A stretch of 64,000 nt of DNA, from contig NZ_NJIF01000004.1 in NCBI RefSeq assembly GCF_002209555.1, positions 496,001 to 560,000 on the forward strand, given 5' to 3'. Within the stretch, counting starts at the first letter, position 1. Each line of letters starts with the position of its first letter. Under the pieces are notes generated by a model, which saw only the letters and a list, made by a program, of their open reading frames with translations, did no database searches and was not told where the DNA came from. Of the stretch, positions 1 through 64,000 are shown in pieces. Made by a program: the position numbers and the translations under genes. The stretch comes from Achromobacter insolitus. Lineage in GTDB: Bacteria > Pseudomonadota > Gammaproteobacteria > Burkholderiales > Burkholderiaceae_B.

Positions 1-144
1 GCGCTCGCCTGAACAGCACAATTTACTGGCCCGGACGGATTTACGGACCATTACCCCGGAAGCGCGCAGGGCTACGCGCAACGACCGGCGCGGCAGCCCT
101 TCAGAGCCCAACGACTGCCGCCCGGGCCGAGGCGGCAGCGATGA

Positions 145-1134
145 TCAATTGACGGTCACGCCGGCCTCGCGCACCACCTCGCCCCACAGAGAGATCTCCT
201 GGACGATCTGATCGCGAAAGGCTTGCGGACTGCCCGGCGCGGCCTCTTCCCCGGTTGCCTTGAGGCGGTCGGCCATCTCGGGCATCACGACGGCCGCATT
301 GATCGCGGCATTGAGCTTCGCTTGCACCTGCGGCGGCACACCCTTGGGCGCAATGATGCCGTACCACACCGTCACGTCGTACGGCACGCCGGCCTCGCGC
401 ACCGTCGGGATATCGGGCGCCGAAGACACACGTTGGGGCAAGGTCACCGCCAACACCTTCAGCCGCTTATCCTCGCGGTAAGGCAAGGTCGAGCCCGCCG
501 TGGTCAGCATCGCGTTGACCTGGCCCGCGACCGTGTCCGTCAAGGCCGGCGCGGACCCCTTGTAGGGCACGTGGATCATGGAAATGCCGGCCGTCTTCAA
601 AAAGGCCTCCATCGCCAGATGCGAAATCCCGCCAGTGCCGGATGAGGCATAGGTCAGCCCACCCGGCTTCTTCTTGGCCAAGGCCACCAGCTCGCCCAGG
701 CTGTCCACCGGCACGCCGGGATTGACCGACACAAAGAACGGCGCGCGCGCGATCATGCCGATCGGCGTCATGTCCTCGACCGGATCGAATGGCAGCTTGT
801 ACAAGCTGGGGTTGACTGAATAGCTATTGGAAATCAAGGTCAGGGTATAGCCATCGGGCGCCGACTTCAGGCCCTGCTCCACCCCCAGCTTGCCCCCCGC
901 GCCTGGCCGATTTTCGACCACCACGGGCTGCTTCAGGCCATCGGACAACAGCTGCCCCAGGAGACGCGCGATCCCATCATTGCCGCCCCCGGCGGCAAAG
1001 GGCACGATCAGCTTGATCGGCTGCGAAGGATAGTCATCGGCGTGCGCGTTGGAACCCGATCCGGCAAACGCCGCCACCGCAAGCGCTGCCCCCAATACCG
1101 CCCTGCCCAGCTTGGCGCCGGATAGCATGGTCAT
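145..1134 (-). CDS. Bug-family tripartite tricarboxylate transporter receptor
   Basis: Periplasmic solute-binding protein of the Bug/TctC family, 329 residues. An N-terminal signal peptide ends near an AHA-DD junction and is followed by the family hallmark YPSQPIKLIVPFAAGGGND and a VVENRPGAGG segment. The start at 1134 is chosen because GAGGAG lies about 6 nt upstream of that ATG; a longer reading to 1170 lacks such a site. No TctA/TctB membrane genes adjoin it, as is usual for orphan Bug receptors in Alcaligenaceae. The ligand, probably a carboxylate, cannot be deduced. Confidence 0.9.
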   Translation of the reverse strand: MTMLSGAKLGRAVLGAALAVAAFAGSGSNAHADDYPSQPIKLIVPFAAGGGNDGIARLLGQLLSDGLKQPVVVENRPGAGGKLGVEQGLKSAPDGYTLTLISNSYSVNPSLYKLPFDPVEDMTPIGMIARAPFFVSVNPGVPVDSLGELVALAKKKPGGLTYASSGTGGISHLAMEAFLKTAGISMIHVPYKGSAPALTDTVAGQVNAMLTTAGSTLPYREDKRLKVLAVTLPQRVSSAPDIPTVREAGVPYDVTVWYGIIAPKGVPPQVQAKLNAAINAAVVMPEMADRLKATGEEAAPGSPQAFRDQIVQEISLWGEVVREAGVTVN

Positions 1135-1249
1135 ACTCTTCTCCTCTTTGGTTGACCGCTGCGCGGCCATGTTATGTGGCTGCCATGGCAGCGCCCTTTC
1201 AGGGTCCGCCAGACTGCGTCGCAGTATGCCTCATACAAAGTGGGAAGAT

Positions 1250-1326
1250 TGGCGCGGCAGGAGGGGCTCGAACCCCCGACCTCAGGCTTAGAAGGCCCGT
1301 GCTCTATCCAGCTGAGCTACTGCCGC
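1250..1326 (-). tRNA. tRNA-Arg (anticodon UCU)
   Basis: Read on the minus strand, the 77-nt sequence folds into a full cloverleaf. The acceptor stem is GCGGCAG/CTGCCGC, the D arm GCTC/GAGC, the anticodon stem CGGGC/GCCTG with loop CTTCTAA (anticodon TCT), and the T arm GGGGG-TTCGAGC-CCCTC. The discriminator base is G and CCA is encoded. It would read AGA/AGG codons, which are rare in this GC-rich genome. It lies between the Bug receptor and the XRE-cupin regulator, and no integrase is next to it. Confidence 0.97.
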
Positions 1327-1422
1327 GCGGTGTGGTGATGGCCCGGAATGGATCCGGGCGCCGCATTTTACCTTGTTGCGGCCGCCTTGGGCGGTTGGCC
1401 GGAATGGCGGGCTCCGCGAGCC

Positions 1423-2007
1423 CTATTCCTCGCCGATGTCCGCATGGGTGGACACCCACAGCACCAGGGCGTCGTCCGGGCTCAGGCTGATCACCCGGTG
1501 CCCCATGCGGCTGTCTATATAGAAGCTTTCGCCGGCTTTCAGGCGGGCGGGTTCGTAGAATTCGGTGTAGAGCTCCACCTCGCCTTCCAGGACGTACACG
1601 AATTCCTCGCCGCGATGGCGGCTCCAGTCGTGAAACTCGTCGAACGAACGCGCCTTGACGCGGGTGTGGAAAGGCATCATGCGCTTATGCGACAACGCGG
1701 TGCAAAGCAGGCGGTGGTCGTAATACGGGGTTTCGTACTGGCGCCCTTCGCCCTGGCGGCTGAGGCTGCGGCGCCCAGTGCCCATATGGGCGTCGGACGC
1801 GGTGAAGAGTTCGGCCACGTCCAGCTCCAGCCCCGCCGCGATCTTGATCAGGTTGTCATAGGTGGGCGACAGCAGGCTGTTTTCGATCTTGGACAACGTG
1901 GACGCGGACACGCCGGTGGCCGCGGCCGCCTGCTTCAAAGTCCACGCCCGCGCCTGGCGCAAGGCTCGCAGCCGTTGTGCCAACACGCTTTGTTTGTTGC
2001 CTTCCAT
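1423..2007 (-). CDS. XRE-family regulator with C-terminal cupin domain
   Basis: 194 residues. An N-terminal helix-turn-helix (about residues 10-65, with the recognition region GVSASTLSKIENSLLSPTYD) is followed by a cupin domain (about 110-190, with HRGEEFVYVLEGEVEL and GESFYIDSRMGHR). This architecture is typical of PuuR-like regulators of amine and amino acid catabolism. It is the last gene of a minus-strand run and starts 12 nt after the FAD oxidase gene, so it is probably cotranscribed with it. By context it likely controls the oxidase/transporter unit and perhaps the divergent aldehyde dehydrogenase; the effector is unknown. Confidence 0.88.
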   Translation of the reverse strand: MEGNKQSVLAQRLRALRQARAWTLKQAAAATGVSASTLSKIENSLLSPTYDNLIKIAAGLELDVAELFTASDAHMGTGRRSLSRQGEGRQYETPYYDHRLLCTALSHKRMMPFHTRVKARSFDEFHDWSRHRGEEFVYVLEGEVELYTEFYEPARLKAGESFYIDSRMGHRVISLSPDDALVLWVSTHADIGEE

Positions 2008-2019
2008 CTATGTACCCTG

Positions 2020-3312
2020 TCATGCCCGCGACCGCCGCTCCCGCCACCAGTCGCGCGCCTGGTAAGACCAATAAGTAAGTTGCACCGCCGCCGTGCCGAG
2101 GCTGCCGCCGTTCCATGCCAGCCCGAACGGCGCGAACAGCTTGTAGCGCTGGGTATCGCCCGCGATCCCTTCCGCGACAACCCGGCCGCCGATCGACGCC
2201 GTATTCATGCCGTGTCCGCCGAACGCCGTGCAATACCAGACGTCTGGCGACAGCTGGCCGATCTGCGGCATCAGATGCCGCGCGTAGGCCATGCGTCCGG
2301 ACCATGCCGTCTCCACGCGCAGCCCATGCAATTGGGGGTAGACGGAGAGCAATTCGCGTCGCAGCGACTCCGCCAGATCGGGCGGGTCATCGACACGGGT
2401 GGTGATTCTACTGCCCCAGCCGATGCGGCCGCCATCGAGCACGCGGTAATAGTTGCCGGCCCGCCGGTCGTCGCCAATGGCGGCGGGGGTCCGGATGGCC
2501 TCCCGGACCCGGTCGCCCAGGGGTTCGGTCAACATGATGTAGGTCGCGATGGGCAGCATGGCGCGGCGCAGCGCCGGAACGACGCCCTCGGTATAGCCGC
2601 CAGTGGCCAGCACGACGCTGCGGGCGTCGACCTGGCCATGGCCGGTCTTCAGCCGCTTGACCGCGCCGTCCAGCGCGGCCTGCGTGACGGGCGAGTCCTC
2701 GTGGATGCGCACGCCCAGGCGCGCGCATTCGCGGGCCAATGCACGGGCATAGTTCAGCGGATGAAAATGAAAGGAAGTCGGGTCTTCCACGCCCTGGAAG
2801 TACACGTCGGATACCAGACGCTCGCGGACCTGGCCACGGCTCAGCAGACGCACATCGCGGCCGAAGTCGCGCTGCTGGCTGTCGCACCATTGCCGCAGGG
2901 CGTCGGCCGCTTCGTAACGCACCACGCGAAGCCGGCCATCGACCTTGCGGGCGTCGGCGATGTCCAGGTCCCGGATGTTGCCGCGGATGATCTCCACGCC
3001 TTCCATGGATAGCCGGTAGAGCTTGCGATAGTGGTCTTCGTCGACGTGCTTCCTGATGGCGTCGGCGCCCGCGGAGAATGCCGGCGATACGGATCCGCCG
3101 TTGCGGCCCGAGGCCCCCCAGGCCACGCGCCGCCCCTCCAGCAAGGTTACGTCGCGGCCACGGCGGGCCAGTTCCAACGCGGCGGACAGTCCGGCCAGCC
3201 CGGCCCCGACCACGCAGACATCGGTGCTGGACGCCCCCGACAGGGGCGCATAGCGGGTATCGCTGTCGGCCAGCGTGCGCTTGTAGTAGGTATCGATGTA
3301 CTCGGAAGCCAT
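2020..3312 (-). CDS. FAD-dependent amine/amino acid oxidase (PuuB/AmaA/DadA-like)
   Basis: 430-residue DAO-fold flavoenzyme. The FAD-binding dinucleotide motif VVGAGLAGLSAALELARRG lies near residue 35, followed by a GGRNGG-like segment (GASGRNGGSV), and a C-terminal GGHGMNTASIGG loop closes the flavin site. It should oxidise a C-N bond of an amino acid or amine and release an aldehyde or imine. Neighbours are two amino acid permease genes upstream in the same operon and a divergent ALDH7-type dehydrogenase, the pairing seen for L-pipecolate oxidase AmaA and AmaB in Pseudomonas putida. Gamma-glutamylputrescine oxidase is the main alternative. The exact substrate is inferred, not shown. Confidence 0.85.
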   Translation of the reverse strand: MASEYIDTYYKRTLADSDTRYAPLSGASSTDVCVVGAGLAGLSAALELARRGRDVTLLEGRRVAWGASGRNGGSVSPAFSAGADAIRKHVDEDHYRKLYRLSMEGVEIIRGNIRDLDIADARKVDGRLRVVRYEAADALRQWCDSQQRDFGRDVRLLSRGQVRERLVSDVYFQGVEDPTSFHFHPLNYARALARECARLGVRIHEDSPVTQAALDGAVKRLKTGHGQVDARSVVLATGGYTEGVVPALRRAMLPIATYIMLTEPLGDRVREAIRTPAAIGDDRRAGNYYRVLDGGRIGWGSRITTRVDDPPDLAESLRRELLSVYPQLHGLRVETAWSGRMAYARHLMPQIGQLSPDVWYCTAFGGHGMNTASIGGRVVAEGIAGDTQRYKLFAPFGLAWNGGSLGTAAVQLTYWSYQARDWWRERRSRA

Positions 3313-3323
3313 GGTGGTCGGCG

Positions 3324-4013
3324 TCAGTTCAGGCCCGCGCCCTGCAAGCCGCCCGTCAGCCGCTTTTCCAGCCAGTTGGCCAAACGCAGCAGCGGGTAGC
3401 AGTAGATGAAATAGATGGCGGCGATCATGCCGTAGATGAACAGCGACTTCGCCGGAAAGGTGATGATGAAGACCTCGCCCTGGCGCGTCAGTTCGGTGAT
3501 GCCCACCACCGACAGGATCGCAGTGCTTTTGATCAGCATGACGTACACGCCGCTCATGGGCTGCACGATCAGGCGCATGGCTTGCGGCAGGATGACCAGT
3601 CGCAGTATCTGGAACGGCCTCAAGCCCAGTGTCATCGCGCCTTCGGTCTGTCCGCGGGGCACGGCCTGGATGGCGCCCATGACGATCTCGGCCACATAGC
3701 AGGACGTATAGACGGACAGCGACACGAAGGCGGCCGTGCCGGAATCCCAGTGCAGCAGCTCGATGCCGGAACTGGGCAGCACGAAATAGAAGATATAGAG
3801 CTGCACCAGGAACGGCGTACCGCGCAGGATATGAATGTAGAGCCCCAGCAGCTGATGCAGGCCGCGAATGCGGTAGCTGCGGATGACGCCGATCACAAAG
3901 CCCAGCAAGGACCCCGCGATGATCGCCACGAACGAGATTTTCAAGGTTTCCCAGAAGCCCTTCAACAGAAAGGGCAGCACGACGCCGGCGGTGGAAAGAT
4001 AGGAATCCAGCAT
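3324..4013 (-). CDS. Polar amino acid ABC transporter permease (HisM/ArtM-like)
   Basis: 229-residue inner-membrane permease of the His/Glu/Gln/Arg type. It has several hydrophobic segments and the EAA-type loop, visible as VPRGQTEGAMTLGLRPFQILRLVILPQAMR, which contacts the ATPase. The start at 4013 is two bases after the stop of the preceding permease (GAGGTAAGCATG), so translation is probably coupled. The longer frame upstream only overlaps that permease and was discarded. The protein should form a heterodimer with the product of the preceding gene. Confidence 0.9.
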   Translation of the reverse strand: MLDSYLSTAGVVLPFLLKGFWETLKISFVAIIAGSLLGFVIGVIRSYRIRGLHQLLGLYIHILRGTPFLVQLYIFYFVLPSSGIELLHWDSGTAAFVSLSVYTSCYVAEIVMGAIQAVPRGQTEGAMTLGLRPFQILRLVILPQAMRLIVQPMSGVYVMLIKSTAILSVVGITELTRQGEVFIITFPAKSLFIYGMIAAIYFIYCYPLLRLANWLEKRLTGGLQGAGLN

Positions 4014-4015
4014 GC

Positions 4016-4708
4016 TTACCTCGCGTTCCAGGCGGGACCCGCCAGCCAGATGCTCACGCCGCGCGACAGCAGCAACATGCAGGCATAGATCAGCAGATAG
4101 CCGGCCGCAATGGTCAGGAAGCTCTCGTTGGGCACGATGCGGTCGCTGTTCATCTGCACGCCGGCCGCGACCAGTTCGAACACCGTGATCAATGACAGCA
4201 ACGAGGTGTCCTTGATCAGCACGGCGGTCTGGCCCAGCAGCGGCGGCAGCGTATTGGCAAAGGCCTGCGGCAGCACGACGTAGCGCAAGCGCTGGCGGTA
4301 GTTCATGCCGCAGGCCTTGGCGCCTTCGATCTGGCCGCGCGGCACGGACTCTATGCCCACCCGGATGATCTCGCTCATGTAGGCCGCGTGGTGCAGCGTC
4401 ATGGCGATAATGCCCAACAGCATCTCGCTCCATCCCTTGGCGCCGGGCACCAGCATGGGCACCGCGTAATAGACCAGGTAGATCTGCACCAGCAAGGGAG
4501 TGGAACGAATGAATTGCACATAGGCCGCCACCGGCCGCCAGACGGCGGCGCGGGGCGACATATGGGCAAGCGCCAGCGGGATGCCGGCCAGCACCGACAG
4601 CACCAGGCTCGCGCCCGCCGCGATGAGGGTGTTGGCCAGGCCGGTGGCGAACTGGCCCGTGTACTGGCTGACGATGCGCCAGTTATAGAAGTCGATCAGC
4701 CAGTCCAT
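4016..4708 (-). CDS. Polar amino acid ABC transporter permease (HisQ/ArtQ-like)
   Basis: 230-residue permease with multiple membrane helices and the EAA loop (VPRGQIEGAKACGMNYRQRLRYVVLPQA). It starts 4 nt after the stop of the solute-binding protein gene and ends 2 nt before the next permease, so it is a tightly packed operon member. It should pair with that permease as the transmembrane channel of an amino acid importer. Confidence 0.9.
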   Translation of the reverse strand: MDWLIDFYNWRIVSQYTGQFATGLANTLIAAGASLVLSVLAGIPLALAHMSPRAAVWRPVAAYVQFIRSTPLLVQIYLVYYAVPMLVPGAKGWSEMLLGIIAMTLHHAAYMSEIIRVGIESVPRGQIEGAKACGMNYRQRLRYVVLPQAFANTLPPLLGQTAVLIKDTSLLSLITVFELVAAGVQMNSDRIVPNESFLTIAAGYLLIYACMLLLSRGVSIWLAGPAWNAR

Positions 4709-4712
4709 GGGC

Positions 4713-5504
4713 TCAGTGGTCTTTCTTCCAGTCGGTCGAATACCAGTACTTCACTTGCTCGGGCAAGGTGTTGTCGGCCGTCTTCAACGTCTGCCAGTTG
4801 TCGAGCCAGAACTTCAGGCGGAACGCGTTGGGGCCGACGGCGAACGCCAGGGGCTCCCGCACCATGATGCCGTCCAGCACGCGCAGATTGCCGAAGTCCA
4901 CCAGGAACTGGTTGGCGGTCGACAGAGACATGATCCCGGCATCCAGGCGGCCGCTGGACAGGGCCTGTCCCACCGGCGCGCTGCCGCCCGAAAACTCCTT
5001 CATGGTCGCCTTGGGCAGCATCTTCTTGCCCACTTCCGCATAGGTGCTGGCACCCAGCACGCCCACGGTCACGCCATCCTTATTGAGTTCCTCATATGAC
5101 TTATAGGGCGAATCCTTGGGCACCACGGCCACGGTGTCGGCATAGAACATCGGCGTGGAGAACAGCACCTGGGCCGCGCGCTGCGGGGTGGGCGTCATGT
5201 CGGCGGCCACCATGTCGGCCTTGCCGGACAGGAGCGCCGGGATCAATCCCTTCCATTCATAGTCCTGAAGCACCAGCTTCACGCCCAGGTCGTCGGCCAT
5301 GCGCTTGGCCACTTCCACGGCCAGGCCGGTGCGCTTGCCGCTCTTGTCCATGAAACTCATCAGCGGCCCCGAGGTCTGCACCGCGACCCGCAACTCTCCG
5401 CGCTTGAGGATGTCGCCCAGTTCGTCGGCCTGCGCGGGCAGGGCCACGGAAGCGGCTGCCAGGGCGATGCCGGCCACGCCCAGCCATTGTTTGATTTTCA
5501 GCAT
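4713..5504 (-). CDS. Periplasmic amino acid-binding protein (SBP family 3)
   Basis: 263 residues with a cleavable signal peptide ending at ALPAQA-DE. The family 3 solute-binding fold is recognisable from RGELRVAVQTSGPLMSF near the N-terminus, a YEWKGLIPALLSGKADMVAADMT segment and the inter-lobe NQFLVDFGN region. It delivers the ligand to the permease pair encoded directly downstream. A GGGG-containing ribosome site lies before the ATG. The substrate could be a basic amino acid, pipecolate or a related amine given the catabolic genes nearby; this is inference. Confidence 0.9.
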   Translation of the reverse strand: MLKIKQWLGVAGIALAAASVALPAQADELGDILKRGELRVAVQTSGPLMSFMDKSGKRTGLAVEVAKRMADDLGVKLVLQDYEWKGLIPALLSGKADMVAADMTPTPQRAAQVLFSTPMFYADTVAVVPKDSPYKSYEELNKDGVTVGVLGASTYAEVGKKMLPKATMKEFSGGSAPVGQALSSGRLDAGIMSLSTANQFLVDFGNLRVLDGIMVREPLAFAVGPNAFRLKFWLDNWQTLKTADNTLPEQVKYWYSTDWKKDH

Positions 5505-5641
5505 TTACTACCCCTTGTGATGAATGGACTCATGTCATTCCGGGCAAAGCACAGCGCGCCGGCAGCGCCCGGATCAGCCGGACCGGCCCTGGTTACCGCC
5601 GGACGCCGCGCACGCGCGGGCCGCCCGTTGCTTCCTTGCTG

Positions 5642-6391
5642 CTACAGAATCTTCTCGAGAAAGGCGCGGGTGCGCGCTTCCCTCGGGTGGCTGAACACCT
5701 GCTCGGGCGTACCCATTTCCACGATGCGGCCGGCGTCCATGAAGAGCGCGCGGTCGCCCACGTCGCGGGCGAAACCCATTTCGTGGGTCACCACGGCCAT
5801 GGTCATGCCGTCGCGCGCCAGCGCGCGCATCAGTTCAAGAATGCCTCCCACGGTTTCGGGGTCGAGCGCCGAAGTGGCCTCGTCGAACAACATCAGCTTG
5901 GGGTCCATGGCCAGCGCGCGTGCAATCGCCACGCGCTGCTGCTGGCCGCCGGAGAGCTGGCTGGGATAGCGCGCGCCGTAGTCGCCCATGCCAACGCGCC
6001 CCAGCAGTTCGCGGGCGTAGCGTTCGGCATCGGCGCGGGTACGGCCGCGCACCACGCGCTGGGGTAGCGCGACGTTGTCCAGCGCAGTACGGTGTTGGAA
6101 CAGGTTGAAGTGCTGGAACACCATGCCGACTTCGGTGCGCCAGAGGTTGACGTCGGTGGCCGGGTCCGAGAGCGACACCCCATCCACCCGGATGGTGCCG
6201 CTGTCGATGCTCTCCAGGCCGTTCAGCGTGCGCAACAGGGTGCTCTTGCCGGAACCGGACGGTCCGACCACCACCATGACCTCGCCGCGCCCAAGCTGGC
6301 AGTCGATGCCATCCAACGCCAGATGCGGGGCCTGCCCGTCGCGCTGATAGGTCTTGCTGACTGCCTGGACGACCAGCAGAGGTTCCGCCAC
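5642..6391 (-). CDS. Polar amino acid ABC transporter ATP-binding protein
   Basis: 249-residue ABC ATPase with Walker [10 protein letters not shown] (about residue 42), signature [15 protein letters not shown] and Walker [15 protein letters not shown]. It has the length and [15 protein letters not shown] switch region of HisP/GlnQ-type importers. Translation appears to begin at a GTG preceded by AAGGTGG. It is the first gene of the transporter-oxidase operon and faces the divergent aldehyde dehydrogenase gene. A gap of about 137 nt with GC-rich hairpin potential separates it from the binding-protein gene. Confidence 0.92.
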
Positions 6392-6540
6392 GGATCCACC
6401 TTCGGATGAGTGCTGCCTTGGTTAAAAAGGTTTCGCAATTCACGCTGGAGTTTCGTATAGTAAATTTTTTTCCAGAATCGCCACTTAGGCATAACCCTTA
6501 AGCGAAGACAGGCTCTTCGCAGGCAACCCAAGGAACCGGC
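6392..6540. promoter_or_regulatory. Divergent promoter region of transporter operon and aldehyde dehydrogenase
   Basis: A 149-nt intergenic region between divergent genes contains a markedly AT-rich core (about 6440-6480), unlike its surroundings, and is the only place both transcripts can start. No exact -35/-10 pair is claimed. The XRE-cupin regulator at the end of the leftward operon is the obvious candidate to act here. Confidence 0.5.
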
Positions 6541-8043
6541 ATGGACACTCCCCAAGACATCCTGCGCGCGCTCGGGCTGAACCCGGAATCGCTCACCGGC
6601 GGCACGCTGCGCGCGCGCAGCCCGATCGATGGCGCCGAACTGGCCCAGGTCCACGAGCACACGGTCGCCCAGGCCCATTCCGCCATCACCCGCGCGCGTC
6701 AGGCCAGCTTGGCGTGGCGCGATGTGCCGGCTCCGCGCCGCGGCGAGCTGCTGCGCCTGTTTGGCGAAACGCTGCGCCAGCACAAGCGCGAACTGGGCCG
6801 CCTGGTCAGCCTGGAAGCCGGCAAGATCGTCGCCGAAGGCGAAGGCGAAGTTCAGGAAATGATCGACATCTGCGATTTCGCCGTGGGCCTGTCGCGCCAG
6901 CTGTACGGCCTGACCATCGCCTCCGAGCGCCCCGGCCACCGCATGATGGAAACCTGGCACCCCCTGGGCGTGGTCGGCGTGATCAGCGCGTTCAACTTCC
7001 CCGTGGCCGTGTGGTCCTGGAATGCCGCGCTGGCGCTGGTTTGCGGCAATGCCGTGGTCTGGAAGCCGTCGGAAAAAACCCCCTTGACCGCGCTGGCCTG
7101 CCAGGCGCTCTTCACCCAGGCCGCGCAACGCTTCGGCGACGCGCCCGCCGGGCTGTCCGAAGTGCTGATCGGCGGCCGCGACATTGGCGAAGCCCTGGTG
7201 GATTCGCACGCCGTGGCCCTGGTGTCGGCCACGGGTTCGACCCGCATGGGCCGCCAGGTGGGGCCGCGCGTGGCGCAGCGCTTCGGCCGCGTGCTGCTGG
7301 AGCTGGGCGGCAACAACGCCATCATCGTCGGCCCCACGGCCGACCTGGACATGGCCGCGCGCGGCATCGTGTTCGGCGCCATCGGCACGGCCGGCCAGCG
7401 CTGCACGACCACGCGCCGCCTCATCGTGCACGAGAGCGTGGCAAACGACCTGGTGCAACGCCTGCACAAGGCCTATGCCAGCGCCACCATCGGCAATCCG
7501 CTGGACAGCGCCACGCTGGTTGGTCCGCTGATCGACCGCGTGTCTTTTGACGCCATGCAGGCCGCGCTTACGGCCGCGCGCGAACAGGGCGGCAAAGTCA
7601 CCGGCGGTGAACGCGTGCTGGCCGAGCAGTATCCGGATGCCTGGTACGTGCGCCCTGCCATCGCCGAGATGCCGGGCCAGACCGACGTGGTCTGCCACGA
7701 AACCTTCGCCCCCATTCTGTACGTGATGCGCTACACCGATTTCAGCCAGGCACTGGCCTTGCAGAACGGCGTGCCCCAGGGCCTGTCGTCGGCCATCTTC
7801 ACCAATGACCTGCGCGAGGCCGAGACCTTCCTGTCCGCGGCGGGTTCTGACTGCGGCATTGCCAACGTCAACATCGGCACATCGGGCGCCGAGATCGGCG
7901 GAGCCTTCGGCGGCGAAAAGGAAACCGGCGGCGGCCGCGAATCGGGTTCCGATGCGTGGCGCAACTACATGCGCCGCGCGACCAACACGATCAACTATTC
8001 GCGCCAACTGCCCCTGGCCCAGGGCATCAAGTTCGGCGAATAA
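6541..8043 (+). CDS. amaB: ALDH7-type aldehyde dehydrogenase (piperideine-6-carboxylate/aminoadipate semialdehyde type)
   Basis: 500 residues. The aldehyde dehydrogenase fold shows ELGGNN with the general base Glu near 254 and the catalytic Cys near 288 in GTAGQRCTTTRR. The segments ISAFNFPVAVWSWNAALAL and WKPSEKTPLTALA, and the C-terminal GGGRESGSDAWRNYMRR, are those of the antiquitin/AmaB family, which oxidises alpha-aminoadipate semialdehyde in lysine and pipecolate breakdown. It is divergent from the FAD oxidase/transporter operon, which supports the same pathway. A strong 15-bp hairpin follows the stop. The family call is strong; the exact substrate rests on family and context. Confidence 0.85.
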   Translation: MDTPQDILRALGLNPESLTGGTLRARSPIDGAELAQVHEHTVAQAHSAITRARQASLAWRDVPAPRRGELLRLFGETLRQHKRELGRLVSLEAGKIVAEGEGEVQEMIDICDFAVGLSRQLYGLTIASERPGHRMMETWHPLGVVGVISAFNFPVAVWSWNAALALVCGNAVVWKPSEKTPLTALACQALFTQAAQRFGDAPAGLSEVLIGGRDIGEALVDSHAVALVSATGSTRMGRQVGPRVAQRFGRVLLELGGNNAIIVGPTADLDMAARGIVFGAIGTAGQRCTTTRRLIVHESVANDLVQRLHKAYASATIGNPLDSATLVGPLIDRVSFDAMQAALTAAREQGGKVTGGERVLAEQYPDAWYVRPAIAEMPGQTDVVCHETFAPILYVMRYTDFSQALALQNGVPQGLSSAIFTNDLREAETFLSAAGSDCGIANVNIGTSGAEIGGAFGGEKETGGGRESGSDAWRNYMRRATNTINYSRQLPLAQGIKFGE

Positions 8044-8065
8044 GCTCCGGCCGCGTGGCTTCGAT

Positions 8066-8101
8066 AAGCCCCCGCGCGTGCGCCGCCACGCGCGGGGGCT
8101 T
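8066..8101 (+). terminator. Hairpin terminator downstream of the aldehyde dehydrogenase
   Basis: A perfect 15-bp inverted repeat (AAGCCCCCGCGCGTG with its complement, 6-nt loop) lies 22 nt after the stop codon. The downstream tract is only moderately T-rich, so termination may not be purely intrinsic. Confidence 0.65.
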
Positions 8102-8189
8102 ACGCTTTCTACATACGATTAGCCAGCCTTACAAACTGTTGCGGGGGTCGATGCTACATTTCCTGGTCACAAAACCCTGTTAAGACCCG

Positions 8190-9482
8190 ATGACCACAAG
8201 CCGTCCTGCACGTTCCGCCCTCCTCTTGCGCACCCTTGCCGCCGCCCTGGCCATGGGCCTGGCTGGCGCAGCCACCGCGGGCGTGTCATACCGGCTCGAT
8301 CGCCCCTCGGCCGCCCCCGGCGAAACCGTCACGATCGAAGCGGTGTACTTCAATGAAGGCACCGCCCGCTCCAATTGGGAAGCGCCGCCGGAACTGGTGC
8401 TGCAATGGCGCGGCCAGGACGGCCAGATCGTGCGCAGCCTGGCCAAGTTGCGTGGCGGCCCCGCCAGCTTCAGCGTGCCGGTCAACAACTTCGCGCGCAT
8501 GGCCTGGACCGCCGTCGTACCCGCCACGGCCAAGGGCCTCCAGGCTGTGTCCATCGAAGGGCAGCCTGCCATGATGGCGCTGGACGCCACCGGACGCGAC
8601 AGCGGCACGCTGGCCAGCACGCCCGCGCAGGGCCCGGTTGTGGATGCCGCCAGCGGCCAGCCCGTGCCAGCCGCCGCCGTGGCCGCCGTCGGCGCTTCGC
8701 CCGAAGGCGGCCCCTCGCCCGAGGCCTCCGCCGTGCCAACCGTACAGCAGCAGACCGCGTTCGACCGCTTCCGCAGCTCGATCTCTGAATACAAGCCGGT
8801 GTACTTCGACATCGGCACCCGCGGGCAGACGACCGCCCGTTTCCAGATCAGCGCCAAGTACCGCCTTTTCAGCCCCGCAGGCGACCGCCCGGCGACCTGG
8901 GACGAGAACTTCTACCTGGCGTATACGCAGACCTCGCTATGGGACCTGCAGGGCGATTCCATGCCCTTCATCGACACCACGTTCAATCCCAGCGCCTTCT
9001 GGCTGTCCGACAATATCTGGACGTCCGCCAACCAGAACTGGCGCTTCGGCATGAACACCGGCGTGGAACACAACTCCAACGGCAAGGACGGCGCGGATTC
9101 GCGCTCGCTCAATGACGGCTACATCGAGCCGCGCTTCCATTACCGTTTCGACGGTGGCAGCACGCTCACCTTCGCCCCCAGGGTCAAGGCCTACTTCGGC
9201 GTCGCCAGCGAGAACAGCGATTACTCCGACTACGCCGGCCACGTCGACTGGCAGTTGCGCTGGGCGCAGGACAATGGCGCAGTCGTGTCCGCCATGTACC
9301 GCCAGGGCGACCAGAAGCGCCGCACCACCCAGCTGGATTTCGCGTGGCCGCTGCAACGCACGTGGCTGAACATGAACGGCTATCTGCATCTGCAATACTT
9401 CAACGGCTACGGCGAAACGCTGCTCGGCTACAACCAGCGCAACGAATCGCAGTTCCGGGTCGGCCTGTCGCTGGTGCCCTAA
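8190..9482 (+). CDS. pldA: Outer-membrane phospholipase A (OMPLA) with N-terminal extension
   Basis: 430 residues with a signal peptide (cleavage near ATAG). The C-terminal 250 residues match OMPLA: the catalytic HNSNG motif puts His294, Ser296 and Asn308 at the same spacing as His142, Ser144 and Asn156 of the E. coli enzyme, and the closing FNGYGETLLGYN strand is typical. The protein should be an outer-membrane beta-barrel that hydrolyses phospholipids leaked to the outer leaflet. About 170 residues precede the barrel: a beta-rich segment followed by an Ala/Pro-rich linker (around residues 140-180). It is a single gene, convergent with pdxY. Confidence 0.93.
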   Translation: MTTSRPARSALLLRTLAAALAMGLAGAATAGVSYRLDRPSAAPGETVTIEAVYFNEGTARSNWEAPPELVLQWRGQDGQIVRSLAKLRGGPASFSVPVNNFARMAWTAVVPATAKGLQAVSIEGQPAMMALDATGRDSGTLASTPAQGPVVDAASGQPVPAAAVAAVGASPEGGPSPEASAVPTVQQQTAFDRFRSSISEYKPVYFDIGTRGQTTARFQISAKYRLFSPAGDRPATWDENFYLAYTQTSLWDLQGDSMPFIDTTFNPSAFWLSDNIWTSANQNWRFGMNTGVEHNSNGKDGADSRSLNDGYIEPRFHYRFDGGSTLTFAPRVKAYFGVASENSDYSDYAGHVDWQLRWAQDNGAVVSAMYRQGDQKRRTTQLDFAWPLQRTWLNMNGYLHLQYFNGYGETLLGYNQRNESQFRVGLSLVP

Positions 9483-9541
9483 GACCCACCGGGCCTGCCT
9501 TCAGGGCCTGCCTCAGGCATAAGGGGCGGCAAGTCCCGCCC

Positions 9542-10375
9542 CTAGCCTTCCACCGCCAATTCTTCCCAGCCCAGCTCGCGCGTGCGTTCCAGCGCCGCCG
9601 TGACCTGGGCCGCGGCCGAACGCACTGCTTCGACCAGATACTGCCCCGTCAACAGCCGCGCCGTCACGCCGGCCATGAACACGTCGCCCGTGCCATGCAC
9701 CGAAGGCGGGATGGCGATCTCCGGGTGCGTCACGACCGTGGCCTCATCCCGCGTCACGACCGCCAATTGCAACGTGCCGGCTGCCGCGGCCATGGGCGCG
9801 GCGCTGGTCACCACGATCCAGTCCGGACCGCGCGCAATCAACTCGCGGGCGGCGGCCACCACTTCTTCGATCGACGACAAGGCTCTTCCTACCAGCAGTT
9901 CCAGTTCGAAGTGGTTCGGCGTCATGCCGTCGGCCAAAGGCACCAGCAGATCGCGGTACTGTTGGACCAACCCCTCGTTCACGTACAGGCCGTCGTTGCG
10001 GTCGCCCATGACGGGATCGATGTGCACTTTCAGGTCCGGGCGCGAGGCTCGCAGCGCCGGCAGCCAGCCGGCCAGCAGCCCGGCCTGCCCGGGCTGGCCC
10101 AGGTAACCGCAGACCACCGCGCGCGCCCTGCGGGTAACGCCACGCTCGTCCAGACCTTGCAACAGCCCTTCGAACCAATCCAGCGGCACCGCGCCGCCGT
10201 GCAAGGTCGGATAGTGGGGCGTGTTGCTCAGGATGACCGTAGGCACCGCGATCGCGCGCAGGCCCGCTTTGCGGAAAACCGGCATGGCGGCGTTGTTGCC
10301 GACGCAGCCATACACAACCTGGGATTGGACGGAAACGATATCCACCTGCGCGGTAACGGCGGGGATTGCGCTCAT
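9542..10375 (-). CDS. pdxY: Pyridoxal kinase PdxY
   Basis: 277-residue PfkB/ribokinase-fold kinase that phosphorylates pyridoxal in B6 salvage. The N-terminus has VSVQSQVVYGCVGNNAA, the middle has HIDPVMGD, and the ATP/anion-hole motif is HGTGDVFMAGV near residue 225. An AGGAG ribosome site lies about 10 nt before the ATG. It is the third gene of a minus-strand group after an XRE-cupin regulator and a cupin protein, so B6 salvage may be tied to a PLP-dependent amine pathway; that link is inference. Confidence 0.93.
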   Translation of the reverse strand: MSAIPAVTAQVDIVSVQSQVVYGCVGNNAAMPVFRKAGLRAIAVPTVILSNTPHYPTLHGGAVPLDWFEGLLQGLDERGVTRRARAVVCGYLGQPGQAGLLAGWLPALRASRPDLKVHIDPVMGDRNDGLYVNEGLVQQYRDLLVPLADGMTPNHFELELLVGRALSSIEEVVAAARELIARGPDWIVVTSAAPMAAAAGTLQLAVVTRDEATVVTHPEIAIPPSVHGTGDVFMAGVTARLLTGQYLVEAVRSAAAQVTAALERTRELGWEELAVEG

Positions 10376-10412
10376 GGGGCTATGCTCCTGGAGGACCGCG
10401 GCTCGCGCCAGC

Positions 10413-10775
10413 CTACATGCGGGTGATGAAATAGATCTTCTTGACGAACTGGTCCACTTCCCAGCGTCCGGTATAGCCTTCGGGCATGACGAAGGCCTCG
10501 CCCACGGTCAGTTCGTGCACGGTGCCGTCCGGATCGACCAGGCGCGCCGAGCCCTCGACGATGTAGCCGAATTCGATATAGCCCGTGGTGTTGGACTGGA
10601 ACACGCCAGCCGTGCTTTCCCACACGCCAGCCTCGGCCTTCCCGCCGTTGCCTTCAAAGGCGGTCACGGTGCGGAACGCCGCATCGCCTGAAATCGGGCG
10701 GCGCGGCTTGCCGGGCACGGGATTCTTCATGGGACCGGCGTCGATGCGGACGAGCCGCGATTGATCATTCTTCAT
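10413..10775 (-). CDS. Cupin-domain protein (EutQ/DUF861-like)
   Basis: 120-residue single-domain cupin. The core shows GVFQSNTTGYIEFGYIVEG and VGEAFVMPEGYTGRWEV, as in the (S)-ureidoglycine/EutQ-like DUF861 group. The start at 10775 has AGGAACTGCC before the ATG; a longer reading upstream overlaps the regulator gene in another frame. It lies between the XRE-cupin regulator and pdxY. Such cupins often accompany amine or amino acid oxidising systems; the substrate is unknown. Confidence 0.85.
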   Translation of the reverse strand: MKNDQSRLVRIDAGPMKNPVPGKPRRPISGDAAFRTVTAFEGNGGKAEAGVWESTAGVFQSNTTGYIEFGYIVEGSARLVDPDGTVHELTVGEAFVMPEGYTGRWEVDQFVKKIYFITRM

Positions 10776-10818
10776 GGCAGTTCCTGTATGCGGATAGAGG
10801 GAGAGTCCGGCGTCGCGC

Positions 10819-11373
10819 TCAGTGCGCAGCCACCACCAGCACTTCGGCCAAGGCCCGGCTGACGGTGCGCATGCGGTGCGGCAGTTCGGAATCGAAATAG
10901 ACGGAATCCCCAGTTTCCAGGCGGAATTGACGTTCGCCCACCTGGACTTCGATGGCGCCTTTGAGCACCAACAGGAATTCCTCGCCGGGGTGCGGAAACA
11001 CCGCGGTCGCGTCGGGAAAATCGCGAGGCGGATGCACCACAAAGGGCTCCATCGCCTTGACCTTGCGGCGCCCGGCCAGCGACTCGTAGTGATACTCGCT
11101 GCCCAGGCCCCGGCGTTGCAGCGCTTCGCGGTCCGCCACCCTGACCACGCTGACCACTTCTTCTTGCGCGGCGTCATCCGAGCCCACCAGTTCCGAGACC
11201 CCCAGGCCGTAGGCTTCCGCCAGCCGCAGCACGGTGGAAATGGAGGGTTCGCTCAAGCCCCGCTCCAGTTTGGAGAGGTAGCTTTTGGTCAGGCCCGTGC
11301 GCTGCGCCAGCTGTTCCAGGGACAAGGTTTGCTGGCGGCGCAAGGCGCGCAGGCGGTGCGGCAGGTCTATCAT
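10819..11373 (-). CDS. XRE-family regulator with cupin domain
   Basis: 184 residues: a helix-turn-helix at about 8-62 (TLSLEQLAQRTGLTKSYLSK then LERGLSEPSISTVLRLAEA) and a cupin at about 105-182 (HPGEEFLLVLKGAIEVQVG and VYFDSELPHRMR). It is the second protein of this architecture in the window and is probably the local regulator of the cupin and pdxY genes just downstream on the same strand (43 nt to the cupin gene). Its ligand cannot be read from the sequence. Confidence 0.87.
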   Translation of the reverse strand: MIDLPHRLRALRRQQTLSLEQLAQRTGLTKSYLSKLERGLSEPSISTVLRLAEAYGLGVSELVGSDDAAQEEVVSVVRVADREALQRRGLGSEYHYESLAGRRKVKAMEPFVVHPPRDFPDATAVFPHPGEEFLLVLKGAIEVQVGERQFRLETGDSVYFDSELPHRMRTVSRALAEVLVVAAH

Positions 11374-11463
11374 GGGCGGGGTTGCGATACGGTCGCGGAA
11401 TACGACCGGTAAGCATGCCCTAATCCGGCTCCGCCGTCGAGCCGGCCCCGCGCCCTGCCGCCC

Positions 11464-12246
11464 TCAAGCCAGCACGTCGGGGTGCGCCCGCAGTGCGCGC
11501 CGCGCGTAATACGAAAAACCGACCTGCGACCGCTTGGGCGTCAGGATCCAGTCATGCGCCTCGCGGCCCAGCGCCGGGGGGATGGGCTGGATCTTGCCGG
11601 CGGCCATGGCCAGCAATTGCATGCGCGCGGCCCGCTCGAACTGCAGGGCCAGCACGCAGGCCTCTTCCACCGACCCCGCCGCGATCAACATGCCGTGGTG
11701 CGACAGCAGGATGGCACGCTTGGAGCCCAACGCAGCGGAAATGATCTCGCCTTCCTCGTTGCCCACCGGCACGCCGGGCCAGTCCTTCAGGAAAGCCACA
11801 TCGTCATACAGCGGGCAGTTGTCCATATGAGAGATTTCCAGCGGCACCTCCAGCATCGACAGCGACGCGGCGTGCAGCGGATGGGTATGGATGATGCAGT
11901 TCACGTCGGGACGCGCGCGATAGATCCACGAATGGAAGCGATTGGCCGGATTCGGCATGCCACCGCCTTCCTGCACGCGCAGGTCCTCGTCCACCAGCAA
12001 CAGGTTGCTGGCCGTGATCTCGTCAAAGCCCAGTCCCAGGCGCTGCGTGAAGTAGCGGTCCGGTTCCGGCGCGCGGGCCGTGATCTGCCCGGCCAGCCCG
12101 GAATCATGCCCCCCGTCGAAGAGGATGCGGCAGGTCAGCGCCAGGCGTTCGCGCAAGCTCCATTCCGGCGTCTCGAATTGGCGCTGCATTTCGGCTTTCG
12201 CCCGCGCGATCAGTTCGTCCTTGCCCAGGTGCATCGTATCGGCCAT
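11464..12246 (-). CDS. Class II aldolase/adducin-family protein
   Basis: 260 residues. The zinc-binding histidines are visible in CIIHTHPLHAASLSM and LLSHHGMLIAAGSVEEA, with a GLAGQITARAPEPDRYFTQR segment near the N-terminus. The start at 12246 has GGGAG 8 nt upstream; the longer reading from 12288 would overlap the GST gene. Members catalyse aldol cleavage, decarboxylation or epimerisation of small hydroxy acids. It is the last gene of a Bug receptor-GST-aldolase operon, which suggests uptake and processing of a carboxylate; the actual substrate is open. Confidence 0.85.
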   Translation of the reverse strand: MADTMHLGKDELIARAKAEMQRQFETPEWSLRERLALTCRILFDGGHDSGLAGQITARAPEPDRYFTQRLGLGFDEITASNLLLVDEDLRVQEGGGMPNPANRFHSWIYRARPDVNCIIHTHPLHAASLSMLEVPLEISHMDNCPLYDDVAFLKDWPGVPVGNEEGEIISAALGSKRAILLSHHGMLIAAGSVEEACVLALQFERAARMQLLAMAAGKIQPIPPALGREAHDWILTPKRSQVGFSYYARRALRAHPDVLA

Positions 12247-12274
12247 TGTGGTCACTCCCAAGATTGTGTCTGTG

Positions 12275-12916
12275 TCATGCCGCTTCAATCAGCGGCGTAA
12301 AACCGGGCAAGGCGCGCATGCGCGCCAGCCAGGCGTTGATGTGGGCAAAGCCGGACAGGTCGTAGCCGCCCTCGGCCGCCATGCTCGTGTATGGATACAG
12401 CGCGATGTCGGCGATGGTTGGCGTGGTTCCCACCAGATAGCTGCGTCCAGCCAGATGCGCGTCCATCAGCGCCGCCGCCTTCATGCCGATCTCGCGCCAC
12501 GCCCGCATGGCGGGATCGTCAACCTGCGCCGTGCGGCGCAAGTGGATCAGCAGCCGCGGCTGCGCGAAGGCGTGCATATGCTGGGTCTGCTCGAAGCTCA
12601 GCCAACTGCTGACCTGTGCCTGCTCCAGGCGGCCGGCGGGCAGCCAGGGCGTGTCCGTTCCCAGATACCAGAGGATGGCTTGAGACTCGGCCAGCCACTG
12701 GCCCTCCGGCGTCAAGAGGGCAGGCACCTGCCGCCATGGATTGATGCGCGCAAACGCCTCGGTCTCCAGGTCACCCTGCACGATATCGAAAGTGCGCCGC
12801 GTCACGGCAAGGCCCATGTAACCGCAGGCCAGCCGGATCTTCCAGGCATTGCCCGAACGCAGCGTATCTGCCAGTTCCAGCGGCTTGCCCGCGAGAGGAT
12901 GCGGTATCTGGTTCAT
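12275..12916 (-). CDS. Glutathione S-transferase family protein
   Basis: 213 residues with an N-terminal thioredoxin-like domain (SGNAWKIRLACGYMGL, then the glutathione-contact NPWRQVPALLTPEG and LAESQAILWYLG) and an all-helical C-terminal domain (TIADIALYPYTSMAAEGGYDLSGF). Ser near the N-terminus may be the activating residue. The ATG at 12916 is two bases after the Bug gene stop (TGACGATG), so the genes are translationally coupled. It may detoxify or conjugate an intermediate of the operon's substrate. Confidence 0.88.
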   Translation of the reverse strand: MNQIPHPLAGKPLELADTLRSGNAWKIRLACGYMGLAVTRRTFDIVQGDLETEAFARINPWRQVPALLTPEGQWLAESQAILWYLGTDTPWLPAGRLEQAQVSSWLSFEQTQHMHAFAQPRLLIHLRRTAQVDDPAMRAWREIGMKAAALMDAHLAGRSYLVGTTPTIADIALYPYTSMAAEGGYDLSGFAHINAWLARMRALPGFTPLIEAA

Positions 12917-12918
12917 CG

Positions 12919-13884
12919 TCAATCCATCTTGATGTTGGCGCGCTTCACAATCTCGGTCCACTTGGCTTTCTCGCCGGCGATGAAGCGCTGATACTCATCC
13001 GGCTTGCCCGTGTACAGCTGCGTCCCCTGGGATGCGAGCCGTTCCTTCAATTCCGGCGAGGCCAGAGTCTTCTGCAGCGCCGCATTCAGCTTTTCCAGCA
13101 CTTCAGGCGGCGTGCCCGCAGGCGCGAAGAACGCATTCCACGAACTGATCTGCAGCGCCGCATCGCCCACCTCGCTGCTGGCGGGGACGTCCGGCGCCGA
13201 AGGCAGGCGCTTGTCGGCAGCCACCGTCAGGGCACGCAGTTTGCCCGATGCCGCATGCGGCATGATCACGGGACTGGCATCCATCACCACGTCGACCTGC
13301 TCGCCGATGGCGGCGTTGACGGCCTCGCTGCCGCTCTTGAACGGCACGTGCACGATGTCCAGCCCTGCCGTCAGCTTCAGCAACTCCAGGCCCAGATGCG
13401 GCGAACTCGCGTTGCCCGCCGAACCGAAATTCAGCTTGGCCGGGTTGGCCTTGGCGTAGGCCACGAACTCCCCGAACGTCTTCGCCGGCACGCCCGCCCG
13501 AACCGCAAGCAGATACGGCGACCCCGACACCATGCCCACCGGCGCGAACTTGTCCGCGTCGTAGCTGAGCTTGCTGTAGATCAGCGGGTTGACCACTTGC
13601 GTGCCCACCGTGCCCATGAAGATCGTATAGCCGTCGGCCGGCGCGGTCGCCGCCACCTGCGCCGCAATCACGCCGCCCGCGCCCGGCCGGTTCTCGATCA
13701 CGATACCCTGCCCCAGCACGTCGCCCATGCCCTTGCCCACCTGGCGCGCCACGATGTCCGTGATCCCGCCCGCGCCAAAAGGCACCACCAGCCGTATCGG
13801 CCGGTCCGGATACGCCGCCTGTGCGCCACTTCCCGCCATCGCGGCAACCAATGCCAGCGAGCCGGCAATTCCCGAAATCTTCAT
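12919..13884 (-). CDS. Bug-family tripartite tricarboxylate transporter receptor
   Basis: 321-residue periplasmic receptor with a signal peptide ending AQA-AYPDRPIRLVVPFGAGGITD, the Bug hallmark, then VIENRPGAGG. It heads a three-gene operon with a GST and a class II aldolase. No TctA/TctB genes adjoin it. The ligand is likely an organic acid handled by the aldolase. Confidence 0.9.
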   Translation of the reverse strand: MKISGIAGSLALVAAMAGSGAQAAYPDRPIRLVVPFGAGGITDIVARQVGKGMGDVLGQGIVIENRPGAGGVIAAQVAATAPADGYTIFMGTVGTQVVNPLIYSKLSYDADKFAPVGMVSGSPYLLAVRAGVPAKTFGEFVAYAKANPAKLNFGSAGNASSPHLGLELLKLTAGLDIVHVPFKSGSEAVNAAIGEQVDVVMDASPVIMPHAASGKLRALTVAADKRLPSAPDVPASSEVGDAALQISSWNAFFAPAGTPPEVLEKLNAALQKTLASPELKERLASQGTQLYTGKPDEYQRFIAGEKAKWTEIVKRANIKMD

Positions 13885-13923
13885 GTCATCCCCCTACGGG
13901 CGCCGCCGATCGGCACCATCATG

Positions 13924-13943
13924 ACACGAAGTGTCCTATAGGA
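13924..13943. promoter_or_regulatory. Palindromic elements upstream of the Bug-GST-aldolase operon
   Basis: Two adjoining palindromes, ACAC-GAA-GTGT and the perfect TCCTATAGGA, lie 40-60 bp upstream of the Bug start at 13884, in a region of visibly lower GC. This is a plausible operator or promoter position. The binding protein is not identifiable here. Confidence 0.4.
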
Positions 13944-14177
13944 TATTGATTTTCCGCAAGAGGAAATAGGATGAGGGAAAACCCTTGGTACGAGGAATAA
14001 AGCGCGCCTTTGTCGTCTGCCAGCTGCTCGACCGCCTTGGAGTACGGAACCCTCTTGCGATTCGACACCATCACGAGAATGCGCAGGTGATATCGTGTTT
14101 GACGCGATCGTTGCAGACTCTGCCTTCCGCAAGAGTCCACCTTGCCCGGTTGCCCAGCCAACAAAGGAAACGACACC

Positions 14178-15014
14178 ATGGCATACGTAACTACGAAGGA
14201 TGGAACCGAGATCTTTTATAAGGATTGGGGCCCCAAAGACGCGCAGCCTATTCATTTTCATCATGGCTGGCCGCTCAGCGCCGATGACTGGGACAACCAG
14301 ATGCTGTTCTTCCTCAAGGAAGGCTTCCGCGTCGTCGCCCACGATCGACGCGGGCATGGCCGCTCATCGCAGGTCAGCGAAGGCCACGACATGGACCACT
14401 ATGCCGCCGATGCCTCGGCGGTCGCCGAACATCTCGACCTCCGCAATGCTATCCATATCGGTCACTCGACCGGTGGCGGCCAAGTCGCCCGCTACGTCGC
14501 GCAGCACGGCCAGCCGCAAGGGCGTGTCGCCAAGGCCGTTCTCGTCAGCGCCGTGCCGCCTCTGATGGTCAAGACCGACGCCAACCCGAACGGCACGCCG
14601 CTTGAGGTGTTCGACGGATTTCGCGCCGCGCTCGCGGCGAACCGGGCACAGTTCTTCCGCGATGTACCGGCAGGCCCTTTCTACGGGTACAACCGTTCCG
14701 GCGCCCAGCCATCGCAAGGCGTGATCGAGAATTGGTGGCGTCAAGGCATGATGGGCAGCGCCAAGGCGCATTACGAAGGCATCAAAGCCTTCTCCGAAAC
14801 CGACCAGACCGAGGATTTGAAGGCGATCACCGTCCCGACCCTGGTGATGCAGGGCGATGACGATCAGATCGTTCCCTATCAATGCGCGGCCGTCATGCAA
14901 GACAAGCTTCTGCGAAACAGCACATTGATTATCTATCCTGGCTTCTCGCACGGAATGCTCACCGTGAACGCTGATGTCGTGAACGCAGACCTTCTGAAGT
15001 TCATCCGCGGATAA
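14178..15014 (+). CDS. Alpha/beta hydrolase (non-heme haloperoxidase/arylesterase type)
   Basis: 278 residues. The nucleophile elbow is GHSTGG, the acid is in MQGDDDQIVP and the catalytic His in GFSHGML. The N-terminus (DGTEIFYKDWGPKDAQP, HHGWPLSADDWDNQ) is that of the cofactor-free chloroperoxidase/arylesterase group. AAAGGAAA precedes the ATG at 14178. It stands alone on the plus strand with a GC-rich hairpin after its stop. The natural substrate is unknown; haloperoxidase activity in this family is usually a side reaction of an esterase. Confidence 0.9.
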   Translation: MAYVTTKDGTEIFYKDWGPKDAQPIHFHHGWPLSADDWDNQMLFFLKEGFRVVAHDRRGHGRSSQVSEGHDMDHYAADASAVAEHLDLRNAIHIGHSTGGGQVARYVAQHGQPQGRVAKAVLVSAVPPLMVKTDANPNGTPLEVFDGFRAALAANRAQFFRDVPAGPFYGYNRSGAQPSQGVIENWWRQGMMGSAKAHYEGIKAFSETDQTEDLKAITVPTLVMQGDDDQIVPYQCAAVMQDKLLRNSTLIIYPGFSHGMLTVNADVVNADLLKFIRG

Positions 15015-15367
15015 ACTCGGCGCGCCGGGCTCTCCGCCCGGCGCATTCCTCCGGCAGCGCCTGTACCTCTACATCACGCGCACGCCCAAAAACTCGATCG
15101 GTCGCCCGGCCTGCTCCGTGGAGATCACCTAACCTTTCAGCGCGCTGGTAAGGTCGTATACCGTGACGCTGCCCAGGTCGGCAAGGCACGGATCCGTGCC
15201 CTGGAAATGGGCCGCTTTCAAGCCGCAGCCCCGCCGGACAATTGTTGTTACACAATCCTTGTGCAAATATTGCACCTTGGTGATGTAGTGACACAATTCG
15301 CAGGGCTTGCAAACCCGTGGGCGGCAGCGGGCAACAGGCCGGCTCCCTTTCGGAGAACCCGAAGTCC
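15015..15367. other. Non-coding region upstream of the hybrid kinase operon
   Basis: 353 nt without a supportable gene. It holds the hydrolase hairpin, the perfect 16-bp palindrome GGCACGGATCCGTGCC (15185-15200), and a second palindrome GTGCAA-ATA-TTGCAC (15261-15275) in an AT-rich stretch that could be the kinase promoter or its operator. None of the GGAAATTTCC-type elements seen further downstream is present here. Confidence 0.5.
15022..15044 (+). terminator. Hairpin downstream of the alpha/beta hydrolase
   Basis: The perfect 9-bp stem GCGCCGGGC/GCCCGGCGC with a 5-nt loop lies 8 nt after the stop. There is only a short ATT tail, so its strength as a terminator is uncertain. Confidence 0.5.
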
Positions 15368-17770
15368 ATGTCGACCTATATGGAAGCGTTCCTGAGCGGC
15401 ATCGCCCTCTTGCTTTTCGCCGCCATACTGGTCTTGCTGCATGTCGCGCGGGGGGTGCGGGCCGAAGCGCGGCGCCTGCGCGCCGATGTCCAGGAGGCCC
15501 GGGCATCCCACAAGATGCAGGCGCGTCTACTGGACGCCACCCCCACGCTGATCGCCGCCTTGGATGGAATGAACCGCTATCTGAGTGTGAACCAGGCTTT
15601 CGAGGAAATGGTGGGGCTGGACCGCAGCCGGCTGATCGGAGCAAAGGCTGGATCCCTGCAAGGCGTCGCCGGGTCGCTGGGTGCCCAATTAGAAGCGTTC
15701 GCTGCCCAATGTGTCGTGGCGGACCAGGCAATCACCGAGGTCATCGAGGTGCGCGCCGCCAACGGGCGGGCCATCGAGGGCATGTTGATCGTACAGCCCT
15801 TTCACGGCGATGACGGCACTCCTCGCGGGGCCCTGGTCGCCCTGGTCGATGTCAGCGCGCGCCTTGCAGCAGAACGCGAAGCCCGCGAAATCAAAGACAC
15901 CGTGGAAGACTTGACGCAAACCCTGCCCATGGCGTTTTTTCGGATTCGGGAGGAGCCCGGCGGCCATCGCTGGGTCCCGTATCTGGTGGGGCAAACAGAG
16001 AAATTCCTGCGCCAGTCGTCTCGCGAAATCCTCGAACGGTCCAGCGGGGGAAACCTGCCCAGCGTACTGGAAGCCCACTGGCCGGCAGCCCACGCAGCGG
16101 CGGACGCATCCCGCGATAGCGGTGGACCGATACAGATCGACCTGGAAACGCATCGCGCGAACGACGACGGATGGGTAAGGATCGGCACCGCCCTGCCCCG
16201 GCGCCTGCCGGACGGTTCGGTCCTCTGGAATGGGTATCTGATGGACGTCACGCAAGAGCATCGTGATGCGGAAGCGCTCAGTCGCGCCAAGGCCGAAGCC
16301 GATGCAAACGCCCAGGCCAAGTCCCGCTTTCTTGCCGCGATGAGCCACGAAATCCGCACGCCATTGGCAACGACGCTGGGCGCGCTGGAGCTGTTGCGCG
16401 ACACCCCCATGGACGACTACCAGCGCCAACAGGTCGATCTGGCGGACAGTGCTTCCCGGCTCCTGATCGAAATTCTCGGCGATATCCTCGACTTCTCGCG
16501 CCTGGAGGACGGGCCGGTGCCGGTGGAATCGATACCGTACAGCGTGCGGGACGTCCTGGACCAGGTGACCCACATCTTCTCGGCCAAGGCGCGGGAGAAG
16601 GGTTTGACGCTGGACGTGTGCGTCGCGCCCGAGGTGGCCGCGCAGTACCAGGGAGACCCCGTACGCGTGAAGCAGATCCTCTTGAACCTGATCGGCAATG
16701 CGATCAAGTTCACCGTAAGCGGCGGGATCAATGTCACCGTGAAGGCGGCACCCAACGCCCCTGCGGCCGGCGCGTCCGTCCAGACTATCCTCGTTTCGGT
16801 GTCCGATACCGGCATCGGGATTTCAGCCGAAGCGCAGAGCCGCCTGTTCCGCCCCTTTTCGCAGGCGGATGCATCGACAGTGCGCCAATATGGAGGCAGC
16901 GGGCTGGGGCTGGCCATCTGTTCGCGCCTGAGCCGGCTGATGGGTGGGAGCATCCAGGTGCAAAGCACTGAAGGCGTCGGCAGCCGCTTCGACGTCACCT
17001 TGCCCCTGCATGTACTGCGGCTCACCCCGCCAGATTCCATATTGACGGGCAAGCGCATCCGCATAGACGTGCACCGCGCGGCGGACGACGCGGCCCTCCA
17101 GGCATATGCCCAAACACTGGGCATGCGGCCGGTCGAGCCTCCCAGTCCGTCCGATCTCCACATCGTCGAATTGCCGCAGCCGGGGCCGGCTCCGCTGCCC
17201 GCCACCCTGTATTTCGCCCCCGACGGATATTCGCCCGAAAACCTGCCGCCAGGAACGCCGCCGGCGCTCGTCGTCGCAGGCGGGCCCGTGCGATTTGGCG
17301 AACTATTGCAAGCCTGTCTTGGCGCGTTGCAGACGGAGCATCCTGTTACCAAACCCTCTGTCCCGCTACGGGAAAATGGCGCCGATCCAGAAACGAGGCG
17401 GATACTGATCGTAGAAGACCATTTGCCTTATCAGATAGTGATTCGAAACATGGTGGACAAGCTAGGATGGCCTGCGGATGTGGTCGCAGACGGCAGGCAG
17501 GCGTTGAATCAGCTGGAACGTGTGCAATATGCGTTGATGCTGACGGATTGCCATATGCCCGACATGGACGGCTTTGAACTGACCCGTCGCGTTCGCGACC
17601 ACGAAGATGCCCGCATCCGCGCCCTGCCCGTTGTCGGCTTGAGCGCCGACGTCCAGAGCGAATACGTGGAGCGCTTGCGGCAAGCTGGGCTCAATGACTT
17701 CCTGGTCAAGCCCGTCAACCTTTCCACGCTGCGCGAGTGCATAGGGAGGTGGACCAATGAATCCCGCTGA
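15368..17770 (+). CDS. Membrane-bound hybrid sensor histidine kinase (PAS-HisKA-HATPase-REC)
   Basis: About 800 residues. One N-terminal membrane helix (about 6-27) is followed directly by a PAS domain (LLDATPTLIAALDGM onwards) and a second PAS-like region. The HisKA phospho-acceptor His327 is in MSHEIRTPLATTLG. The ATPase boxes are LNLIGNAIKFT, DTGIGIS and GGSGLGLAICSRL. A C-terminal receiver has phospho-acceptor Asp727 (LTDCHMPDMDG) and Lys in LVKPVN. There is no periplasmic Venus-flytrap domain and no Hpt domain, unlike BvgS; the Hpt is encoded separately at 18489-19166. The ATG at 15368 is preferred (GGAG 12 nt upstream). It heads an apparent operon with a BvgA-like regulator. Confidence 0.92.
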   Translation: MSTYMEAFLSGIALLLFAAILVLLHVARGVRAEARRLRADVQEARASHKMQARLLDATPTLIAALDGMNRYLSVNQAFEEMVGLDRSRLIGAKAGSLQGVAGSLGAQLEAFAAQCVVADQAITEVIEVRAANGRAIEGMLIVQPFHGDDGTPRGALVALVDVSARLAAEREAREIKDTVEDLTQTLPMAFFRIREEPGGHRWVPYLVGQTEKFLRQSSREILERSSGGNLPSVLEAHWPAAHAAADASRDSGGPIQIDLETHRANDDGWVRIGTALPRRLPDGSVLWNGYLMDVTQEHRDAEALSRAKAEADANAQAKSRFLAAMSHEIRTPLATTLGALELLRDTPMDDYQRQQVDLADSASRLLIEILGDILDFSRLEDGPVPVESIPYSVRDVLDQVTHIFSAKAREKGLTLDVCVAPEVAAQYQGDPVRVKQILLNLIGNAIKFTVSGGINVTVKAAPNAPAAGASVQTILVSVSDTGIGISAEAQSRLFRPFSQADASTVRQYGGSGLGLAICSRLSRLMGGSIQVQSTEGVGSRFDVTLPLHVLRLTPPDSILTGKRIRIDVHRAADDAALQAYAQTLGMRPVEPPSPSDLHIVELPQPGPAPLPATLYFAPDGYSPENLPPGTPPALVVAGGPVRFGELLQACLGALQTEHPVTKPSVPLRENGADPETRRILIVEDHLPYQIVIRNMVDKLGWPADVVADGRQALNQLERVQYALMLTDCHMPDMDGFELTRRVRDHEDARIRALPVVGLSADVQSEYVERLRQAGLNDFLVKPVNLSTLRECIGRWTNESR

Positions 17771-17774
17771 CCCG

Positions 17775-17795
17775 GGCCGGACGATCCGGCCTTTT
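17775..17795 (+). terminator. Short intrinsic-terminator-like hairpin between kinase and response regulator genes
   Basis: GGCCGGA-CGA-TCCGGCC followed directly by TTTT sits 4 nt after the kinase stop and about 20 nt before the response regulator's ribosome site. A 7-bp stem with four Ts suggests partial termination, lowering or uncoupling expression of the downstream genes. Confidence 0.55.
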
Positions 17796-17827
17796 CGACA
17801 CCAGCCCCTTACCGAACGGAGTCGCAC

Positions 17828-18460
17828 TTGACCACTGTACTCGTCGTAGACGACCACCCTTCTTTGCGCCTCGTCTTGAAGACGCACCTGACGCAGGTGC
17901 TGGGCGTGACAGGCATACTGGAAGCCGACAATGGCCAGTCCACGATACAGACCGTCAAGGACAGCCACCCCGGCCTGGTCATCCTGGACATAGACATCCC
18001 GAAGATCAATGGACTGGACGTGATTCCGCGCATCAAATCGATCCAGCCGGACATCCGCATCCTGGTGGTGTCGGGACAGGATCAGTCCGTTTTTTCGCCT
18101 CGCGTGAAGCTTGCCGGCGCCAACGGCTATGTCAGCAAATCGCAAGAGATATCCGAGATTCTTCGCTGCGTCGAAGCCGTCCTGGCAGGCTACACCGTGT
18201 TTCCGAACACCGAGGCGCAACACACTTCACGCCAGCCTGGCGCAACGGATAACGTGGACCGCCTGAGCCGCCTGTCGGACAAGGAGATCGTCATCATGCA
18301 AATGCTGGCGCGCGGTATGTCCAACAAGGAAATCGGCGAAGCGCTTTTCATCAGCAACAAAACCGTCAGCACGCACAAGACACGCATCATGGAAAAACTG
18401 AAGGTACAAACACTGCTTGAATTGATCGACTTCGCCCGCCAGTGCGGAATTTCCCACTGA
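17828..18460 (+). CDS. BvgA-like NarL/FixJ response regulator
   Basis: 210 residues. The receiver domain has acidic pair Asp8/Asp9, phospho-acceptor Asp54 (VILDIDIPKINGLDV) and Lys104 (NGYVSKSQEI). The LuxR-type helix-turn-helix (about 145-205) contains LARGMSNKEIGEALFISNKT and VSTHKTRIMEKL. Length, domain order and phrases such as DIDIPKINGLDVI and GMSNKEI closely match BvgA/EvgA. Translation appears to start at a TTG with CGGAG 8 nt upstream; no in-frame ATG fits. It lies downstream of a hybrid kinase and upstream of an Hpt gene, so it is the likely phosphorelay output. BvgA-type sites occur in nearby promoters. Confidence 0.92.
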   Translation: MTTVLVVDDHPSLRLVLKTHLTQVLGVTGILEADNGQSTIQTVKDSHPGLVILDIDIPKINGLDVIPRIKSIQPDIRILVVSGQDQSVFSPRVKLAGANGYVSKSQEISEILRCVEAVLAGYTVFPNTEAQHTSRQPGATDNVDRLSRLSDKEIVIMQMLARGMSNKEIGEALFISNKTVSTHKTRIMEKLKVQTLLELIDFARQCGISH

Positions 18461-18488
18461 ATACCGTGGTTGTCTCAGGAAGTATGGG

Positions 18489-19166
18489 ATGAACCTCGCC
18501 CTCGTTCTCGGACCTGATCCTGCAAGGTTGCACGAATTGAGTACCCGCCTGGAAGGACTGGGCTTAGTGGTCGATACTTGCTCGGACGCGGCGGAGTTGT
18601 CCGGTTACCCTGCCTCGCCCCGCGTGGTCGTATGGGACCTGGGCTTGCCTCGGGCGTCAGCGGCTAGGCTGCCCGCAGCGGTCAGGGCCGCGCCAATACA
18701 TCTTCGCGTTTCGCCCCTGGGCAACGCCATCCCCGACATCGAATCGCACCCCGCAAGCTCCACCACCGAGTCCGACCTCCTGCAAGCCCTACTGAACGCC
18801 GGCTATTGCTTGCCGGAGGATTCCGAATGCGCGGCCATTCCCAGTGTGCTCCACGGTCTGGTTGACGGTGACTCCGCCGTGGTGGCCGAGCTGATCGACA
18901 GCCTGACCGACACCGGGCTCGCCGACCTGGCTGCCTATCGCGTGTGCTGCGCGGACCAGGACTGGACTGGCGCCGGCACGCTGGCGCACCGCATCAAGGG
19001 CACGGCGCGGCTGGCCGGGTGCGCGTCGCTGACCCAGCTATGTGAACATGTCGAGGCCGTCACCCGGAATGGCGACGGCGCGCAGGTAGAGCGGCTTAAC
19101 ACCCTGTTTGAACCTTCGCTGCAACGGCTCTGCGACCAGCTGCATCGCCTGCAGCAGGCGCGCTGA
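18489..19166 (+). CDS. Stand-alone Hpt phosphotransfer protein with vestigial receiver-like N-terminus
   Basis: 225 residues. The C-terminal half (about 115-222) is a histidine phosphotransfer domain with acceptor His167 in LAHRIKGTARLAG. The N-terminal 80 residues look like a shortened receiver (LVLGPDPARLHELSTRLEGL and VVVWDLGLP with Asp50) but lack the later alpha/beta units and the conserved lysine. It follows the BvgA-like regulator by 28 nt. The most likely role is carrying phosphate from the receivers of the two hybrid kinases, which lack their own Hpt, to the regulator. Confidence 0.85.
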   Translation: MNLALVLGPDPARLHELSTRLEGLGLVVDTCSDAAELSGYPASPRVVVWDLGLPRASAARLPAAVRAAPIHLRVSPLGNAIPDIESHPASSTTESDLLQALLNAGYCLPEDSECAAIPSVLHGLVDGDSAVVAELIDSLTDTGLADLAAYRVCCADQDWTGAGTLAHRIKGTARLAGCASLTQLCEHVEAVTRNGDGAQVERLNTLFEPSLQRLCDQLHRLQQAR

Positions 19167-19204
19167 TCTCCAGCTTGCCGCTCTGCCGCGCTTGGCTGGC
19201 AATC

Positions 19205-21067
19205 TCAAACCTCGGCGCTGACGCCTGCTCCCGCGCCGTCGTCCCGGCTATTCGGAGTCAGGCGCACAACCTCATCGATCGCGCGCCCCAACGAGCCCAA
19301 GCTCACTGGCTTGATCAGAATCTGGTCCATGCCCGCCGCCTTGGCCCGCTCGATCTCCGCCTCGTGGGCGCCTGCGGTGTAGCCCAGGATCGGCAATGTA
19401 GCGCTCGCATCGCCACGTTGCCGCAGCGTGCGAGCAAAGGCATAGCCGTCCATCACGGGCATGGCGCAGTCGCACACCACAACGTCGAAACGCTGCTCCT
19501 CCACCAGCTTGAGCGCCTCGGCACCGTTGGAGGCGCAGGCAACCCGATGCCCCAGTTTCTGCAACTGACGCTGCAACAGCAGCACATTGGAAGGCTGATC
19601 ATCCACCACCAGCACATTCAGCGCCACGCCCGCGGGTGCCGTCAGTTCGAACACTTCAGGTCGCGCAGGCTGCTCCGCAAGCGGTGGAGCAATACGCAGC
19701 GGCACGCGTGCGGTGATGCTCGTACCCATGCCAAGTTCGCTTTCTATGACAATCTGGCCGCCCATCTTCCGGACCAGCCTGTCGCATATGGAAAGTCCAA
19801 GTCCCGTCCCACGGTCCAACCTCGGCAGGGTTTCGGCGACCTGGACGAAAGGTTGCAGCAACGTGCCCAGCGCCTGGGCAGGAATGCCCACGCCGGTGTC
19901 GACGACCTTCAACGAAACCCACTGGAGGTCTTCTTCCCGCGCATCGGCCTGCACGTGCACCCGGACCACGCCATGGCTCGTGAACCGGATCGCATTCGAC
20001 ACGAAGTTATTCATGACCTGCTTGAGCCGCAAGGGGTCCACATAGTAGGCGCCTGTGCTGCCCTCTGGCATATCGACGGTCAGGACAAGGTCCAGGCCCT
20101 TACCTTCCGCGATGGGTCGGAATACGTTCACTACCTCTTCAACCAGCTCGACAAGCTCGGTGGGCCTGGGAGACAACTGGAACTTGCCAGCCTCCATCTT
20201 GGACAGGTCGAGCAGGTCGTCTATCAGGGTAAGCAGAGATTTGGATGCGTTGTAGGCCGTGCCCAACTGCGTCCGGTCCTCGCTCGGCAAGTCCGGGTGA
20301 GACAGCGTCAGTTCCAGCACGCCCATGATCGCATTCATGGGCGTGCGAATCTCATGGCTGACGGAAGCGAGAAAAGTGGTCTTGGCCCTGTCGGCTCCCT
20401 CCGCCCGGTCTTTGGCGATTGCCAATTCCTTCAGGACGCGCTGGCGGTGGGTAATGTCCATCCACCCAGCCACCACGCCAGTCACCGCGCCACGAGCATT
20501 GCGCAGGGGCTCCATCCAGTGCTGCACCGTCATTTCCCGGCCGTGCACGTGGAACTCGCGGTCCGTGCTCAATGCGATGCCCGTCGCCATGACTTCGCGG
20601 TAATCCTTTTCTATCTGAGCCAATTCCAGATCGCAGACCAACATCTGCGCAGCCCGACTGACCGAGGTATTTCTCAGCGATGCCCGCGACCGCTTCAGGA
20701 GCTTCTCATATGCGCTATTGCACGCAAGCAGGTTAAGGTCCTTGTCCCGCAGCACGATAGGCTGCGGAATGGCATCGAGCACCCCCGTCTGAAACGCCAG
20801 CAAGTCCTTCAAGCGCTCTTCGGAGCGCAGATGCTGCCGGCTCTTGCGGGCCAGCAGGATCAATGCCAGCAACGCCGCGACAACCCCCATGACACAGGCC
20901 AGGGATGCGAGCTTCGCCCACAGGTCGGCAATGGGCTCGGAGAAACCGGGAAACCCAGCCACTGCGACGCCGAATGCGGCTGTGGCGCACGACATCGTGT
21001 TGCGGCCCAATCGCAACCGTATGCTGGAAGTAGGACGACAGGAACGAACAAGTGAGGCCGGATCCAT
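19205..21067 (-). CDS. Membrane-bound hybrid sensor histidine kinase (BvgS/EvgS-like core)
   Basis: 620 residues. A hydrophobic segment (about 52-72) is followed by a PAS domain (about 90-210, VLDAIPQPIVLRDKDLNLLACN), HisKA with His238 (SVSHEIRTPMNAIMGVLEL), HATPase boxes (NNFVSNAIRFT, DTGVGIP, GTGLGLSICDRL) and a receiver with Asp533 (VCDCAMPVMDGYAF) and Lys in LIKPVSLG. The cytoplasmic part reads like BvgS, but the periplasmic domains and the C-terminal Hpt are absent. An internal ATG at 20995 is an alternative start. It converges with the Hpt gene and diverges from the EAL gene across a region with BvgA-type elements. Confidence 0.92.
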   Translation of the reverse strand: MDPASLVRSCRPTSSIRLRLGRNTMSCATAAFGVAVAGFPGFSEPIADLWAKLASLACVMGVVAALLALILLARKSRQHLRSEERLKDLLAFQTGVLDAIPQPIVLRDKDLNLLACNSAYEKLLKRSRASLRNTSVSRAAQMLVCDLELAQIEKDYREVMATGIALSTDREFHVHGREMTVQHWMEPLRNARGAVTGVVAGWMDITHRQRVLKELAIAKDRAEGADRAKTTFLASVSHEIRTPMNAIMGVLELTLSHPDLPSEDRTQLGTAYNASKSLLTLIDDLLDLSKMEAGKFQLSPRPTELVELVEEVVNVFRPIAEGKGLDLVLTVDMPEGSTGAYYVDPLRLKQVMNNFVSNAIRFTSHGVVRVHVQADAREEDLQWVSLKVVDTGVGIPAQALGTLLQPFVQVAETLPRLDRGTGLGLSICDRLVRKMGGQIVIESELGMGTSITARVPLRIAPPLAEQPARPEVFELTAPAGVALNVLVVDDQPSNVLLLQRQLQKLGHRVACASNGAEALKLVEEQRFDVVVCDCAMPVMDGYAFARTLRQRGDASATLPILGYTAGAHEAEIERAKAAGMDQILIKPVSLGSLGRAIDEVVRLTPNSRDDGAGAGVSAEV

Positions 21068-21133
21068 GACGGGACACCAGAGAATGGCTTGCGCACGGAC
21101 GCAATCTAAGGGTTCTTCAGCACCCCGGACTGT

Positions 21134-21200
21134 CGAAAATTCGGAACCTTCCGCGGAAATTTCCTACGGTCGAGGCAACTTCCAAATGTGAAATTTCCTA
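21134..21200. promoter_or_regulatory. Cluster of BvgA-type GGAAATTTCC elements, divergent kinase/EAL promoter
   Basis: Within 67 bp there are four related dyads: CGAAAATTCG (21134-21143), GGAACCTTCC (21143-21152), GGAAATTTCCTA (21155-21166) and TGAAATTTCCTA (21189-21200). The half-site TTTCCTA is the heptad described for BvgA targets in Bordetella. The cluster lies 67 bp upstream of the kinase start (minus strand) and 71 bp upstream of the EAL start (plus strand). Binding by the local BvgA-like regulator is inference. Confidence 0.6.
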
Positions 21201-21270
21201 CGCTTCGCGCGTACCGGAGTTGCTAGCCTTGCAAGCATGTTGTCTGGACCATAACCAGGAAGCTCGCGCC

Positions 21271-22128
21271 ATGAGGTGCCAGGAAAATTCGGCTCAGCTC
21301 ATTCAGTTCCATGAGCACGAAGTCGTTGAAATGCTGCGGGATCCTTCGCAGCTCCAGCTCGTGTTCCAGCCGCAAGTGAATCTGAAGACAGGCCGTATCG
21401 AGTCCGCGGAAGCGCTTGCTCGCTGGAATCATCCCGTCTGGGGCGTACTGCCCGCGGGCCGCTTCATTGGCGGGATTCTGGGCCTGGGCCTGCAAGGCCC
21501 CCTGTTCAGGCGCGTGGCGGAACTTGCGCTGGCGGCCAGTGCCGCGCTGACTCTCGCGGGCAAACCATTGCCGCTGGCCATCAATGCCTGCGCCGCGACC
21601 CTGTCGACGCAGGAAAACATCGAATTCCTGAGATCAACGGCATTGCGCAGACGCGTCGCCCCGGCGCTGGTCAAGGTCGAACTGACCGAAGATGCGCCCG
21701 TCACGGACATCAAGGCACTCAAGGCCGCAGTGAGCCGCTTGAGGCAATGCGGCTTCAAAGTCAGCATTGACGATTTCGGGGTGGGTTATGCCAATCTGGA
21801 CCTGCTTCTCGATCTGGACATAGACGAGCTGAAGCTGGATCGCGTATTCGCCGCTCAAATCGGGGACAACTCCATTGCCCGCCAGTCGGTACGCTTCGCG
21901 TTGTGCCTGGCCAAGGAAATGGGTTGGCGCGTCGTGGCGGAAGGCATTTCCACGGAAACCGAACTGCGCGCGCTATACCAGCTAGGCTGCCGCCACGGGC
22001 AGGGCTACTACCTCGGCCGCCCCATGTCCCTGGAAGCGCTCCTGACGCTTCCGCGGGATCGGCGCGGCCAACGCGGCCACCTTCCTGGCGAAAGCAACGG
22101 ATTGGACGCCGCGGCAAGTTCAGTCTGA
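21271..22128 (+). CDS. EAL-domain c-di-GMP phosphodiesterase
   Basis: 285 residues, essentially a single EAL domain. Residues needed for c-di-GMP hydrolysis appear intact: Glu47 in AEALARW, Asn105 in INACA, Glu in VELTE (about 137-140), Asp167-Asp168 in SIDDFGVGYANLDLL, Lys188 in ELKLDR, Glu224 in VAEGIS and Gln244 in GQGYYLGRPM. The ATG at 21271 has AGGA 10 nt upstream; a TTG reading from 21220 is less likely. There is no N-terminal sensor domain or membrane helix. Its position beside a Bvg-like system recalls bvgR, an EAL gene next to bvgAS. It probably lowers c-di-GMP when the system is active. Confidence 0.9.
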   Translation: MRCQENSAQLIQFHEHEVVEMLRDPSQLQLVFQPQVNLKTGRIESAEALARWNHPVWGVLPAGRFIGGILGLGLQGPLFRRVAELALAASAALTLAGKPLPLAINACAATLSTQENIEFLRSTALRRRVAPALVKVELTEDAPVTDIKALKAAVSRLRQCGFKVSIDDFGVGYANLDLLLDLDIDELKLDRVFAAQIGDNSIARQSVRFALCLAKEMGWRVVAEGISTETELRALYQLGCRHGQGYYLGRPMSLEALLTLPRDRRGQRGHLPGESNGLDAAASSV

Positions 22129-22527
22129 ACCGCGGGCTCGGTAGATGATGTTCCCCGCCATCATCGAATCTATCAACATCGACATCGCATGCCTGCTGTG
22201 ATAGGTGTATCCATCGATAATGCCATGGGCGCCCGCCTGCAGAATCAGCGGCAGGAATCGCTCCCATAAGGCAAGCGCCCTGACCGCGATTTTTGCCCCG
22301 GGAAACAAGGCCCGCACTCTCGCCGTCGCGGCCAGGCATTTGGTTGGACTGGCCAACACGTCCAGGATGACAAGCTCTGGCGCGTCAGCGTGCTTCTCCA
22401 GCTCAAAAAAGCGCAGGTCGGACGCATCCAACACCCATATCGAGAGCTCCGGATACTGGTTCAGCGTCCGCCGAAAGCAGTCGTAGGTGGACAGCCTGTC
22501 CGAGATTATCAATGCGCGCGCCATCAT
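22120..22527 (-). CDS. Orphan receiver-domain protein (degenerate)
   Basis: 135 residues consisting only of a receiver-like domain. The putative phospho-acceptor Asp56 (ELVILDVLASP) is present, but only one of the usual acidic pair is left (SD at 9-10), and the conserved Lys is replaced by Asp (HGIIDGYT near 105). No output domain follows. The ATG at 22527 has AAGGAG 8 nt upstream; the longer frame to 22686 crosses likely promoter elements. Its 3' end overlaps the EAL gene by 9 nt on the opposite strand. It might be a phosphate sink, a decoy or a protein-interaction module. Confidence 0.75.
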   Translation of the reverse strand: MMARALIISDRLSTYDCFRRTLNQYPELSIWVLDASDLRFFELEKHADAPELVILDVLASPTKCLAATARVRALFPGAKIAVRALALWERFLPLILQAGAHGIIDGYTYHSRHAMSMLIDSMMAGNIIYRARGSD

Positions 22528-22832
22528 CTGATCAGCTCCTTCCATCGCCGCCTTGGCAGACTGCCAGACACCGCATCCGGCCTCGTTGAAGTCTGCAACA
22601 ACTCGCGTCGCATCCTGCTGTGGAAATTTCCTCATGTTTTGTGGAAAGTTCTTAGTCGCCCGAGGCTTTCCCTCGCGCGTCGACACTCACGTTCGGAAAT
22701 TTCCTGGGCGACTTGCGGAATTTTCCCGTTTTCGGATTGATGCAACCCATGCATTCTTTTACGCACATGGAGACACACCGACGATGACCGGCGGCGGCTC
22801 CCCCTGCCTGCAAATCCTCGTGGCCGTGCCCG
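22528..22832. other. Intergenic region between orphan receiver and XRE-like gene
   Basis: 305 nt without a supportable gene. Apart from the four GGAAATTTCC-like elements it contains no recognisable RNA or repeat. A longer plus-strand frame here is only a shadow of the XRE-like gene in another phase. Confidence 0.5.
22622..22726. promoter_or_regulatory. Two pairs of BvgA-type elements between the receiver and XRE-like genes
   Basis: GGAAATTTCC at 22622-22631 and the weaker GGAAAGTTCTTA at 22643-22654 have centres 21 bp apart. GGAAATTTCC at 22695-22704 and GGAATTTTCC at 22717-22726 have centres exactly 22 bp apart. A spacing of two helical turns is what is known for BvgA dimers on the fha promoter. 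The group lies upstream of both the leftward receiver gene and the rightward XRE-like gene. Confidence 0.6.
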
Positions 22833-23243
22833 ATGGATGCCTCTTCCGAGACCATGATGCTATTCACGCCTGCCCGGCCGATCAGACGCGCCCAAAGTAC
22901 TTACATCCCGCCGCAGCCCACACGTCGACTCAATGTTCTGACGTCGGAGTCGCCTCACCCCTTACCCAGGCACGAGATATACCTTCCGGAGCCGGTGCAG
23001 GCCTTGATAGACACGCACCGCGTCAGCGCGATGCGCGCCTGGCGCACCCATCGCGGGCTATCCATGGCAACGACACAGGCGCGCACCAATCTGCGCCTTC
23101 CCACCTTGCTGGCATTGGACAGTGGAGAGGTGGCCTTGTGCGAATGGACCGTCGGCCCTTTGGCAAAAGCGCTGCGCGTGGGGCCAGACCTGCTGCTGAA
23201 GGCAGAAATGCTTGCGGCCGCCTATCGCCGTGAAGACGAATAG
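22833..23243 (+). CDS. Small XRE-like helix-turn-helix protein
   Basis: 136 residues in the longest ATG form; an ATG a few codons later is equally possible, since no clear ribosome site decides. Residues about 65-125 resemble an XRE helix-turn-helix: AWRTHRGLSMATTQARTNLR, then LPTLLALDSGEVALCEWTVG and PLAKALRVGPDLLLK, which lines up with the usual 'RGLSQEELA...ISRLEXG...LAKALGV' pattern. The N-terminal 60 residues are rich in Pro and Arg and carry no known domain. It sits between BvgA-type elements and the adhesin gene, so it could be a local regulator of adhesin expression. Confidence 0.55.
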   Translation: MDASSETMMLFTPARPIRRAQSTYIPPQPTRRLNVLTSESPHPLPRHEIYLPEPVQALIDTHRVSAMRAWRTHRGLSMATTQARTNLRLPTLLALDSGEVALCEWTVGPLAKALRVGPDLLLKAEMLAAAYRREDE

Positions 23244-23360
23244 CCACGCCATCTTGGAAAGCTCAGCCGCCGCCCCAAACGCCGCCCCCGCACGCCGGGC
23301 TGACGCGCCGGCAAACCTGGGCGCGTAGGTCCCACCGTCATAGTGTCACTGGGCACGTTC

Positions 23361-23394
23361 GGAATTTTCCGTATCCGCATTCGCCCATTTCCCA
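23361..23394 (+). promoter_or_regulatory. BvgA-type element pair upstream of the adhesin gene
   Basis: GGAATTTTCC (23361-23370) and the half-site TTTCCCA (23388-23394) have centres 22 bp apart, about 150 and 130 bp upstream of the adhesin start. The surrounding 23244-23518 stretch contains no gene. This repeats the arrangement at 22695-22726 and would place the adhesin under the local BvgA-like regulator. Confidence 0.5.
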
Positions 23395-23518
23395 ACCTCA
23401 GGATTCCTGGACCGCTTCATCCTTGTATCAAGGCGCGAAAGACCGTGCATTAGCGCCCGATGCAAAGACGAGAGCACGCATTTTTTATTTTGCTTGTCCA
23501 CTGTACTGAGAGTTGATC

Positions 23519-26500
23519 ATGAACAAGGTCTATAAGTGCATATTTAACGAGGCCACCGGAAAATGGGTCGTGGCGTCCGAACTGGCGAAGGGCAAGAAGA
23601 AGCGCTCGTCACGTGCACTCATCGCCATCGCGGGCGCGCTCGTCGCATCGGCAGCGTCCGCCCAAACACATTACTACGGCGTCAATGACGGCGGCACGCC
23701 GGCGGCGAACTACGCGAACGACGGCGCCACTGGCACCAACGCGTTGGCCGCAGGCATCGCCGCCACCGCATCTGGCGATGAAGACGTCGCGGTCGGCCAC
23801 GGCGCCACTGCTTCCGGTGGCAGCAGCATTGCGATTGGATCTCGGTCGTTCTCGAATAGCGGTGACCCTACCGCGTCTCCCATGGCATCTGGAGAGTTCA
23901 GCATCGCCATCGGCACGCAGGCCCGGTCATCCGGCTATGGCAGCACCGCGTTGGGATTCCAAAGCGTTGCCGAGCTCGCCTATGACGTGGCCGTAGGAAC
24001 GGGAGCGCGGGCCGTCGGTGGCCAATCTTCCGCATTTGGCGAAAGCGCGTATGCGTCCGGCATCAATTCAATTGCCTTGGGATCGGCGGCGCAAGCCACC
24101 AATGTATCCGCCGTCGCCATAGGCGACGGCTCTTTAGGATCCGGATTCTGGAGCACCGCCGTCGGACGGGGCACCAACGCCAATGGAGAAGGATCGACCG
24201 CCATCGGACTTGGTGCGCGTGCCGCCTACTATGGCACAGCCTTAGGTGCGGTAGCCGTGGCGGACAGTAACGCCACGGCCGTAGGCGAAGGCGCCCAGGC
24301 GACCGGCACTTCCTCTTCCGCAGTGGGCTACTTTTCCTCGGCGGGAGCTTACTCTGCCACCGCCGTCGGTCCCCACGCCAATGCAAGCGCCGAAGGTTCG
24401 GTGGCCATGGGCAAGGACGCCAGCGCCACCGACACATACGCCATCGCCATTGGCACCAGCGCTTCTGCCTCAGGCTACAAGTCCCTGGCGGCCGGTCCTG
24501 GAGCCAGCGTTACAGTGCCCGGCGGCGTCGCCCTGGGTAACGATTCGGTGTCGAGTACGGCCGCCGCTGCCGCGCCGTTTGTTCCGCCCAGTGCATCTGC
24601 GACTCAAGCCAGTTCCATCACTGCGACGACGAGCACAAGCGGCGCTGTTTCGGTAGGAGACTCCACGAACGGCCTGTATCGCCAGATCACCGGCGTGGCC
24701 GGGGGCACGGCCGACAGCGATGCGGTAAACGTCGCCCAGTTGAAGGGCGCTGTCTCCAACTCTCAAACGCACTACTACAGTGTGAACGATGCGGGCGTTG
24801 CCGGCGGAAACTACAACAACGATGGAGCAACCGGCATCAACGCGCTGGCCGGCGGAGTCGGCGCAACCGCGAGCGGACGGAGCGCCCTTGCAATGGGTGA
24901 GTTGTCGAAGGCCTCGAACAATGACGCAGTAGCCATCGGTCATAACGCGACTGCGGCGAGCGCCAATGCCGCCCATACCGACATGATCGCCATCGGATTG
25001 AATGCCAACGCCTCCAACGACCATGCTGTCGCCATCGGCTTTTCTTCCGTAGCGAAGAACGCGAACTCCACGGCGGTAGGCGCTAACGCCACGGCAAGCG
25101 GCGACGCAGCTTCTGCGTTCGGCCACAAGGCGACGGCAAGCGGACCCTCGAGCACGGCTTTGGGTTTGAATGCCAACGCGTCCAAGGGTAGCGCGGTAGC
25201 CTTGGGCAACGCCGCCAATGCTGCTGGCGACAATTCCACAGCAATCGGCTATCAGGCTGCGACTTCGGCGACCGGCTCGACGGCGATAGGTCAAGGGGCA
25301 AAAGCCCAGACCGGCGCATTCAACGCCATTGCCATCGGCACCGGAGCGACGACTTCCGCAGCCAACTCCCTTGCGCTGGGTAATGGCGCGGTGGCCTCGG
25401 TCAGCGACGGCATCGCGCTGGGCTCGGGCTCGCAGGCAACGACCGGCGCTTCCGTCTCGGGCTACGATCCTCGCACGGGCACAGCTTCCACCAACGCCAG
25501 CGCCGCCTGGAAGAGCACGCTGGGCGCCTTGAGCCTGGGTAACGCCGCCAGCGGCAAGACCCGGCAGATCAATGGCCTGGCCGCCGGCACGGAAGACACG
25601 GATGCCGTCAACGTCGCGCAACTGAAGGCGTCGACCGCCGACGCCGTCAAGTACGACAACAGCACGCACAACTCCGTGACGATGACGGGCGACACCTATA
25701 ACTCGGTCACCAAGACCGGCGGCACCAAGATCACCAACGTCGCTCGCGGCGTGGGCGACAGCGATGCCGTCAACATGTCGCAGCTGAACGAGACCAACAC
25801 CCAGGTCTCCAATGTCGACAACCGCGTCACCAACGTGGACAACCGCGTGACCGGCCTGGAGAACGACGCCCTGTTGTGGGACCCGACCGCCAACGGCGGC
25901 ACGGGCGCCTATAGCGCCAAACACGGCGGCACCGGTCCCAACAAGATCACCAACGTCGCCGCAGCGGAACTCAGCGACACCAGCACCGACGCCGTCAATG
26001 GCAGCCAGCTCAAGGCCACCAACGACAACGTCGCCTCCATCGATAACCGCGTCACCACCGTGGAAGGCGATGTGACGACCATCGGCAACCGTGTCGAGAA
26101 CATCTACAACACCGGCACCAAGTACTTCCACGCCAACTCCACCGGCGCCGACTCCCAGGCCATCGGCCAGGACTCGGTCGCCATCGGCATGGGCGCGGTC
26201 GCCACCCACGACGGCAGCGTCGCCGTGGGCGCGGGCTCCAATGCCTCCGGCGCCACGCTGGGCAACCAGGCCTACCTGGTGGGCGGCACCGCCACCGGTG
26301 AAGTCAACGTGGGCAACCGTCGCATCACCGGCCTGTCGGCCGGCGCCGAGGACACCGACGCCGTCAACGTCGCGCAGTTGAAGCAGGCTGCCACCGACGC
26401 GACCGCCGACGCCGTCAAGTACGACAACAGCACGCACAACACCGTGACGATGACGGGCGACACCTATAACTCGGTCACCAAGACTGGTGGCACCAAGATC

Positions 26501-29500
26501 ACCAACGTCGCTCGCGGCGTGGGCGACAGCGATGCCGTCAATATGTCGCAACTGAACGAGACCAACACCCAGGTCTCCAATGTCGACAACCGCGTCACTA
26601 CGGTAGACAACCGTGTAACCAACGTGGACAACCGCGTGACCGGCCTGGAGAACGACGCCCTGTTGTGGGACCCGGCCGCCAACGGCGGCACGGGCGCCTA
26701 TAGCGCCAAGCACGGCGGCACCGGTCCCAACAAGATCACCAACGTCGCCGCAGCGGAACTCAGCGACACCAGCACCGACGCCGTCAATGGCAGCCAGCTC
26801 AAGGCTACCAACGACAACGTCGCCTCCATCGACAATCGCGTCACCACCGTGGAAGGCGATGTGACGACCATCGGCAACCGTGTCGAGAACATCTACAACA
26901 CCGGCACCAAGTACTTCCACGCCAACTCCACCGGCGCCGACTCCCAGGCCATCGGCCAGGACTCGGTCGCCATTGGCATGGGCGCGGTCGCCACCCACGA
27001 CGGCAGCGTCGCCCTGGGCGCAGGCTCCAGCGCCTCCGGCGCCACGCTGGGCAACCAGGCCTACCTGGTGGGCGGCACCGCCACCGGTGAAGTCAACGTG
27101 GGCAACCGTCGCATCACCGGCCTGTCGGCCGGCGCCGAGGACACGGACGCCGTCAACGTCGCGCAGTTGAAGCAGGTTGCCACCGACGCGACCGCCGACG
27201 CCGTCAAGTACGACAACAGCACGCACAACACCGTGACGATGACGGGCGACACCTATAACTCGGTCACCAAGACCGGCGGCACCAAGATCACCAACGTCGC
27301 TCGCGGCGTGGGCGACAGCGACGCCGTCAACATGTCGCAGCTGAACGAGACCAACACCCAGGTCTCCAATGTCGACAACCGCGTCACCAACGTGGAAGGC
27401 GATGTGACGACCATCGGTGACCGCGTCGAGAACATCTACAACAAAGGCACCAAGTACTTCCACGCCAACTCCACCGGCGCCGACTCCCAGGCCATTGGCC
27501 AGGACTCGGTCGCCATCGGCATGGGCGCGGTCGCTACCCACGACGGCAGCGTCGCCCTGGGCGCGGGCTCCAATGCCTCCGGCGCCACGCTGGGCAACCA
27601 GGCCTATCTGGTGGGCGGCACCGCCACCGGTGAAGTCAACGTGGGCAACCGTCGCATCACCGGCCTGTCGGCCGGCGCCGAGGACACGGACGCCGTCAAC
27701 GTCGCGCAATTGAAGCAGGTTGCCACCGACGCGACCGCCGACGCCGTCAAGTACGACAACAGCACGCACAACTCCGTGACGATGACGGGCGATACCTACA
27801 ACTCGGTCACCAAGACCGGCGGCACCAAGATCACCAACGTCGCTCGCGGCGTGGGCGACAGCGATGCCGTCAACATGTCGCAGCTGAACGAGACCAATAC
27901 CCAGGTCTCCAATGTCGACAACCGCGTCACTACGGTAGACAACCGTGTAACCAACGTCGACAACCGCGTCACTGGTCTGGAGACCGATGCCCTGCAATGG
28001 GACCCGACCGCCAACGGCGGCACGGGCGCCTATAGCGCCAAGCACGGCGGCACCGGTCCCAACAAGATCACCAACGTCGCCGCAGCGGAACTCAGCGACA
28101 CCAGCACCGACGCCGTCAATGGCAGCCAATTGAAGGCCACCAATGACCAGGTCACGTCCATCGATAACCGCGTCACCACGGTGGCGGGCGATGTGACGAC
28201 CATCGGTGACCGCGTCGAGAACATCTACAACAAAGGCACCAAGTACTTCCACGCCAACTCCGCCGGCGCCGACTCCCAGGCCATCGGTCAGGACTCGGTC
28301 GCCATCGGCATGGGCGCGGTCGCCACCCATGACGGCAGCGTCGCGCTGGGCGCAGGCTCCAGCGCCTCCGGCGCCACGCTGGGCAACCAGGCCTACCTGG
28401 TGGGCGGCACCGCCACCGGTGAAGTCAACGTGGGTAACCGCCGCATCACCGGCCTGTCGGCCGGCGCCGAGGACACCGACGCCGTCAACGTCGCGCAGTT
28501 GAAGCAGGTTGCCGTCGACTCCACGGCCGACGCGGTCAAGTACGACAACAGCACGCACAACACCATCACGCTGACGGGCAACACGTACAACTCGACCACC
28601 AAGACCGGCGGCACGCGGATCACCAACGTCGCAGCAGGCGTCGATGGCGGCGATGCCGTCAACGTCGATCAACTGGAAGCAGCGAAGACCCGTTACTACA
28701 GCGTCAATGACGGTGGCGTGGTCGGTGCCAACCACGCGAACGACGGCGCCACCGGGACCAACTCGCTGGCCGCTGGCGTCGCCGCACAAGCGAGCGCCAC
28801 GGAGAGCGTCGCGATCGGCTACAACGCAAAGGCCTATTCTTCCCAAAGCGTGGCGCTTGGCGCCAACAGCATCGCCAACGCCAGCCTGATCGCCAGCGCC
28901 TACAACCCCACCGCGCTCTACACGCTGGCGGGCTTGACCCCGATCGGGGAGGTGTCGGTGGGTTCGGCCGGCAAGGAGCGCCGCATCACCAACGTCGCTG
29001 CCGGCGCTGCTGACACAGACGCGGTGAACGTCAGCCAACTGAAGTCGGCGGTCAGCGCGATCTCCAGCAACCCCTCGGGCAATGACCGCGCGGTGACCTA
29101 CGACGGTGCCGCCGGCTCCCCCAAGGACCAGGTGACACTGCAGGGCGCACAGTCGACCGATGGCGGCAAGACCGGCGGGACGACCATTACCAATGTCAAG
29201 CAAGGCGCGGTTTCCAATACCAGCACAGATGCCGTCAACGGCAGCCAGCTGTATGAAACCAACCAGCGTGTCGACAATATCGATGTGCGCGTAAGCAACG
29301 TCGAGAACAAGTTCATCGACGCATTCAGCGACCTGGACAATGGCTCGCGCTACTTCAAGGCCGACGGCACGAACACGGACGCCGACAAAGCGACCGTGCA
29401 AGCGGGCACCAACGGCGTTGCCTCCGGCTCCAATGCCGCCGTTTCCGGAAAGAATGGCGTGGCCATCGGAAATGGCGCGGCTGCCTCCGCGGAAGAGACC

Positions 29501-30091
29501 GTCGCCGTCGGAGCCAATGCCAAGGCATCGGCGTCCGGAGCAACCGCCACCGGCAGCGGCGCGCGAGCGTCCGGCAAGAGGAGCTCCGCGGTCGGACAAA
29601 ACGCAAGCGCCAGCGGCAACAACTCCGTTGCCGTGGGCGCGGGCGCCAAGGCCTCGAATGCCAACAGCGTGGCGCTGGGAGCAGATTCGGTGACGAATCG
29701 CGACAACTCGGTCTCGGTCGGCTATGCCGGCGGCGAGCGGCAAATCACGAACATGGCCGCGGGCACCGCCCCGACCGACGGCGTCAACGTGTCCCAGTTG
29801 AACGACACCAAGAACGACATCATGAACTACACGAACGGGAAGCTGCGCAATCTGCGTAACGATGCCAACGCCGGCACCGCGTCGGCCATGGCCATGGCCG
29901 CGCTGCCCCAGGCGACGCTTCCTGGCAAGGGCATGTTCGCGCTCGGCGGTGGCACTTATGGCGGCCAGAGCAGCTTGGCTGTCGGGGTATCCGGCATGTC
30001 CGAAAGCGGCAAGTGGGTACTCAAGGCGAATGCGACCACCAACACCCGGGGCAATGTCGGCGCCGCGGTCGGGGTTGGCTTCCACTGGTAA
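23519..30091 (+). CDS. Giant trimeric autotransporter adhesin (YadA-like)
   Basis: 2190 residues. The N-terminus carries the extended signal peptide region [16 protein letters not shown] followed by KGKKKRSS and an AASA cleavage region. A YadA-type head with many AIGxxAxAxG repeats follows (about 51-340). Further head modules starting with YYSVND occur near residues 417 and 1724. The stalk (about 708-1670) is four near-identical units of head-neck-coiled coil. A second head-like block precedes the C-terminal membrane anchor (about 2135-2190, [20 protein letters not shown], ending in FHW). The ATG at 23519 is used, not the TTG two codons earlier. It is a surface adhesin of the YadA/Ata type, probably expressed with the lipoprotein gene downstream. 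Confidence 0.95.
25640..28528 (+). repeat. Tandem stalk repeat in the trimeric autotransporter
   Basis: Four near-identical consecutive units begin with GACGCCGTCAAGTACGACAAC at 25640, 26408, 27197 and 27740, and a fifth partial copy begins at 28529. The unit lengths are 768, 789, 543 and 789 bp. The 21-bp difference between the first and second equals one heptad (NVDNRVT-like). The 543-bp unit lacks an 82-codon block containing the WDPTANGG and [20 protein letters not shown] segment. Every length difference is a multiple of three. Confidence 0.95.
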
Positions 30092-30157
30092 TCCACTCGT
30101 TCCTCAACCTGTCCCTGCGGCCACGGAGGCCGCAGGACTCTCCTCAAGCTGAAGATT

Positions 30158-30997
30158 ATGAAGATCAACCAAACATGGGCGGCCCGTAGCCTGGCCGCGG
30201 CCGTCATCGCGCTCTTGCAGGCGTGCGCCAACACTCCCCCGGCCTCTTCCTCCGCTATCGATGGACAGGAAGCCGCGCTGCGCTTCCCTGCCCCCGAAAA
30301 AGCCTGGCCCAAGGAAGGGTCCTACCCCAACGTGGAGAATCTCCGCCTGCTTGGTCCCGGAATGACCAAGGATCAGTTATACGGTCTGCTCGGACGACCA
30401 CATTTCAATGAAGGGTTCTTCAACGTACGGGAGTGGAACTACCTGCTACAGATCCGTACCGGTCCCACGCCCCAGGATGGCGTGACCACATGCCAGTTGA
30501 AAGTCCTTTTCGATTCCAACATGAAAGCGGCCTCTTATCATTGGAAGCCCGAGAATTGCGCAGAGCGAACAGAATCAGCGCCGTTACGCGCCCATGCTTC
30601 GCCCCCGACGTTGTTGAAGCGCACGGTGCTTTCGGGCGATGTGCTGTTTGCATTCAATGGTTCCAGCCTGGCCGACATCACTCCCAAAGGACTTGAGCAG
30701 CTGCAACATCTGGCGCGCGAACTGGCCAGCCTCAAGAGCATCACACGCGTGGAGATCTCTGCCTATACGGACAGCATCGGCAGCGACAGCTACAACGTGG
30801 CGCTCTCACAAAAGCGCGCGGCTTCCATACGATCATTACTCGTCCGCGCCGGGGTCGACGCCAATATCATCCAGGCCCGCGGCATGGGTAAATCCGTCCC
30901 GCCGCAATCGCAATGCGGACCCATGTCCAAGGCGGAATTGATACGGTGCTCCGCCCCAGACCGTCGCGTGGAGGTCCAGGCCTTCGGGACGAACTGA
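30158..30997 (+). CDS. SmpA/OmlA-OmpA lipoprotein, TpgA-like partner of the adhesin
   Basis: 279 residues. A lipoprotein-type signal ends in LLQAC (Cys22-23 region); Gln at -2 is slightly unusual. Residues about 45-130 resemble the SmpA/OmlA fold (LRLLGPGMTKDQLYGLLGRPHF). Residues about 155-275 form an OmpA C-terminal peptidoglycan-binding domain (FNGSSLADITPKG, ISAYTDSIGSDSYNVALSQK, RGMGKS, DRRVEVQ). This is the composition of TpgA, a peptidoglycan-linked helper that anchors trimeric autotransporters in Acinetobacter. It starts 66 nt after the adhesin stop with no obvious terminator between, so cotranscription is likely. Confidence 0.88.
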   Translation: MKINQTWAARSLAAAVIALLQACANTPPASSSAIDGQEAALRFPAPEKAWPKEGSYPNVENLRLLGPGMTKDQLYGLLGRPHFNEGFFNVREWNYLLQIRTGPTPQDGVTTCQLKVLFDSNMKAASYHWKPENCAERTESAPLRAHASPPTLLKRTVLSGDVLFAFNGSSLADITPKGLEQLQHLARELASLKSITRVEISAYTDSIGSDSYNVALSQKRAASIRSLLVRAGVDANIIQARGMGKSVPPQSQCGPMSKAELIRCSAPDRRVEVQAFGTN

Positions 30998-31061
30998 TTT
31001 TTCGGGGCAGCCCAATTGGACTGCCTCCGTACGAATACCCATCCCTGAGACACTGCGCCAC

Positions 31062-31982
31062 CTAGAACAGCACGCCCTCCTGCGGCGACAGCGGCGGCGG
31101 CAGGTCCTTATCGCCCAGCAGCTCTCCCACATTGATCTCGATGCTGCGGCACAACGCGTCCAGCGGCAGGTTGTTGGGCAAGCGGTCGAAAGGTTCCTCG
31201 ATCTGTTCGCCCAAGGCATCCAGGCCGAAGAAGGTGTAGGACAACACGCCCACCATGAAAGGCGTTACCCAGCCTATGCTGCCGACCAGGCAGAACGGCA
31301 ATAGCAGGCAATAGATGTATACGGTGCGGTGCAGCAGCAGGATGTAGGCAAAGGGTATCGGCGTACCGCGTATCCGCTCACAGCCGCCGCCAATGTAGGA
31401 CAGCCGCGTAATTTGGCCATCGATCTCCGCGAGAAGAATGCTATCCAGCCGCCCTTCCCGTCTCAATTGCGCGTATGCCTGGCTTAAGTCACCCAGCTGC
31501 ACACTGGGCGGATTCGAGGCTTGCATGAGACGGGCCGCTCGATCCCCGGGCAACCATCGCTGCAGGTCTTCCTTGGCGTCGCTTTGCCTCAGCATGTGCC
31601 GCAAGGCATGGGCGTAGGCAACCAAGCCATGCGCCAGTTCACGCTGGCGCGCGGCAGGCAGGCCGTCGGGAAAGCTCAGCGTCAGCCGGGTCAGATTGCG
31701 AATGACGATCAGCAGCTCACCCCAGAGAGTACGCGCCTCCCACCAGCGTTCGTAGGCGACGCTGTTGCGAAACCCCAGGAAAATGGCCAGGGTCAAACCC
31801 ACCAGCGTCAGCGGAACCGCGCCAAGTCCGACGCCGCTCAAAGGCAGGCGATGCTCCGCCAGCACCACGGCCGTCGCCAGGAGCATCATGGCCGCCACCC
31901 TTTTCCAGATAACCGAAACGATGGACCCTTTGAGCGTGAAAAGCAGCAACCAGGGAGAGCGGGAGGCGGGGCGGACTATCAT
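31062..31982 (-). CDS. Bestrophin-like (UPF0187) membrane protein
   Basis: 306 residues with about four hydrophobic stretches. The N-terminal part has the family features GLTLAIFLGFRNSVAYERWW EARTLWGELL, and the C-terminal part has LLPFCLVGSIGWVTPFMV and a Gly/Glu-rich segment before DPFD-like residues (EEPFDRLPNNLPLD). Bacterial bestrophins form pentameric ion channels. The start is 6 nt after the stop of the molybdoenzyme gene, so they form an operon. The physiological ion and any link to the oxidoreductase are unknown. Confidence 0.88.
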   Translation of the reverse strand: MIVRPASRSPWLLLFTLKGSIVSVIWKRVAAMMLLATAVVLAEHRLPLSGVGLGAVPLTLVGLTLAIFLGFRNSVAYERWWEARTLWGELLIVIRNLTRLTLSFPDGLPAARQRELAHGLVAYAHALRHMLRQSDAKEDLQRWLPGDRAARLMQASNPPSVQLGDLSQAYAQLRREGRLDSILLAEIDGQITRLSYIGGGCERIRGTPIPFAYILLLHRTVYIYCLLLPFCLVGSIGWVTPFMVGVLSYTFFGLDALGEQIEEPFDRLPNNLPLDALCRSIEINVGELLGDKDLPPPLSPQEGVLF

Positions 31983-31988
31983 GGCGGC

Positions 31989-34277
31989 CTAAGCTTGCAT
32001 GTCTGCCTGCGCGGCCTTGCGGATACGCACCGGAATCGATTTGTAGGAAGGGGTGCCGCATTCCTTGTCGATGTAGTCCAGCGGAACCAGCACATTGGCT
32101 TCGGGATAGTAGGCCGCCACGGAGCCTCGCGCGATGCTGTATTCAATCGCGGTGATACCCGTCAACCTCAGGGTCCGCACCGAAGACACGGTTTCGATGT
32201 CCACCAGGTCGCCGTGTTCCAGGCCCTGCGCGGCCAGGTCTTCTCGATTCATGAAAAGTACGTCACGGCGGCCAAAAACGCCGCGGTAGCGATCATCCAA
32301 GCCATAGATGGTGGTGTTGTACTGGTCGTGGCTGCGGATGGTCACCAACCGCAGCACGTCATCAGGCCAAGGTTCATAGCGCTCGCGCACGCCAGGAAAC
32401 ACCGAGAACATCGCCTTGCCCGTCGGAGTGTTCCATTTGCGCTCCGTGGGCGGCAGAGGCATGCGAAAGCCGCCGGGCACGCGGATACGCGCGTTGTAGT
32501 CTTCGAATCCCGGTATCGTGCGTTCAATCAGGCTGCGGATGCGGTCATAGTTTTCCACCAGCCCCAGCCAGTCCACCTTGCTATGCGGCAAGGTCGCCTT
32601 CGCCATGGCGGCCACGATTGCGGGCTCCGACCTCAGTTCAGTGGACGCCGGTTTGAGCTTTCCTGCCGAGGCATGGACCATGGACATCGAATCTTCCACG
32701 GTCACCGACTGCGGGCCTTCGGCCTGGACGTCGAGCTCCGTTCGCCCCAATACCGGCAACAGGAAGGTTTCACGGCCGACCAGCAGATGCGAACGGTTGA
32801 GCTTGGTTCCGAGGTGCACGCTCAGGGTCAGTTCCTTCATCGCCGCAAAGCAGAGTTCGGGATCGGGTAAGGCGACGGCGAAATTGCCGCCCAGGCAGAT
32901 GAGCGCCCTGGCCGTTCCGTCAACCATGGCTTGCATGGCTTGTACCGCATCGTGACCGTGGCCATGGGGCGGTTTGAAGCCGAAGACCTCCTCCAACTTG
33001 CCGAGAAACTCGGCGGACGGCTTTTCCGTGATGCCAACGCTGCGGTTGCCTTGCACGTTTGAATGGCCGCGCAATGGGCAGATGCCCGCGCCGGGCTTGC
33101 CGAAGTTGCCGCGCAAAAGCAGGAGGTCGGCGATCAGCTTCACATTGGCCGTGCCCGTGTTGTGCTGGGTGATCCCCATGCCGTAGGTAACGATGGTCGC
33201 GTTGGACTTGGCATAGGCTTCGGCCACATGTTCGAGGTCGGCACGCTGCAAGCCGCTTTCGGTTTCGATGTCGGTCCAGGAAGTCGCTTCCAGGTCCGCG
33301 GCCAGCGCATCGAAGCCGAGGGTGTGCTCGGCGATGAAACCACGATCCAGCACGTTGCCGCGCTGCGCTTCGAGCGCAAGCAGCGCCTTCATGATGCCCT
33401 TGAGCGCGGCCGCGTCGCCGCCAGCCCTTACCTGGTGGTACGTGGAAGCGATATCGGTCGAGCTGAAAGTCGCCATTTCCACGATGCTCTGCGGATCGGC
33501 GAAGCGTTCCAGGGCGCGTTCGCGCAACGGATTAAAGACAATGATGGGGACCTTGCGCCGCGCCAATTCGTGCAGCGTGCCCATCATGCGCGGGTGATTG
33601 GTGCCGGGATTGTGGCCGATCGAAAGAATGAGTTCCGCATGGTCGAAGTCTTCCAGCGACACCGTTCCCTTGCCGATGCCAATGGACTGCGGCAACCCCA
33701 CGCTGGTCGCCTCGTGACACATGTTCGAGCAATCGGGGAAGTTGTTGGTGCCGAACTCGCGCGCGAACAGTTGAAACAGATAGGCCGCCTCATTTGATGC
33801 GCGCCCCGAGGTATAGAATTCGGCCCGATCTGGCGCATCCAGACTGCGCAGCGTCTGGCCGATGCGTTCGAAGGCCGCATTCCACGACACGGGCACGAAC
33901 TTGTCGGTGGCCGCGTCGTAAGCCATCGGATGGGTCAGTCGGCCGAAATCCTCAAGCTCATAGTCCGACAGTTCCAGCAATGACGACACCGTGCGCTCGG
34001 CGAAGAACTCCGGTGTCACGCGCTTGCTCGTCGCCTCCCACGTGACCGCCTTGGCGCCGTTTTCACAGAACTGGAAAGTGGATCTGTGTTCCTTGTCCGG
34101 CCATGCGCAGCCAGGACAATCGAAGCCCGCAGGCTGGTTGGTGCGCAGCAGGACCACGGGGGCTTCCATGACCTCCATCTGCTGCCGCACGGCCTGGGCC
34201 GTCGCCTTCAATGCCCCCCAACCGCCCGCCGGGCCGTCATAGGGTCGGATACCTGGCACTTCGCGTCGTTTGGTCAT
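31989..34277 (-). CDS. FdhF/YdeP-like molybdopterin oxidoreductase
   Basis: 762 residues. The N-terminal GFDCPGCAWPDKEHRSTFQF segment is the YdeP-type signature in place of a full Fe-S motif. Molybdopterin dinucleotide-binding regions include SIGHNPGTNHPRMMGTLHEL, TYGMGITQHNTGTANV, GICPLRGHSNVQGNRS and, near the C-terminus, RSHDQYNTTIYGLDDRYRG. AGGAG precedes the ATG at 34277, favouring it over the longer frame to 34319. Members are annotated as formate dehydrogenase-like; E. coli YdeP is linked to acid resistance. The true electron donor is unknown. A LysR gene upstream on the same strand is its probable regulator. Confidence 0.9.
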   Translation of the reverse strand: MTKRREVPGIRPYDGPAGGWGALKATAQAVRQQMEVMEAPVVLLRTNQPAGFDCPGCAWPDKEHRSTFQFCENGAKAVTWEATSKRVTPEFFAERTVSSLLELSDYELEDFGRLTHPMAYDAATDKFVPVSWNAAFERIGQTLRSLDAPDRAEFYTSGRASNEAAYLFQLFAREFGTNNFPDCSNMCHEATSVGLPQSIGIGKGTVSLEDFDHAELILSIGHNPGTNHPRMMGTLHELARRKVPIIVFNPLRERALERFADPQSIVEMATFSSTDIASTYHQVRAGGDAAALKGIMKALLALEAQRGNVLDRGFIAEHTLGFDALAADLEATSWTDIETESGLQRADLEHVAEAYAKSNATIVTYGMGITQHNTGTANVKLIADLLLLRGNFGKPGAGICPLRGHSNVQGNRSVGITEKPSAEFLGKLEEVFGFKPPHGHGHDAVQAMQAMVDGTARALICLGGNFAVALPDPELCFAAMKELTLSVHLGTKLNRSHLLVGRETFLLPVLGRTELDVQAEGPQSVTVEDSMSMVHASAGKLKPASTELRSEPAIVAAMAKATLPHSKVDWLGLVENYDRIRSLIERTIPGFEDYNARIRVPGGFRMPLPPTERKWNTPTGKAMFSVFPGVRERYEPWPDDVLRLVTIRSHDQYNTTIYGLDDRYRGVFGRRDVLFMNREDLAAQGLEHGDLVDIETVSSVRTLRLTGITAIEYSIARGSVAAYYPEANVLVPLDYIDKECGTPSYKSIPVRIRKAAQADMQA

Positions 34278-34376
34278 GAAAGTCTCCTGGCAGCACTTTT
34301 GCGCCGCGATTGCGCGCAAGCTGTCCCGCCAGAATGCGGCAATCGGGAAAAGTCAGCCAATTTTTCCTTTGAACCT

Positions 34377-34399
34377 CTTGATAACCCCTGATTATCAAG
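34377..34399. promoter_or_regulatory. LysR-type operator upstream of the molybdoenzyme gene
   Basis: CTTGATAA-CCCCTGA-TTATCAAG is a perfect 8-bp dyad that contains the T-N11-A pattern of LysR-type boxes. It lies about 100 bp upstream of the molybdoenzyme start and overlaps the stop codon of the LysR gene. It has no T-run on either side, so an operator is a better reading than a terminator. Confidence 0.55.
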
Positions 34400-35309
34400 G
34401 CTTGGGCGGCAGGGCGTGATTGAGGACGGCTTCCAGGTCGGATTGACTGGCGATCTGCCAGGCTGCCGAGGACAGGGCGGGTTGCGTGTCGCGCCGCAAC
34501 CTCACCAGACAAACATCCTCGGCGTGTTCTGGGGTAATGGGGTGGGCCAGCAATCCAGCCCCTTCGTACTGCGCCGGCAAGGCGCTCATAGGCAGGATCG
34601 AGAATGCCCGTCCGCTCTGGCATTCCGCCAGGAGCACGCGGATATCATTGCTTTGCAACACGACTCGCGGCTTTGCCTGCACGGCATCGAAGCATTTATT
34701 CAGGGTTTGGCGGTTTTGCATGTCGGGGCTCAGCAAACATAGCGGCAGCTCACCGACTTCCGACCAATCGAGCTGGCGCGGCAATGACGCCTGCTCGTTC
34801 GCCACCAGCACGTAGCGCTCCGAATACAGCGGCATTGCGTCATATTCGGCGTTGTCGAGCACGGATCGTTCATAGAGAATGCCCAGCTGGATTTCCTGGG
34901 CCTTCAGCCTGCGCAATATTTCGGGCGTGCTGAGCGAGGTAACCTCCAACGTCAGTTGGGGCAGGATCTCGCGATACTCCGCACTGAGCAGCGTGGCCGC
35001 ATGGTTGGCCGTCGGGATCGCGCCTATTGCCAGATGCCCCTGCGGCACGCTGCGAACCAGATCGGCCTCCTGCCGCAGCCCATCCAGGGATGAGACCACC
35101 TGCCGCACCCACTGGATCACCCGTTCGCCCTCGGGCGTAACGCCTTCGAAGGTCCGATTGCGCTTGATGATGGTGATTCCGAGTTCGCGCTCGAGCTCCC
35201 GGATCCCATTGGACAATGCAGGTTGCGATACATGGCAGCTTTCCGCCGCCCGCCCGAAATGCCGATACTTGTCCAGCGCCAAAAGATAGTTGAGTTGGCG
35301 GATAAACAT
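34395..35309 (-). CDS. LysR-family transcriptional regulator
   Basis: 304 residues. The N-terminal winged helix-turn-helix is RQLNYLLALDKYRHFGRAAE followed by SCHVSQPALSNGIRELEREL. The effector-binding domain starts with GHLAIGAIPTANHAATLL. The overall pattern (FIRQLNYLLALDKYRHFGRAA) resembles OxyR/CynR-type members. It lies upstream of the FdhF-like gene on the same strand, and a LysR-type dyad overlaps its own stop codon, so it probably controls that gene. The inducer is unknown. Confidence 0.92.
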   Translation of the reverse strand: MFIRQLNYLLALDKYRHFGRAAESCHVSQPALSNGIRELERELGITIIKRNRTFEGVTPEGERVIQWVRQVVSSLDGLRQEADLVRSVPQGHLAIGAIPTANHAATLLSAEYREILPQLTLEVTSLSTPEILRRLKAQEIQLGILYERSVLDNAEYDAMPLYSERYVLVANEQASLPRQLDWSEVGELPLCLLSPDMQNRQTLNKCFDAVQAKPRVVLQSNDIRVLLAECQSGRAFSILPMSALPAQYEGAGLLAHPITPEHAEDVCLVRLRRDTQPALSSAAWQIASQSDLEAVLNHALPPKP

Positions 35310-35325
35310 TCACATCCCTCGCAAC

Positions 35326-35349
35326 AAAAACGCCCGCAAAAGCGGGCGT
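35326..35349 (-). terminator. Intrinsic terminator of the tautomerase gene
   Basis: Read on the minus strand, ACGCCCGC-TTTT-GCGGGCGT is followed by TTTTTG. The 8-bp stem with a T-run lies about 40 nt after the tautomerase stop and before the LysR start. Confidence 0.85.
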
Positions 35350-35386
35350 CTATTCATCTGGCTACCGGCCGGCGCCAAGGCGGCGC

Positions 35387-35761
35387 TCAGCGGCCGTTGG
35401 CCTTGGCCGTAATGCCGTTGGCCGCGCCCATGTCGGTGTTGGGCACATCGCGCAGCAGCACGCGCACGTCCTGGCCCGAGATGCCGATGCTGCCGCATAC
35501 CGCCTCGTTCAGCGCAGCAATCAGGGCAGCCTTCTTGGCTTCGTCGCGGCCCGAGATCAGGGCGACGTCGACGCGTGCCATGGCCTTGCCGATTTCTCCG
35601 CCCACGATCACGTGTTCCGCCGGCACTTCCTGCAACACGATGCGCACGCTGGGAAGCGGCGCCGCGATGCTCTCGACGACGGCGTTGGAAGCGGCCTTCA
35701 ACAGAGCGGCCTTCTGGGCGGCCGAATGGCCTTCCATGATCTGGACATTCAAAATAGGCAT
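35387..35761 (-). CDS. Fused tandem 4-oxalocrotonate tautomerase-family protein
   Basis: 124 residues made of two consecutive tautomerase units. The first begins MPILNVQIMEGHSAAQKAAL, so Pro1 would be the catalytic base once Met is removed. The second begins near ARVDVALISGRDEAKKAAL and has no proline at the corresponding position. Each unit has the beta-alpha-beta pattern including VRIVLQEVPAEHV or VRVLLRDVPNTDM. The ATG at 35761 is the only start that exposes Pro1; the longer frame was rejected. Canonical 4-OT is about 62 residues, so this is a fused form. The substrate is unknown. Confidence 0.85.
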   Translation of the reverse strand: MPILNVQIMEGHSAAQKAALLKAASNAVVESIAAPLPSVRIVLQEVPAEHVIVGGEIGKAMARVDVALISGRDEAKKAALIAALNEAVCGSIGISGQDVRVLLRDVPNTDMGAANGITAKANGR

Positions 35762-35881
35762 GACTGATTCCGATGTTCCGAAAAAGGAGAAACCGGCCCA
35801 GGCGGCCGGCAAACCATCATATCCGGACTTGGCCCGCGCAAACGGCCGCGCGGTCCCGGTCCGGATTAGGGTTTCTCCCTG

Positions 35882-37138
35882 TCAGGCGGCCTGATCGCGT
35901 TGCTGCGGCGCGGGCTGTTCCTGCGTGTCGGCGGAAACCTCTTCGGCCGGAGCCGTCGTTTCGGCCAGCGCCGGGGTGACCAGCTCCACGACCTTCTTGC
36001 GCGACAGCATGCCGATGAACTCGTCGTCTTCGCCTGTCACCGCAACCGGCTGGTCGCTGTGCACCAGTTGCGCCAGCACTTCGCCCAGGCCCGCCGTGGC
36101 CGGCACGGATGCCAGATCCTCGACGTAGCGCGAGATATCGCGCGCGCCCTCCTCGATGGCTCGGGTGGCCGCCTCGGCGGTCAGCACGCCCGCGAGCCGC
36201 TTGCCGTCCAGCACCGGCGCGTATTCATAGTTCAGGGCACGCATGCGGTCCATGGCGTGGGCGGGACGCGAACGCATGGTCAGCGTCAGACGCGCCGGGT
36301 TCACGGCGTGCGTGGCGTTGAGCACCTTGGTGCGGTTCACGTCCTGCAGGAACGACTGCACGTAGTCGTTGGCGGGGTTCAGCAGAATGTCTTCCGGCGT
36401 CCCTTCCTGCACCAGTTCGCCGTCCTTGAGGATGGCGATGCGATTGCCCAGGCGCAGCGCCTCGTCCAGGTCATGCGTGATGAAGACTATGGTCTTGTTG
36501 AGCTTGGCCTGCAGTTGCAGCAGTTGGTCCTGCATCTCGCGGCGGATCAGCGGATCCAGCGCCGAGAAGGCTTCGTCCATCAGCAGGATTTCAGCATCGG
36601 TGGCCAGCGCACGGGCCAGGCCGACACGCTGCTGCATGCCGCCCGACAATTGGTGCGGATACTGGTTCTCGAAGCCCGACAGGCCCACCTGGTCCAGCCA
36701 TTCGCGGGCGCGCTTTTCGCGTTCGGCGCGCCCCACGCCCTGCACGGTCAGGCCGTAGGCGGCGTTGTCCAGCACGGTACGGTGCGGGAACAGGCCGAAG
36801 CGCTGGAACACCATGCTCATCTTCTTCTGGCGGAAAACTTCCAGGTCGCGCTTGTTCAGGCTGACCACGTCCACGCCATCAACCAGGATATGGCCGGCGC
36901 TGGGCTCGATCAGGCGGTTGAAGTGGCGGATCAACGTGGACTTGCCGGAACCCGACAGGCCCATGATGACGTAGATGCTGCCCTCTTCGATCGACAGGCT
37001 GATGTCGCGCAGGCCCAGCGTGTGGCCGCTCTCGGCCAGCAACTGTTCCTTGCTCATGCCGCCCTGGGCGGCTTCCAGCCATTTCTTCGGATGCGGCCCA
37101 AAGACCTTGTAGATGTTCTTGACCTCGATCTTGCTCAT
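35882..37138 (-). CDS. proV: Glycine betaine/proline ABC transporter ATP-binding protein with CBS domains
   Basis: 418 residues. The ATPase domain has Walker A GLSGSGKST, signature LSGGMQQRVGLARAL and Walker B ILLMDEAFSALDPL. The N-terminal IYKVFGPHPKKWLEAAQGGM segment is specific to the ProV/OpuAA group. Two CBS-like motifs follow (about 285-400), and the tail is Glu/Pro/Gln-rich. The ATG at 37138 overlaps the permease stop as ATGA, showing coupling; the longer frame to 37867 is a shadow over the permease. It powers uptake of an osmoprotectant. Confidence 0.93.
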   Translation of the reverse strand: MSKIEVKNIYKVFGPHPKKWLEAAQGGMSKEQLLAESGHTLGLRDISLSIEEGSIYVIMGLSGSGKSTLIRHFNRLIEPSAGHILVDGVDVVSLNKRDLEVFRQKKMSMVFQRFGLFPHRTVLDNAAYGLTVQGVGRAEREKRAREWLDQVGLSGFENQYPHQLSGGMQQRVGLARALATDAEILLMDEAFSALDPLIRREMQDQLLQLQAKLNKTIVFITHDLDEALRLGNRIAILKDGELVQEGTPEDILLNPANDYVQSFLQDVNRTKVLNATHAVNPARLTLTMRSRPAHAMDRMRALNYEYAPVLDGKRLAGVLTAEAATRAIEEGARDISRYVEDLASVPATAGLGEVLAQLVHSDQPVAVTGEDDEFIGMLSRKKVVELVTPALAETTAPAEEVSADTQEQPAPQQRDQAA

Positions 37139-37992
37139 CGCTGGCCTCCCTTGCGCATGCGCTGTCCATACGATTGCGTGATCCGGTCGAACAGCACGGC
37201 CAGTACCACGATACCCAAGCCCGCCAGCAGGCCGCGGCCCACTTCCAGGCGGTTGATGCCCAGCAGCACTTCGTAGCCCAGCCCGCGCGCGCCGATCATC
37301 GAGGCAATCACCACCATCGACAGTGCCATCATCGTGGTCTGGTTGATGCCCGCCATGATGTTGGGCAGCGCCAGCGGAAGCTGCACGCCAAAAAGCTGCT
37401 GACGCGGATTGGCGCCGAAGGCACGCGAGGCTTCCAGCACTTCGCGGTCGACCAGGCGGATACCCAGGTCGGTCAGGCGGATCAGCGGCGGCACGGCGTA
37501 GATTACGGTCGCGATGATCGCGGGAATCTTGCCCAGGCCGAACAGCATGACGACGGGGATCAGGTACACGAAGCTGGGCATGGTCTGCATCACATCCAGC
37601 ACCGGCAGCATGATGGAGCGCAGCCAGTTGACGCGCGCCATCAGCACGCCCAGCGGGATGCCGATAAGTACCGACAGGCCGGCTGCCATGATCATCAGCG
37701 CCAGCGTCTGCATGCCGGCGTCCCACAGGCCCAGGACCCCGATCACGCATAGCAGCGCGCCCATCGCCAGGCTCAGGCCGATGCGGCGGCTGACGCCCCA
37801 GGCGATCGCGACAGTGACCGCGACCACCGCCCACCAGGGCGAGCTGCGCAGCAATTGCTCCAACCACACCAGGGCATGCAGCACAGGCTGGGACAGTGTC
37901 TCCAGCGTGTCGGCATAGTTGGTGACCAAGTGATCGACAAAGCCGTCGATCGCCCCCCGGACCTGCCGGGCGGGAATAATTTCAGGAAACAT
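37135..37992 (-). CDS. proW: Glycine betaine/proline ABC transporter permease
   Basis: 285 residues with about six or seven membrane helices and the permease loop (EASRAFGANPRQQLFGVQLPLALPNIMAGINQTTMMALSMVVIASMIGARGLG), as in ProW/OpuAB. GGAG lies 8 nt before the ATG at 37992. It overlaps proV by 4 nt and lies 234 nt downstream of proX, with GC-rich hairpins in that gap. Confidence 0.93.
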   Translation of the reverse strand: MFPEIIPARQVRGAIDGFVDHLVTNYADTLETLSQPVLHALVWLEQLLRSSPWWAVVAVTVAIAWGVSRRIGLSLAMGALLCVIGVLGLWDAGMQTLALMIMAAGLSVLIGIPLGVLMARVNWLRSIMLPVLDVMQTMPSFVYLIPVVMLFGLGKIPAIIATVIYAVPPLIRLTDLGIRLVDREVLEASRAFGANPRQQLFGVQLPLALPNIMAGINQTTMMALSMVVIASMIGARGLGYEVLLGINRLEVGRGLLAGLGIVVLAVLFDRITQSYGQRMRKGGQR

Positions 37993-38168
37993 TCGTTCTA
38001 CTCCATTCTGGCGCACTCACCGCCCGGACCGCGCCCGCATCCCCGGAATCGGGCAATGCGGCGCAAGCTTGCGGCTTCCAGCTAGAAAACGGCCGGCCAT
38101 CCCGGCAGCGCCAGCGCGTCTCGGTCCGGGCTCTGGGGCCCGGCCGGCGGCCATCCCGGCAAAGAAAT

Positions 38169-38188
38169 CCGGCCCCAGGCGGGGCCGG
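38169..38188 (-). terminator. Hairpin between proX and proW
   Basis: On the minus strand the 8-bp stem CCGGCCCC-GCCT-GGGGCCGG is followed by ATTTCTTT. It lies about 38 nt after the proX stop inside a 234-nt gap rich in GC dyads. It could be a partial terminator or an mRNA-stabilising hairpin that keeps the binding protein in excess over the membrane parts. Confidence 0.5.
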
Positions 38189-38226
38189 TGCGCGCCCGGA
38201 CGGCGCGCAGCCAGGCACATGGCGGG

Positions 38227-39225
38227 TTACAGCGCGCTCTGGACGCGCCCGGCGACGTCGGCGGGGACCCATTTGGTCCAGACGTCGGGTTTGTTCTTCA
38301 GGAACCACTTGGCCACGGCGTTGGCTTCGTCGCCAGACTCTTCCATGTGGGCCAGGGTTTCGTTGATCACCGGCAGCGGCACCGAAACCTTGGACAGGAA
38401 TTCAGTGAGCTTGGGCGCCTCCTCGGAGAACTTGGTGTTCACCGCAGTGAAGACGGGATTGTCCGGATAGGCGCTGGGCTCGGGCTTGGCGCACTTGGGC
38501 GACGTCAGGCACTTGTGCTTTTCGGCGTCGTAGGGCGGCATGTCGAGCTTGACCAGGTCCATCGAGCCAACCAGGGGCGTGGGCGACCAGTAGTAGAAGA
38601 CCACGTTCTGCTTGCGCTTGTATGCGGACATCAGCGCCGCCTTCTGCGCGGCGCCCGTACCGGGCGAATACAGCGTGTAGGTGTCGTCCAGCTTCAATGC
38701 GTGGAACAGGTTGTTGCTGGTGATTTCGCAACCCCACCCTGCCGGGCAGCCATAGAAGCGACCCTTGCCGGGCTCTTCGGGATCCTTGAACTTGTCCTTG
38801 AACTTGGGCAGGTCGGCCGCGGACTTCAGTTCGGGCAGACGCTCGGCCGTATAGCGGGGGATGTACCAACCCTCGGCGCCCATGTAGAGATCGCCGATGC
38901 GCTTGACCTTGCCGGTCTTTTCGGCGCGGTCCCAGGGCTCGGCCACGCTGTTCAGCCAGATCTCGGTATTGATATCCAGATCGCCACGCTCCAGCGCGGC
39001 CAGGGCGGGCAGGGTTTCGGTGGGCAGGGTTTCGGTTTTGCAACCGTAGCCCTTTTCCATGATGAAACGTTCGACGTCAACGAGGACCAGGTTGGATTCC
39101 CAGTTCATGCCGCCGAAATTGACCGGACGCTTGATTTCGCATTGGACGTCGGCGGCTTGGGCCGCACCGGCAAAGGCGAAGAACACAGCCGCGGCGGCCA
39201 GGGTCTTGACAGGGGTAAAACGCAT
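38227..39225 (-). CDS. proX: Glycine betaine/proline ABC transporter substrate-binding protein
   Basis: 332 residues with a signal peptide ending GAAQA-ADVQCE. The ProX/OpuAC-type fold is recognised from VNFGGMNWESNLVLVDVERFIMEKGYGCKT, the Trp-rich ligand region (EIWLNSVAEPWDRA, VVFYYWSPTPLVG) and Cys pairs typical of the family. GGAGG lies 9 nt before the ATG at 39225. It heads the proX-proW-proV operon and binds betaine-like osmolytes in the periplasm. Confidence 0.92.
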   Translation of the reverse strand: MRFTPVKTLAAAAVFFAFAGAAQAADVQCEIKRPVNFGGMNWESNLVLVDVERFIMEKGYGCKTETLPTETLPALAALERGDLDINTEIWLNSVAEPWDRAEKTGKVKRIGDLYMGAEGWYIPRYTAERLPELKSAADLPKFKDKFKDPEEPGKGRFYGCPAGWGCEITSNNLFHALKLDDTYTLYSPGTGAAQKAALMSAYKRKQNVVFYYWSPTPLVGSMDLVKLDMPPYDAEKHKCLTSPKCAKPEPSAYPDNPVFTAVNTKFSEEAPKLTEFLSKVSVPLPVINETLAHMEESGDEANAVAKWFLKNKPDVWTKWVPADVAGRVQSAL

Positions 39226-39741
39226 TGGCTTTTGCCTCCATAGGTTCAGGGACACTCGCCAGGCTTGGGCCCGGAGGTGCCATGGAGCTAAGGGGGTTGT
39301 GCGGAAGACGGGCAGAACCGCCAATACAAACCGACACTAGCAACAAGACGGTCCGCGAGGGTGCGGCATCTTGCAAGACAGGAGTTTCAAAAACGTGATT
39401 TTTGAAAACCCACAGAAAGTGAACAAACTGAACGAAGAAGCCAGCATCTTAAACGAAATTGATGCTCAACCCAACCCCATCCCGGAATGAATCAGATACA
39501 TTTCCGGAAAAAATGATCCGGGATTACCCGCAACGGCAAGGGGCGAAACAGCGATTTTCCCTAGAGGATTTTGATTCAGAAGCGAAGACACATTTAGTAA
39601 AAAATAAATTCATATCCACACGCTTTAACCGCCTCAAAATGGCCGGAAATACGCGTTCCGGCCAGTGCATGGACACGCCAGCAGCAGGCTTTCCCCGAAT
39701 TTTCGAGGGGAAACGGCCACACTGTGGACGCTTAACGGCCG
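39226..39741. other. Long AT-rich non-coding region between proX and cfa
   Basis: 516 nt without a supportable gene; about 39380-39640 is clearly AT-rich against its surroundings. It holds the perfect dyad TTTCAAAAA-CGTGA-TTTTTGAAA (39385-39407) about 160 bp upstream of proX, TTTCCGGAAA at 39501, and a TTTCCCC/GGGGAAA dyad (39690-39713) just after the cfa stop. The proX promoter must lie here. A plus-strand frame across it has no protein-like features. Confidence 0.6.
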
Positions 39742-41019
39742 CTAGCCGTTCTTGCCGTACACGTTCTCGCCGTACATATAGTCCCGGCGCCAGGGATAGG
39801 CGAGGTCCGGTGGATTGTCCAGCTCATCGGCGCGCCCCGTCGCCGGGTGCTGGCCCAGGATCTGGTGCAATGCGATCCAGCCATGCTCGAAGGCCATGGC
39901 GCAGCCCGCCAGGTACAGTCGGTAGGCGCGCAGCGAACGCTCGCCCTGCTCACCGCCCAGGATGCGCGCCGCCTCAGAAAGGCGCGCCTCCAGCGCATCG
40001 CTCCAGGCCCACAGGGTGCGCGCGTAGTGCGGCCGCAGGTTTTCCACGTCCACTTCTTCCAGCCCGCCGTTGGTCAAGGTTTCCATCACCACGCTGACGT
40101 GGGTCAGCTCGCCGCCGGGGAAAATGTACTTCTCGATGAACTCACCCATGCCGTTGCCCAGTTCGGCGTTGTAGACGCCGGCCGCGGTAATGCCGTGGTT
40201 CATGATCAGCCCGCCCGGCTTGAGCAGACGGCGCAGCTTGGCGAAATAGCCCTCGAGCTGCGCGCGGCCCACATGCTCGAACATGCCGACCGATGCAATC
40301 TTGTCGTAGGGTGCGGACTCATCCAGCTTGCGGTAGTCCAGCAGCTCCATCCGGACCCGGCCGGCCAGCCCCTTTTCCTGGATCAGCTTGCTCACATGCG
40401 CATGCTGATTGCGCGATAGCGTGATGCCGGTGGCGTCCACGCCGTAGTTTTCCGCCGCCCACAGCAGCAATCCGCCCCAACCCGCGCCCACATCCAGGAA
40501 ACGTTCGCCTTCCCGCAGACGCAGCTTGCGGCAGATGTGATCCAGCTTGGCTTCCTGGGCCTGGGCGAGCGTCATGCCCGGCTCGCGGTAATAGGCGCAG
40601 GAATAAACCCGGCGCGGATCCAGCCAGAGCGCGTAGAAATCATCCGACAGGTCATAGTGGAACTCGATCTGCTTGGCGTCGCGCTCGACCGAATGGCGCC
40701 AGACCGACATCACCTTGCGGACCAGCTCCGTGAGCCAACCGCCCCTGGCGGCATCCACGGGCGACCCCGGCAGCAAGGCGGCGGCGGCGGTCATGACATC
40801 GCGCATATTGCCTTCGATGTCGATACGGCCCTCCACGTAATCCTGCCCCAGCACGCCCACCGCGCCTTCGGCGAGATGGGCCAGCGCGGTCTTGTCATGC
40901 GTGACGAAACGGACGCGGGGTTCTGGTGGCCCCAGCACGGCGCCATCCGGCAGAACCAGTTGGACCGGGACCGGCAAGGCCTGAAGTTTGCGTTCCACTA
41001 CAGACAACAAAGGATTCAC
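39742..41019 (-). CDS. cfa: Cyclopropane-fatty-acyl-phospholipid synthase
   Basis: 425 residues. The SAM-binding motif VGAGWGGLLLWAAENYGVDA is followed by GITLSRNQHAH, and the C-terminal half has ASVGMFEHVGRAQLEGYF and MNHGI, all typical of CFA synthases that methylenate unsaturated acyl chains of membrane lipids. The N-terminal 110 residues correspond to the usual lipid-binding domain. Translation begins at GTG preceded by AGAGGAG. It diverges from a Bcr/CflA-type exporter gene. Confidence 0.93.
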   Translation of the reverse strand: MNPLLSVVERKLQALPVPVQLVLPDGAVLGPPEPRVRFVTHDKTALAHLAEGAVGVLGQDYVEGRIDIEGNMRDVMTAAAALLPGSPVDAARGGWLTELVRKVMSVWRHSVERDAKQIEFHYDLSDDFYALWLDPRRVYSCAYYREPGMTLAQAQEAKLDHICRKLRLREGERFLDVGAGWGGLLLWAAENYGVDATGITLSRNQHAHVSKLIQEKGLAGRVRMELLDYRKLDESAPYDKIASVGMFEHVGRAQLEGYFAKLRRLLKPGGLIMNHGITAAGVYNAELGNGMGEFIEKYIFPGGELTHVSVVMETLTNGGLEEVDVENLRPHYARTLWAWSDALEARLSEAARILGGEQGERSLRAYRLYLAGCAMAFEHGWIALHQILGQHPATGRADELDNPPDLAYPWRRDYMYGENVYGKNG

Positions 41020-41052
41020 GACTGCTCCTCTGAACTAGCTACGGACCTCGAT

Positions 41053-41106
41053 GACTGTATCGGAAAAAACTTGCAATTTGCTTGTAAGGTTGCCCGTGAT
41101 ACAGTC
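41053..41106. promoter_or_regulatory. Nested inverted repeats in the cfa/bcr divergent promoter
   Basis: GACTGTATC (41053-41061) and its complement GATACAGTC (41098-41106) flank a near-dyad CTTGCAATTTGCTTGTAAG. The arrangement lies centrally between the divergent starts and may be an operator pair or a cruciform. No binding protein is evident nearby. Confidence 0.4.
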
Positions 41107-41174
41107 GTTTACTTGGCCCAAAACGTGCAACAAACCGCATCCGGGCCCTGTCTCTGCGCTTTACCGCGATCCAC

Positions 41175-42374
41175 ATGCCCCCAGCAAATTCCTTTCGCAG
41201 CGGCCTGCCCGGCTGGCTGATACTCATGGGCGCGCTAACGGCCATCGGCCCGTTCGCCATCGATATGTACCTGCCCGCATTCCCCACGATTGCGGCAAAC
41301 CTGGGTGTGCCCCGCGGCGACGTCGAACGCACGCTGGCCGCCTATCTGATCGGCCTGGCCATGGCGCAGGTGTTCTACGGACCGATGGCCGACCGCTACG
41401 GCCGCAAGCCCCCGCTGCTGGTTGGCCTGACGCTGTTCATGATCGCCTCGCTGGGTTGCGCGCTGTCCGGATCGGTCGAAGCGCTGACCGGCTGGCGCGT
41501 GGTGCAGGCCATGGGCGGCGCCGCAGGCATCGTGATCCCGCGCGCGGTCATCCGCGACCACTACGAAACCCATGAAGCCGCGCGCGCCATGTCGCTGCTG
41601 ATGCTCATCATGGGGCTGGCCCCTATCCTCGCGCCGCTGGCCGGCGGGCAATTGCTGGCCATCACCTCCTGGCGCAGCCTGTTCTGGGTCATGCTGACTG
41701 GCGGCGCCATGCTGATGGCCGCCGTGATATTGATCATGAAGGAATCGCTGGCGCCCGAACGCGTGGTGCCGCTGCGTTGGGAGACCATACTGCGGAACTA
41801 CCGCGACCTGTTCGCCCACCGCGGCTTCATGGCGCACAGCCTGGCCGGCGGTTTCGGCCAGGCCGGCATGTTTGCCTACATCATTGGTTCTCCGCGCGTC
41901 TTCATCGAACTCTACGGCGTCGCGCCGCAGTATTACGGCCTGCTTTTCGGCACCAACGCGCTGTCGCTCATCGTCTGCTCGCAGATCAGCGCCCGCCTGT
42001 TGCGCACCTACACACCGCGACAGCTGCAGCGCCGTGCCCTGACCTCGCTGGCCTGCGCCAGCCTGGCCGCGGTCGCACTGACGCTGGTCGGCTGGATGAC
42101 CCTGCCCCTGCTCATGCTGTGCCTCATCAGCTACATGGGCAGCCAGGGCTTCGTGAATCCCAATTCGGCGGCGCTTGCCCTGGCAGACCAGGGCAAGCGG
42201 CTGGGCGCGGCTTCCGCGCTGCTGGGAACGCTGCAATTGTCTTGTGGCGCGCTGGCCGGCTTCGCTGTCAGCGCCTGGCAGACCGACAGTGCCCTGCCCC
42301 TGACAACCACGCTCGCGGCCTGCGCCTGCCTGTCCTGGATCTCGGGCCGCGTGGCGCAATCGCACACCAGCTAG
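41175..42374 (+). CDS. Bcr/CflA-family multidrug efflux MFS transporter
   Basis: 399 residues, 12 membrane helices. The N-terminus LILMGALTAIGPFAIDMYLP and the loop 2-3 motif GPMADRYGRKPPLL are diagnostic of the Bcr/CflA group, as is the RAVIRDHYE segment after helix 4. It should export small drugs by proton antiport. It is a single gene divergent from cfa. Confidence 0.9.
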   Translation: MPPANSFRSGLPGWLILMGALTAIGPFAIDMYLPAFPTIAANLGVPRGDVERTLAAYLIGLAMAQVFYGPMADRYGRKPPLLVGLTLFMIASLGCALSGSVEALTGWRVVQAMGGAAGIVIPRAVIRDHYETHEAARAMSLLMLIMGLAPILAPLAGGQLLAITSWRSLFWVMLTGGAMLMAAVILIMKESLAPERVVPLRWETILRNYRDLFAHRGFMAHSLAGGFGQAGMFAYIIGSPRVFIELYGVAPQYYGLLFGTNALSLIVCSQISARLLRTYTPRQLQRRALTSLACASLAAVALTLVGWMTLPLLMLCLISYMGSQGFVNPNSAALALADQGKRLGAASALLGTLQLSCGALAGFAVSAWQTDSALPLTTTLAACACLSWISGRVAQSHTS

Positions 42375-42761
42375 CCTGGCTGCTTGATTTATTTAGACTT
42401 TTCGTATTAGAATCTAAGTCTTCACATGAAGTTTCCCGTGCCGGACTACTATGCTTTGTAGTTCAGCACTCTGACCCCAACCGCGTAATTGGCTAAGTCT
42501 GGCGATTCCCCCAGGAGCGAACTCCTCAGGAATTCCCGGCAATTCCAAGAATTCGTCGGGTGGCAGGCAGCGGGTATAAGCACTGGGGCGGACCAGTCTG
42601 GGCTTTAATGACCATTCCGATCTCCCCTCATCCACTAAGACTGGGTGGCCGGCATAGGCAAGGTACTGCAGCAGCGTACAACGCCTTTACAGCCCGGCGG
42701 CTGAAACCCCGTCTACCCCCCAAGCGATGCGCGCAAAAGAACGACCTAAAGAGGTGCATCC
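42375..42761. other. Lower-GC intergenic region upstream of rpmB
   Basis: 387 nt with visibly lower GC than its surroundings. An AT-rich tract at 42384-42421 with the dyad AGACTT/AAGTCT could hold a promoter or the end signal of the exporter gene. A minus-strand frame of 73 codons (42414-42635) has a fairly protein-like composition but no recognisable family or clear ribosome site, so it is not called as a gene. The rpmB ribosome site AGAGGTG lies at the right end. Confidence 0.4.
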
Positions 42762-42998
42762 ATGGCACGCGTATGCCAAGTGACCGGCAAAGGCCCGATG
42801 GTGGGCAACAATGTTTCGCACGCGAACAACAAGACCAAGCGTCGCTTCCTGCCCAACCTGCAATCGCGCCGGTTCTGGGTTGAAAGCGAAAACCGCTGGG
42901 TCCGCCTGCGTGTTTCGGCCAAGGCCATCCGCACGATCGACAAGAACGGCATCGACGCCGTGCTGGCCGAAATGCGTGCCCGCGGCGAACTGGCTTAA
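42762..42998 (+). CDS. rpmB: 50S ribosomal protein L28
   Basis: 78 residues beginning [20 protein letters not shown], followed by [12 protein letters not shown] and [19 protein letters not shown], the standard L28 sequence and length. AGAGGTG lies upstream of the ATG. It is followed 37 nt later by rpmG, the usual gene pair. Confidence 0.98.
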
Positions 42999-43035
42999 TC
43001 GGCCTCCCCGCCAATCTACATACTAGGAGCACGAC

Positions 43036-43203
43036 ATGGCCAAAGGTATCCGCGAAAAGATCAAGCTCGAGTCGACCGCCGGCACGGGTCATTTCTACAC
43101 GACCACCAAGAACAAGCGCAACATGCCCGAGAAGATGCTGATCAAGAAATTTGATCCAGTCGCTCGCAAGCACGTTGACTACAAGGAAACCAAGCTGAAG
43201 TAA
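43036..43203 (+). CDS. rpmG: 50S ribosomal protein L33
   Basis: 55 residues: [20 protein letters not shown], then [20 protein letters not shown] and [15 protein letters not shown]. This is the complete Cys-free (zinc-independent) L33 form of Proteobacteria. TAGGAG precedes the ATG. It is cotranscribed with rpmB and followed by a strong terminator. Confidence 0.98.
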
Positions 43204-43233
43204 TTCAGCCGGTATTCCCGCAAGACAAAAAAA

Positions 43234-43258
43234 GCCCTGCATCGCAGGGCTTTTTTTT
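43234..43258 (+). terminator. Intrinsic terminator of rpmB-rpmG
   Basis: GCCCTGC-ATC-GCAGGGC is followed by eight Ts, 30 nt after the rpmG stop, and is preceded by an A-run so it may act in both directions. Confidence 0.95.
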
Positions 43259-43381
43259 CGCCTGCCCGCCGCCGCGCATCCCTTGATTCCCTGTTGCCCG
43301 GCGCCGGGGTGCATGTTTCAATTGGGCCGCTGTCATCCGCCGCCTCGAGGCGCCTGGTCCTCTTTCCACGCGATATCCGCC

Positions 43382-44605
43382 ATGTTCCGTCCCTGCCTTA
43401 CCCTGTTGCGCCGCGCCGCGGCGCCGGCACTCCTGGCCCTGGCGCTGGCCCCGACCGCCTCCGCCAAGGACAAGGAGCCTCCCATCCGAATCGGCGAGAT
43501 CAACAGCTACAAAGCGATCCCCGCCTTCCTGGGCCCATACAAAAAGGGCTGGCAGTTGGCACTGGAAGAGGTCAACGCAAGCGGCGGCGTGCTGGGCAGG
43601 AAGCTGGAGGTGATCTCGCGCGACGACAACGGCAACCCGGGCGATTCAGTGCGTGCCGCCCAGGAATTGCTGGCGCGCGAAAAGGTGGACTTGCTGTTCG
43701 GCGGCTTTCTTTCCAATACCGGCCTGGCATTGACGGACTTTGCCAAGCAGCAGCAGGTGTTCTTCCTGGCGGCCGAACCGCTCACCGACAAGATCACCTG
43801 GCAGGAGGGCAACCGCTACACCTACCGCCTGCGCCCCTCCACCTGGATGCACGTGGCGGCCCTGGCCCCCAAGGCGCTGGCCTTGCGCAAGAAACGCTGG
43901 GCCATCGTCTACCCCAACTATGAATACGGCCAGTCCGCCGTGGCCACCTTCAAGGCCATGATGACCTCGTTCCAGTCCGACGTGGAATTCGTTGCCGAGC
44001 AAGCCGTGCCGCTGGGCAAGGTGGACGCGGGCGCCGTCGTGCAGGCCCTGGCGGACGCCAAGCCCGATGCGATCTTCAACGTGTTGTTCGCCGCCGACCT
44101 GACCCGATTCGTGCGCGAAGGCAATACCCGCGGCCTGTTCGAAAACCGAGCCGTCGTCTCCGTGCTTTCCGGCGAACCCGAATATCTCGAACCCCTGGGC
44201 GCCGACACCCCCACGGGCTGGATCGTTACCGGCTATCCCTGGTATGCCATCGACACGCCGGCCAATACCACCTTCGTCGACGCCTACAAGAAACGCTACA
44301 ACGAAACGCCCAAGGTGGGCTCGGTGGTGGGCTACGCCTCCCTCATGTCCATCGCCGAGGGCCTGAAGGCCGCCGGCGCCGTGGATACGGAGAAGCTGGT
44401 CAACGCCTTCGCCGGCCTGAAGGTGGACACGCCCTACGGCCAGATCCAGTATCGCAAGATCGACCACCAATCCACCATGGGCGTGTACGTGGGCGTGACC
44501 GCGGTGGAAGACGGCAAGGGCGTGATGAAGGATTTCGCCTACATCGACGGCGCGCGCCTCCAGCCCCCTGACGAGCAAGTGCGCAAGATGCGTCCGGCGC
44601 ACTGA
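43382..44605 (+). CDS. Branched-chain-type ABC transporter substrate-binding protein
   Basis: 407 residues with a signal peptide (cleavage near TASA-KDKE). The type I periplasmic-binding fold of the LivJ/K group shows in IRIGEINSYKAIPAFLGPYK, GWQLALEEVNASGGVLGRKL and LLFGGFLSNTGLALTDFAKQ. The ATG at 43382 begins the signal peptide; the longer frame upstream adds no sensible signal. Its stop overlaps the permease start (TGATG). The ligand may be an amide or amino acid-like compound; not determinable. Confidence 0.88.
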   Translation: MFRPCLTLLRRAAAPALLALALAPTASAKDKEPPIRIGEINSYKAIPAFLGPYKKGWQLALEEVNASGGVLGRKLEVISRDDNGNPGDSVRAAQELLAREKVDLLFGGFLSNTGLALTDFAKQQQVFFLAAEPLTDKITWQEGNRYTYRLRPSTWMHVAALAPKALALRKKRWAIVYPNYEYGQSAVATFKAMMTSFQSDVEFVAEQAVPLGKVDAGAVVQALADAKPDAIFNVLFAADLTRFVREGNTRGLFENRAVVSVLSGEPEYLEPLGADTPTGWIVTGYPWYAIDTPANTTFVDAYKKRYNETPKVGSVVGYASLMSIAEGLKAAGAVDTEKLVNAFAGLKVDTPYGQIQYRKIDHQSTMGVYVGVTAVEDGKGVMKDFAYIDGARLQPPDEQVRKMRPAH

Positions 44606-46494
44606 TGAGCCTGTCCGGGCTGCTGCTGCAGCTGCTCAATGGGCTGGCGGACGCCAGCGCGCTGTTTCTGGTCGCCGCCGGCCTGTCGCTGATTTTCGGC
44701 GTCACACGCGTGGTGAATTTCGCGCACGGTTCGTTCTACATGCTGGGCATCTACCTGGCCTGGACCTTCACCGGATATTTTGGCGACGGGGCGGGTTACT
44801 GGGCTGGATTGCTGCTGGCGGCGCTGGTGACCGGCCTAGTCGGCGCGGCCGCCGAATGGCTGGTGCTCAGGCGCCTGTACCAGGCTCCCGAACTGTTCCA
44901 ACTGCTGGCCACCTTTGCGCTGGTGCTCATCATCGGCGACGCGGCGCTGGCGATCTGGGGGCCGGAAGACCTGTTCGCGGCGCGCGCGCCTGGCCTGTCC
45001 GGCGCCGTGCAGATCCTGGGACGCCGCTATCCCGAATACGACCTGCTGCTGATTGCCGCAGGTCCCGTGGTACTGGGTCTGCTCTGGCTGCTGCTGATGC
45101 GCACACGCTGGGGCCGCCTGCTGCGCGCGGCGGCCGAAAATCGCCGGATGCTTGCTGCGCTGGGCGTGAATCAGGCCTGGCTGTTCACCTCGGCTTTCAC
45201 GTTGGGCGCGTTCCTGGCGGGACTGGGCGGCGCGCTGGCGGCGCCCCGCGTGCCGGCCACGCTGGGCCTGGACCTGGAAATCATCGCCAGCGCTTTTGTG
45301 GTGGTCGTGGTGGGCGGCCTGGGTTCGATCCCCGGCGCCTTCCTGGCTGCATTGCTGATCTGCTCCGTCAAGGCGCTGTTCGTTTTCCTGGGACAGGTGC
45401 AGATCGGCCCCTGGGTCTTCAATCTTTCCAAGCTCACGCTCCTGGCCGAATTCGCCGTGATGGCCGTTGTGCTGGTGGTCCGCCCCTGGGGCCTGCTGGG
45501 CAAGCCCTCCGAAGCCGCCTCCTACGCCACCGCCGCCGAGCGTCCCATCGCTCCCGCCGGCCGGCGTTTGCGCCTGGCCTACGGCGTGCTGCTGGCGCTA
45601 TTGGCGCTGGCGCCGGTAGTGGCCGCGCACAACCCCTACCTGGGCATCCTGCTGACCGAGATCCTGATCGCCGCGCTGTTCGCCGCCAGCCTGCATTTCC
45701 TTACCGGCCTGGCCGGCATGACCTCGTTCGGCCATGCGGCCTGGTTTGGCCTCGGCGCCTACGGCGCCGCGCTGCTCTTGAAGCTGGCGGCCGTGCCGAT
45801 GGAGGCTGCGCTGCTTCTGGGGCCCTTCGCCGCGGCGCTGGGCGCTCTGCTCTTCGGCTGGTTCTGCGTGCGCCTGTCCGGCGTCTATCTGGCCATGCTG
45901 ACCCTGGCAGTGGCGCAGATCCTCTGGGCGCTCGCTTATCAATGGGACGATGTGACCGGCGGCAGCAACGGGCTGATCGGCCTGTGGCCTTCCGCCTGGC
46001 TCACCCAGGGCCCCTGGTTTTATTACCTCACGCTGGCGCTTTGTGCGGCCGGCATCGCTTGGCTGCGCCGGCTGGCGTTCTCGCCCCTGGGTTATGCCTT
46101 GCGCGGCGTGCGGGATTCCGCCTTGCGAGCCGAAGCGCTGGGCATGGACACCCGCCGCGTGCAATGGGCAGGCTTCGTGGCCGCGTCCTTCGCCGCGGGC
46201 GTGGCAGGCTCGCTCTATGCGTTCTCCAAAGGCAGCATCGCGCCCGACACGCTGGCCGTGAGCCGGTCCGTGGACGGACTGGTCATGGTGCTGCTGGGCG
46301 GCCTGCAGACCCTGGCCGGCCCGCTCGTGGGAGCGGCCGCCTATACGTGGCTGCAGGACGCCGCCGCCCGCAGCACCGAATACTGGCATGCCGTGTTGGG
46401 GCTGGCCATCCTGGCCCTGGTCATGGCCTTTCCCGAGGGCCTGGCCGGCGCCGCGGCCCGCCTTGCCGCGCGCTGGAACGGGAGGCGCGCATGA
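44605..46494 (+). CDS. Fused LivH-LivM ABC transporter permease
   Basis: 629 residues, about twice the length of a single permease. Residues 1-290 are LivH-like (GVTRVVNFAHGSFYMLGIYL, VVVVGGLGSIPGAFLAALLI) and 310-629 are LivM-like (GILLTEILIAALFAASLHFL, SFGHAAWFGLGAYGAALLLK, VMVLLGGLQTLAGPLVGAAA). Both halves of the usual heterodimer are therefore in one chain. It overlaps the binding-protein gene by 1 nt and the ATPase gene by 4 nt. Confidence 0.9.
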   Translation: MSLSGLLLQLLNGLADASALFLVAAGLSLIFGVTRVVNFAHGSFYMLGIYLAWTFTGYFGDGAGYWAGLLLAALVTGLVGAAAEWLVLRRLYQAPELFQLLATFALVLIIGDAALAIWGPEDLFAARAPGLSGAVQILGRRYPEYDLLLIAAGPVVLGLLWLLLMRTRWGRLLRAAAENRRMLAALGVNQAWLFTSAFTLGAFLAGLGGALAAPRVPATLGLDLEIIASAFVVVVVGGLGSIPGAFLAALLICSVKALFVFLGQVQIGPWVFNLSKLTLLAEFAVMAVVLVVRPWGLLGKPSEAASYATAAERPIAPAGRRLRLAYGVLLALLALAPVVAAHNPYLGILLTEILIAALFAASLHFLTGLAGMTSFGHAAWFGLGAYGAALLLKLAAVPMEAALLLGPFAAALGALLFGWFCVRLSGVYLAMLTLAVAQILWALAYQWDDVTGGSNGLIGLWPSAWLTQGPWFYYLTLALCAAGIAWLRRLAFSPLGYALRGVRDSALRAEALGMDTRRVQWAGFVAASFAAGVAGSLYAFSKGSIAPDTLAVSRSVDGLVMVLLGGLQTLAGPLVGAAAYTWLQDAAARSTEYWHAVLGLAILALVMAFPEGLAGAAARLAARWNGRRA

Positions 46495-47255
46495 CGCCCG
46501 CCCCGCTGCTCCAAGTCCGCGACCTGCGCAAATCCTTCGGCGGCATCGATGCCCTGGCCGGCGTTTCCTTTACGCTGGAAGCTGGCAGGATGCTGGCGCT
46601 GATTGGCCCCAACGGCGCAGGCAAGTCCACCTGCTTCAACGCGCTGGGCGGCCAGCTCCGGCCCGACTCCGGATCGGTCCTTCTGGACGGGCGCGAGCTG
46701 GTCGGGCTCTCGGCGCGCAGGATCTGTCAGCTGGGCGTAGGCCGCAGTTTCCAGACCGCCGCCACCTTCCGCTCCATGACCGTGCGGGAAAACGTGCAGA
46801 CGGCGCTGCTGTCGCGCGACCGCTTGCTGCTGAATCCGTGGCGGCGGGCGGCCCGGCACGCGGTCGAAGAGGCCATGTCGCTGCTTTCGCAAGTACAGAT
46901 GACGGACAAGTCGGAAGCGCATTGCGGCACGCTGGCCTATGGCGACGTCAAGCGTGTCGAACTGGCCATGGCGCTGGCGCACCGACCCCGTCTTTTGCTG
47001 ATGGACGAACCCACGGCCGGCATGGCGACCAATGAACGTCATGCGCTGATGCGACTGACGCGCACACTGGCCGACACGCAGCGCATGGCGGTCCTCTTTA
47101 CGGAGCACAGCCTGGACGTCGTGTTCAAGCATGCCGACCGCATTGCGGTGCTGGTGCGCGGCAGCGTGCTGGCCGAGGGAGCGCCCGCGCAGATTGCCGC
47201 CGACGAGCGGGTAAGGGCCGCCTACCTCGGCACGGAAGCGCCGCAGCCGATCTGA
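46491..47255 (+). CDS. Branched-chain-type ABC transporter ATP-binding protein (LivG-like)
   Basis: 254 residues. Walker A is GPNGAGKST, the signature region is CGTLAYGDVKRVELAMALAH and Walker B is LLLMDEPTAGM, with the Q-loop region GVGRSFQTAATFRSMTVREN typical of LivG. It starts in ATGA overlap with the fused permease; the longer frame upstream is a shadow. No LivF-type second ATPase follows: the next gene is on the other strand. The transporter either uses two copies of this subunit or borrows a LivF. Confidence 0.9.
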   Translation: MTPAPLLQVRDLRKSFGGIDALAGVSFTLEAGRMLALIGPNGAGKSTCFNALGGQLRPDSGSVLLDGRELVGLSARRICQLGVGRSFQTAATFRSMTVRENVQTALLSRDRLLLNPWRRAARHAVEEAMSLLSQVQMTDKSEAHCGTLAYGDVKRVELAMALAHRPRLLLMDEPTAGMATNERHALMRLTRTLADTQRMAVLFTEHSLDVVFKHADRIAVLVRGSVLAEGAPAQIAADERVRAAYLGTEAPQPI

Positions 47256-47277
47256 AGCCGGCAGCGCCCGCGCCGCA

Positions 47278-49050
47278 TCAGTCGTTCCTCAGCCCATTGG
47301 GCTGGCATTCCCAGAAGATCTTGGCCTGGCAGCCCTCGCAAATGCCGCGGTCCAGCTTGGCGTAGATCGAATGCAATGCCGTCGCCTTGTCGGGAAAGAT
47401 GTGGTCCTCGCCCAGGCGCTCCAGGAATCCCGTGCGGCGCCACATGTCCATCACTTCCGGCCGCGGACGATGGAAATAGAGGTCGCCCCCCATGGCGCGC
47501 CGGGCAGCCAGCTCGTCCTCCCAGACCTGTGCGCCAGCCATATCGATGAAGTTCATGCTCTTGGCCATGACCAACAGATGGCGAGCAGCGCCGGGCGCGG
47601 CGCGCAGCTCATGCAGACGCTGCGCCACATGGGTGGCCGCGCCGAAATACACCGAGCCCTCCATGCGCAGCAGCTTGAGCTGCGGGCACTCGGGCAAGGC
47701 ATCGGACGCGTGCTCCAGCACCACGAAACGGCGCTCCAGCCCGCGCGAATCGAAACCCATGGTGCGCATCGCGGGCCGCGAGGTACGGTGCAGATAGACC
47801 ATCAAGGACAGCACCGTGCCCAGCAGGATCGCCACTTCCATGCGTATGGTGATGGTGGCGGCCAGTGTCGCGGCCGCGATGATGCATTCGCCGCGCTGGG
47901 TACGGATCAGTTGCCGCCAGCGCGGAATGTCGAACAGGGTCCAGGCCACGAGCAGCAGCAGGCCGGAGATCGCGGCATGCGGAATCATGGCCAGCAACGG
48001 GGCCGACAAGGCCACCAGCGCCACCAGCAACAAGGCCGAGAATACGGATGCCAGCGGCGTCTTGGCGCCAGCTTCGTAATTGGGAATGGAGCGGTTGAGG
48101 GATCCGCAGGACAGGTAGCACGAGAAAAAGCCGCCCACGATGTTGGACAGCCCCTGCCCCACGAACTCGCGATTGGCGTCGATGCGCTGGCCCGATCGGG
48201 TAGCCACGGCCTTGGCGATGGAAATGGACTGCGCCAACGCCACGATCGTCAGCGCGAAGGCCACGCTCAAAAGCTCCGGCAAGGCGCGCCAATCGACGCT
48301 CGGTATGTGAAATGGCGGCCAGGGCCGGGCCAGCGCGCCCAGCACGGACACCGGTTCGCCATCGGTCAGCGCATTGAAGGCCGCGGCCGCGAGCGCCCCC
48401 GCCGCCAGCCCCGCCAGCATGTACGGTTTGCGTTTATCCAGCCGCCGCAGCAACAGGGCCACGGCCAAGGTCGTCAGCGTCACCAGCAAGGCGCCCAGGT
48501 GCACCTGCCCAAGGTGCGTGGCCAGCGTCGCCAGCAGGGCGCCCGCGCCGTGCGCGTCCGGCGCCGGCATGCCCAGGGCGTCCTTCAGCGCATGCACGGC
48601 GATAAGCAGGGCCGCGCCGCTGGTGAAGCCGAACAACGCCGAAGGCGAGATGAAATGCGCCAGCGATCCCAGTCTCAGGGTGCCCACCAGCCATTGCATC
48701 AGCCCGACCAGCACGGTGACGGCTAGCGCCAGCTGGATGTAGCCCTGGCTGCCGGCGACCGCCAGCGGCGTCAGCACCGCATAGAGCGCCAGCGAGTTGG
48801 CATTGGTCGGGCCGGACATGACATGGCGGCTCGATCCGAACAACGCCGCGACGATACAGGGAACGATGGCGGAATACAGGCCATACTCGGGCGGCAGCCC
48901 GGCCAGCATGGCGAACGCCACGCCCTGCGGCAGCACCAGCAACGCGCCCAGCAGGCCCGCCGTGGCATCCGCGCGCAAGGTCCGCGCATTGACCTCATCC
49001 ACCCACGAGCCAAACAGCCGGCGCGCTACGCTCATCCCCCCCTGCATCAT
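47278..49050 (-). CDS. SulP-family anion transporter with STAS domain
   Basis: About 590 residues. The SulP membrane core shows DATAGLLGALLVLPQGVAFA, AGLPPEYGLYSAIVPCIVAA and GPTNANSLALYAVLTPLA. A STAS domain follows (about 450-560, LLRMEGSVYFGAATHVAQRL, MAKSMNFIDMAGAQVWEDEL). A 30-residue tail contains CEGC and a further Cys, unusual for the family. The start at 49050 is one of several clustered ATGs; 49035 is close but has a G-run too near it. The substrate could be sulfate, bicarbonate or a dicarboxylate. It is convergent with the ABC operon. Confidence 0.88.
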   Translation of the reverse strand: MMQGGMSVARRLFGSWVDEVNARTLRADATAGLLGALLVLPQGVAFAMLAGLPPEYGLYSAIVPCIVAALFGSSRHVMSGPTNANSLALYAVLTPLAVAGSQGYIQLALAVTVLVGLMQWLVGTLRLGSLAHFISPSALFGFTSGAALLIAVHALKDALGMPAPDAHGAGALLATLATHLGQVHLGALLVTLTTLAVALLLRRLDKRKPYMLAGLAAGALAAAAFNALTDGEPVSVLGALARPWPPFHIPSVDWRALPELLSVAFALTIVALAQSISIAKAVATRSGQRIDANREFVGQGLSNIVGGFFSCYLSCGSLNRSIPNYEAGAKTPLASVFSALLLVALVALSAPLLAMIPHAAISGLLLLVAWTLFDIPRWRQLIRTQRGECIIAAATLAATITIRMEVAILLGTVLSLMVYLHRTSRPAMRTMGFDSRGLERRFVVLEHASDALPECPQLKLLRMEGSVYFGAATHVAQRLHELRAAPGAARHLLVMAKSMNFIDMAGAQVWEDELAARRAMGGDLYFHRPRPEVMDMWRRTGFLERLGEDHIFPDKATALHSIYAKLDRGICEGCQAKIFWECQPNGLRND

Positions 49051-49197
49051 TCTTTCTTGTCCCTCGGCATCTGCTTTTGAATCGGCCCGCGTCACGCCGT
49101 GGCGGCGAGGCCTTTGGTCCCGACCGCGGCGCGTTTGAGCCGGCATCGGGGCCGTCTAGCGTAATCGCTAGCGCCCCTCGCGCGCAACGCGTTCCGC

Positions 49198-50070
49198 TTA
49201 CTTCAGGTAACGGCGCTCCAGCTCGCGCATCTGGGCATCGCCCTGCAGCGCGATGATCTCCTTGACCGTCGGCAGGACGGCGTCCACCTCGTGGATGCCC
49301 CCCTCGCGGCGGATGCGGGCGAACACGTCCCGCATCGCCCCCGCCGCGGCGCGGATGGCGTGATTGCCATAAATGACCAGGCCGACCTTGCCCAGCGCCT
49401 GGATATCGGATTCGCGCAACTGCGGATAGGCCGTGGGCACCAGCACCAGCGGCACGCGGCCTTGCCAGGCGGAAACGAACGACAGGATCTCGTCGGGCGT
49501 ATTCTGCCTGGAATGGATCAGGATGGCGTCCGCGCCCGCGGCTTCGTATTCGCGGGCGCGCGCCAGCGCTTCCCGTTCGCCGGCGCCCGCAATCAGCGCC
49601 TCGGTCCGGGCGATCACGCAGAAATCCGCGTCGCGGCGCGCGCCGCAGGCCGCTTCGATCTTGCCCTGGAACTCCGCAACCCGCACCAATTCCTGCCTGC
49701 CGGCGGCACGCAGGCTGGTGTCCTTGGGAAAGGTCTTGTCCTCCATCACCACCGCCGATACGCCGGCGGCTTCGTACTGCGGCACCATATAGGAAACGTT
49801 GATCGCATTGCCGAACCCGGTGTCGATATCGGCAATGACGGGCGCCTCCACCGTCGCTGCGATCGCCCGCATCATGTCCAGGTGCTGCGATGGCGAGAGA
49901 ATATTGGCGTCGGGCACGGCGTAGCTCGCCGACAGTTCGAAGCCGCTACCCCAGATCGCGTCGAACCCGGCGTCGGCCGCGAGTTTGGCGGCCAGCGGGT
50001 TGTGCGCCGACATGGCGTGCATCAAGGCGGGATCCTGCAATTTCTGGCGAAAACGGGCGTTTCTATTCAT
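49198..50070 (-). CDS. pphA: Phosphonopyruvate hydrolase
   Basis: 290 residues of the PEP mutase/isocitrate lyase superfamily. The sequence (AAKLAADAGFDAIWGSGFEL, SASYAVPDANILS, ADIDTGFGNAINV, VMEDKTFPKDTSL) matches remembered Variovorax phosphonopyruvate hydrolase almost throughout, including its length and Thr118 in the gating loop in place of the Asn of PEP mutase (EDK...NS). It should hydrolyse phosphonopyruvate to pyruvate and phosphate, the last step of phosphonoalanine use. The start at 50070 matches that length; the longer frame is a shadow over the hemerythrin gene. The usual partner aminotransferase and LysR regulator are not adjacent. Confidence 0.88.
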   Translation of the reverse strand: MNRNARFRQKLQDPALMHAMSAHNPLAAKLAADAGFDAIWGSGFELSASYAVPDANILSPSQHLDMMRAIAATVEAPVIADIDTGFGNAINVSYMVPQYEAAGVSAVVMEDKTFPKDTSLRAAGRQELVRVAEFQGKIEAACGARRDADFCVIARTEALIAGAGEREALARAREYEAAGADAILIHSRQNTPDEILSFVSAWQGRVPLVLVPTAYPQLRESDIQALGKVGLVIYGNHAIRAAAGAMRDVFARIRREGGIHEVDAVLPTVKEIIALQGDAQMRELERRYLK

Positions 50071-50150
50071 GGCGGGAACGTGGGCGTAAACCCGGCGCGC
50101 CGCGCGCCGGCTCCGGCCATCGTAGCGCCAATCCCGGTCTCGCCGGGACG

Positions 50151-50699
50151 TCAGCCTGCCTCGCCCCCGCGCCGCGACTTCATGGCCTGCCCAATGGCAA
50201 CCAGCACGTCGTCCGCAATCAACCTCGCCGCCATCGGCAGCAGTTCGCTCTCTTCGCGCTGGATATGCGCGGCGTAGGCGCTGGCGAAATCCTGGACCTG
50301 GCTCATGGGCAGCTCGGCCTGGCGCCCCGCCGCAATGTCGGAAAGCGCCTGGCGCAAGGGCTCCCAGCGCTGCGCCAGTTGCCGGTGCTCGGCGATCAAG
50401 CCGTCCACCAGCGCATGCAGGCAGACCGCGTCGGACCCGGCCATCGACTCGATCAAGGCGGGGAACAAGTCCTCTTCCTCGTCTTCGTGGTGATGCACGG
50501 CCGCCGTATCGAAGTAGCGAAGGACGCTGGCCGCGGCGGTCTGGGCCGCCGCGTCGCTCCCGTGCGCGGGCAAGTGCCGGCTCAAGCGCTCCAGCGTGGC
50601 GCACTGGCGGGAAATGCGTCCGTGGCAGGCCGACAGCAAGGCCAACGGATCATCGGCTCCGGGCGCCGGGGCCGGACCTCCAGGAAAGCTCACCGCCAT
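50151..50699 (-). CDS. Hemerythrin-like (HHE) domain protein
   Basis: 182 residues. Iron-ligand candidates are His in LLSACHGRI, the cluster VHHHEDEEEDLFPALIE, His in IAEHRQL and AHIQREESELLP, matching the spacing of bacterial hemerythrins with a di-iron site for oxygen or NO sensing/binding. There is no signal peptide or other domain. It sits 12 nt after the D,D-carboxypeptidase gene stop on the same strand. Confidence 0.9.
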   Translation of the reverse strand: MAVSFPGGPAPAPGADDPLALLSACHGRISRQCATLERLSRHLPAHGSDAAAQTAAASVLRYFDTAAVHHHEDEEEDLFPALIESMAGSDAVCLHALVDGLIAEHRQLAQRWEPLRQALSDIAAGRQAELPMSQVQDFASAYAAHIQREESELLPMAARLIADDVLVAIGQAMKSRRGGEAG

Positions 50700-50711
50700 T
50701 GCACACCTCCG

Positions 50712-51866
50712 TTATCCGGCGTGGCCGCGCCACCACAAGCGGATGGAATCCCACGCGCGCCCCGCGAATCCCGCCTCGGCCACGGGCTCCAGGGCCACCA
50801 CGGGAAACTGCATGGCCGGCTTGCCGTCGACCATCACGCGCAGCGCGCCCACGGTGGACTGGGCAGCGATCGGCGCAATCAGCGGATCCTGCGGCGTCCA
50901 GACCGGTTCGACCTTGGCGCCCGCGGGCACCGTCACATACGCATCGCGCGCGAATCCGGCTTTCAGGCTGTCGTGCTCGCCTTTCCATACCTCGGGCGTG
51001 GCGACGGCCTGCCCGCGCGCGTACAGCTTGATGGTATTGAACCCCTGAAAGCCCCACTCCAGCAACTCGCGGCTTTCCTGCGTGCGCAACTTGTCCGACG
51101 CCGTGCCCACCACCACGGTGATCAGGCGGCGCTGGTCCGCGCCATTTGGCCGCTGCGCGGTGGCCACGATGCAGTACCCGGCCGAGTCGGTGTGCCCGGT
51201 CTTCAGGCCGTCCACGCTGGGATCCAGCCAGAGCAGGCGGTTGCGGTTCGGCTGCGTGATCTTGTTGTAGGTGAACTGCTTGGCCGAATCGTAGGTTTTG
51301 TAGAGCTGGGGATAGTCGCGGATGAAGCGCGTCGCCAGGATCGACAGGTCGCTGACGGTGGAATAGGTCCCCGCATCCGGCAAGCCATGCGGGCTGGCGA
51401 AGCGCGTGGCATGCAGGCCCAGCTTGGCGGCGGTATCGTTCATCCGCGCCACGAAGGCCTCGACGCTGCCCGACACCGCTTCCGCCAGCGCAATCGCCGC
51501 GTCGTTGCCCGACTGGATCATCAGCCCACGCAGCAGGTCATCCACCGACACCTTGGAGCCCGGCTCCAGGAACATCTTCGAGCTGCCGGCCGGCACCTTC
51601 CAGGCGCGCGTCGACACCGTGACCAGCTGCGTGGCCGACAGTTCTTTCTTGCTCAGGGCCTCGAACACCACGTAGGCCGTCATGATCTTGGTCAAGGACG
51701 CCGGCTCGATCCGCGCCGTCGCCGCGTGCGACGCGATCACCTGCCCGCTGGTCTCGTCCAGCAACAGCCAGGCCTTGGCCGACAAGGCCGGCGCCGTCTG
51801 TGCCAAGGCGCTCGACACGCACGCGGCCGCGACGAGCAAGCCCGCCGCCAACTTCTTCATCAACAT
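50712..51866 (-). CDS. D-alanyl-D-alanine carboxypeptidase (PBP5/6-type)
   Basis: 384 residues with a signal peptide (MLMKKLAAGLLVAAACVSSA, cleavage near LAQ). The penicillin-binding motifs are complete: Ser57-x-x-Lys60 (ASLTKIM), Ser119-Gly-Asn121 (QSGNDAA) and Lys222-Thr-Gly224 (LKTGHTD). A C-terminal beta domain ends in an amphipathic segment (AWDSIRLWWRGHA), as in DacA/DacC, for membrane attachment. It trims the terminal D-Ala of peptidoglycan pentapeptides. Two ATGs (51866, 51860) are possible starts. Confidence 0.94.
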   Translation of the reverse strand: MLMKKLAAGLLVAAACVSSALAQTAPALSAKAWLLLDETSGQVIASHAATARIEPASLTKIMTAYVVFEALSKKELSATQLVTVSTRAWKVPAGSSKMFLEPGSKVSVDDLLRGLMIQSGNDAAIALAEAVSGSVEAFVARMNDTAAKLGLHATRFASPHGLPDAGTYSTVSDLSILATRFIRDYPQLYKTYDSAKQFTYNKITQPNRNRLLWLDPSVDGLKTGHTDSAGYCIVATAQRPNGADQRRLITVVVGTASDKLRTQESRELLEWGFQGFNTIKLYARGQAVATPEVWKGEHDSLKAGFARDAYVTVPAGAKVEPVWTPQDPLIAPIAAQSTVGALRVMVDGKPAMQFPVVALEPVAEAGFAGRAWDSIRLWWRGHAG

Positions 51867-52172
51867 ATCGCTGCTTCACTTCCATGCTTGGTTTTTTCCC
51901 GCGCGAGAGCCCGCTCGGCGCCCGCAATTGGAACACGCGCGGCGCGGTTGGTTCAGCGCCGTCGGCATATGAAAAGATGGGCGAGGAATGTCACGACATC
52001 TTGCAAGACGCCTTCTACAAAGCACTTTCTGTGTCGAAAACAACAAACAAAGGTCAAAAACCCGCTGGAAAACCGCATAAATCACCACTCTTCCGCTATC
52101 ATCGGCCGCGTAGCGTTAAATGCCGATAACCGGCGCGCGCTGCTCCATGACCTCAACATACGGATTTTGACC
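51867..52172. other. Divergent promoter region of carboxypeptidase and HU-like genes
   Basis: 306 nt between divergent starts, with an A-rich stretch around 52020-52080 likely to belong to the HU-like gene promoter. No repeat, RNA or further gene is visible. Confidence 0.45.
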
Positions 52173-52643
52173 ATGGCCACGAAAGCAAAAGCTCCTGCCA
52201 AGAAAGTCACCAAGCCCGCCGCCAAGGCGCCCGCAAAGAAGGCAACTGCTGCCAAACCCGCTGTGAAGCCCGCTGCAAAGCCGGCCGTCAAAAAGGTCGT
52301 CGCCGCCAAGAAGGTCGCTGCTGCCCCCAAGGCCATCAAGGCAGCCCTGAACAAGACCCAGCTCATCGCTTACATCGTTGAGCAATCCGGCGTTGAAGCC
52401 AAGTCGGTCAAGGCCGTCCTGGCCAGCCTGGAAACCTCGGTGCTGAGCTCCGTGGACAAGAAGGGCGCTGGCGAATTCACGCTGCCCGGCCTGTTCAAGG
52501 TTGCCGTGCAGAAGGTTCCCGCCAAGGCCAAGCGCTTCGGCAAGGATCCCTTCACCGGTGAAGAGCGCTGGTTCCCCGCCAAGCCGGCTTCGGTCAAGGT
52601 GAAGGTTCGCCCGCTCAAGAAGCTGAAGGACGCCGCGCAGTAA
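52173..52643 (+). CDS. HU-family DNA-binding protein with histone H1-like lysine/alanine tail
   Basis: 156 residues. The N-terminal 50 residues are a Lys/Ala/Pro-rich tail built of PAKK/KPAAK-like repeats. Residues about 58-150 form an HU/IHF-type domain (NKTQLIAYIVEQSGVEAKSV, VDKKGAGEFTLPGLFKVAVQ, RFGKDPFTGEERWFPAKPAS). The ATG at 52173 is the only one that opens the tail; the long frame upstream is antisense to other genes. It is probably an abundant nucleoid protein. A strong terminator follows. Confidence 0.93.
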   Translation: MATKAKAPAKKVTKPAAKAPAKKATAAKPAVKPAAKPAVKKVVAAKKVAAAPKAIKAALNKTQLIAYIVEQSGVEAKSVKAVLASLETSVLSSVDKKGAGEFTLPGLFKVAVQKVPAKAKRFGKDPFTGEERWFPAKPASVKVKVRPLKKLKDAAQ

Positions 52644-52669
52644 TTCCGCGCGTACATCCGGTCAAGCCG

Positions 52670-52706
52670 GAAGGGCCCGCCTCGCAAGAGGCGGGCCCTT
52701 CTTTTT
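52670..52706 (+). terminator. Intrinsic terminator of the HU-like gene
   Basis: GAAGGGCCCGCCTC-GCAA-GAGGCGGGCCCTTC is a perfect 14-bp stem followed by TTTTT, 26 nt after the stop codon. Confidence 0.95.
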
Positions 52707-52796
52707 TGCGGCGCTCCCGCGAGCCATGCACTGAGCCTCGTCCGAATTTATCTTTATGTTAAGATACTTCACGTAAAAACAAATACGGCCTGCCCC

Positions 52797-53309
52797 ATGA
52801 ATGACCTCGTCGATCTGGTGATCTCGCAATGGACGCGGGAATGTCCCGCCCAGGATTTCGCCGCCATGTCCGTCGTCACCCGCGTATTCCGCCTGAATGC
52901 GCTGGCCGCGCGCAATGTGAACCGCAGCTTTCGCCGCTATGACCTGCATCAGGGCGAATTCGACGTCCTGGCCACGCTCTACCGCAGCGGCGCCCCCTAC
53001 GCGTTGAATCCCCAGAAACTGGTGGAAGCCCTGCTGCTGACCTCCGGCGCCATGACCAACCGCCTTGACCGCCTGGAACAGGCCGGCCTGCTCACGCGCA
53101 GCCCCAATCCGGAAGACCGCCGCGGCGTCATCGTGTCGCTCACGGCCGAAGGCCTGCGCGTCATCAAGCTGGTACTGAAGGACTACCTGAAAGACCTCAA
53201 CGAATTGCTGGAACCGCTGTCCGCCAGCGAACGCAAGCAACTGGCGGGCCTGCTGAAGAAGCTGCTGATCAAGCAAGACCAGGAAACGCCCGGCGGCATC
53301 GGCACTTGA
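52797..53309 (+). CDS. MarR-family transcriptional regulator
   Basis: 170 residues. The winged helix region is LHQGEFDVLATLYRSGAPYA, PQKLVEALLLTSGAMTNRLD, then RLEQAGLLTRSPNPEDRRGV with the Asp-Arg wing typical of MarR. It is followed 48 nt later by an MFS exporter gene on the same strand, the common regulator-pump pairing. An AT-rich promoter lies just upstream (about 52745-52785). Confidence 0.93.
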   Translation: MNDLVDLVISQWTRECPAQDFAAMSVVTRVFRLNALAARNVNRSFRRYDLHQGEFDVLATLYRSGAPYALNPQKLVEALLLTSGAMTNRLDRLEQAGLLTRSPNPEDRRGVIVSLTAEGLRVIKLVLKDYLKDLNELLEPLSASERKQLAGLLKKLLIKQDQETPGGIGT

Positions 53310-53357
53310 GCCTGCCGCCCGAACGTCCCCGCAGCCGCTTTTCCCCGATTCAAATCC

Positions 53358-54578
53358 ATGACTTCCGCTACCCAGCCTTCCCAGACGCCGGTCTTGACCG
53401 CCCCCATCATCCTGCTGATGTCGGTGGCCACCGGCCTCGCCGTCGCCAGCAACTACTACGCGCAGCCGCTGTTGCACACGATCAGCGAGCAATTCTCGCC
53501 GTCCACGGCGACAGCCGGCAGCATCGTCACCACCGCGCAACTGAGCTACGCAGTGGGCCTGATACTGCTGGTGCCGCTAGGCGACATGTTCGAACGCCGC
53601 GGCCTGATCGTGCTGATGAGCCTGCTGTCCTCGGGCGGGTTGCTGGTGTCCGCGTTCGCCCCCAACATCACCGTGCTGATCCTGGGCACGGCGCTGACCG
53701 GCATGTTGTCCGTGGTCGCCCAGATCCTGGTGCCGTTCGCCGCCACGTTGGCCGCGCCCCATGAACGGGGCAAGGCCGTGGGCACGGTCATGAGCGGGCT
53801 GCTGCTGGGCATCCTGCTGGCCCGTACCGTCGCGGGCGCGCTCGCCGACGTAGGCAGCTGGCGCACGGTCTATTGGGTGGCCGCCATTCTGATGCTGTTC
53901 ATGTCCGCCGCCCTGTGGCGCCTGCTGCCCCGCCACCAGAGCCCCGCCGGGCTGAGCTACCCGCGCCTACTGGGTTCCATCCTGCGCATGTTCGTTGAAG
54001 AGCCCCTGTTCCGCGCCCGTTCGCTCCTGGGCGCGCTGCTGTTCGCGGCCTTCAGCATGCTGTGGACGCCCCTGACCTTCCTGCTGGCCAGCCCGCCCTA
54101 TCAATACAGCAATACGACCATCGGCCTGTTCGGCCTGGCCGGCGCCGCCGGGGCGTATGCCGCGAACCGCTTCGGTCGCCTGGCAGACCGCGGCATGGGC
54201 AATCTGGCCACCCGCGTCGGACTGCTGTTGCTGCTGGGCTCCTGGGGGCTGATGGCCTTCGGCCAGGTATCGGTGCTTGCCTTGCTGGCCGGCATCCTGG
54301 TGCAGGACCTGGCGATCCAGGGCGTCCATGTCACCAATAGCAGCTCCCTCTACCGGCTGCGCCCCGAAGCGCGCAGCCGGCTGACAGCGGGCTACATGAC
54401 CAGCTACTTCATCGGCGGCGCATCCGGTTCGCTGGTATCGTCCTGGCTGTACGCCCATTTTGGCTGGCCCGGCGTGGTCACGGCGGGCGCCGTCCTCGGG
54501 GTGATTACGCTGGCATACGGCGCCTTGGCGCCCAGCGCGCGCATCCCCGAAACGGCTCCGTCCCCTGCCCGCGCCTAG
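53358..54578 (+). CDS. MFS transporter (drug/sugar exporter type)
   Basis: 406 residues, 12 membrane helices. The N-terminus [20 protein letters not shown] and the loop motif [18 protein letters not shown] are characteristic of the YgaY-like subgroup of exporters. It lies downstream of a MarR regulator that probably represses it. The substrate is unknown. It ends shortly before the leuS leader. Confidence 0.88.
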
Positions 54579-54585
54579 CACCTCC

Positions 54586-54645
54586 TATAATCAGGGGTTT
54601 TGGCCGCCTCCGCGCCCGCGCGGCGAGGCGGCTCACCCTTTTTTT
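54586..54645 (+). promoter_or_regulatory. leuS leader: TATAAT box and hairpin with T-run
   Basis: A perfect TATAAT (54586-54591) is followed by GCCGCCTC...GAGGCGGC (54603-54632) and, 6 nt on, a run of seven Ts (54639-54645) just before the leuS start. It may terminate the MFS transcript, act as an attenuator on leuS, or both. No good -35 hexamer is seen. Confidence 0.5.
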
Positions 54646-54663
54646 GCCACCGTGCACGAGCCC

Positions 54664-57321
54664 ATGCAGGAACGTTACCTCCCCAATACCGTCGAAGCAG
54701 CCGCCCACCAAGACTGGCAGGCCCGCGACGTCTATCTCGTCCATGAAAACGCGAAGAACGCCGACGGCTCCGAAAAGCCGAAGTTCTACGCCTGCTCCAT
54801 GCTGCCCTATCCCAGCGGCAAGCTGCACATGGGCCACGTGCGCAACTACACCATCAACGACATGATGGCCCGCCAGCTGCGCATGCGCGGCTACAACGTC
54901 CTGATGCCCATGGGCTGGGACGCCTTCGGCATGCCGGCGGAAAACGCCGCCATCAAGTCCAAGGTTCCGCCGGCGAAGTGGACGTACGACAACATCGCCT
55001 ACATGAAGAAGCAGATGAAGGCGATGGGTCTGGCGATCGACTGGACGCGCGAGATGTGCGCCTGCGATCCCCAGTACTACAAATGGAACCAGTGGCTCTT
55101 TCTCAAGATGCTGGAAAAGGGCGTGGCCTACCGCAAGACCCAGGTCGTCAATTGGGATCCGGTGGACCAGACCGTGCTGGCCAATGAACAGGTCATCGAC
55201 GGCCGCGGCTGGCGCTCGGGCGCGCTCGTGGAAAAGCGCGAGATCCCCGGCTACTACCTGCGCATCACCGATTACGCCGACGAGCTGCTGGGCGCCGTCC
55301 AGAACGACCTGCCCGGCTGGCCGGAACGCGTGCGCCTGATGCAGGAAAACTGGATCGGCAAGTCCGAGGGGCTGCGCTTTGCCTTCCCGCACAAGATCGC
55401 CGGTCAGGATGGCCAGTTGATCCAGGACGGCAAACTGTACGTATTCACCACCCGCGCCGACACCATCATGGGCGTGACCTTCTGCGCGGTGGCGCCGGAG
55501 CACCCCCTGGCCACTCAGGCCGCCTCGTCCAATCCGCAACTGGCCGCATTCATCGAACAATGCAAGCTGGGCGGCACGACCGAGGCCGAAATGGCCACGC
55601 GCGAAAAGGAAGGCATGCCCACCGGGCTGTTCGTCACGCACCCGATCACGGGCGCCGACATCGAGGTCTGGGTCGGCAACTACGTGCTCATGAGCTATGG
55701 CGACGGCGCCGTCATGGGCGTGCCGGCGCATGACGAACGCGATTTCGCCTTCGCCAAGAAGTACGACCTGCCCATCGTCCAGGTCGTGGACGTGGCGGGC
55801 AAGGAATATTCCACCAACGCCTGGCAGGAGTGGTACGGCGACAAACAAGCCGGCCGCACCATCAATTCCGGCAAGTACGACGGCCTCACGCACAAGGAAG
55901 CAGTCGACGCCATTGCCGCAGATCTCGGCGCCCTGGGCCTGGGCGAAAAACAGACCACCTGGCGCCTGCGCGACTGGGGCATTTCGCGCCAGCGTTATTG
56001 GGGCACGCCCATCCCCATCATCCATTGCGCGGATTGCGGCCCGGTCCCGGTTCCGGAAAAGGACCTGCCCGTCGTGCTGCCCGACGACCTCATCCCGGAC
56101 GGCAGCGGCAACCCGCTGGCCAAGAACGAGGCCTTCCTGTCCTGCTCCTGCCCCAAGTGCGGCAAGCCGGCGCGGCGCGAAACGGACACGATGGACACCT
56201 TCGTGGACTCGTCCTGGTATTTCATGCGCTACACCTCGCCTGGCAATGACAACGCCATGGTCGACTCGCGCAATGACTACTGGATGCCCATGGACCAGTA
56301 CATCGGCGGCATCGAGCACGCAGTGCTCCACCTGCTGTATGCCCGTTTCTGGACCAAGGTCATGCGCGACATGGGCTTGCTCAATTTCGACGAGCCCTTC
56401 ACCAAGCTGCTGTGCCAGGGCATGGTGCTGAACCACATCTATTCGCGCAAGACCCCCCAGGGCGGCATCGAATACTTCTGGCCGGAAGACGTCGAAAACG
56501 TCTATGACGACCGCGGCGCCATCGTCGGCGCCAAGCTGAAGTCGGACGGCTCCGCCATCAACTATGGCGGCGTGGGCACGATGTCCAAGTCCAAGAACAA
56601 CGGCGTCGATCCCCAGTCGTTGATCGACACGCTGGGCGCCGATACGGCCCGCCTGTTCGTCATGTTCGCCAGCCCGCCGGAACAGACTCTCGAATGGTCC
56701 GACTCCGGCGTCGAAGGCTCCAACCGCTTCCTGCGCCGCCTCTGGTCCATCAGCTATGGCCAGCGCGAAGCCGTGGCACGCGGCTTGGCCAATGGCGCCG
56801 ATTGGACGCAGGCGCCAGCCGCCGTCAAGGACCTGCGCCGCGAAGTCTACGGCCTGCTCAAGCAAGCCGACTACGACTACCAGCGCATCCAGTACAACAC
56901 CGTCGTGTCGGCGTGCATGAAGATGCTCAACGCCATCGACGACGCCAAGCTGCCCGAAGGTGCTGCCGCGGACGCCGCCTACGCCGAAACGCTGGGCGTG
57001 CTGCTGCGCGTGCTGTACCCCGTGGTGCCGCACATCACCTGGCACCTGTGGCGCGACCTGGGCCACGCACACGAACTGGGCGACCTGCTCGACGCGCCCT
57101 GGCCTCATGTAGACGAAGCGGCGCTGATCGCCGACGAAATCGAACTCATGCTCCAGGTCAATGGCAAGCTGCGCGGCTCCATCCGCGTGGCCGCCAAGGC
57201 CGCCAAGGAAGATATCGAGAAGCTCGCCGCCTCCCAGGAGGAGGTCTCCCGCTTCCTGGAAGGCCGTCCGCCCAAGCGTGTCATCGTGGTTCCGGGCAAA
57301 CTGGTCAACGTCGTAGGCTGA
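54664..57321 (+). CDS. leuS: Leucyl-tRNA synthetase
   Basis: 885 residues, class I synthetase of the bacterial LeuRS type. The HIGH motif is HMGH at 55-58 ([15 protein letters not shown]), the editing domain is present ([20 protein letters not shown], the conserved TTRADT), and the KMSKS loop is MSKSKNN near 640. The ATG at 54664 ([13 protein letters not shown]) is preferred to an in-frame GTG at 54652. Its stop overlaps the region of the lptE start. Confidence 0.97.
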
Positions 57322-57332
57322 TGAGGTCAAGC

Positions 57333-57995
57333 ATGCACTTCGCCGGGCAACAAACGCACTCCTCCCGCCTACCCTGGCTGCTGCGCGGCGCCTGCCTGGC
57401 GCTGTTCATGCTGCTCTCCGCTTGCGGCTTCGCCTTGCGGGGAGTCACCCCCATGCCGTTCGAGACGCTGTATATCGGCATCCCGGACACCACGCAGTTC
57501 GGCGCCGACGTGCGCCGCGCGCTGCGGGCGGCCTCTCCGAACACGAAGCTCGTGACCAACCCCAAGGAAGCGCAGGCCATCCTCCAGCAGGTCGCGGATA
57601 CCCGGACCTTGCGGGAAGTCTCTCTGAATGCCCAGGGCCGCGTCGAGGAATACGAGCTGGGCATCAACTACACGTTCCGCCTCATCGACGCCAAGGGCCG
57701 CGCGCTGATTCCGGACACCATGCTGTCGATCTACCGCGCAATGCCGTATGACGACCAGGTCGTGCAGGCCAAGCAAGGCCAGATCGAAACGCTGTACCGT
57801 GCCATGCAGCGCGACCTGGTGTCGCGCCTGCTGCGCCGGATGACTGCGCCGGAAGTGCGCAACGCGTTCGAGAACGCCGAGCAGCGCGGCGAAGATGGCG
57901 AAACCCCGCTGTACGATCCGACCGCACCGGATCAACAGCGCACGCCCTCGCCGTGGCAGACCCCGTCCACCACGGACCCGGCCATCCTGCGCTAA
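57333..57995 (+). CDS. lptE: LPS-assembly lipoprotein LptE
   Basis: 220 residues. The lipobox LFMLLSAC precedes GFALRG, which is the typical mature N-terminus of LptE (RlpB). The body is the LptE fold (RVEEYELGINYTFRLID, YDDQVVQAKQGQIETLYRAM). It plugs LptD in the outer membrane for LPS insertion. The ATG at 57333 has GAGG upstream; an alternative ATG at 57321 overlaps the leuS stop as TGATG and adds four residues. The C-terminal 30 residues are Pro/Thr-rich. Confidence 0.93.
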   Translation: MHFAGQQTHSSRLPWLLRGACLALFMLLSACGFALRGVTPMPFETLYIGIPDTTQFGADVRRALRAASPNTKLVTNPKEAQAILQQVADTRTLREVSLNAQGRVEEYELGINYTFRLIDAKGRALIPDTMLSIYRAMPYDDQVVQAKQGQIETLYRAMQRDLVSRLLRRMTAPEVRNAFENAEQRGEDGETPLYDPTAPDQQRTPSPWQTPSTTDPAILR

Positions 57996-59051
57996 ATGGC
58001 ACAGCCTCTGGACGCGGATCGCCTGGCCGAACACCTGCAGCGCCCAGGCAACCGCCTGGCGCCGCTTTATACGGTGTCCGGCGACGAACCCCTGCTCGTG
58101 ACCGAGGCCGTGGACGCCCTGCGCGCTGCGGCCCGCAACGCCGGCTACACCGATCGCCTGTCCATGGTGATGGATGCGCGCAGCGACTGGAGCGCGGTCA
58201 TCGCCGCCACCCAGAGCGTGTCGCTGTTCGGTGATCGCCGCATTCTTGAAATCAAGATCCCGACCGGCAAACCCGGCAAGTCCGGCGCCGATACCCTGGC
58301 CAAGCTGGCCGAACAGGCCGAAAAGCAGGCGGATCCGGACACGCTCATCCTGATCGCCCTGCCCCGCCTGGACAAGGCCACCCGCGAAAGCCGCTGGGTG
58401 CAGGCCCTGGGCCGCGGCGGCATGATGGTCGATATCGCCAACATCGAGCGCGGCCGCCTGCCCGCCTGGGTCGGCATGCGCCTGGCGCGCCAGAACCAGA
58501 AGGCCGACAGCGCCACGCTGCAATGGATGGCCGACAAGGTGGAAGGCAACCTGCTGGCCGCCCACCAGGAAATCCAGAAGCTGGGCCTGCTTTACCCGGA
58601 AGGCCAGCTCGCGGCCGAGGACGTGGAGCGCGCCGTGCTGAACGTGGCCCGTTACGACGTATTCGGCCTGCGCGACGCCATGCTTGCCGGCGATACCGGC
58701 CGCACCATCCGCATGATCGACGGCCTGCGCGCCGAGGGCGAAGCCCTGCCGCTGGTGCTGTGGGCGGTCGGCGAGGAAATCCGCCTGCTTGCCCGCGTCG
58801 CGGAGGCGCGCGCGCTGGGCCAGGACGTCAACGGCCTGATGCGCCGTCTGCGCATTTTCGGTGCGCATGAACGCCTGGCGCTGCAGGCGCTCGGCCGGGT
58901 CCAGCCGAATGTCTGGCCCGCCGCAGTCCAACACGCCCACGAGGTGGACCGGCTGATCAAAGGCCTGTCGGTGCCCGGGCGCCTGTCCGACCCCTGGGAA
59001 GAAATGACGCGGCTCGCGCTGCGCGTCGCCGCCGCCGGCGGACGACCGTGA
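57996..59051 (+). CDS. holA: DNA polymerase III delta subunit
   Basis: 351 residues of the clamp-loader delta family: LYTVSGDEPLLVTEAVDALR near the N-terminus, FGDRRILEIKIPTGKPGKSG, the LLAAHQEIQKLGLLYPEGQL lid region and VFGLRDAMLAGDTGRTIRMI. The ATG follows the lptE stop directly (TAAATG), so the genes are cotranscribed. It opens the beta clamp in the replisome. Confidence 0.95.
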   Translation: MAQPLDADRLAEHLQRPGNRLAPLYTVSGDEPLLVTEAVDALRAAARNAGYTDRLSMVMDARSDWSAVIAATQSVSLFGDRRILEIKIPTGKPGKSGADTLAKLAEQAEKQADPDTLILIALPRLDKATRESRWVQALGRGGMMVDIANIERGRLPAWVGMRLARQNQKADSATLQWMADKVEGNLLAAHQEIQKLGLLYPEGQLAAEDVERAVLNVARYDVFGLRDAMLAGDTGRTIRMIDGLRAEGEALPLVLWAVGEEIRLLARVAEARALGQDVNGLMRRLRIFGAHERLALQALGRVQPNVWPAAVQHAHEVDRLIKGLSVPGRLSDPWEEMTRLALRVAAAGGRP

Positions 59052-59180
59052 AGGCGGCATAGCCGCCACCCTCGCTTTCTCTCCAGCCCTTCAGCTGGAC
59101 TTCGCCCGGCCTAGCCGCCGGATATACACTGAATCCCCAGGCGGCGCCCGCGCCGCCCCACCATCCTGATCGACGCTGCC

Positions 59181-60446
59181 ATGTCCTCGTCCTCCATAGA
59201 ACAAGCCATGCTCACCCTGGGCGAAAATGCCCGCCGCGCCTCGCGCGCCATGATGCGCGCCAACGGCGCCGCCAAGAACCTGGCGCTGCTGGCCATGGCC
59301 GACGCCCTCGCCGCCAGCCATGACGACCTCAAGGCCGCCAATGAAAAGGACCTGGCGGCTGCGCGCAACAACGGCCTGGAGCCGGCCCTGCTGGACCGCC
59401 TGACCCTGTCGGACAAGACGCTCGCGCACATGGCCGAAGGCCTGCGCCAGATCGCGGCCCTGCCGGATCCGATCGGCAGCGTTACCGCCACCAGCGTGCG
59501 CCCCAACGGCATGCGCGTCGCGCAAATGCGCGTTCCGCTGGGCGTGATCGGCATCATCTACGAATCCCGTCCCAACGTGACCATCGACGCGGCCGCGCTG
59601 TGCCTGAAGTCCGGCAACGCCGCCATCCTGCGCGGTGGCAGCGAAGCCCTGCACTCCAACATCGCGCTGGGCCGCATCGTACAAACCGGCCTGGCCGCCG
59701 CGGGCCTGCCGCAGGATGCCGTGCAGGTCGTCGCCACGGCAGACCGTGCCGCGGTCGGCAAGCTCATCACCATGACCGAGCACATCGACGTTATCGTCCC
59801 GCGCGGCGGCAAGGGCCTGATCGCCCGCCTCTCGCAGGAAGCGCGCGTGCCGCTCATCAAGCACCTGGATGGCAACTGCCACGTGTATATCGACGCGGCG
59901 GCGGATCCGGACAAGGCGCATGCCATCGCGTTCAACGCCAAGACCTACCGCTACGGCATCTGCGGCGCCATGGAAACCCTGCTGGTCGACGCGGTGGCCG
60001 CCGTTTCCATCCTCCCCAGCCTGGCCGCCGCTCTCATCGAACATGGCGTCGAATTGCGCGGCTGCCCGCGAACGCTGGCCCTGCTGCCGCATGCCAAGCC
60101 GGCCACCGAAGAAGACTGGGCCACGGAATACCTGGGCCCCATCCTGGCCGTGCGCATCGTCGATTCGCTGGACGAGGCCATCGAGCACATCGCCCGCTGG
60201 GGCTCCGGCCATACCGACGCAATCGTCACCGAGGACCTGTCCGCGGCGCAGCGCTTCCAGCGCGAGGTCGACTCCAGCTCGGTGTACGTCAATCTGCCGA
60301 CGTGCTTTGCAGACGGCTTCGAATACGGCCTGGGCGCCGAGATCGGCATTTCCACGAATCGCCTGCACGCGCGCGGTCCGGTCGGCCTGGAGGGCCTGAC
60401 CACGCTGAAATGGGTGCTGAGCGGCGAAGGCCAGGTACGCGGCTGA
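59181..60446 (+). CDS. proA: Gamma-glutamyl phosphate reductase
   Basis: 421 residues, ALDH superfamily. The catalytic Cys233 is in [15 protein letters not shown]. Other ProA features are [40 protein letters not shown], and, near the C-terminus, [20 protein letters not shown] and [15 protein letters not shown]. It reduces gamma-glutamyl phosphate to the semialdehyde in proline synthesis. It lies 129 nt after holA with its own likely promoter. Confidence 0.96.
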
Positions 60447-60479
60447 CGGACTCCCGTCCCTAGCCGCAAAACGGCTGAC

Positions 60480-60501
60480 GCGGCCCTGAACACGGGGCCG
60501 C
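60480..60501 (+). terminator. Weak hairpin downstream of proA
   Basis: GCGGCCC and its complement GGGCCGC enclose an 8-nt loop, followed by AATTAGCCTTTT, 33 nt after the proA stop. It is a plausible but imperfect terminator. Confidence 0.5.
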
Positions 60502-60588
60502 AATTAGCCTTTTACAATACCGCCAGCGATTTCCCGCAGGCATTCCTACCATCCGAACGCGGCGCACCGCGCATTCTTGAGATCCCCC

Positions 60589-60966
60589 ATGCATTCACCC
60601 GCGATGGCCATGGCCTTCAGCCTCTTCCTGCTGTGCTTCATTACCTGCACGCTGTGCGGCATCGTGCTGTTCTTCAAAAGCAAACAGATCAACGCCGCAT
60701 TGAAGCATCCGTATCTCCAGCACCGCCCGTTCAAGCAATATCCGCTATCGATCCAGGCGGCCATCATGCTGGACTATTTCTTCCGCCTCATGTTCCCCGG
60801 CACGCGGTTCTGGCTGATCGGTAACGCCAACGATCTGCTTTCCCACGTCGACCCGAAGAAAACGCCGCTGTCCCTGAAGTGGCCGATCGTCGGTTTCTGG
60901 GGCTCCTGCTGGCTCGGCCTGATCGCGATGATCGTCCTCTGGATCATGCTGTATCTGGGAGCTTGA
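60589..60966 (+). CDS. Small conserved membrane protein of unknown function
   Basis: 125 residues. One membrane helix lies near the N-terminus (about 6-27, AFSLFLLCFITCTLCGIVLF) and another at the C-terminus (about 96-121, WPIVGFWGSCWLGLIAMIVL), with a soluble stretch of about 65 residues between them. The ATG at 60589 is preferred over an in-frame TTG at 60577. It ends 4 nt before the hydratase gene, so the two are probably cotranscribed. I do not recognise the family beyond its likely conservation in Alcaligenaceae. Confidence 0.8.
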   Translation: MHSPAMAMAFSLFLLCFITCTLCGIVLFFKSKQINAALKHPYLQHRPFKQYPLSIQAAIMLDYFFRLMFPGTRFWLIGNANDLLSHVDPKKTPLSLKWPIVGFWGSCWLGLIAMIVLWIMLYLGA

Positions 60967-60970
60967 ACGC

Positions 60971-61756
60971 ATGCAGATCAAAATCGAAGACTATCCTGGC
61001 AGCCTCGACGCTGCCCGCCACCTGATCGCGGCACGTGAATCCGGCATCCCCGGCCCGCGCCTGCCGGTCGACTGCCGGCCGCAGTCGCTGAACCAGGCTT
61101 TCGCCGTGCAGCAGCGCACTGCGCAACTGCTGCGAGAACACCATCAAGACGACATCGGCGCCTGGAAGAGCGCGCTGCCCACGCCCGAGAAAAGCGTCGT
61201 GGCGCCCATCTACGCGTCCACCGTTGCCTATGCCGAAGCCGGGCCCATCGCGGCCCGCACCGACATTGTGCGCATCGAGCCGGAAATCGCGTTCGAAATC
61301 GCCCACGATCTGCCCGCCCGCCCCCAGCCGTACTCGGAAGCGGACGTGGATGCCGCCATCGGCAGCGCGCGCCTGGCCCTGGAAGTACTCGGCTGCCGCT
61401 ACGCCGCGCCGGAGCATGCCAGCCTGCCTGAGCTCCTCGCCGACCATATGTTCAACCAGGGCTTGGTGCTGGGACCGCGCATCGCCTCACCGCACGAGGC
61501 TCCCGGCAGCATGAGCATCACCCTGTCCATGGACGGGGTCGAAACCGAACAGCACGCGGGCATCCATCCGAATGACCGCCCCAAGGCAGGGCTCTATTGG
61601 CTGGCCAACTTCCTGCGCGAACAAGGCCTCGGGCTGCGCGCCGGCCAGCATGTCATCACGGGTTCCTATGCGGGATTCCTGGACGTGCCTGCCAACCGCG
61701 ATCTGGCGCTCACCTATGGCGATCTCGGCGTCCTGCGCCTGCGCTTTGACAAATAG
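60971..61756 (+). CDS. 2-keto-4-pentenoate hydratase-like protein (FAH superfamily)
   Basis: 261 residues. The fumarylacetoacetate hydrolase/MhpD fold is recognised from LNQAFAVQQRTAQLLREHHQ, RIEPEIAFEIAHDL (the metal-binding E-x-E), LALEVLGCRYA and the C-terminal WLANFLREQGLGLRAGQHVI followed by TGSYAGF. Members hydrate 2-hydroxy-dienoates in aromatic meta-cleavage pathways or decarboxylate keto acids. No other meta-pathway gene is in the window, so the substrate is open. Confidence 0.85.
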   Translation: MQIKIEDYPGSLDAARHLIAARESGIPGPRLPVDCRPQSLNQAFAVQQRTAQLLREHHQDDIGAWKSALPTPEKSVVAPIYASTVAYAEAGPIAARTDIVRIEPEIAFEIAHDLPARPQPYSEADVDAAIGSARLALEVLGCRYAAPEHASLPELLADHMFNQGLVLGPRIASPHEAPGSMSITLSMDGVETEQHAGIHPNDRPKAGLYWLANFLREQGLGLRAGQHVITGSYAGFLDVPANRDLALTYGDLGVLRLRFDK

Positions 61757-61788
61757 GCCTGCGCCAGCAGCGCCCGGAGCCCCCGCCC

Positions 61789-62325
61789 ATGCTTACCTTG
61801 CGCCCCTTTGCCCTGGCGGATTTTCCGCTTCTGGCCAGCTGGTTTTCCAGTCTGGCCGAGGTAGTGCAGTGGGGCGGCTCGCACCTGTCGTTTCCACTGA
61901 CGCAGGCCGACGCGGCCGCTATGCTCGCTGAAGGACAGAGCACGCCGCCCAGCCGCCGCTGCTGGATGGCTTGCCGCGACGGTTCGCCTGTGGGCCATGC
62001 ACAACTGGCATACGACTGGCGCGACGGCAACGCCCGCCTGGGCCGCGTCGCCATCGCGCCGGCCGAGCGCGGCCAGGGACTGGCCCGCCCCATGGTTGCG
62101 CTGCTGATAGATGAAGCGTTCAAGACGCCCGGAATCGAGCGCCTGGAGCTCAACGTATACATGTTCAATGAGCCCGCCATACGCACCTACCAGGCGCTGG
62201 GTTTCACCCTAGAAGGCGTAAGGCGGTCGTCCACGCAAGCAGGCGCGCAACGCTGGGATACCGGGATGATGGGCTTGCTGCGCTCGGAATGGCGCGGCGC
62301 GCAGCCGGCGTCGCCAGCTGCCTGA
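61789..62325 (+). CDS. GNAT-family N-acetyltransferase
   Basis: 178 residues. The acetyl-CoA binding region GRVAIAPAERGQGLARPMVA is the GNAT motif A, followed by IERLELNVYMFNEPAIRTYQALGF, which is motif B. The N-terminal TLRPFALADFPLLASWF is typical of RimJ/RimL-like members. It lies 32 nt after the hydratase gene on the same strand. The acceptor is unknown. Confidence 0.88.
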   Translation: MLTLRPFALADFPLLASWFSSLAEVVQWGGSHLSFPLTQADAAAMLAEGQSTPPSRRCWMACRDGSPVGHAQLAYDWRDGNARLGRVAIAPAERGQGLARPMVALLIDEAFKTPGIERLELNVYMFNEPAIRTYQALGFTLEGVRRSSTQAGAQRWDTGMMGLLRSEWRGAQPASPAA

Positions 62326-62352
62326 CACCCCTGCCGACGGATACGCACGAAG

Positions 62353-63768
62353 CTAGCGGGCCACGGGCTCCGCGACGCCGACCGGGTCGGCGGCCGCTTC
62401 AATGATCTCCCCCACCGTCAGGCACAAGTCCTCGCGGTAACGGCCCGCCAGCACCTGCACGCCCACCGGGCTTGGCCCCGCTGCACTCATGGCGCTACCC
62501 ATCGAGACCGACAGACCCGGCAAGCCCATGAACGGCACGCCGATCTGCGTCATCTGTGCGCGCCAGACCCGCGCATAGGCCGCATCGCCCTGCAGGTCCA
62601 GGTTGTCTGGGAACGGCAGCTCGGCAGAGACGGGCAGCAGCAGCACGGGATACTCGGCAAAGAAAAGCTCCCACTGGCGCGTCAACGTCGCGCGCCGCGT
62701 CAAAGTGGCAGAAAAACTGGCGAGGTCGATGCTGGCGGCATTGTCGCGCTGGCCGGCCAGTGCCACCAGGGCCCCGCGGTCGCCTTCTTTCTCGGCTGCC
62801 GCGACCAGGGCCTCGTACCCATCGGCCAACCACATCCGGATTTGCAGGTCTGCCGCTTCCTGCATGGGCGGCACCGCGTCCAGGGTATCCACCGTCCAGC
62901 CGGCCTCGCTGAGCCGGCGAGCGGCCTCCTGCAAGGCCTTGACCACGGCGGGTTCAGTATCCATGCCGTCCGGGTTCAGGCACAACGCTGCCCGGTGCGG
63001 CGCCTCGGGCCCCACCAGCGGAGCCGGCACCCACCAGGGATCGCGCGCGTCCCGCGCCGCCAGCGCCGCCAGCCCCACCCTCAGATCGGCGATGCTGCGT
63101 CCCAGCGGGCCCGACACGGCGGTCAGTTGCCCGCCGATCGAGCGTTCCGGCAAGGCGGCGTTATATGCCGCCACGCGTCCCAACGAGGGACGCAGGCCAT
63201 GCACGCCGCAGGCATAGGCAGGATAGCGGATGGAGCCGGCGATATCGGTGCCATGCGCCAGGTGACCGATCCCGGCCGCCACGGCTGCGGCCGCGCCGCC
63301 CGACGAACCGCCTGGGGTGAGAGCCGGATTGCGCGGATTCAGCGTATTGCCGTGGAGCGCATTGCCGGTGAACCAGCGCAAGGAAAAGGCCGGCGTATTG
63401 GTGCGTCCCAGGATCACGGCGCCCGCGCGCCGCAGATTGTCCACGACCGGGCTGTTCTGGGCCGCGATCACATCTTTTTGCAGGCGCACGCCGTTGGTCG
63501 TGGCATGCCCTGCCTGGTCCACGTTGACCTTCACGGTGACCGGCACGCCCGCCAGCGGTCCCGCGTCCTCTCCGCGAGCAAGCATGGCGTCCACTTCCGC
63601 GGCTTGGGCCAATACCTCTTCCGGGTCGTGGTCCACGACCGCATTGATCGCGGGATTGACGGCATCCAGCCGTTGCAGCGCGCTTTGCGCGGCCTCGCGG
63701 GCGGACACTTCGCGCTTGCGGACGCGGGCGGCAAGCTCAACTGCGGACAAACGCCAAAGATCGGACAC
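62353..63768 (-). CDS. Amidase signature-family hydrolase
   Basis: 471 residues. The Ser-Ser-Lys triad of the amidase signature family is complete: Lys80 (PVTVKVN), Ser155 in the GGSSGG loop and Ser179 in GTDIAGSIRYPA. Translation starts at GTG with AGGAG about 7 nt upstream; the ATG-initiated longer frame to 63837 has no such site. Members hydrolyse small or aryl amides; the substrate cannot be told. It is convergent with the GNAT gene and downstream of a LysR gene on the same strand. Confidence 0.9.
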   Translation of the reverse strand: MSDLWRLSAVELAARVRKREVSAREAAQSALQRLDAVNPAINAVVDHDPEEVLAQAAEVDAMLARGEDAGPLAGVPVTVKVNVDQAGHATTNGVRLQKDVIAAQNSPVVDNLRRAGAVILGRTNTPAFSLRWFTGNALHGNTLNPRNPALTPGGSSGGAAAAVAAGIGHLAHGTDIAGSIRYPAYACGVHGLRPSLGRVAAYNAALPERSIGGQLTAVSGPLGRSIADLRVGLAALAARDARDPWWVPAPLVGPEAPHRAALCLNPDGMDTEPAVVKALQEAARRLSEAGWTVDTLDAVPPMQEAADLQIRMWLADGYEALVAAAEKEGDRGALVALAGQRDNAASIDLASFSATLTRRATLTRQWELFFAEYPVLLLPVSAELPFPDNLDLQGDAAYARVWRAQMTQIGVPFMGLPGLSVSMGSAMSAAGPSPVGVQVLAGRYREDLCLTVGEIIEAAADPVGVAEPVAR

Positions 63769-63856
63769 GCGCGACTCCTGTTCCTGTGTGTGTTGACGGG
63801 TCAGGCAAACCTTAGCGCCTGCCGCGCCCGCCCACAAGCCATGCCGCGGTCCTCGC

Positions 63857-64000
63857 CTACTTGTCCTCTTCGAAGACCTCGACGATCGCGTCGGCCACGG
63901 CGCGCACGCGGGCCGTGCGATTCAGGTCGCCGTGCATTACCAGCCAAAGATCATAGGGTTCGCTGCGCGTGGGCCAGATGCGCACCAGATCCGGGTACAA
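63857..64000 (-). CDS. LysR-family regulator, C-terminal fragment cut by the window end
   Basis: Only the last 47 codons are in the window. The translation (RIWPTRSEPYDLWLVMHGDL, then NRTARVRAVADAIVEVFEED) matches the end of LysR effector domains, where 'W-L-x-x-H-x-D-L-R-x-x-x-R-V-R' is common. It ends in TAG. The N-terminal part lies beyond the right edge. It may regulate the amidase gene downstream on the same strand. Confidence 0.75.
   Translation of the reverse strand: MYPDLVRIWPTRSEPYDLWLVMHGDLNRTARVRAVADAIVEVFEEDK

Follow-up and report, generated by a model that had tools for sequence, protein, structure and literature searches.

The window, by which we mean the whole 64,000-nucleotide stretch of Achromobacter insolitus DNA that was analysed, carries a cluster in which genes for two hybrid kinases (HK1 and HK2), a response regulator (RR) and a standalone Hpt protein adjoin genes for an EAL-domain protein, a receiver (REC), a small XRE-type protein and a giant trimeric autotransporter adhesin (Table 1). 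The preliminary description of this DNA had called the RR BvgA-like. Its domains and its likeness to BvgA bear the name out, and its nearest solved structure is EvgA, but it is no BvgA orthologue: it shares 42% identity with a regulator presumed to be classical BvgA, and in a tree it falls with Cupriavidus and genus g8 regulators in a separate 23-row clade (100/100) outside the BvgA clade, although the program warns of long branches at the junction of this clade with the BvgA group. The next best relative in the same genome is 33% identical (E ≤ 1e-10). By eye, the N-terminus of the Hpt protein resembles a degenerate receiver.

The REC protein had been described as an orphan receiver. In nine aligned rows from eight genomes the phospho-acceptor Asp is indeed kept, but the usual Lys is absent. 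The AlphaFold model of the XRE-type protein has a pLDDT above 90 over residues 51-130, and the best matches in a structure search are XRE structures, none with an E-value below 0.001. The TpgA-like gene is probably part of the adhesin operon; TpgA itself is a partner of trimeric adhesins. An Rfam scan of 15000-24000 and a comparison of plasmid records with 17800-23520 each returned no match.

Table 1. Genes, operators and -10-like hexamers of the cluster, in window coordinates.
Feature	Position	Strand	Remarks
HK1, hybrid kinase	15317..17770	+	Pfam: PAS-HisKA-HATPase-REC; no Hpt domain found; no dyad upstream
RR, BvgA/EvgA-like	17828..18460	+	Pfam: REC + GerE; proposed operator-binding activator
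Standalone Hpt protein	18489..19166	+	Pfam; AHRIKGTA around conserved His
HK2, hybrid kinase	19205..21067	-	Pfam: PAS-HisKA-HATPase-REC; sole phosphorelay kinase preceded by operator
HK2 -10-like TAGATT	21103..21108	-	30.5 bp from dyad centre 21138.5
HK2 operator	21134..21164	-	CGAAAATTCG (21134) and GGAAATTTCC (21155), 21 bp apart
EAL operator dyad TGAAATTTCC	21189..21198	+	Centre 21193.5; no partner 21-22 bp away
EAL -10-like TAGCCT	21224..21229	+	30.5 bp from dyad centre
EAL-domain protein, presumed c-di-GMP phosphodiesterase	21271..22128	+	Pfam: EAL, 5e-56
REC, orphan degenerate receiver	22120..22527	-	Convergent with EAL gene; no Pfam match
REC -10-like CAGACT	22590..22595	-	31.5 bp from dyad centre 22626.5
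REC operator	22622..22652	-	GGAAATTTCC (22622) and GGAAAGTTCT (22643), 21 bp apart
XRE operator	22695..22726	+	GGAAATTTCC and GGAATTTTCC, 22 bp apart
XRE -10-like CATTCT	22752..22757	+	30.5 bp from dyad centre 22721.5
Small XRE-type helix-turn-helix protein	22833..23243	+	Weak Pfam HTH_25
Adhesin operator	23361..23392	+	GGAATTTTCC (23361) and weak GCCCATTTCC (23383), 22 bp apart
Adhesin -10-like CATCCT	23418..23423	+	30.5 bp from dyad centre 23387.5
Giant trimeric autotransporter adhesin	23519..30091	+	Pfam: ESPR, YadA head and stalk repeats, YadA anchor
BamE + OmpA protein, TpgA-like	30158..30997	+	170.5 bits, under NCBIfam cut-off of 350

The preliminary description had placed dyads of one type in three intergenic regions (21134-21200, 22622-22726 and 23361-23394), and all three do hold GGAAATTTCC-type dyads. 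Exact copies lie at 21155, 22622 and 22695 and one-mismatch copies at 21189, 22717 and 23361, so that the window contains six copies with at most one mismatch where 1.11 are expected, a number reached in none of 100 shuffles. Four pairs can be formed: 22695/22717 and 23361/23383 with centres 22 bp apart, and 21134/21155 and 22622/22643 at 21 bp. Two 22-bp pairs and one 21-bp pair had been listed before; these spacings are seen, but the member at 23383 is a half-dyad and the pair 22622/22643 had been missed. With a cut-off that requires a summed match of at least 17 of 20 and at least 9 in one member, four pairs pass in the window and none in 100 simulated 64-kb sequences (first-order Markov).

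A second regularity ties these dyads to promoters. The centre of the proximal dyad lies 30.5 bp upstream of a -10-like nAnnnT hexamer, or 31.5 bp for the REC gene, and across 48 aligned promoters from eight Achromobacter genomes and nine Cupriavidus loci nAnnnT stands at +31 or +32 in 48/48, in a set whose proximal dyads were hand-picked once the distance was known from the window and whose related promoters are not independent. An A at +32 and a T at +36 each occur in 41 of the 48; the other seven are all seven REC promoters, shifted by one, a shift found again in the REC promoter of genome G006, which had been left out of the table and has its hexamer at +32. The TAGATT hexamer is common to six of the seven HK2 promoters aligned. 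Ten left-out promoters fit the distance rule, namely that G006 promoter and nine Cupriavidus kinase promoters, in all of which the hexamer lies 22 + 31 bp below a strong dyad, with five positions and two offsets tried per promoter. Among distinct intergenic pairs in loci outside the discovery of the rule, 6/6 have nAnnnT at +31 (background 3.1% per offset), most of these pairs having been viewed before the formal count. A second pair in locus L152 (6761/6782), which failed the filter and stands outside the six, has TATCTT at +31. Loci L155-L157 have a single strong dyad beside the regulator, without a qualifying partner, and TACACT at +31 after a +22 step in 3/3, from five positions tried in both directions. 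The dyad of L154 falls within what is predicted to be the kinase gene, with no -10 at the expected spacing; the 13852 dyad of L151 is also within a gene. The dyads and the -10 are conserved across three genera. In the presumed fhaB promoter (L142), CAGACT stands at +31 after the primary site plus 44, its -10 being assigned by position.

The genome as a whole sets the background against which these signals should be read. It had been proposed to scan it for dyads and 22-bp pairs, and such a scan shows near-perfect pairs to be rare, with the best 22-bp and 21-bp pairs in the window, whereas one-mismatch single dyads are common. The 6,443,829 bases hold eight exact GGAAATTTCC dyads, three of them in the window and every one of the remaining five within a predicted ORF. 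The pair 22695/22717 is the sole mismatch-free 22-bp pair and 22622/22643 (one mismatch) the best 21-bp pair; 21134/21155 (two mismatches) is equalled at two other places and 23361/23383 (three mismatches) at nine. Because pairs with up to three mismatches barely exceed the reversed control genome-wide (12 vs 10 and 24 vs 23), near-perfect pairs alone are informative. We also considered the number of exact dyads per genome as a test for carriage of the regulator and dropped it, since carriers and non-carriers were not separated (mean 7.8 in nine carriers, 5.6 in the other 34 genomes, with wide overlap).

A promoter model trained on promoters of other species gives a similar picture. The top three matches in the genome are three of the five window promoters, and seven of nine matches lie in this cluster, with modest genome-wide E-values (best 0.002). 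A match at C1:10786 (E 0.28), where a predicted ORF of the opposite strand has its 5' edge, outranks both the REC promoter (E 0.64) and the EAL promoter (E 1.8), and one inside a gene (C11:650859, E 0.86) outranks the EAL promoter as well. The model found no convincing intergenic copy elsewhere in this genome among the 150 of 678 first-look candidates scored, a fraction at which weak copies may be missed; as it includes the -10, its matches are no test of the -10 rule. An origin of the dyads in chance, as AT-rich palindromes, or in local base composition is extremely unlikely. GGAAWTTTCC with at most one mismatch does occur at 324 forward places in the genome (52 for the reversed control), and exact-dyad counts overlap between carriers and other genomes, but chance would account poorly for four pairs where simulation gave none, for the conservation in three genera and for the high rank of the window promoters. 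The informative signal is the paired, near-perfect, intergenic dyad at a fixed distance from the -10.

This signal travels with the regulator. Eight of nine Achromobacter genomes with the regulator have three to eight model matches, where promoters from six of the eight had fed the model, the window genome and G019 being the only two kept out of it; among 34 without a close regulator, six have one match each, all inside genes. Of six intergenic matches inspected in carriers, three precede adhesin or fimbrial genes, all outside the training set: a YadA-type adhesin gene on another contig than the regulator (L124), a chaperone-usher operon about 7.4 kb from it (L125) and a Cupriavidus fimbrial gene, again on another contig (L126). 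Other matches lie at a TonB-dependent receptor gene in G006 (L127, E 0.27; its dyads are 22 bp apart, but a count by hand places no -10 at the expected spacing), at a Cupriavidus VgrG-like gene (L118, E 0.47), in G008 with no nearby gene start (L129, E 0.26), inside genes (L128 and L123) and over only a 71-residue ORF (L121). A further match in a regulator carrier is G021 C1:3501804. A related regulator clade (G016 and its kin, 54-57% identity), which has a nearly identical recognition helix, showed no such operators: the 18 kb around the G016 gene contain one weak pair with no -10 at the distance, and the kin, with 1.5-kb flanks, have single dyads only, in four of five.

The operators, their pairing, their fixed -10 distance, their conservation and their co-occurrence with the regulator are directly visible in these genomes. 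On that basis we propose, with high confidence, that the dyads are operators of the NarL-type RR, which would act in a BvgA-like phosphorelay to activate an adhesin regulon; RR binding, activation and the direction of phosphotransfer are what we infer. From the domains, phosphate is expected to flow from the two hybrid kinases to the standalone Hpt protein and on to the RR. Dyads of the TAGGAAA/TTTCCTA type would then be occupied by phosphorylated RR dimers, and with a step of 21-22 bp a second dimer would share the helix face of the first. The promoter-proximal dimer, 30.5 bp (REC 31.5 bp) upstream of the -10 hexamer, would replace a -35 element and recruit RNA polymerase. Five transcripts would be activated, those of HK2, the EAL phosphodiesterase, the degenerate receiver, the XRE-type regulator and the giant adhesin with its TpgA-like partner, and activation of HK2 would constitute positive feedback. 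Matches to TTGACA in the -35 regions do not exceed those in shuffled sequence (mean 1.88, shuffled 2.30), as is expected for activator-dependent promoters.

It is also conceivable that the RR, bound to the dyads, acts chiefly as a repressor that might, for instance, cover the -35 region. The proximal dyad does adjoin the would-be -35 position, and single dyads such as that of the EAL gene could repress; against this, -35 regions no better than random make a basal promoter worth repressing unlikely, and the presumed fhaB promoter, a target of BvgA activation, has the same 30.5-bp phase. We therefore hold repression to be very unlikely. Another factor might bind instead and leave the RR a bystander; the simplest candidate is the small XRE-type protein, whose gene lies between the dyads. 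Small XRE proteins often bind dyads beside their own gene, and the XRE-like gene co-occurs with the RR in eight of nine Achromobacter genomes. We nevertheless judge this very improbable, as Cupriavidus regulator and kinase genes and g8 kinase and fimbrial genes have dyads at the same -10 distance while a tblastn search of the stretches examined there returned no XRE relative, and as the dyad site equals a known BvgA site. The assignment of the motif to the RR, made in the preliminary description, gains from the paired promoter cassette that accompanies the regulator across species and from the distance of the RR to its next relative in the genome. The self-contained regulon predicted there keeps its local character, in that no convincing intergenic copy was found elsewhere at the coverage given above, but HK2 would be its only kinase, for no such dyad operator lies upstream of the HK1, regulator and Hpt genes (15317-19166).

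BvgA is a textbook virulence regulator. An RR that shares so few residues with BvgA appears, from the promoters compared here, to use its DNA word, spacing and promoter distance, and the well supported predicted targets of this RR are adhesins and signalling genes, which allows a concrete hypothesis on what the Bvg regulon was like ancestrally. The pattern common to the whooping-cough regulator and the Achromobacter cluster suggests that the BvgA-type switch originated as a general control of stickiness. We give an even chance to a stronger version, in which two dyads 21-22 bp apart and a -10 at 30.5 bp together make up a transferable cassette, an 'adhesin socket' that predates Bordetella virulence, the DNA code of the regulator lineage staying fixed while unrelated adhesins are swapped behind it, linked or unlinked. 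The adhesin classes concerned are trimeric autotransporters, classical autotransporters, chaperone-usher fimbriae and filamentous haemagglutinin. If this is true, classical BvgA would be one heir of a switch for adhesion and c-di-GMP to which toxin genes were added later. The dyad pair with a -10 at 30.5 bp also provides a simple rule for finding adhesin genes under such control, and it names candidate surface-adhesion switches in Achromobacter, a genus in which some species are opportunists in the cystic fibrosis lung.

Several known systems resemble this cluster in part. In RocR, receiver and EAL domain form one chain, whereas in the window they are separate genes. The Pseudomonas aeruginosa Roc1/Roc2 systems resemble the window in that two sensors converge on one regulator of fimbrial (cup) genes, according to excerpts of PMC3083521, a likeness at the level of organization. 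The Cupriavidus BvgA-like system, as excerpted from PMC2864759, is closer: the regulator, 62-66% identical to the window RR in five loci measured, adjoins an Hpt gene, and the regulator and kinase promoters have the same operator and -10 distance. It differs in that the regulator gene itself carries the operator, which the Achromobacter regulator operon lacks, and no relatives of the window EAL, XRE or adhesin head were found in nine Cupriavidus loci.

In Bordetella petrii, excerpts of PMC2572626 describe a bvg locus (Bpet4469-4472) and a fimbrial cluster (Bpet4464-4468); like the window, the bvg locus combines a standalone Hpt protein and a BvgA-like regulator with two hybrid kinases, neither of which has a large periplasmic domain, and the excerpts name no operator or promoter geometry. 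The genus g8 loci L151-L153, presumably of the B. petrii species group, have the window's gene order and the same kind of operator, and their regulators, in the same clade as the window RR, are 63% identical to it. Loci of this type adjoin chaperone-usher fimbriae, where the window has a trimeric autotransporter with EAL, receiver and XRE genes instead. No account of this operator or regulon for Achromobacter or B. petrii was found in the open-access literature searched, a set that mostly lacks subscription papers.

Classical BvgAS of Bordetella departs from the window in its RR, which belongs to the other clade, and in its kinase: BvgS unites periplasmic, PAS, kinase, REC and Hpt domains in a single chain, whereas in the window the Hpt protein has a gene of its own and neither of the two hybrid kinases contains Hpt. 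The predicted regulon of the window genome is moreover local to the cluster, unlike that of BvgAS. Both regulators are two-domain REC + LuxR-type (GerE) proteins (Pfam). The preliminary description had likened the spacing and heptads to those of BvgA, and the published site supports the likeness. According to excerpts of PMC7250471, the primary BvgA site of Pfha is TAAGAAATTTCCTA, and BvgA dimers bind there head to head at a centre-to-centre distance of 22 bp, the proximal one abutting the -35; set beside it, the window sites CGGAAATTTCCTA and GTGAAATTTCCTA reveal 11 contiguous bases common to a window site and this fhaB site. On the available parts of PMC7250471, PMC7253368 and PMC2225982, the two systems are alike in operator sequence, head-to-head dyads, 22-bp repeat, a proximal site at -35 and adhesin targets, and the presumed fhaB promoter likewise has nAnnnT 30.5 bp from its proximal site. 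Pfha, as excerpted, has one near-consensus and two weak sites, whereas the window has two near-consensus sites at each of three promoters.

Pairs of the BvgA-type inverted-heptad dyad GGAAATTTCC are concentrated in one short part of the window (G000:C23:496001-560000 within the 6.44-Mb genome). With at most one mismatch allowed, the dyad matches six times in the 64 kb, always between 21155 and 23370, against 1.11 expected, and none of 100 simulated windows held a dyad pair such as the four found here. The exact dyad occurs eight times genome-wide, with five copies inside predicted ORFs and three in the very intergenic regions named by the preliminary description, whose placement of the dyads and spacings of 22 and 21 bp are both borne out; each spacing is now represented by two pairs. 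The genome scan that it had suggested identified the 22695 pair as the only 22-bp pair without a mismatch. Rarity of the motif held for exact and paired dyads and failed for looser forms: single dyads with one mismatch occupy 324 forward places in the genome, and pairs at up to three mismatches are not enriched genome-wide over a reversed control.

Aligning 48 promoters on the proximal dyad centre (nine of Cupriavidus regulator genes and 39 drawn from eight Achromobacter genomes, with the window supplying five) revealed a -10-like hexamer, nAnnnT, 30.5 bp below that centre (offset +31). The A at +32 and the T at +36 are each present in 41 of the 48, where proximal dyads had been hand-picked, after the distance was noticed in the window, from dyad pairs, as the gene-nearest dyad or as the site 22 bp below a strong dyad. 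The remaining seven comprise every promoter of the receiver gene (REC) in the set, and in these the hexamer has moved by one base. Within the window alone, nAnnnT lies at +31 in 4/5 promoters and at +32 for REC, no further offset between 8 and 79 exceeds two, and the background is 3.1% per offset. MAFFT alignment of 33 other-species promoters, with gaps free, kept just two columns invariant, and these hold the hexamer's A and T. Ten left-out promoters also fit, with five positions and two offsets tried for each: nine Cupriavidus kinase promoters, with the hexamer 22 + 31 bp below a strong dyad, and the REC promoter of genome G006, at +32. Seven new loci, from genus g8 (inferred to be the Bordetella petrii group) and a more distant Achromobacter clade, gave nAnnnT at +31 in 6/6 distinct intergenic pairs, most of them viewed before the formal count. 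The -35 positions of the aligned promoters scored no better than shuffled sequence.

Genes and dyad pairs of the cluster, with genes assigned by Pfam on window genes
Feature	Position	Strand	Basis or remark
Hybrid kinase	15317		Pfam
REC-GerE response regulator	17828-18460		Pfam
Hpt protein	18489		Pfam
Second hybrid kinase (HK2)	19205-21067	minus	Pfam
Dyad pair, 21 bp	21134/21155		
EAL protein	21271		Pfam
Receiver-like protein (REC)	22120-22527	minus	without Pfam match; orthologues keep Asp, without Lys
Dyad pair, 21 bp	22622/22643		
Dyad pair, 22 bp	22695/22717		
Small protein, weak HTH match (XRE)	22833		Pfam
Dyad pair, 22 bp	23361/23383		
Trimeric autotransporter: ESPR, YadA head, stalk, anchor	23519-30091		Pfam
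BamE-OmpA protein, TpgA-like	30158		TpgA score under cut-off

The regulator called BvgA-like has the REC-GerE architecture, and the accompanying set proposed earlier (kinase, EAL, receiver-like, XRE-like and giant adhesin genes) is supported by Pfam, AlphaFold and orthologue alignment. The small protein, modelled from nine sequences (mean pLDDT 79.5, >90 across the helical domain), is closest in structure to XRE-type regulators (probability 1.00; lowest E 0.006, no match <0.001). The degenerate receiver gene converges on the EAL gene with a 9-base overlap, and between them the two genes supply both of the domain types found within a single chain in REC-EAL proteins, of which PvrR is an example; PvrR is also the top NCBIfam match of the EAL protein, under cut-off. 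The domains of these proteins point to a likely phosphorelay, in which signal would run from the kinase REC domains to Hpt, the regulator, the paired dyads and finally RNA polymerase. Feedback on the second kinase would be expected, and the EAL protein may degrade c-di-GMP as a counterweight to the making of the adhesin.

A sequence model of 33 promoters, excluding the window genome and G019, was used to score 150 of 678 first-look candidates in the window genome, and seven of its nine matches at E <= 10 fall in this cluster. The adhesin, XRE and HK2 promoters rank 1-3; REC (rank 6) and EAL (rank 8) lie beneath one or both of two outside matches, one within a gene and one at a gene edge. Among the 150 candidates scored, the five window operators appear to be the only convincing ones, in keeping with the self-contained candidate regulon first proposed. 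Across the genus, with 120 candidates per genome scored under stricter filters at E <= 0.5, the eight genomes with a close regulator, six of which supplied model promoters, hold 3-8 matches each; the window genome's five take in C1:10786. G016, the ninth carrier, yielded none at these settings. Six of the other 34 genomes yielded a single match, each within a gene; five of the 34 have the relative at 55-57% identity, which narrowly missed the cut-off. In carriers, six intergenic matches from outside the training set were inspected. Downstream of three of them lie a YadA-type adhesin on contig 35 of G030, a FimA-chaperone-usher operon in G021 at 7.4 kb from its regulator, and a fimbrial gene of the Cupriavidus genome G047; the remaining three have no adhesin downstream. 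A 22-bp dyad pair in G006 (L127, 4564-4616), flanked on one side by a TonB-dependent receptor gene and on the other by a gene lacking a Pfam match, has no -10 at the usual distance.

Regulator relatives were taken from named genomes and from the genus (carriers 9/43 genomes at E <= 1e-70), the closest named one being from Achromobacter pulmonis (94% identity). Hpt and kinase partners accompany most of them, G006 having neither kinase within the 18 kb seen. Matches to the head of the window adhesin place trimeric autotransporters in the window, G019, G021, G030 and G015 (interrupted by a contig end); G008 and G007 have classical autotransporters instead, and G006 a giant ESPR protein. The A. 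denitrificans cluster (G008) has changed order, yet 5/5 genes retain the site at the usual distance. Strain UMC46 (G030) carries on another contig a second XRE-like gene (L070, 7126-7431) and a second giant ESPR adhesin (7550-14467), each with an operator in which a strong dyad is followed 22 bp further down by a half-dyad, and with a -10 at the usual spacing.

A second regulator type, which shares 43-45% identity with that of the window and stands nearer to BvgA, occurs in G013, G015, G026, G028 and G030. Of such BvgA-closer Achromobacter regulators (L155-L157; also L141, L144 and L145), the three measured are 54-57% identical to BvgA. At L155-L157, GGAAATTTCC adjoins the regulator gene, with TACACT at +31 following the +22 step; the L156 regulator neighbours a fimbrial (chaperone-usher) operon by Pfam, and L155 and L157 have genes of like size. 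Regulators of the G016-type clade (L064, L136-L140) share 54-57% identity with that of the window and have almost the same recognition helix, but in 18 kb around the L064 gene of G016, the clade member inspected most fully, paired operators of this type are absent, which shows that some relatives have not retained the code.

At L142, whose regulator we take to be classical BvgA, a putative -10 hexamer, CAGACT, lies 30.5 bp below the third site and is identical to the window REC hexamer. Identity between the window regulator and that of L142 is 42%, and in the tree the former joins Cupriavidus and genus g8 in a clade of their own (support 100/100), with a long-branch warning on this clade's joining point. 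At the fhaB promoter, as passages of PMC7250471 describe it, the primary site is TAAGAAATTTCCTA and dimers are arranged head-to-head in 22-bp steps, the proximal dimer abutting the -35. B. petrii BvgA, according to part of PMC5045587, is 42-44% identical to other Bordetella BvgA and nearer Cupriavidus. The printed B. petrii locus, whose arrangement genus g8 shares, comprises kinase, regulator, Hpt, kinase and fimbrial cluster, and BvgAS has been proposed to derive from such a split locus through streamlining (PMC2572626). This locus type is already in print, and what is new is the variant and its regulon. To the published picture we add two points: on sequence comparison, both branches, BvgA and window/Cupriavidus/g8, appear to have the DNA code and promoter geometry in common, and adhesins are the genes to which this code points.
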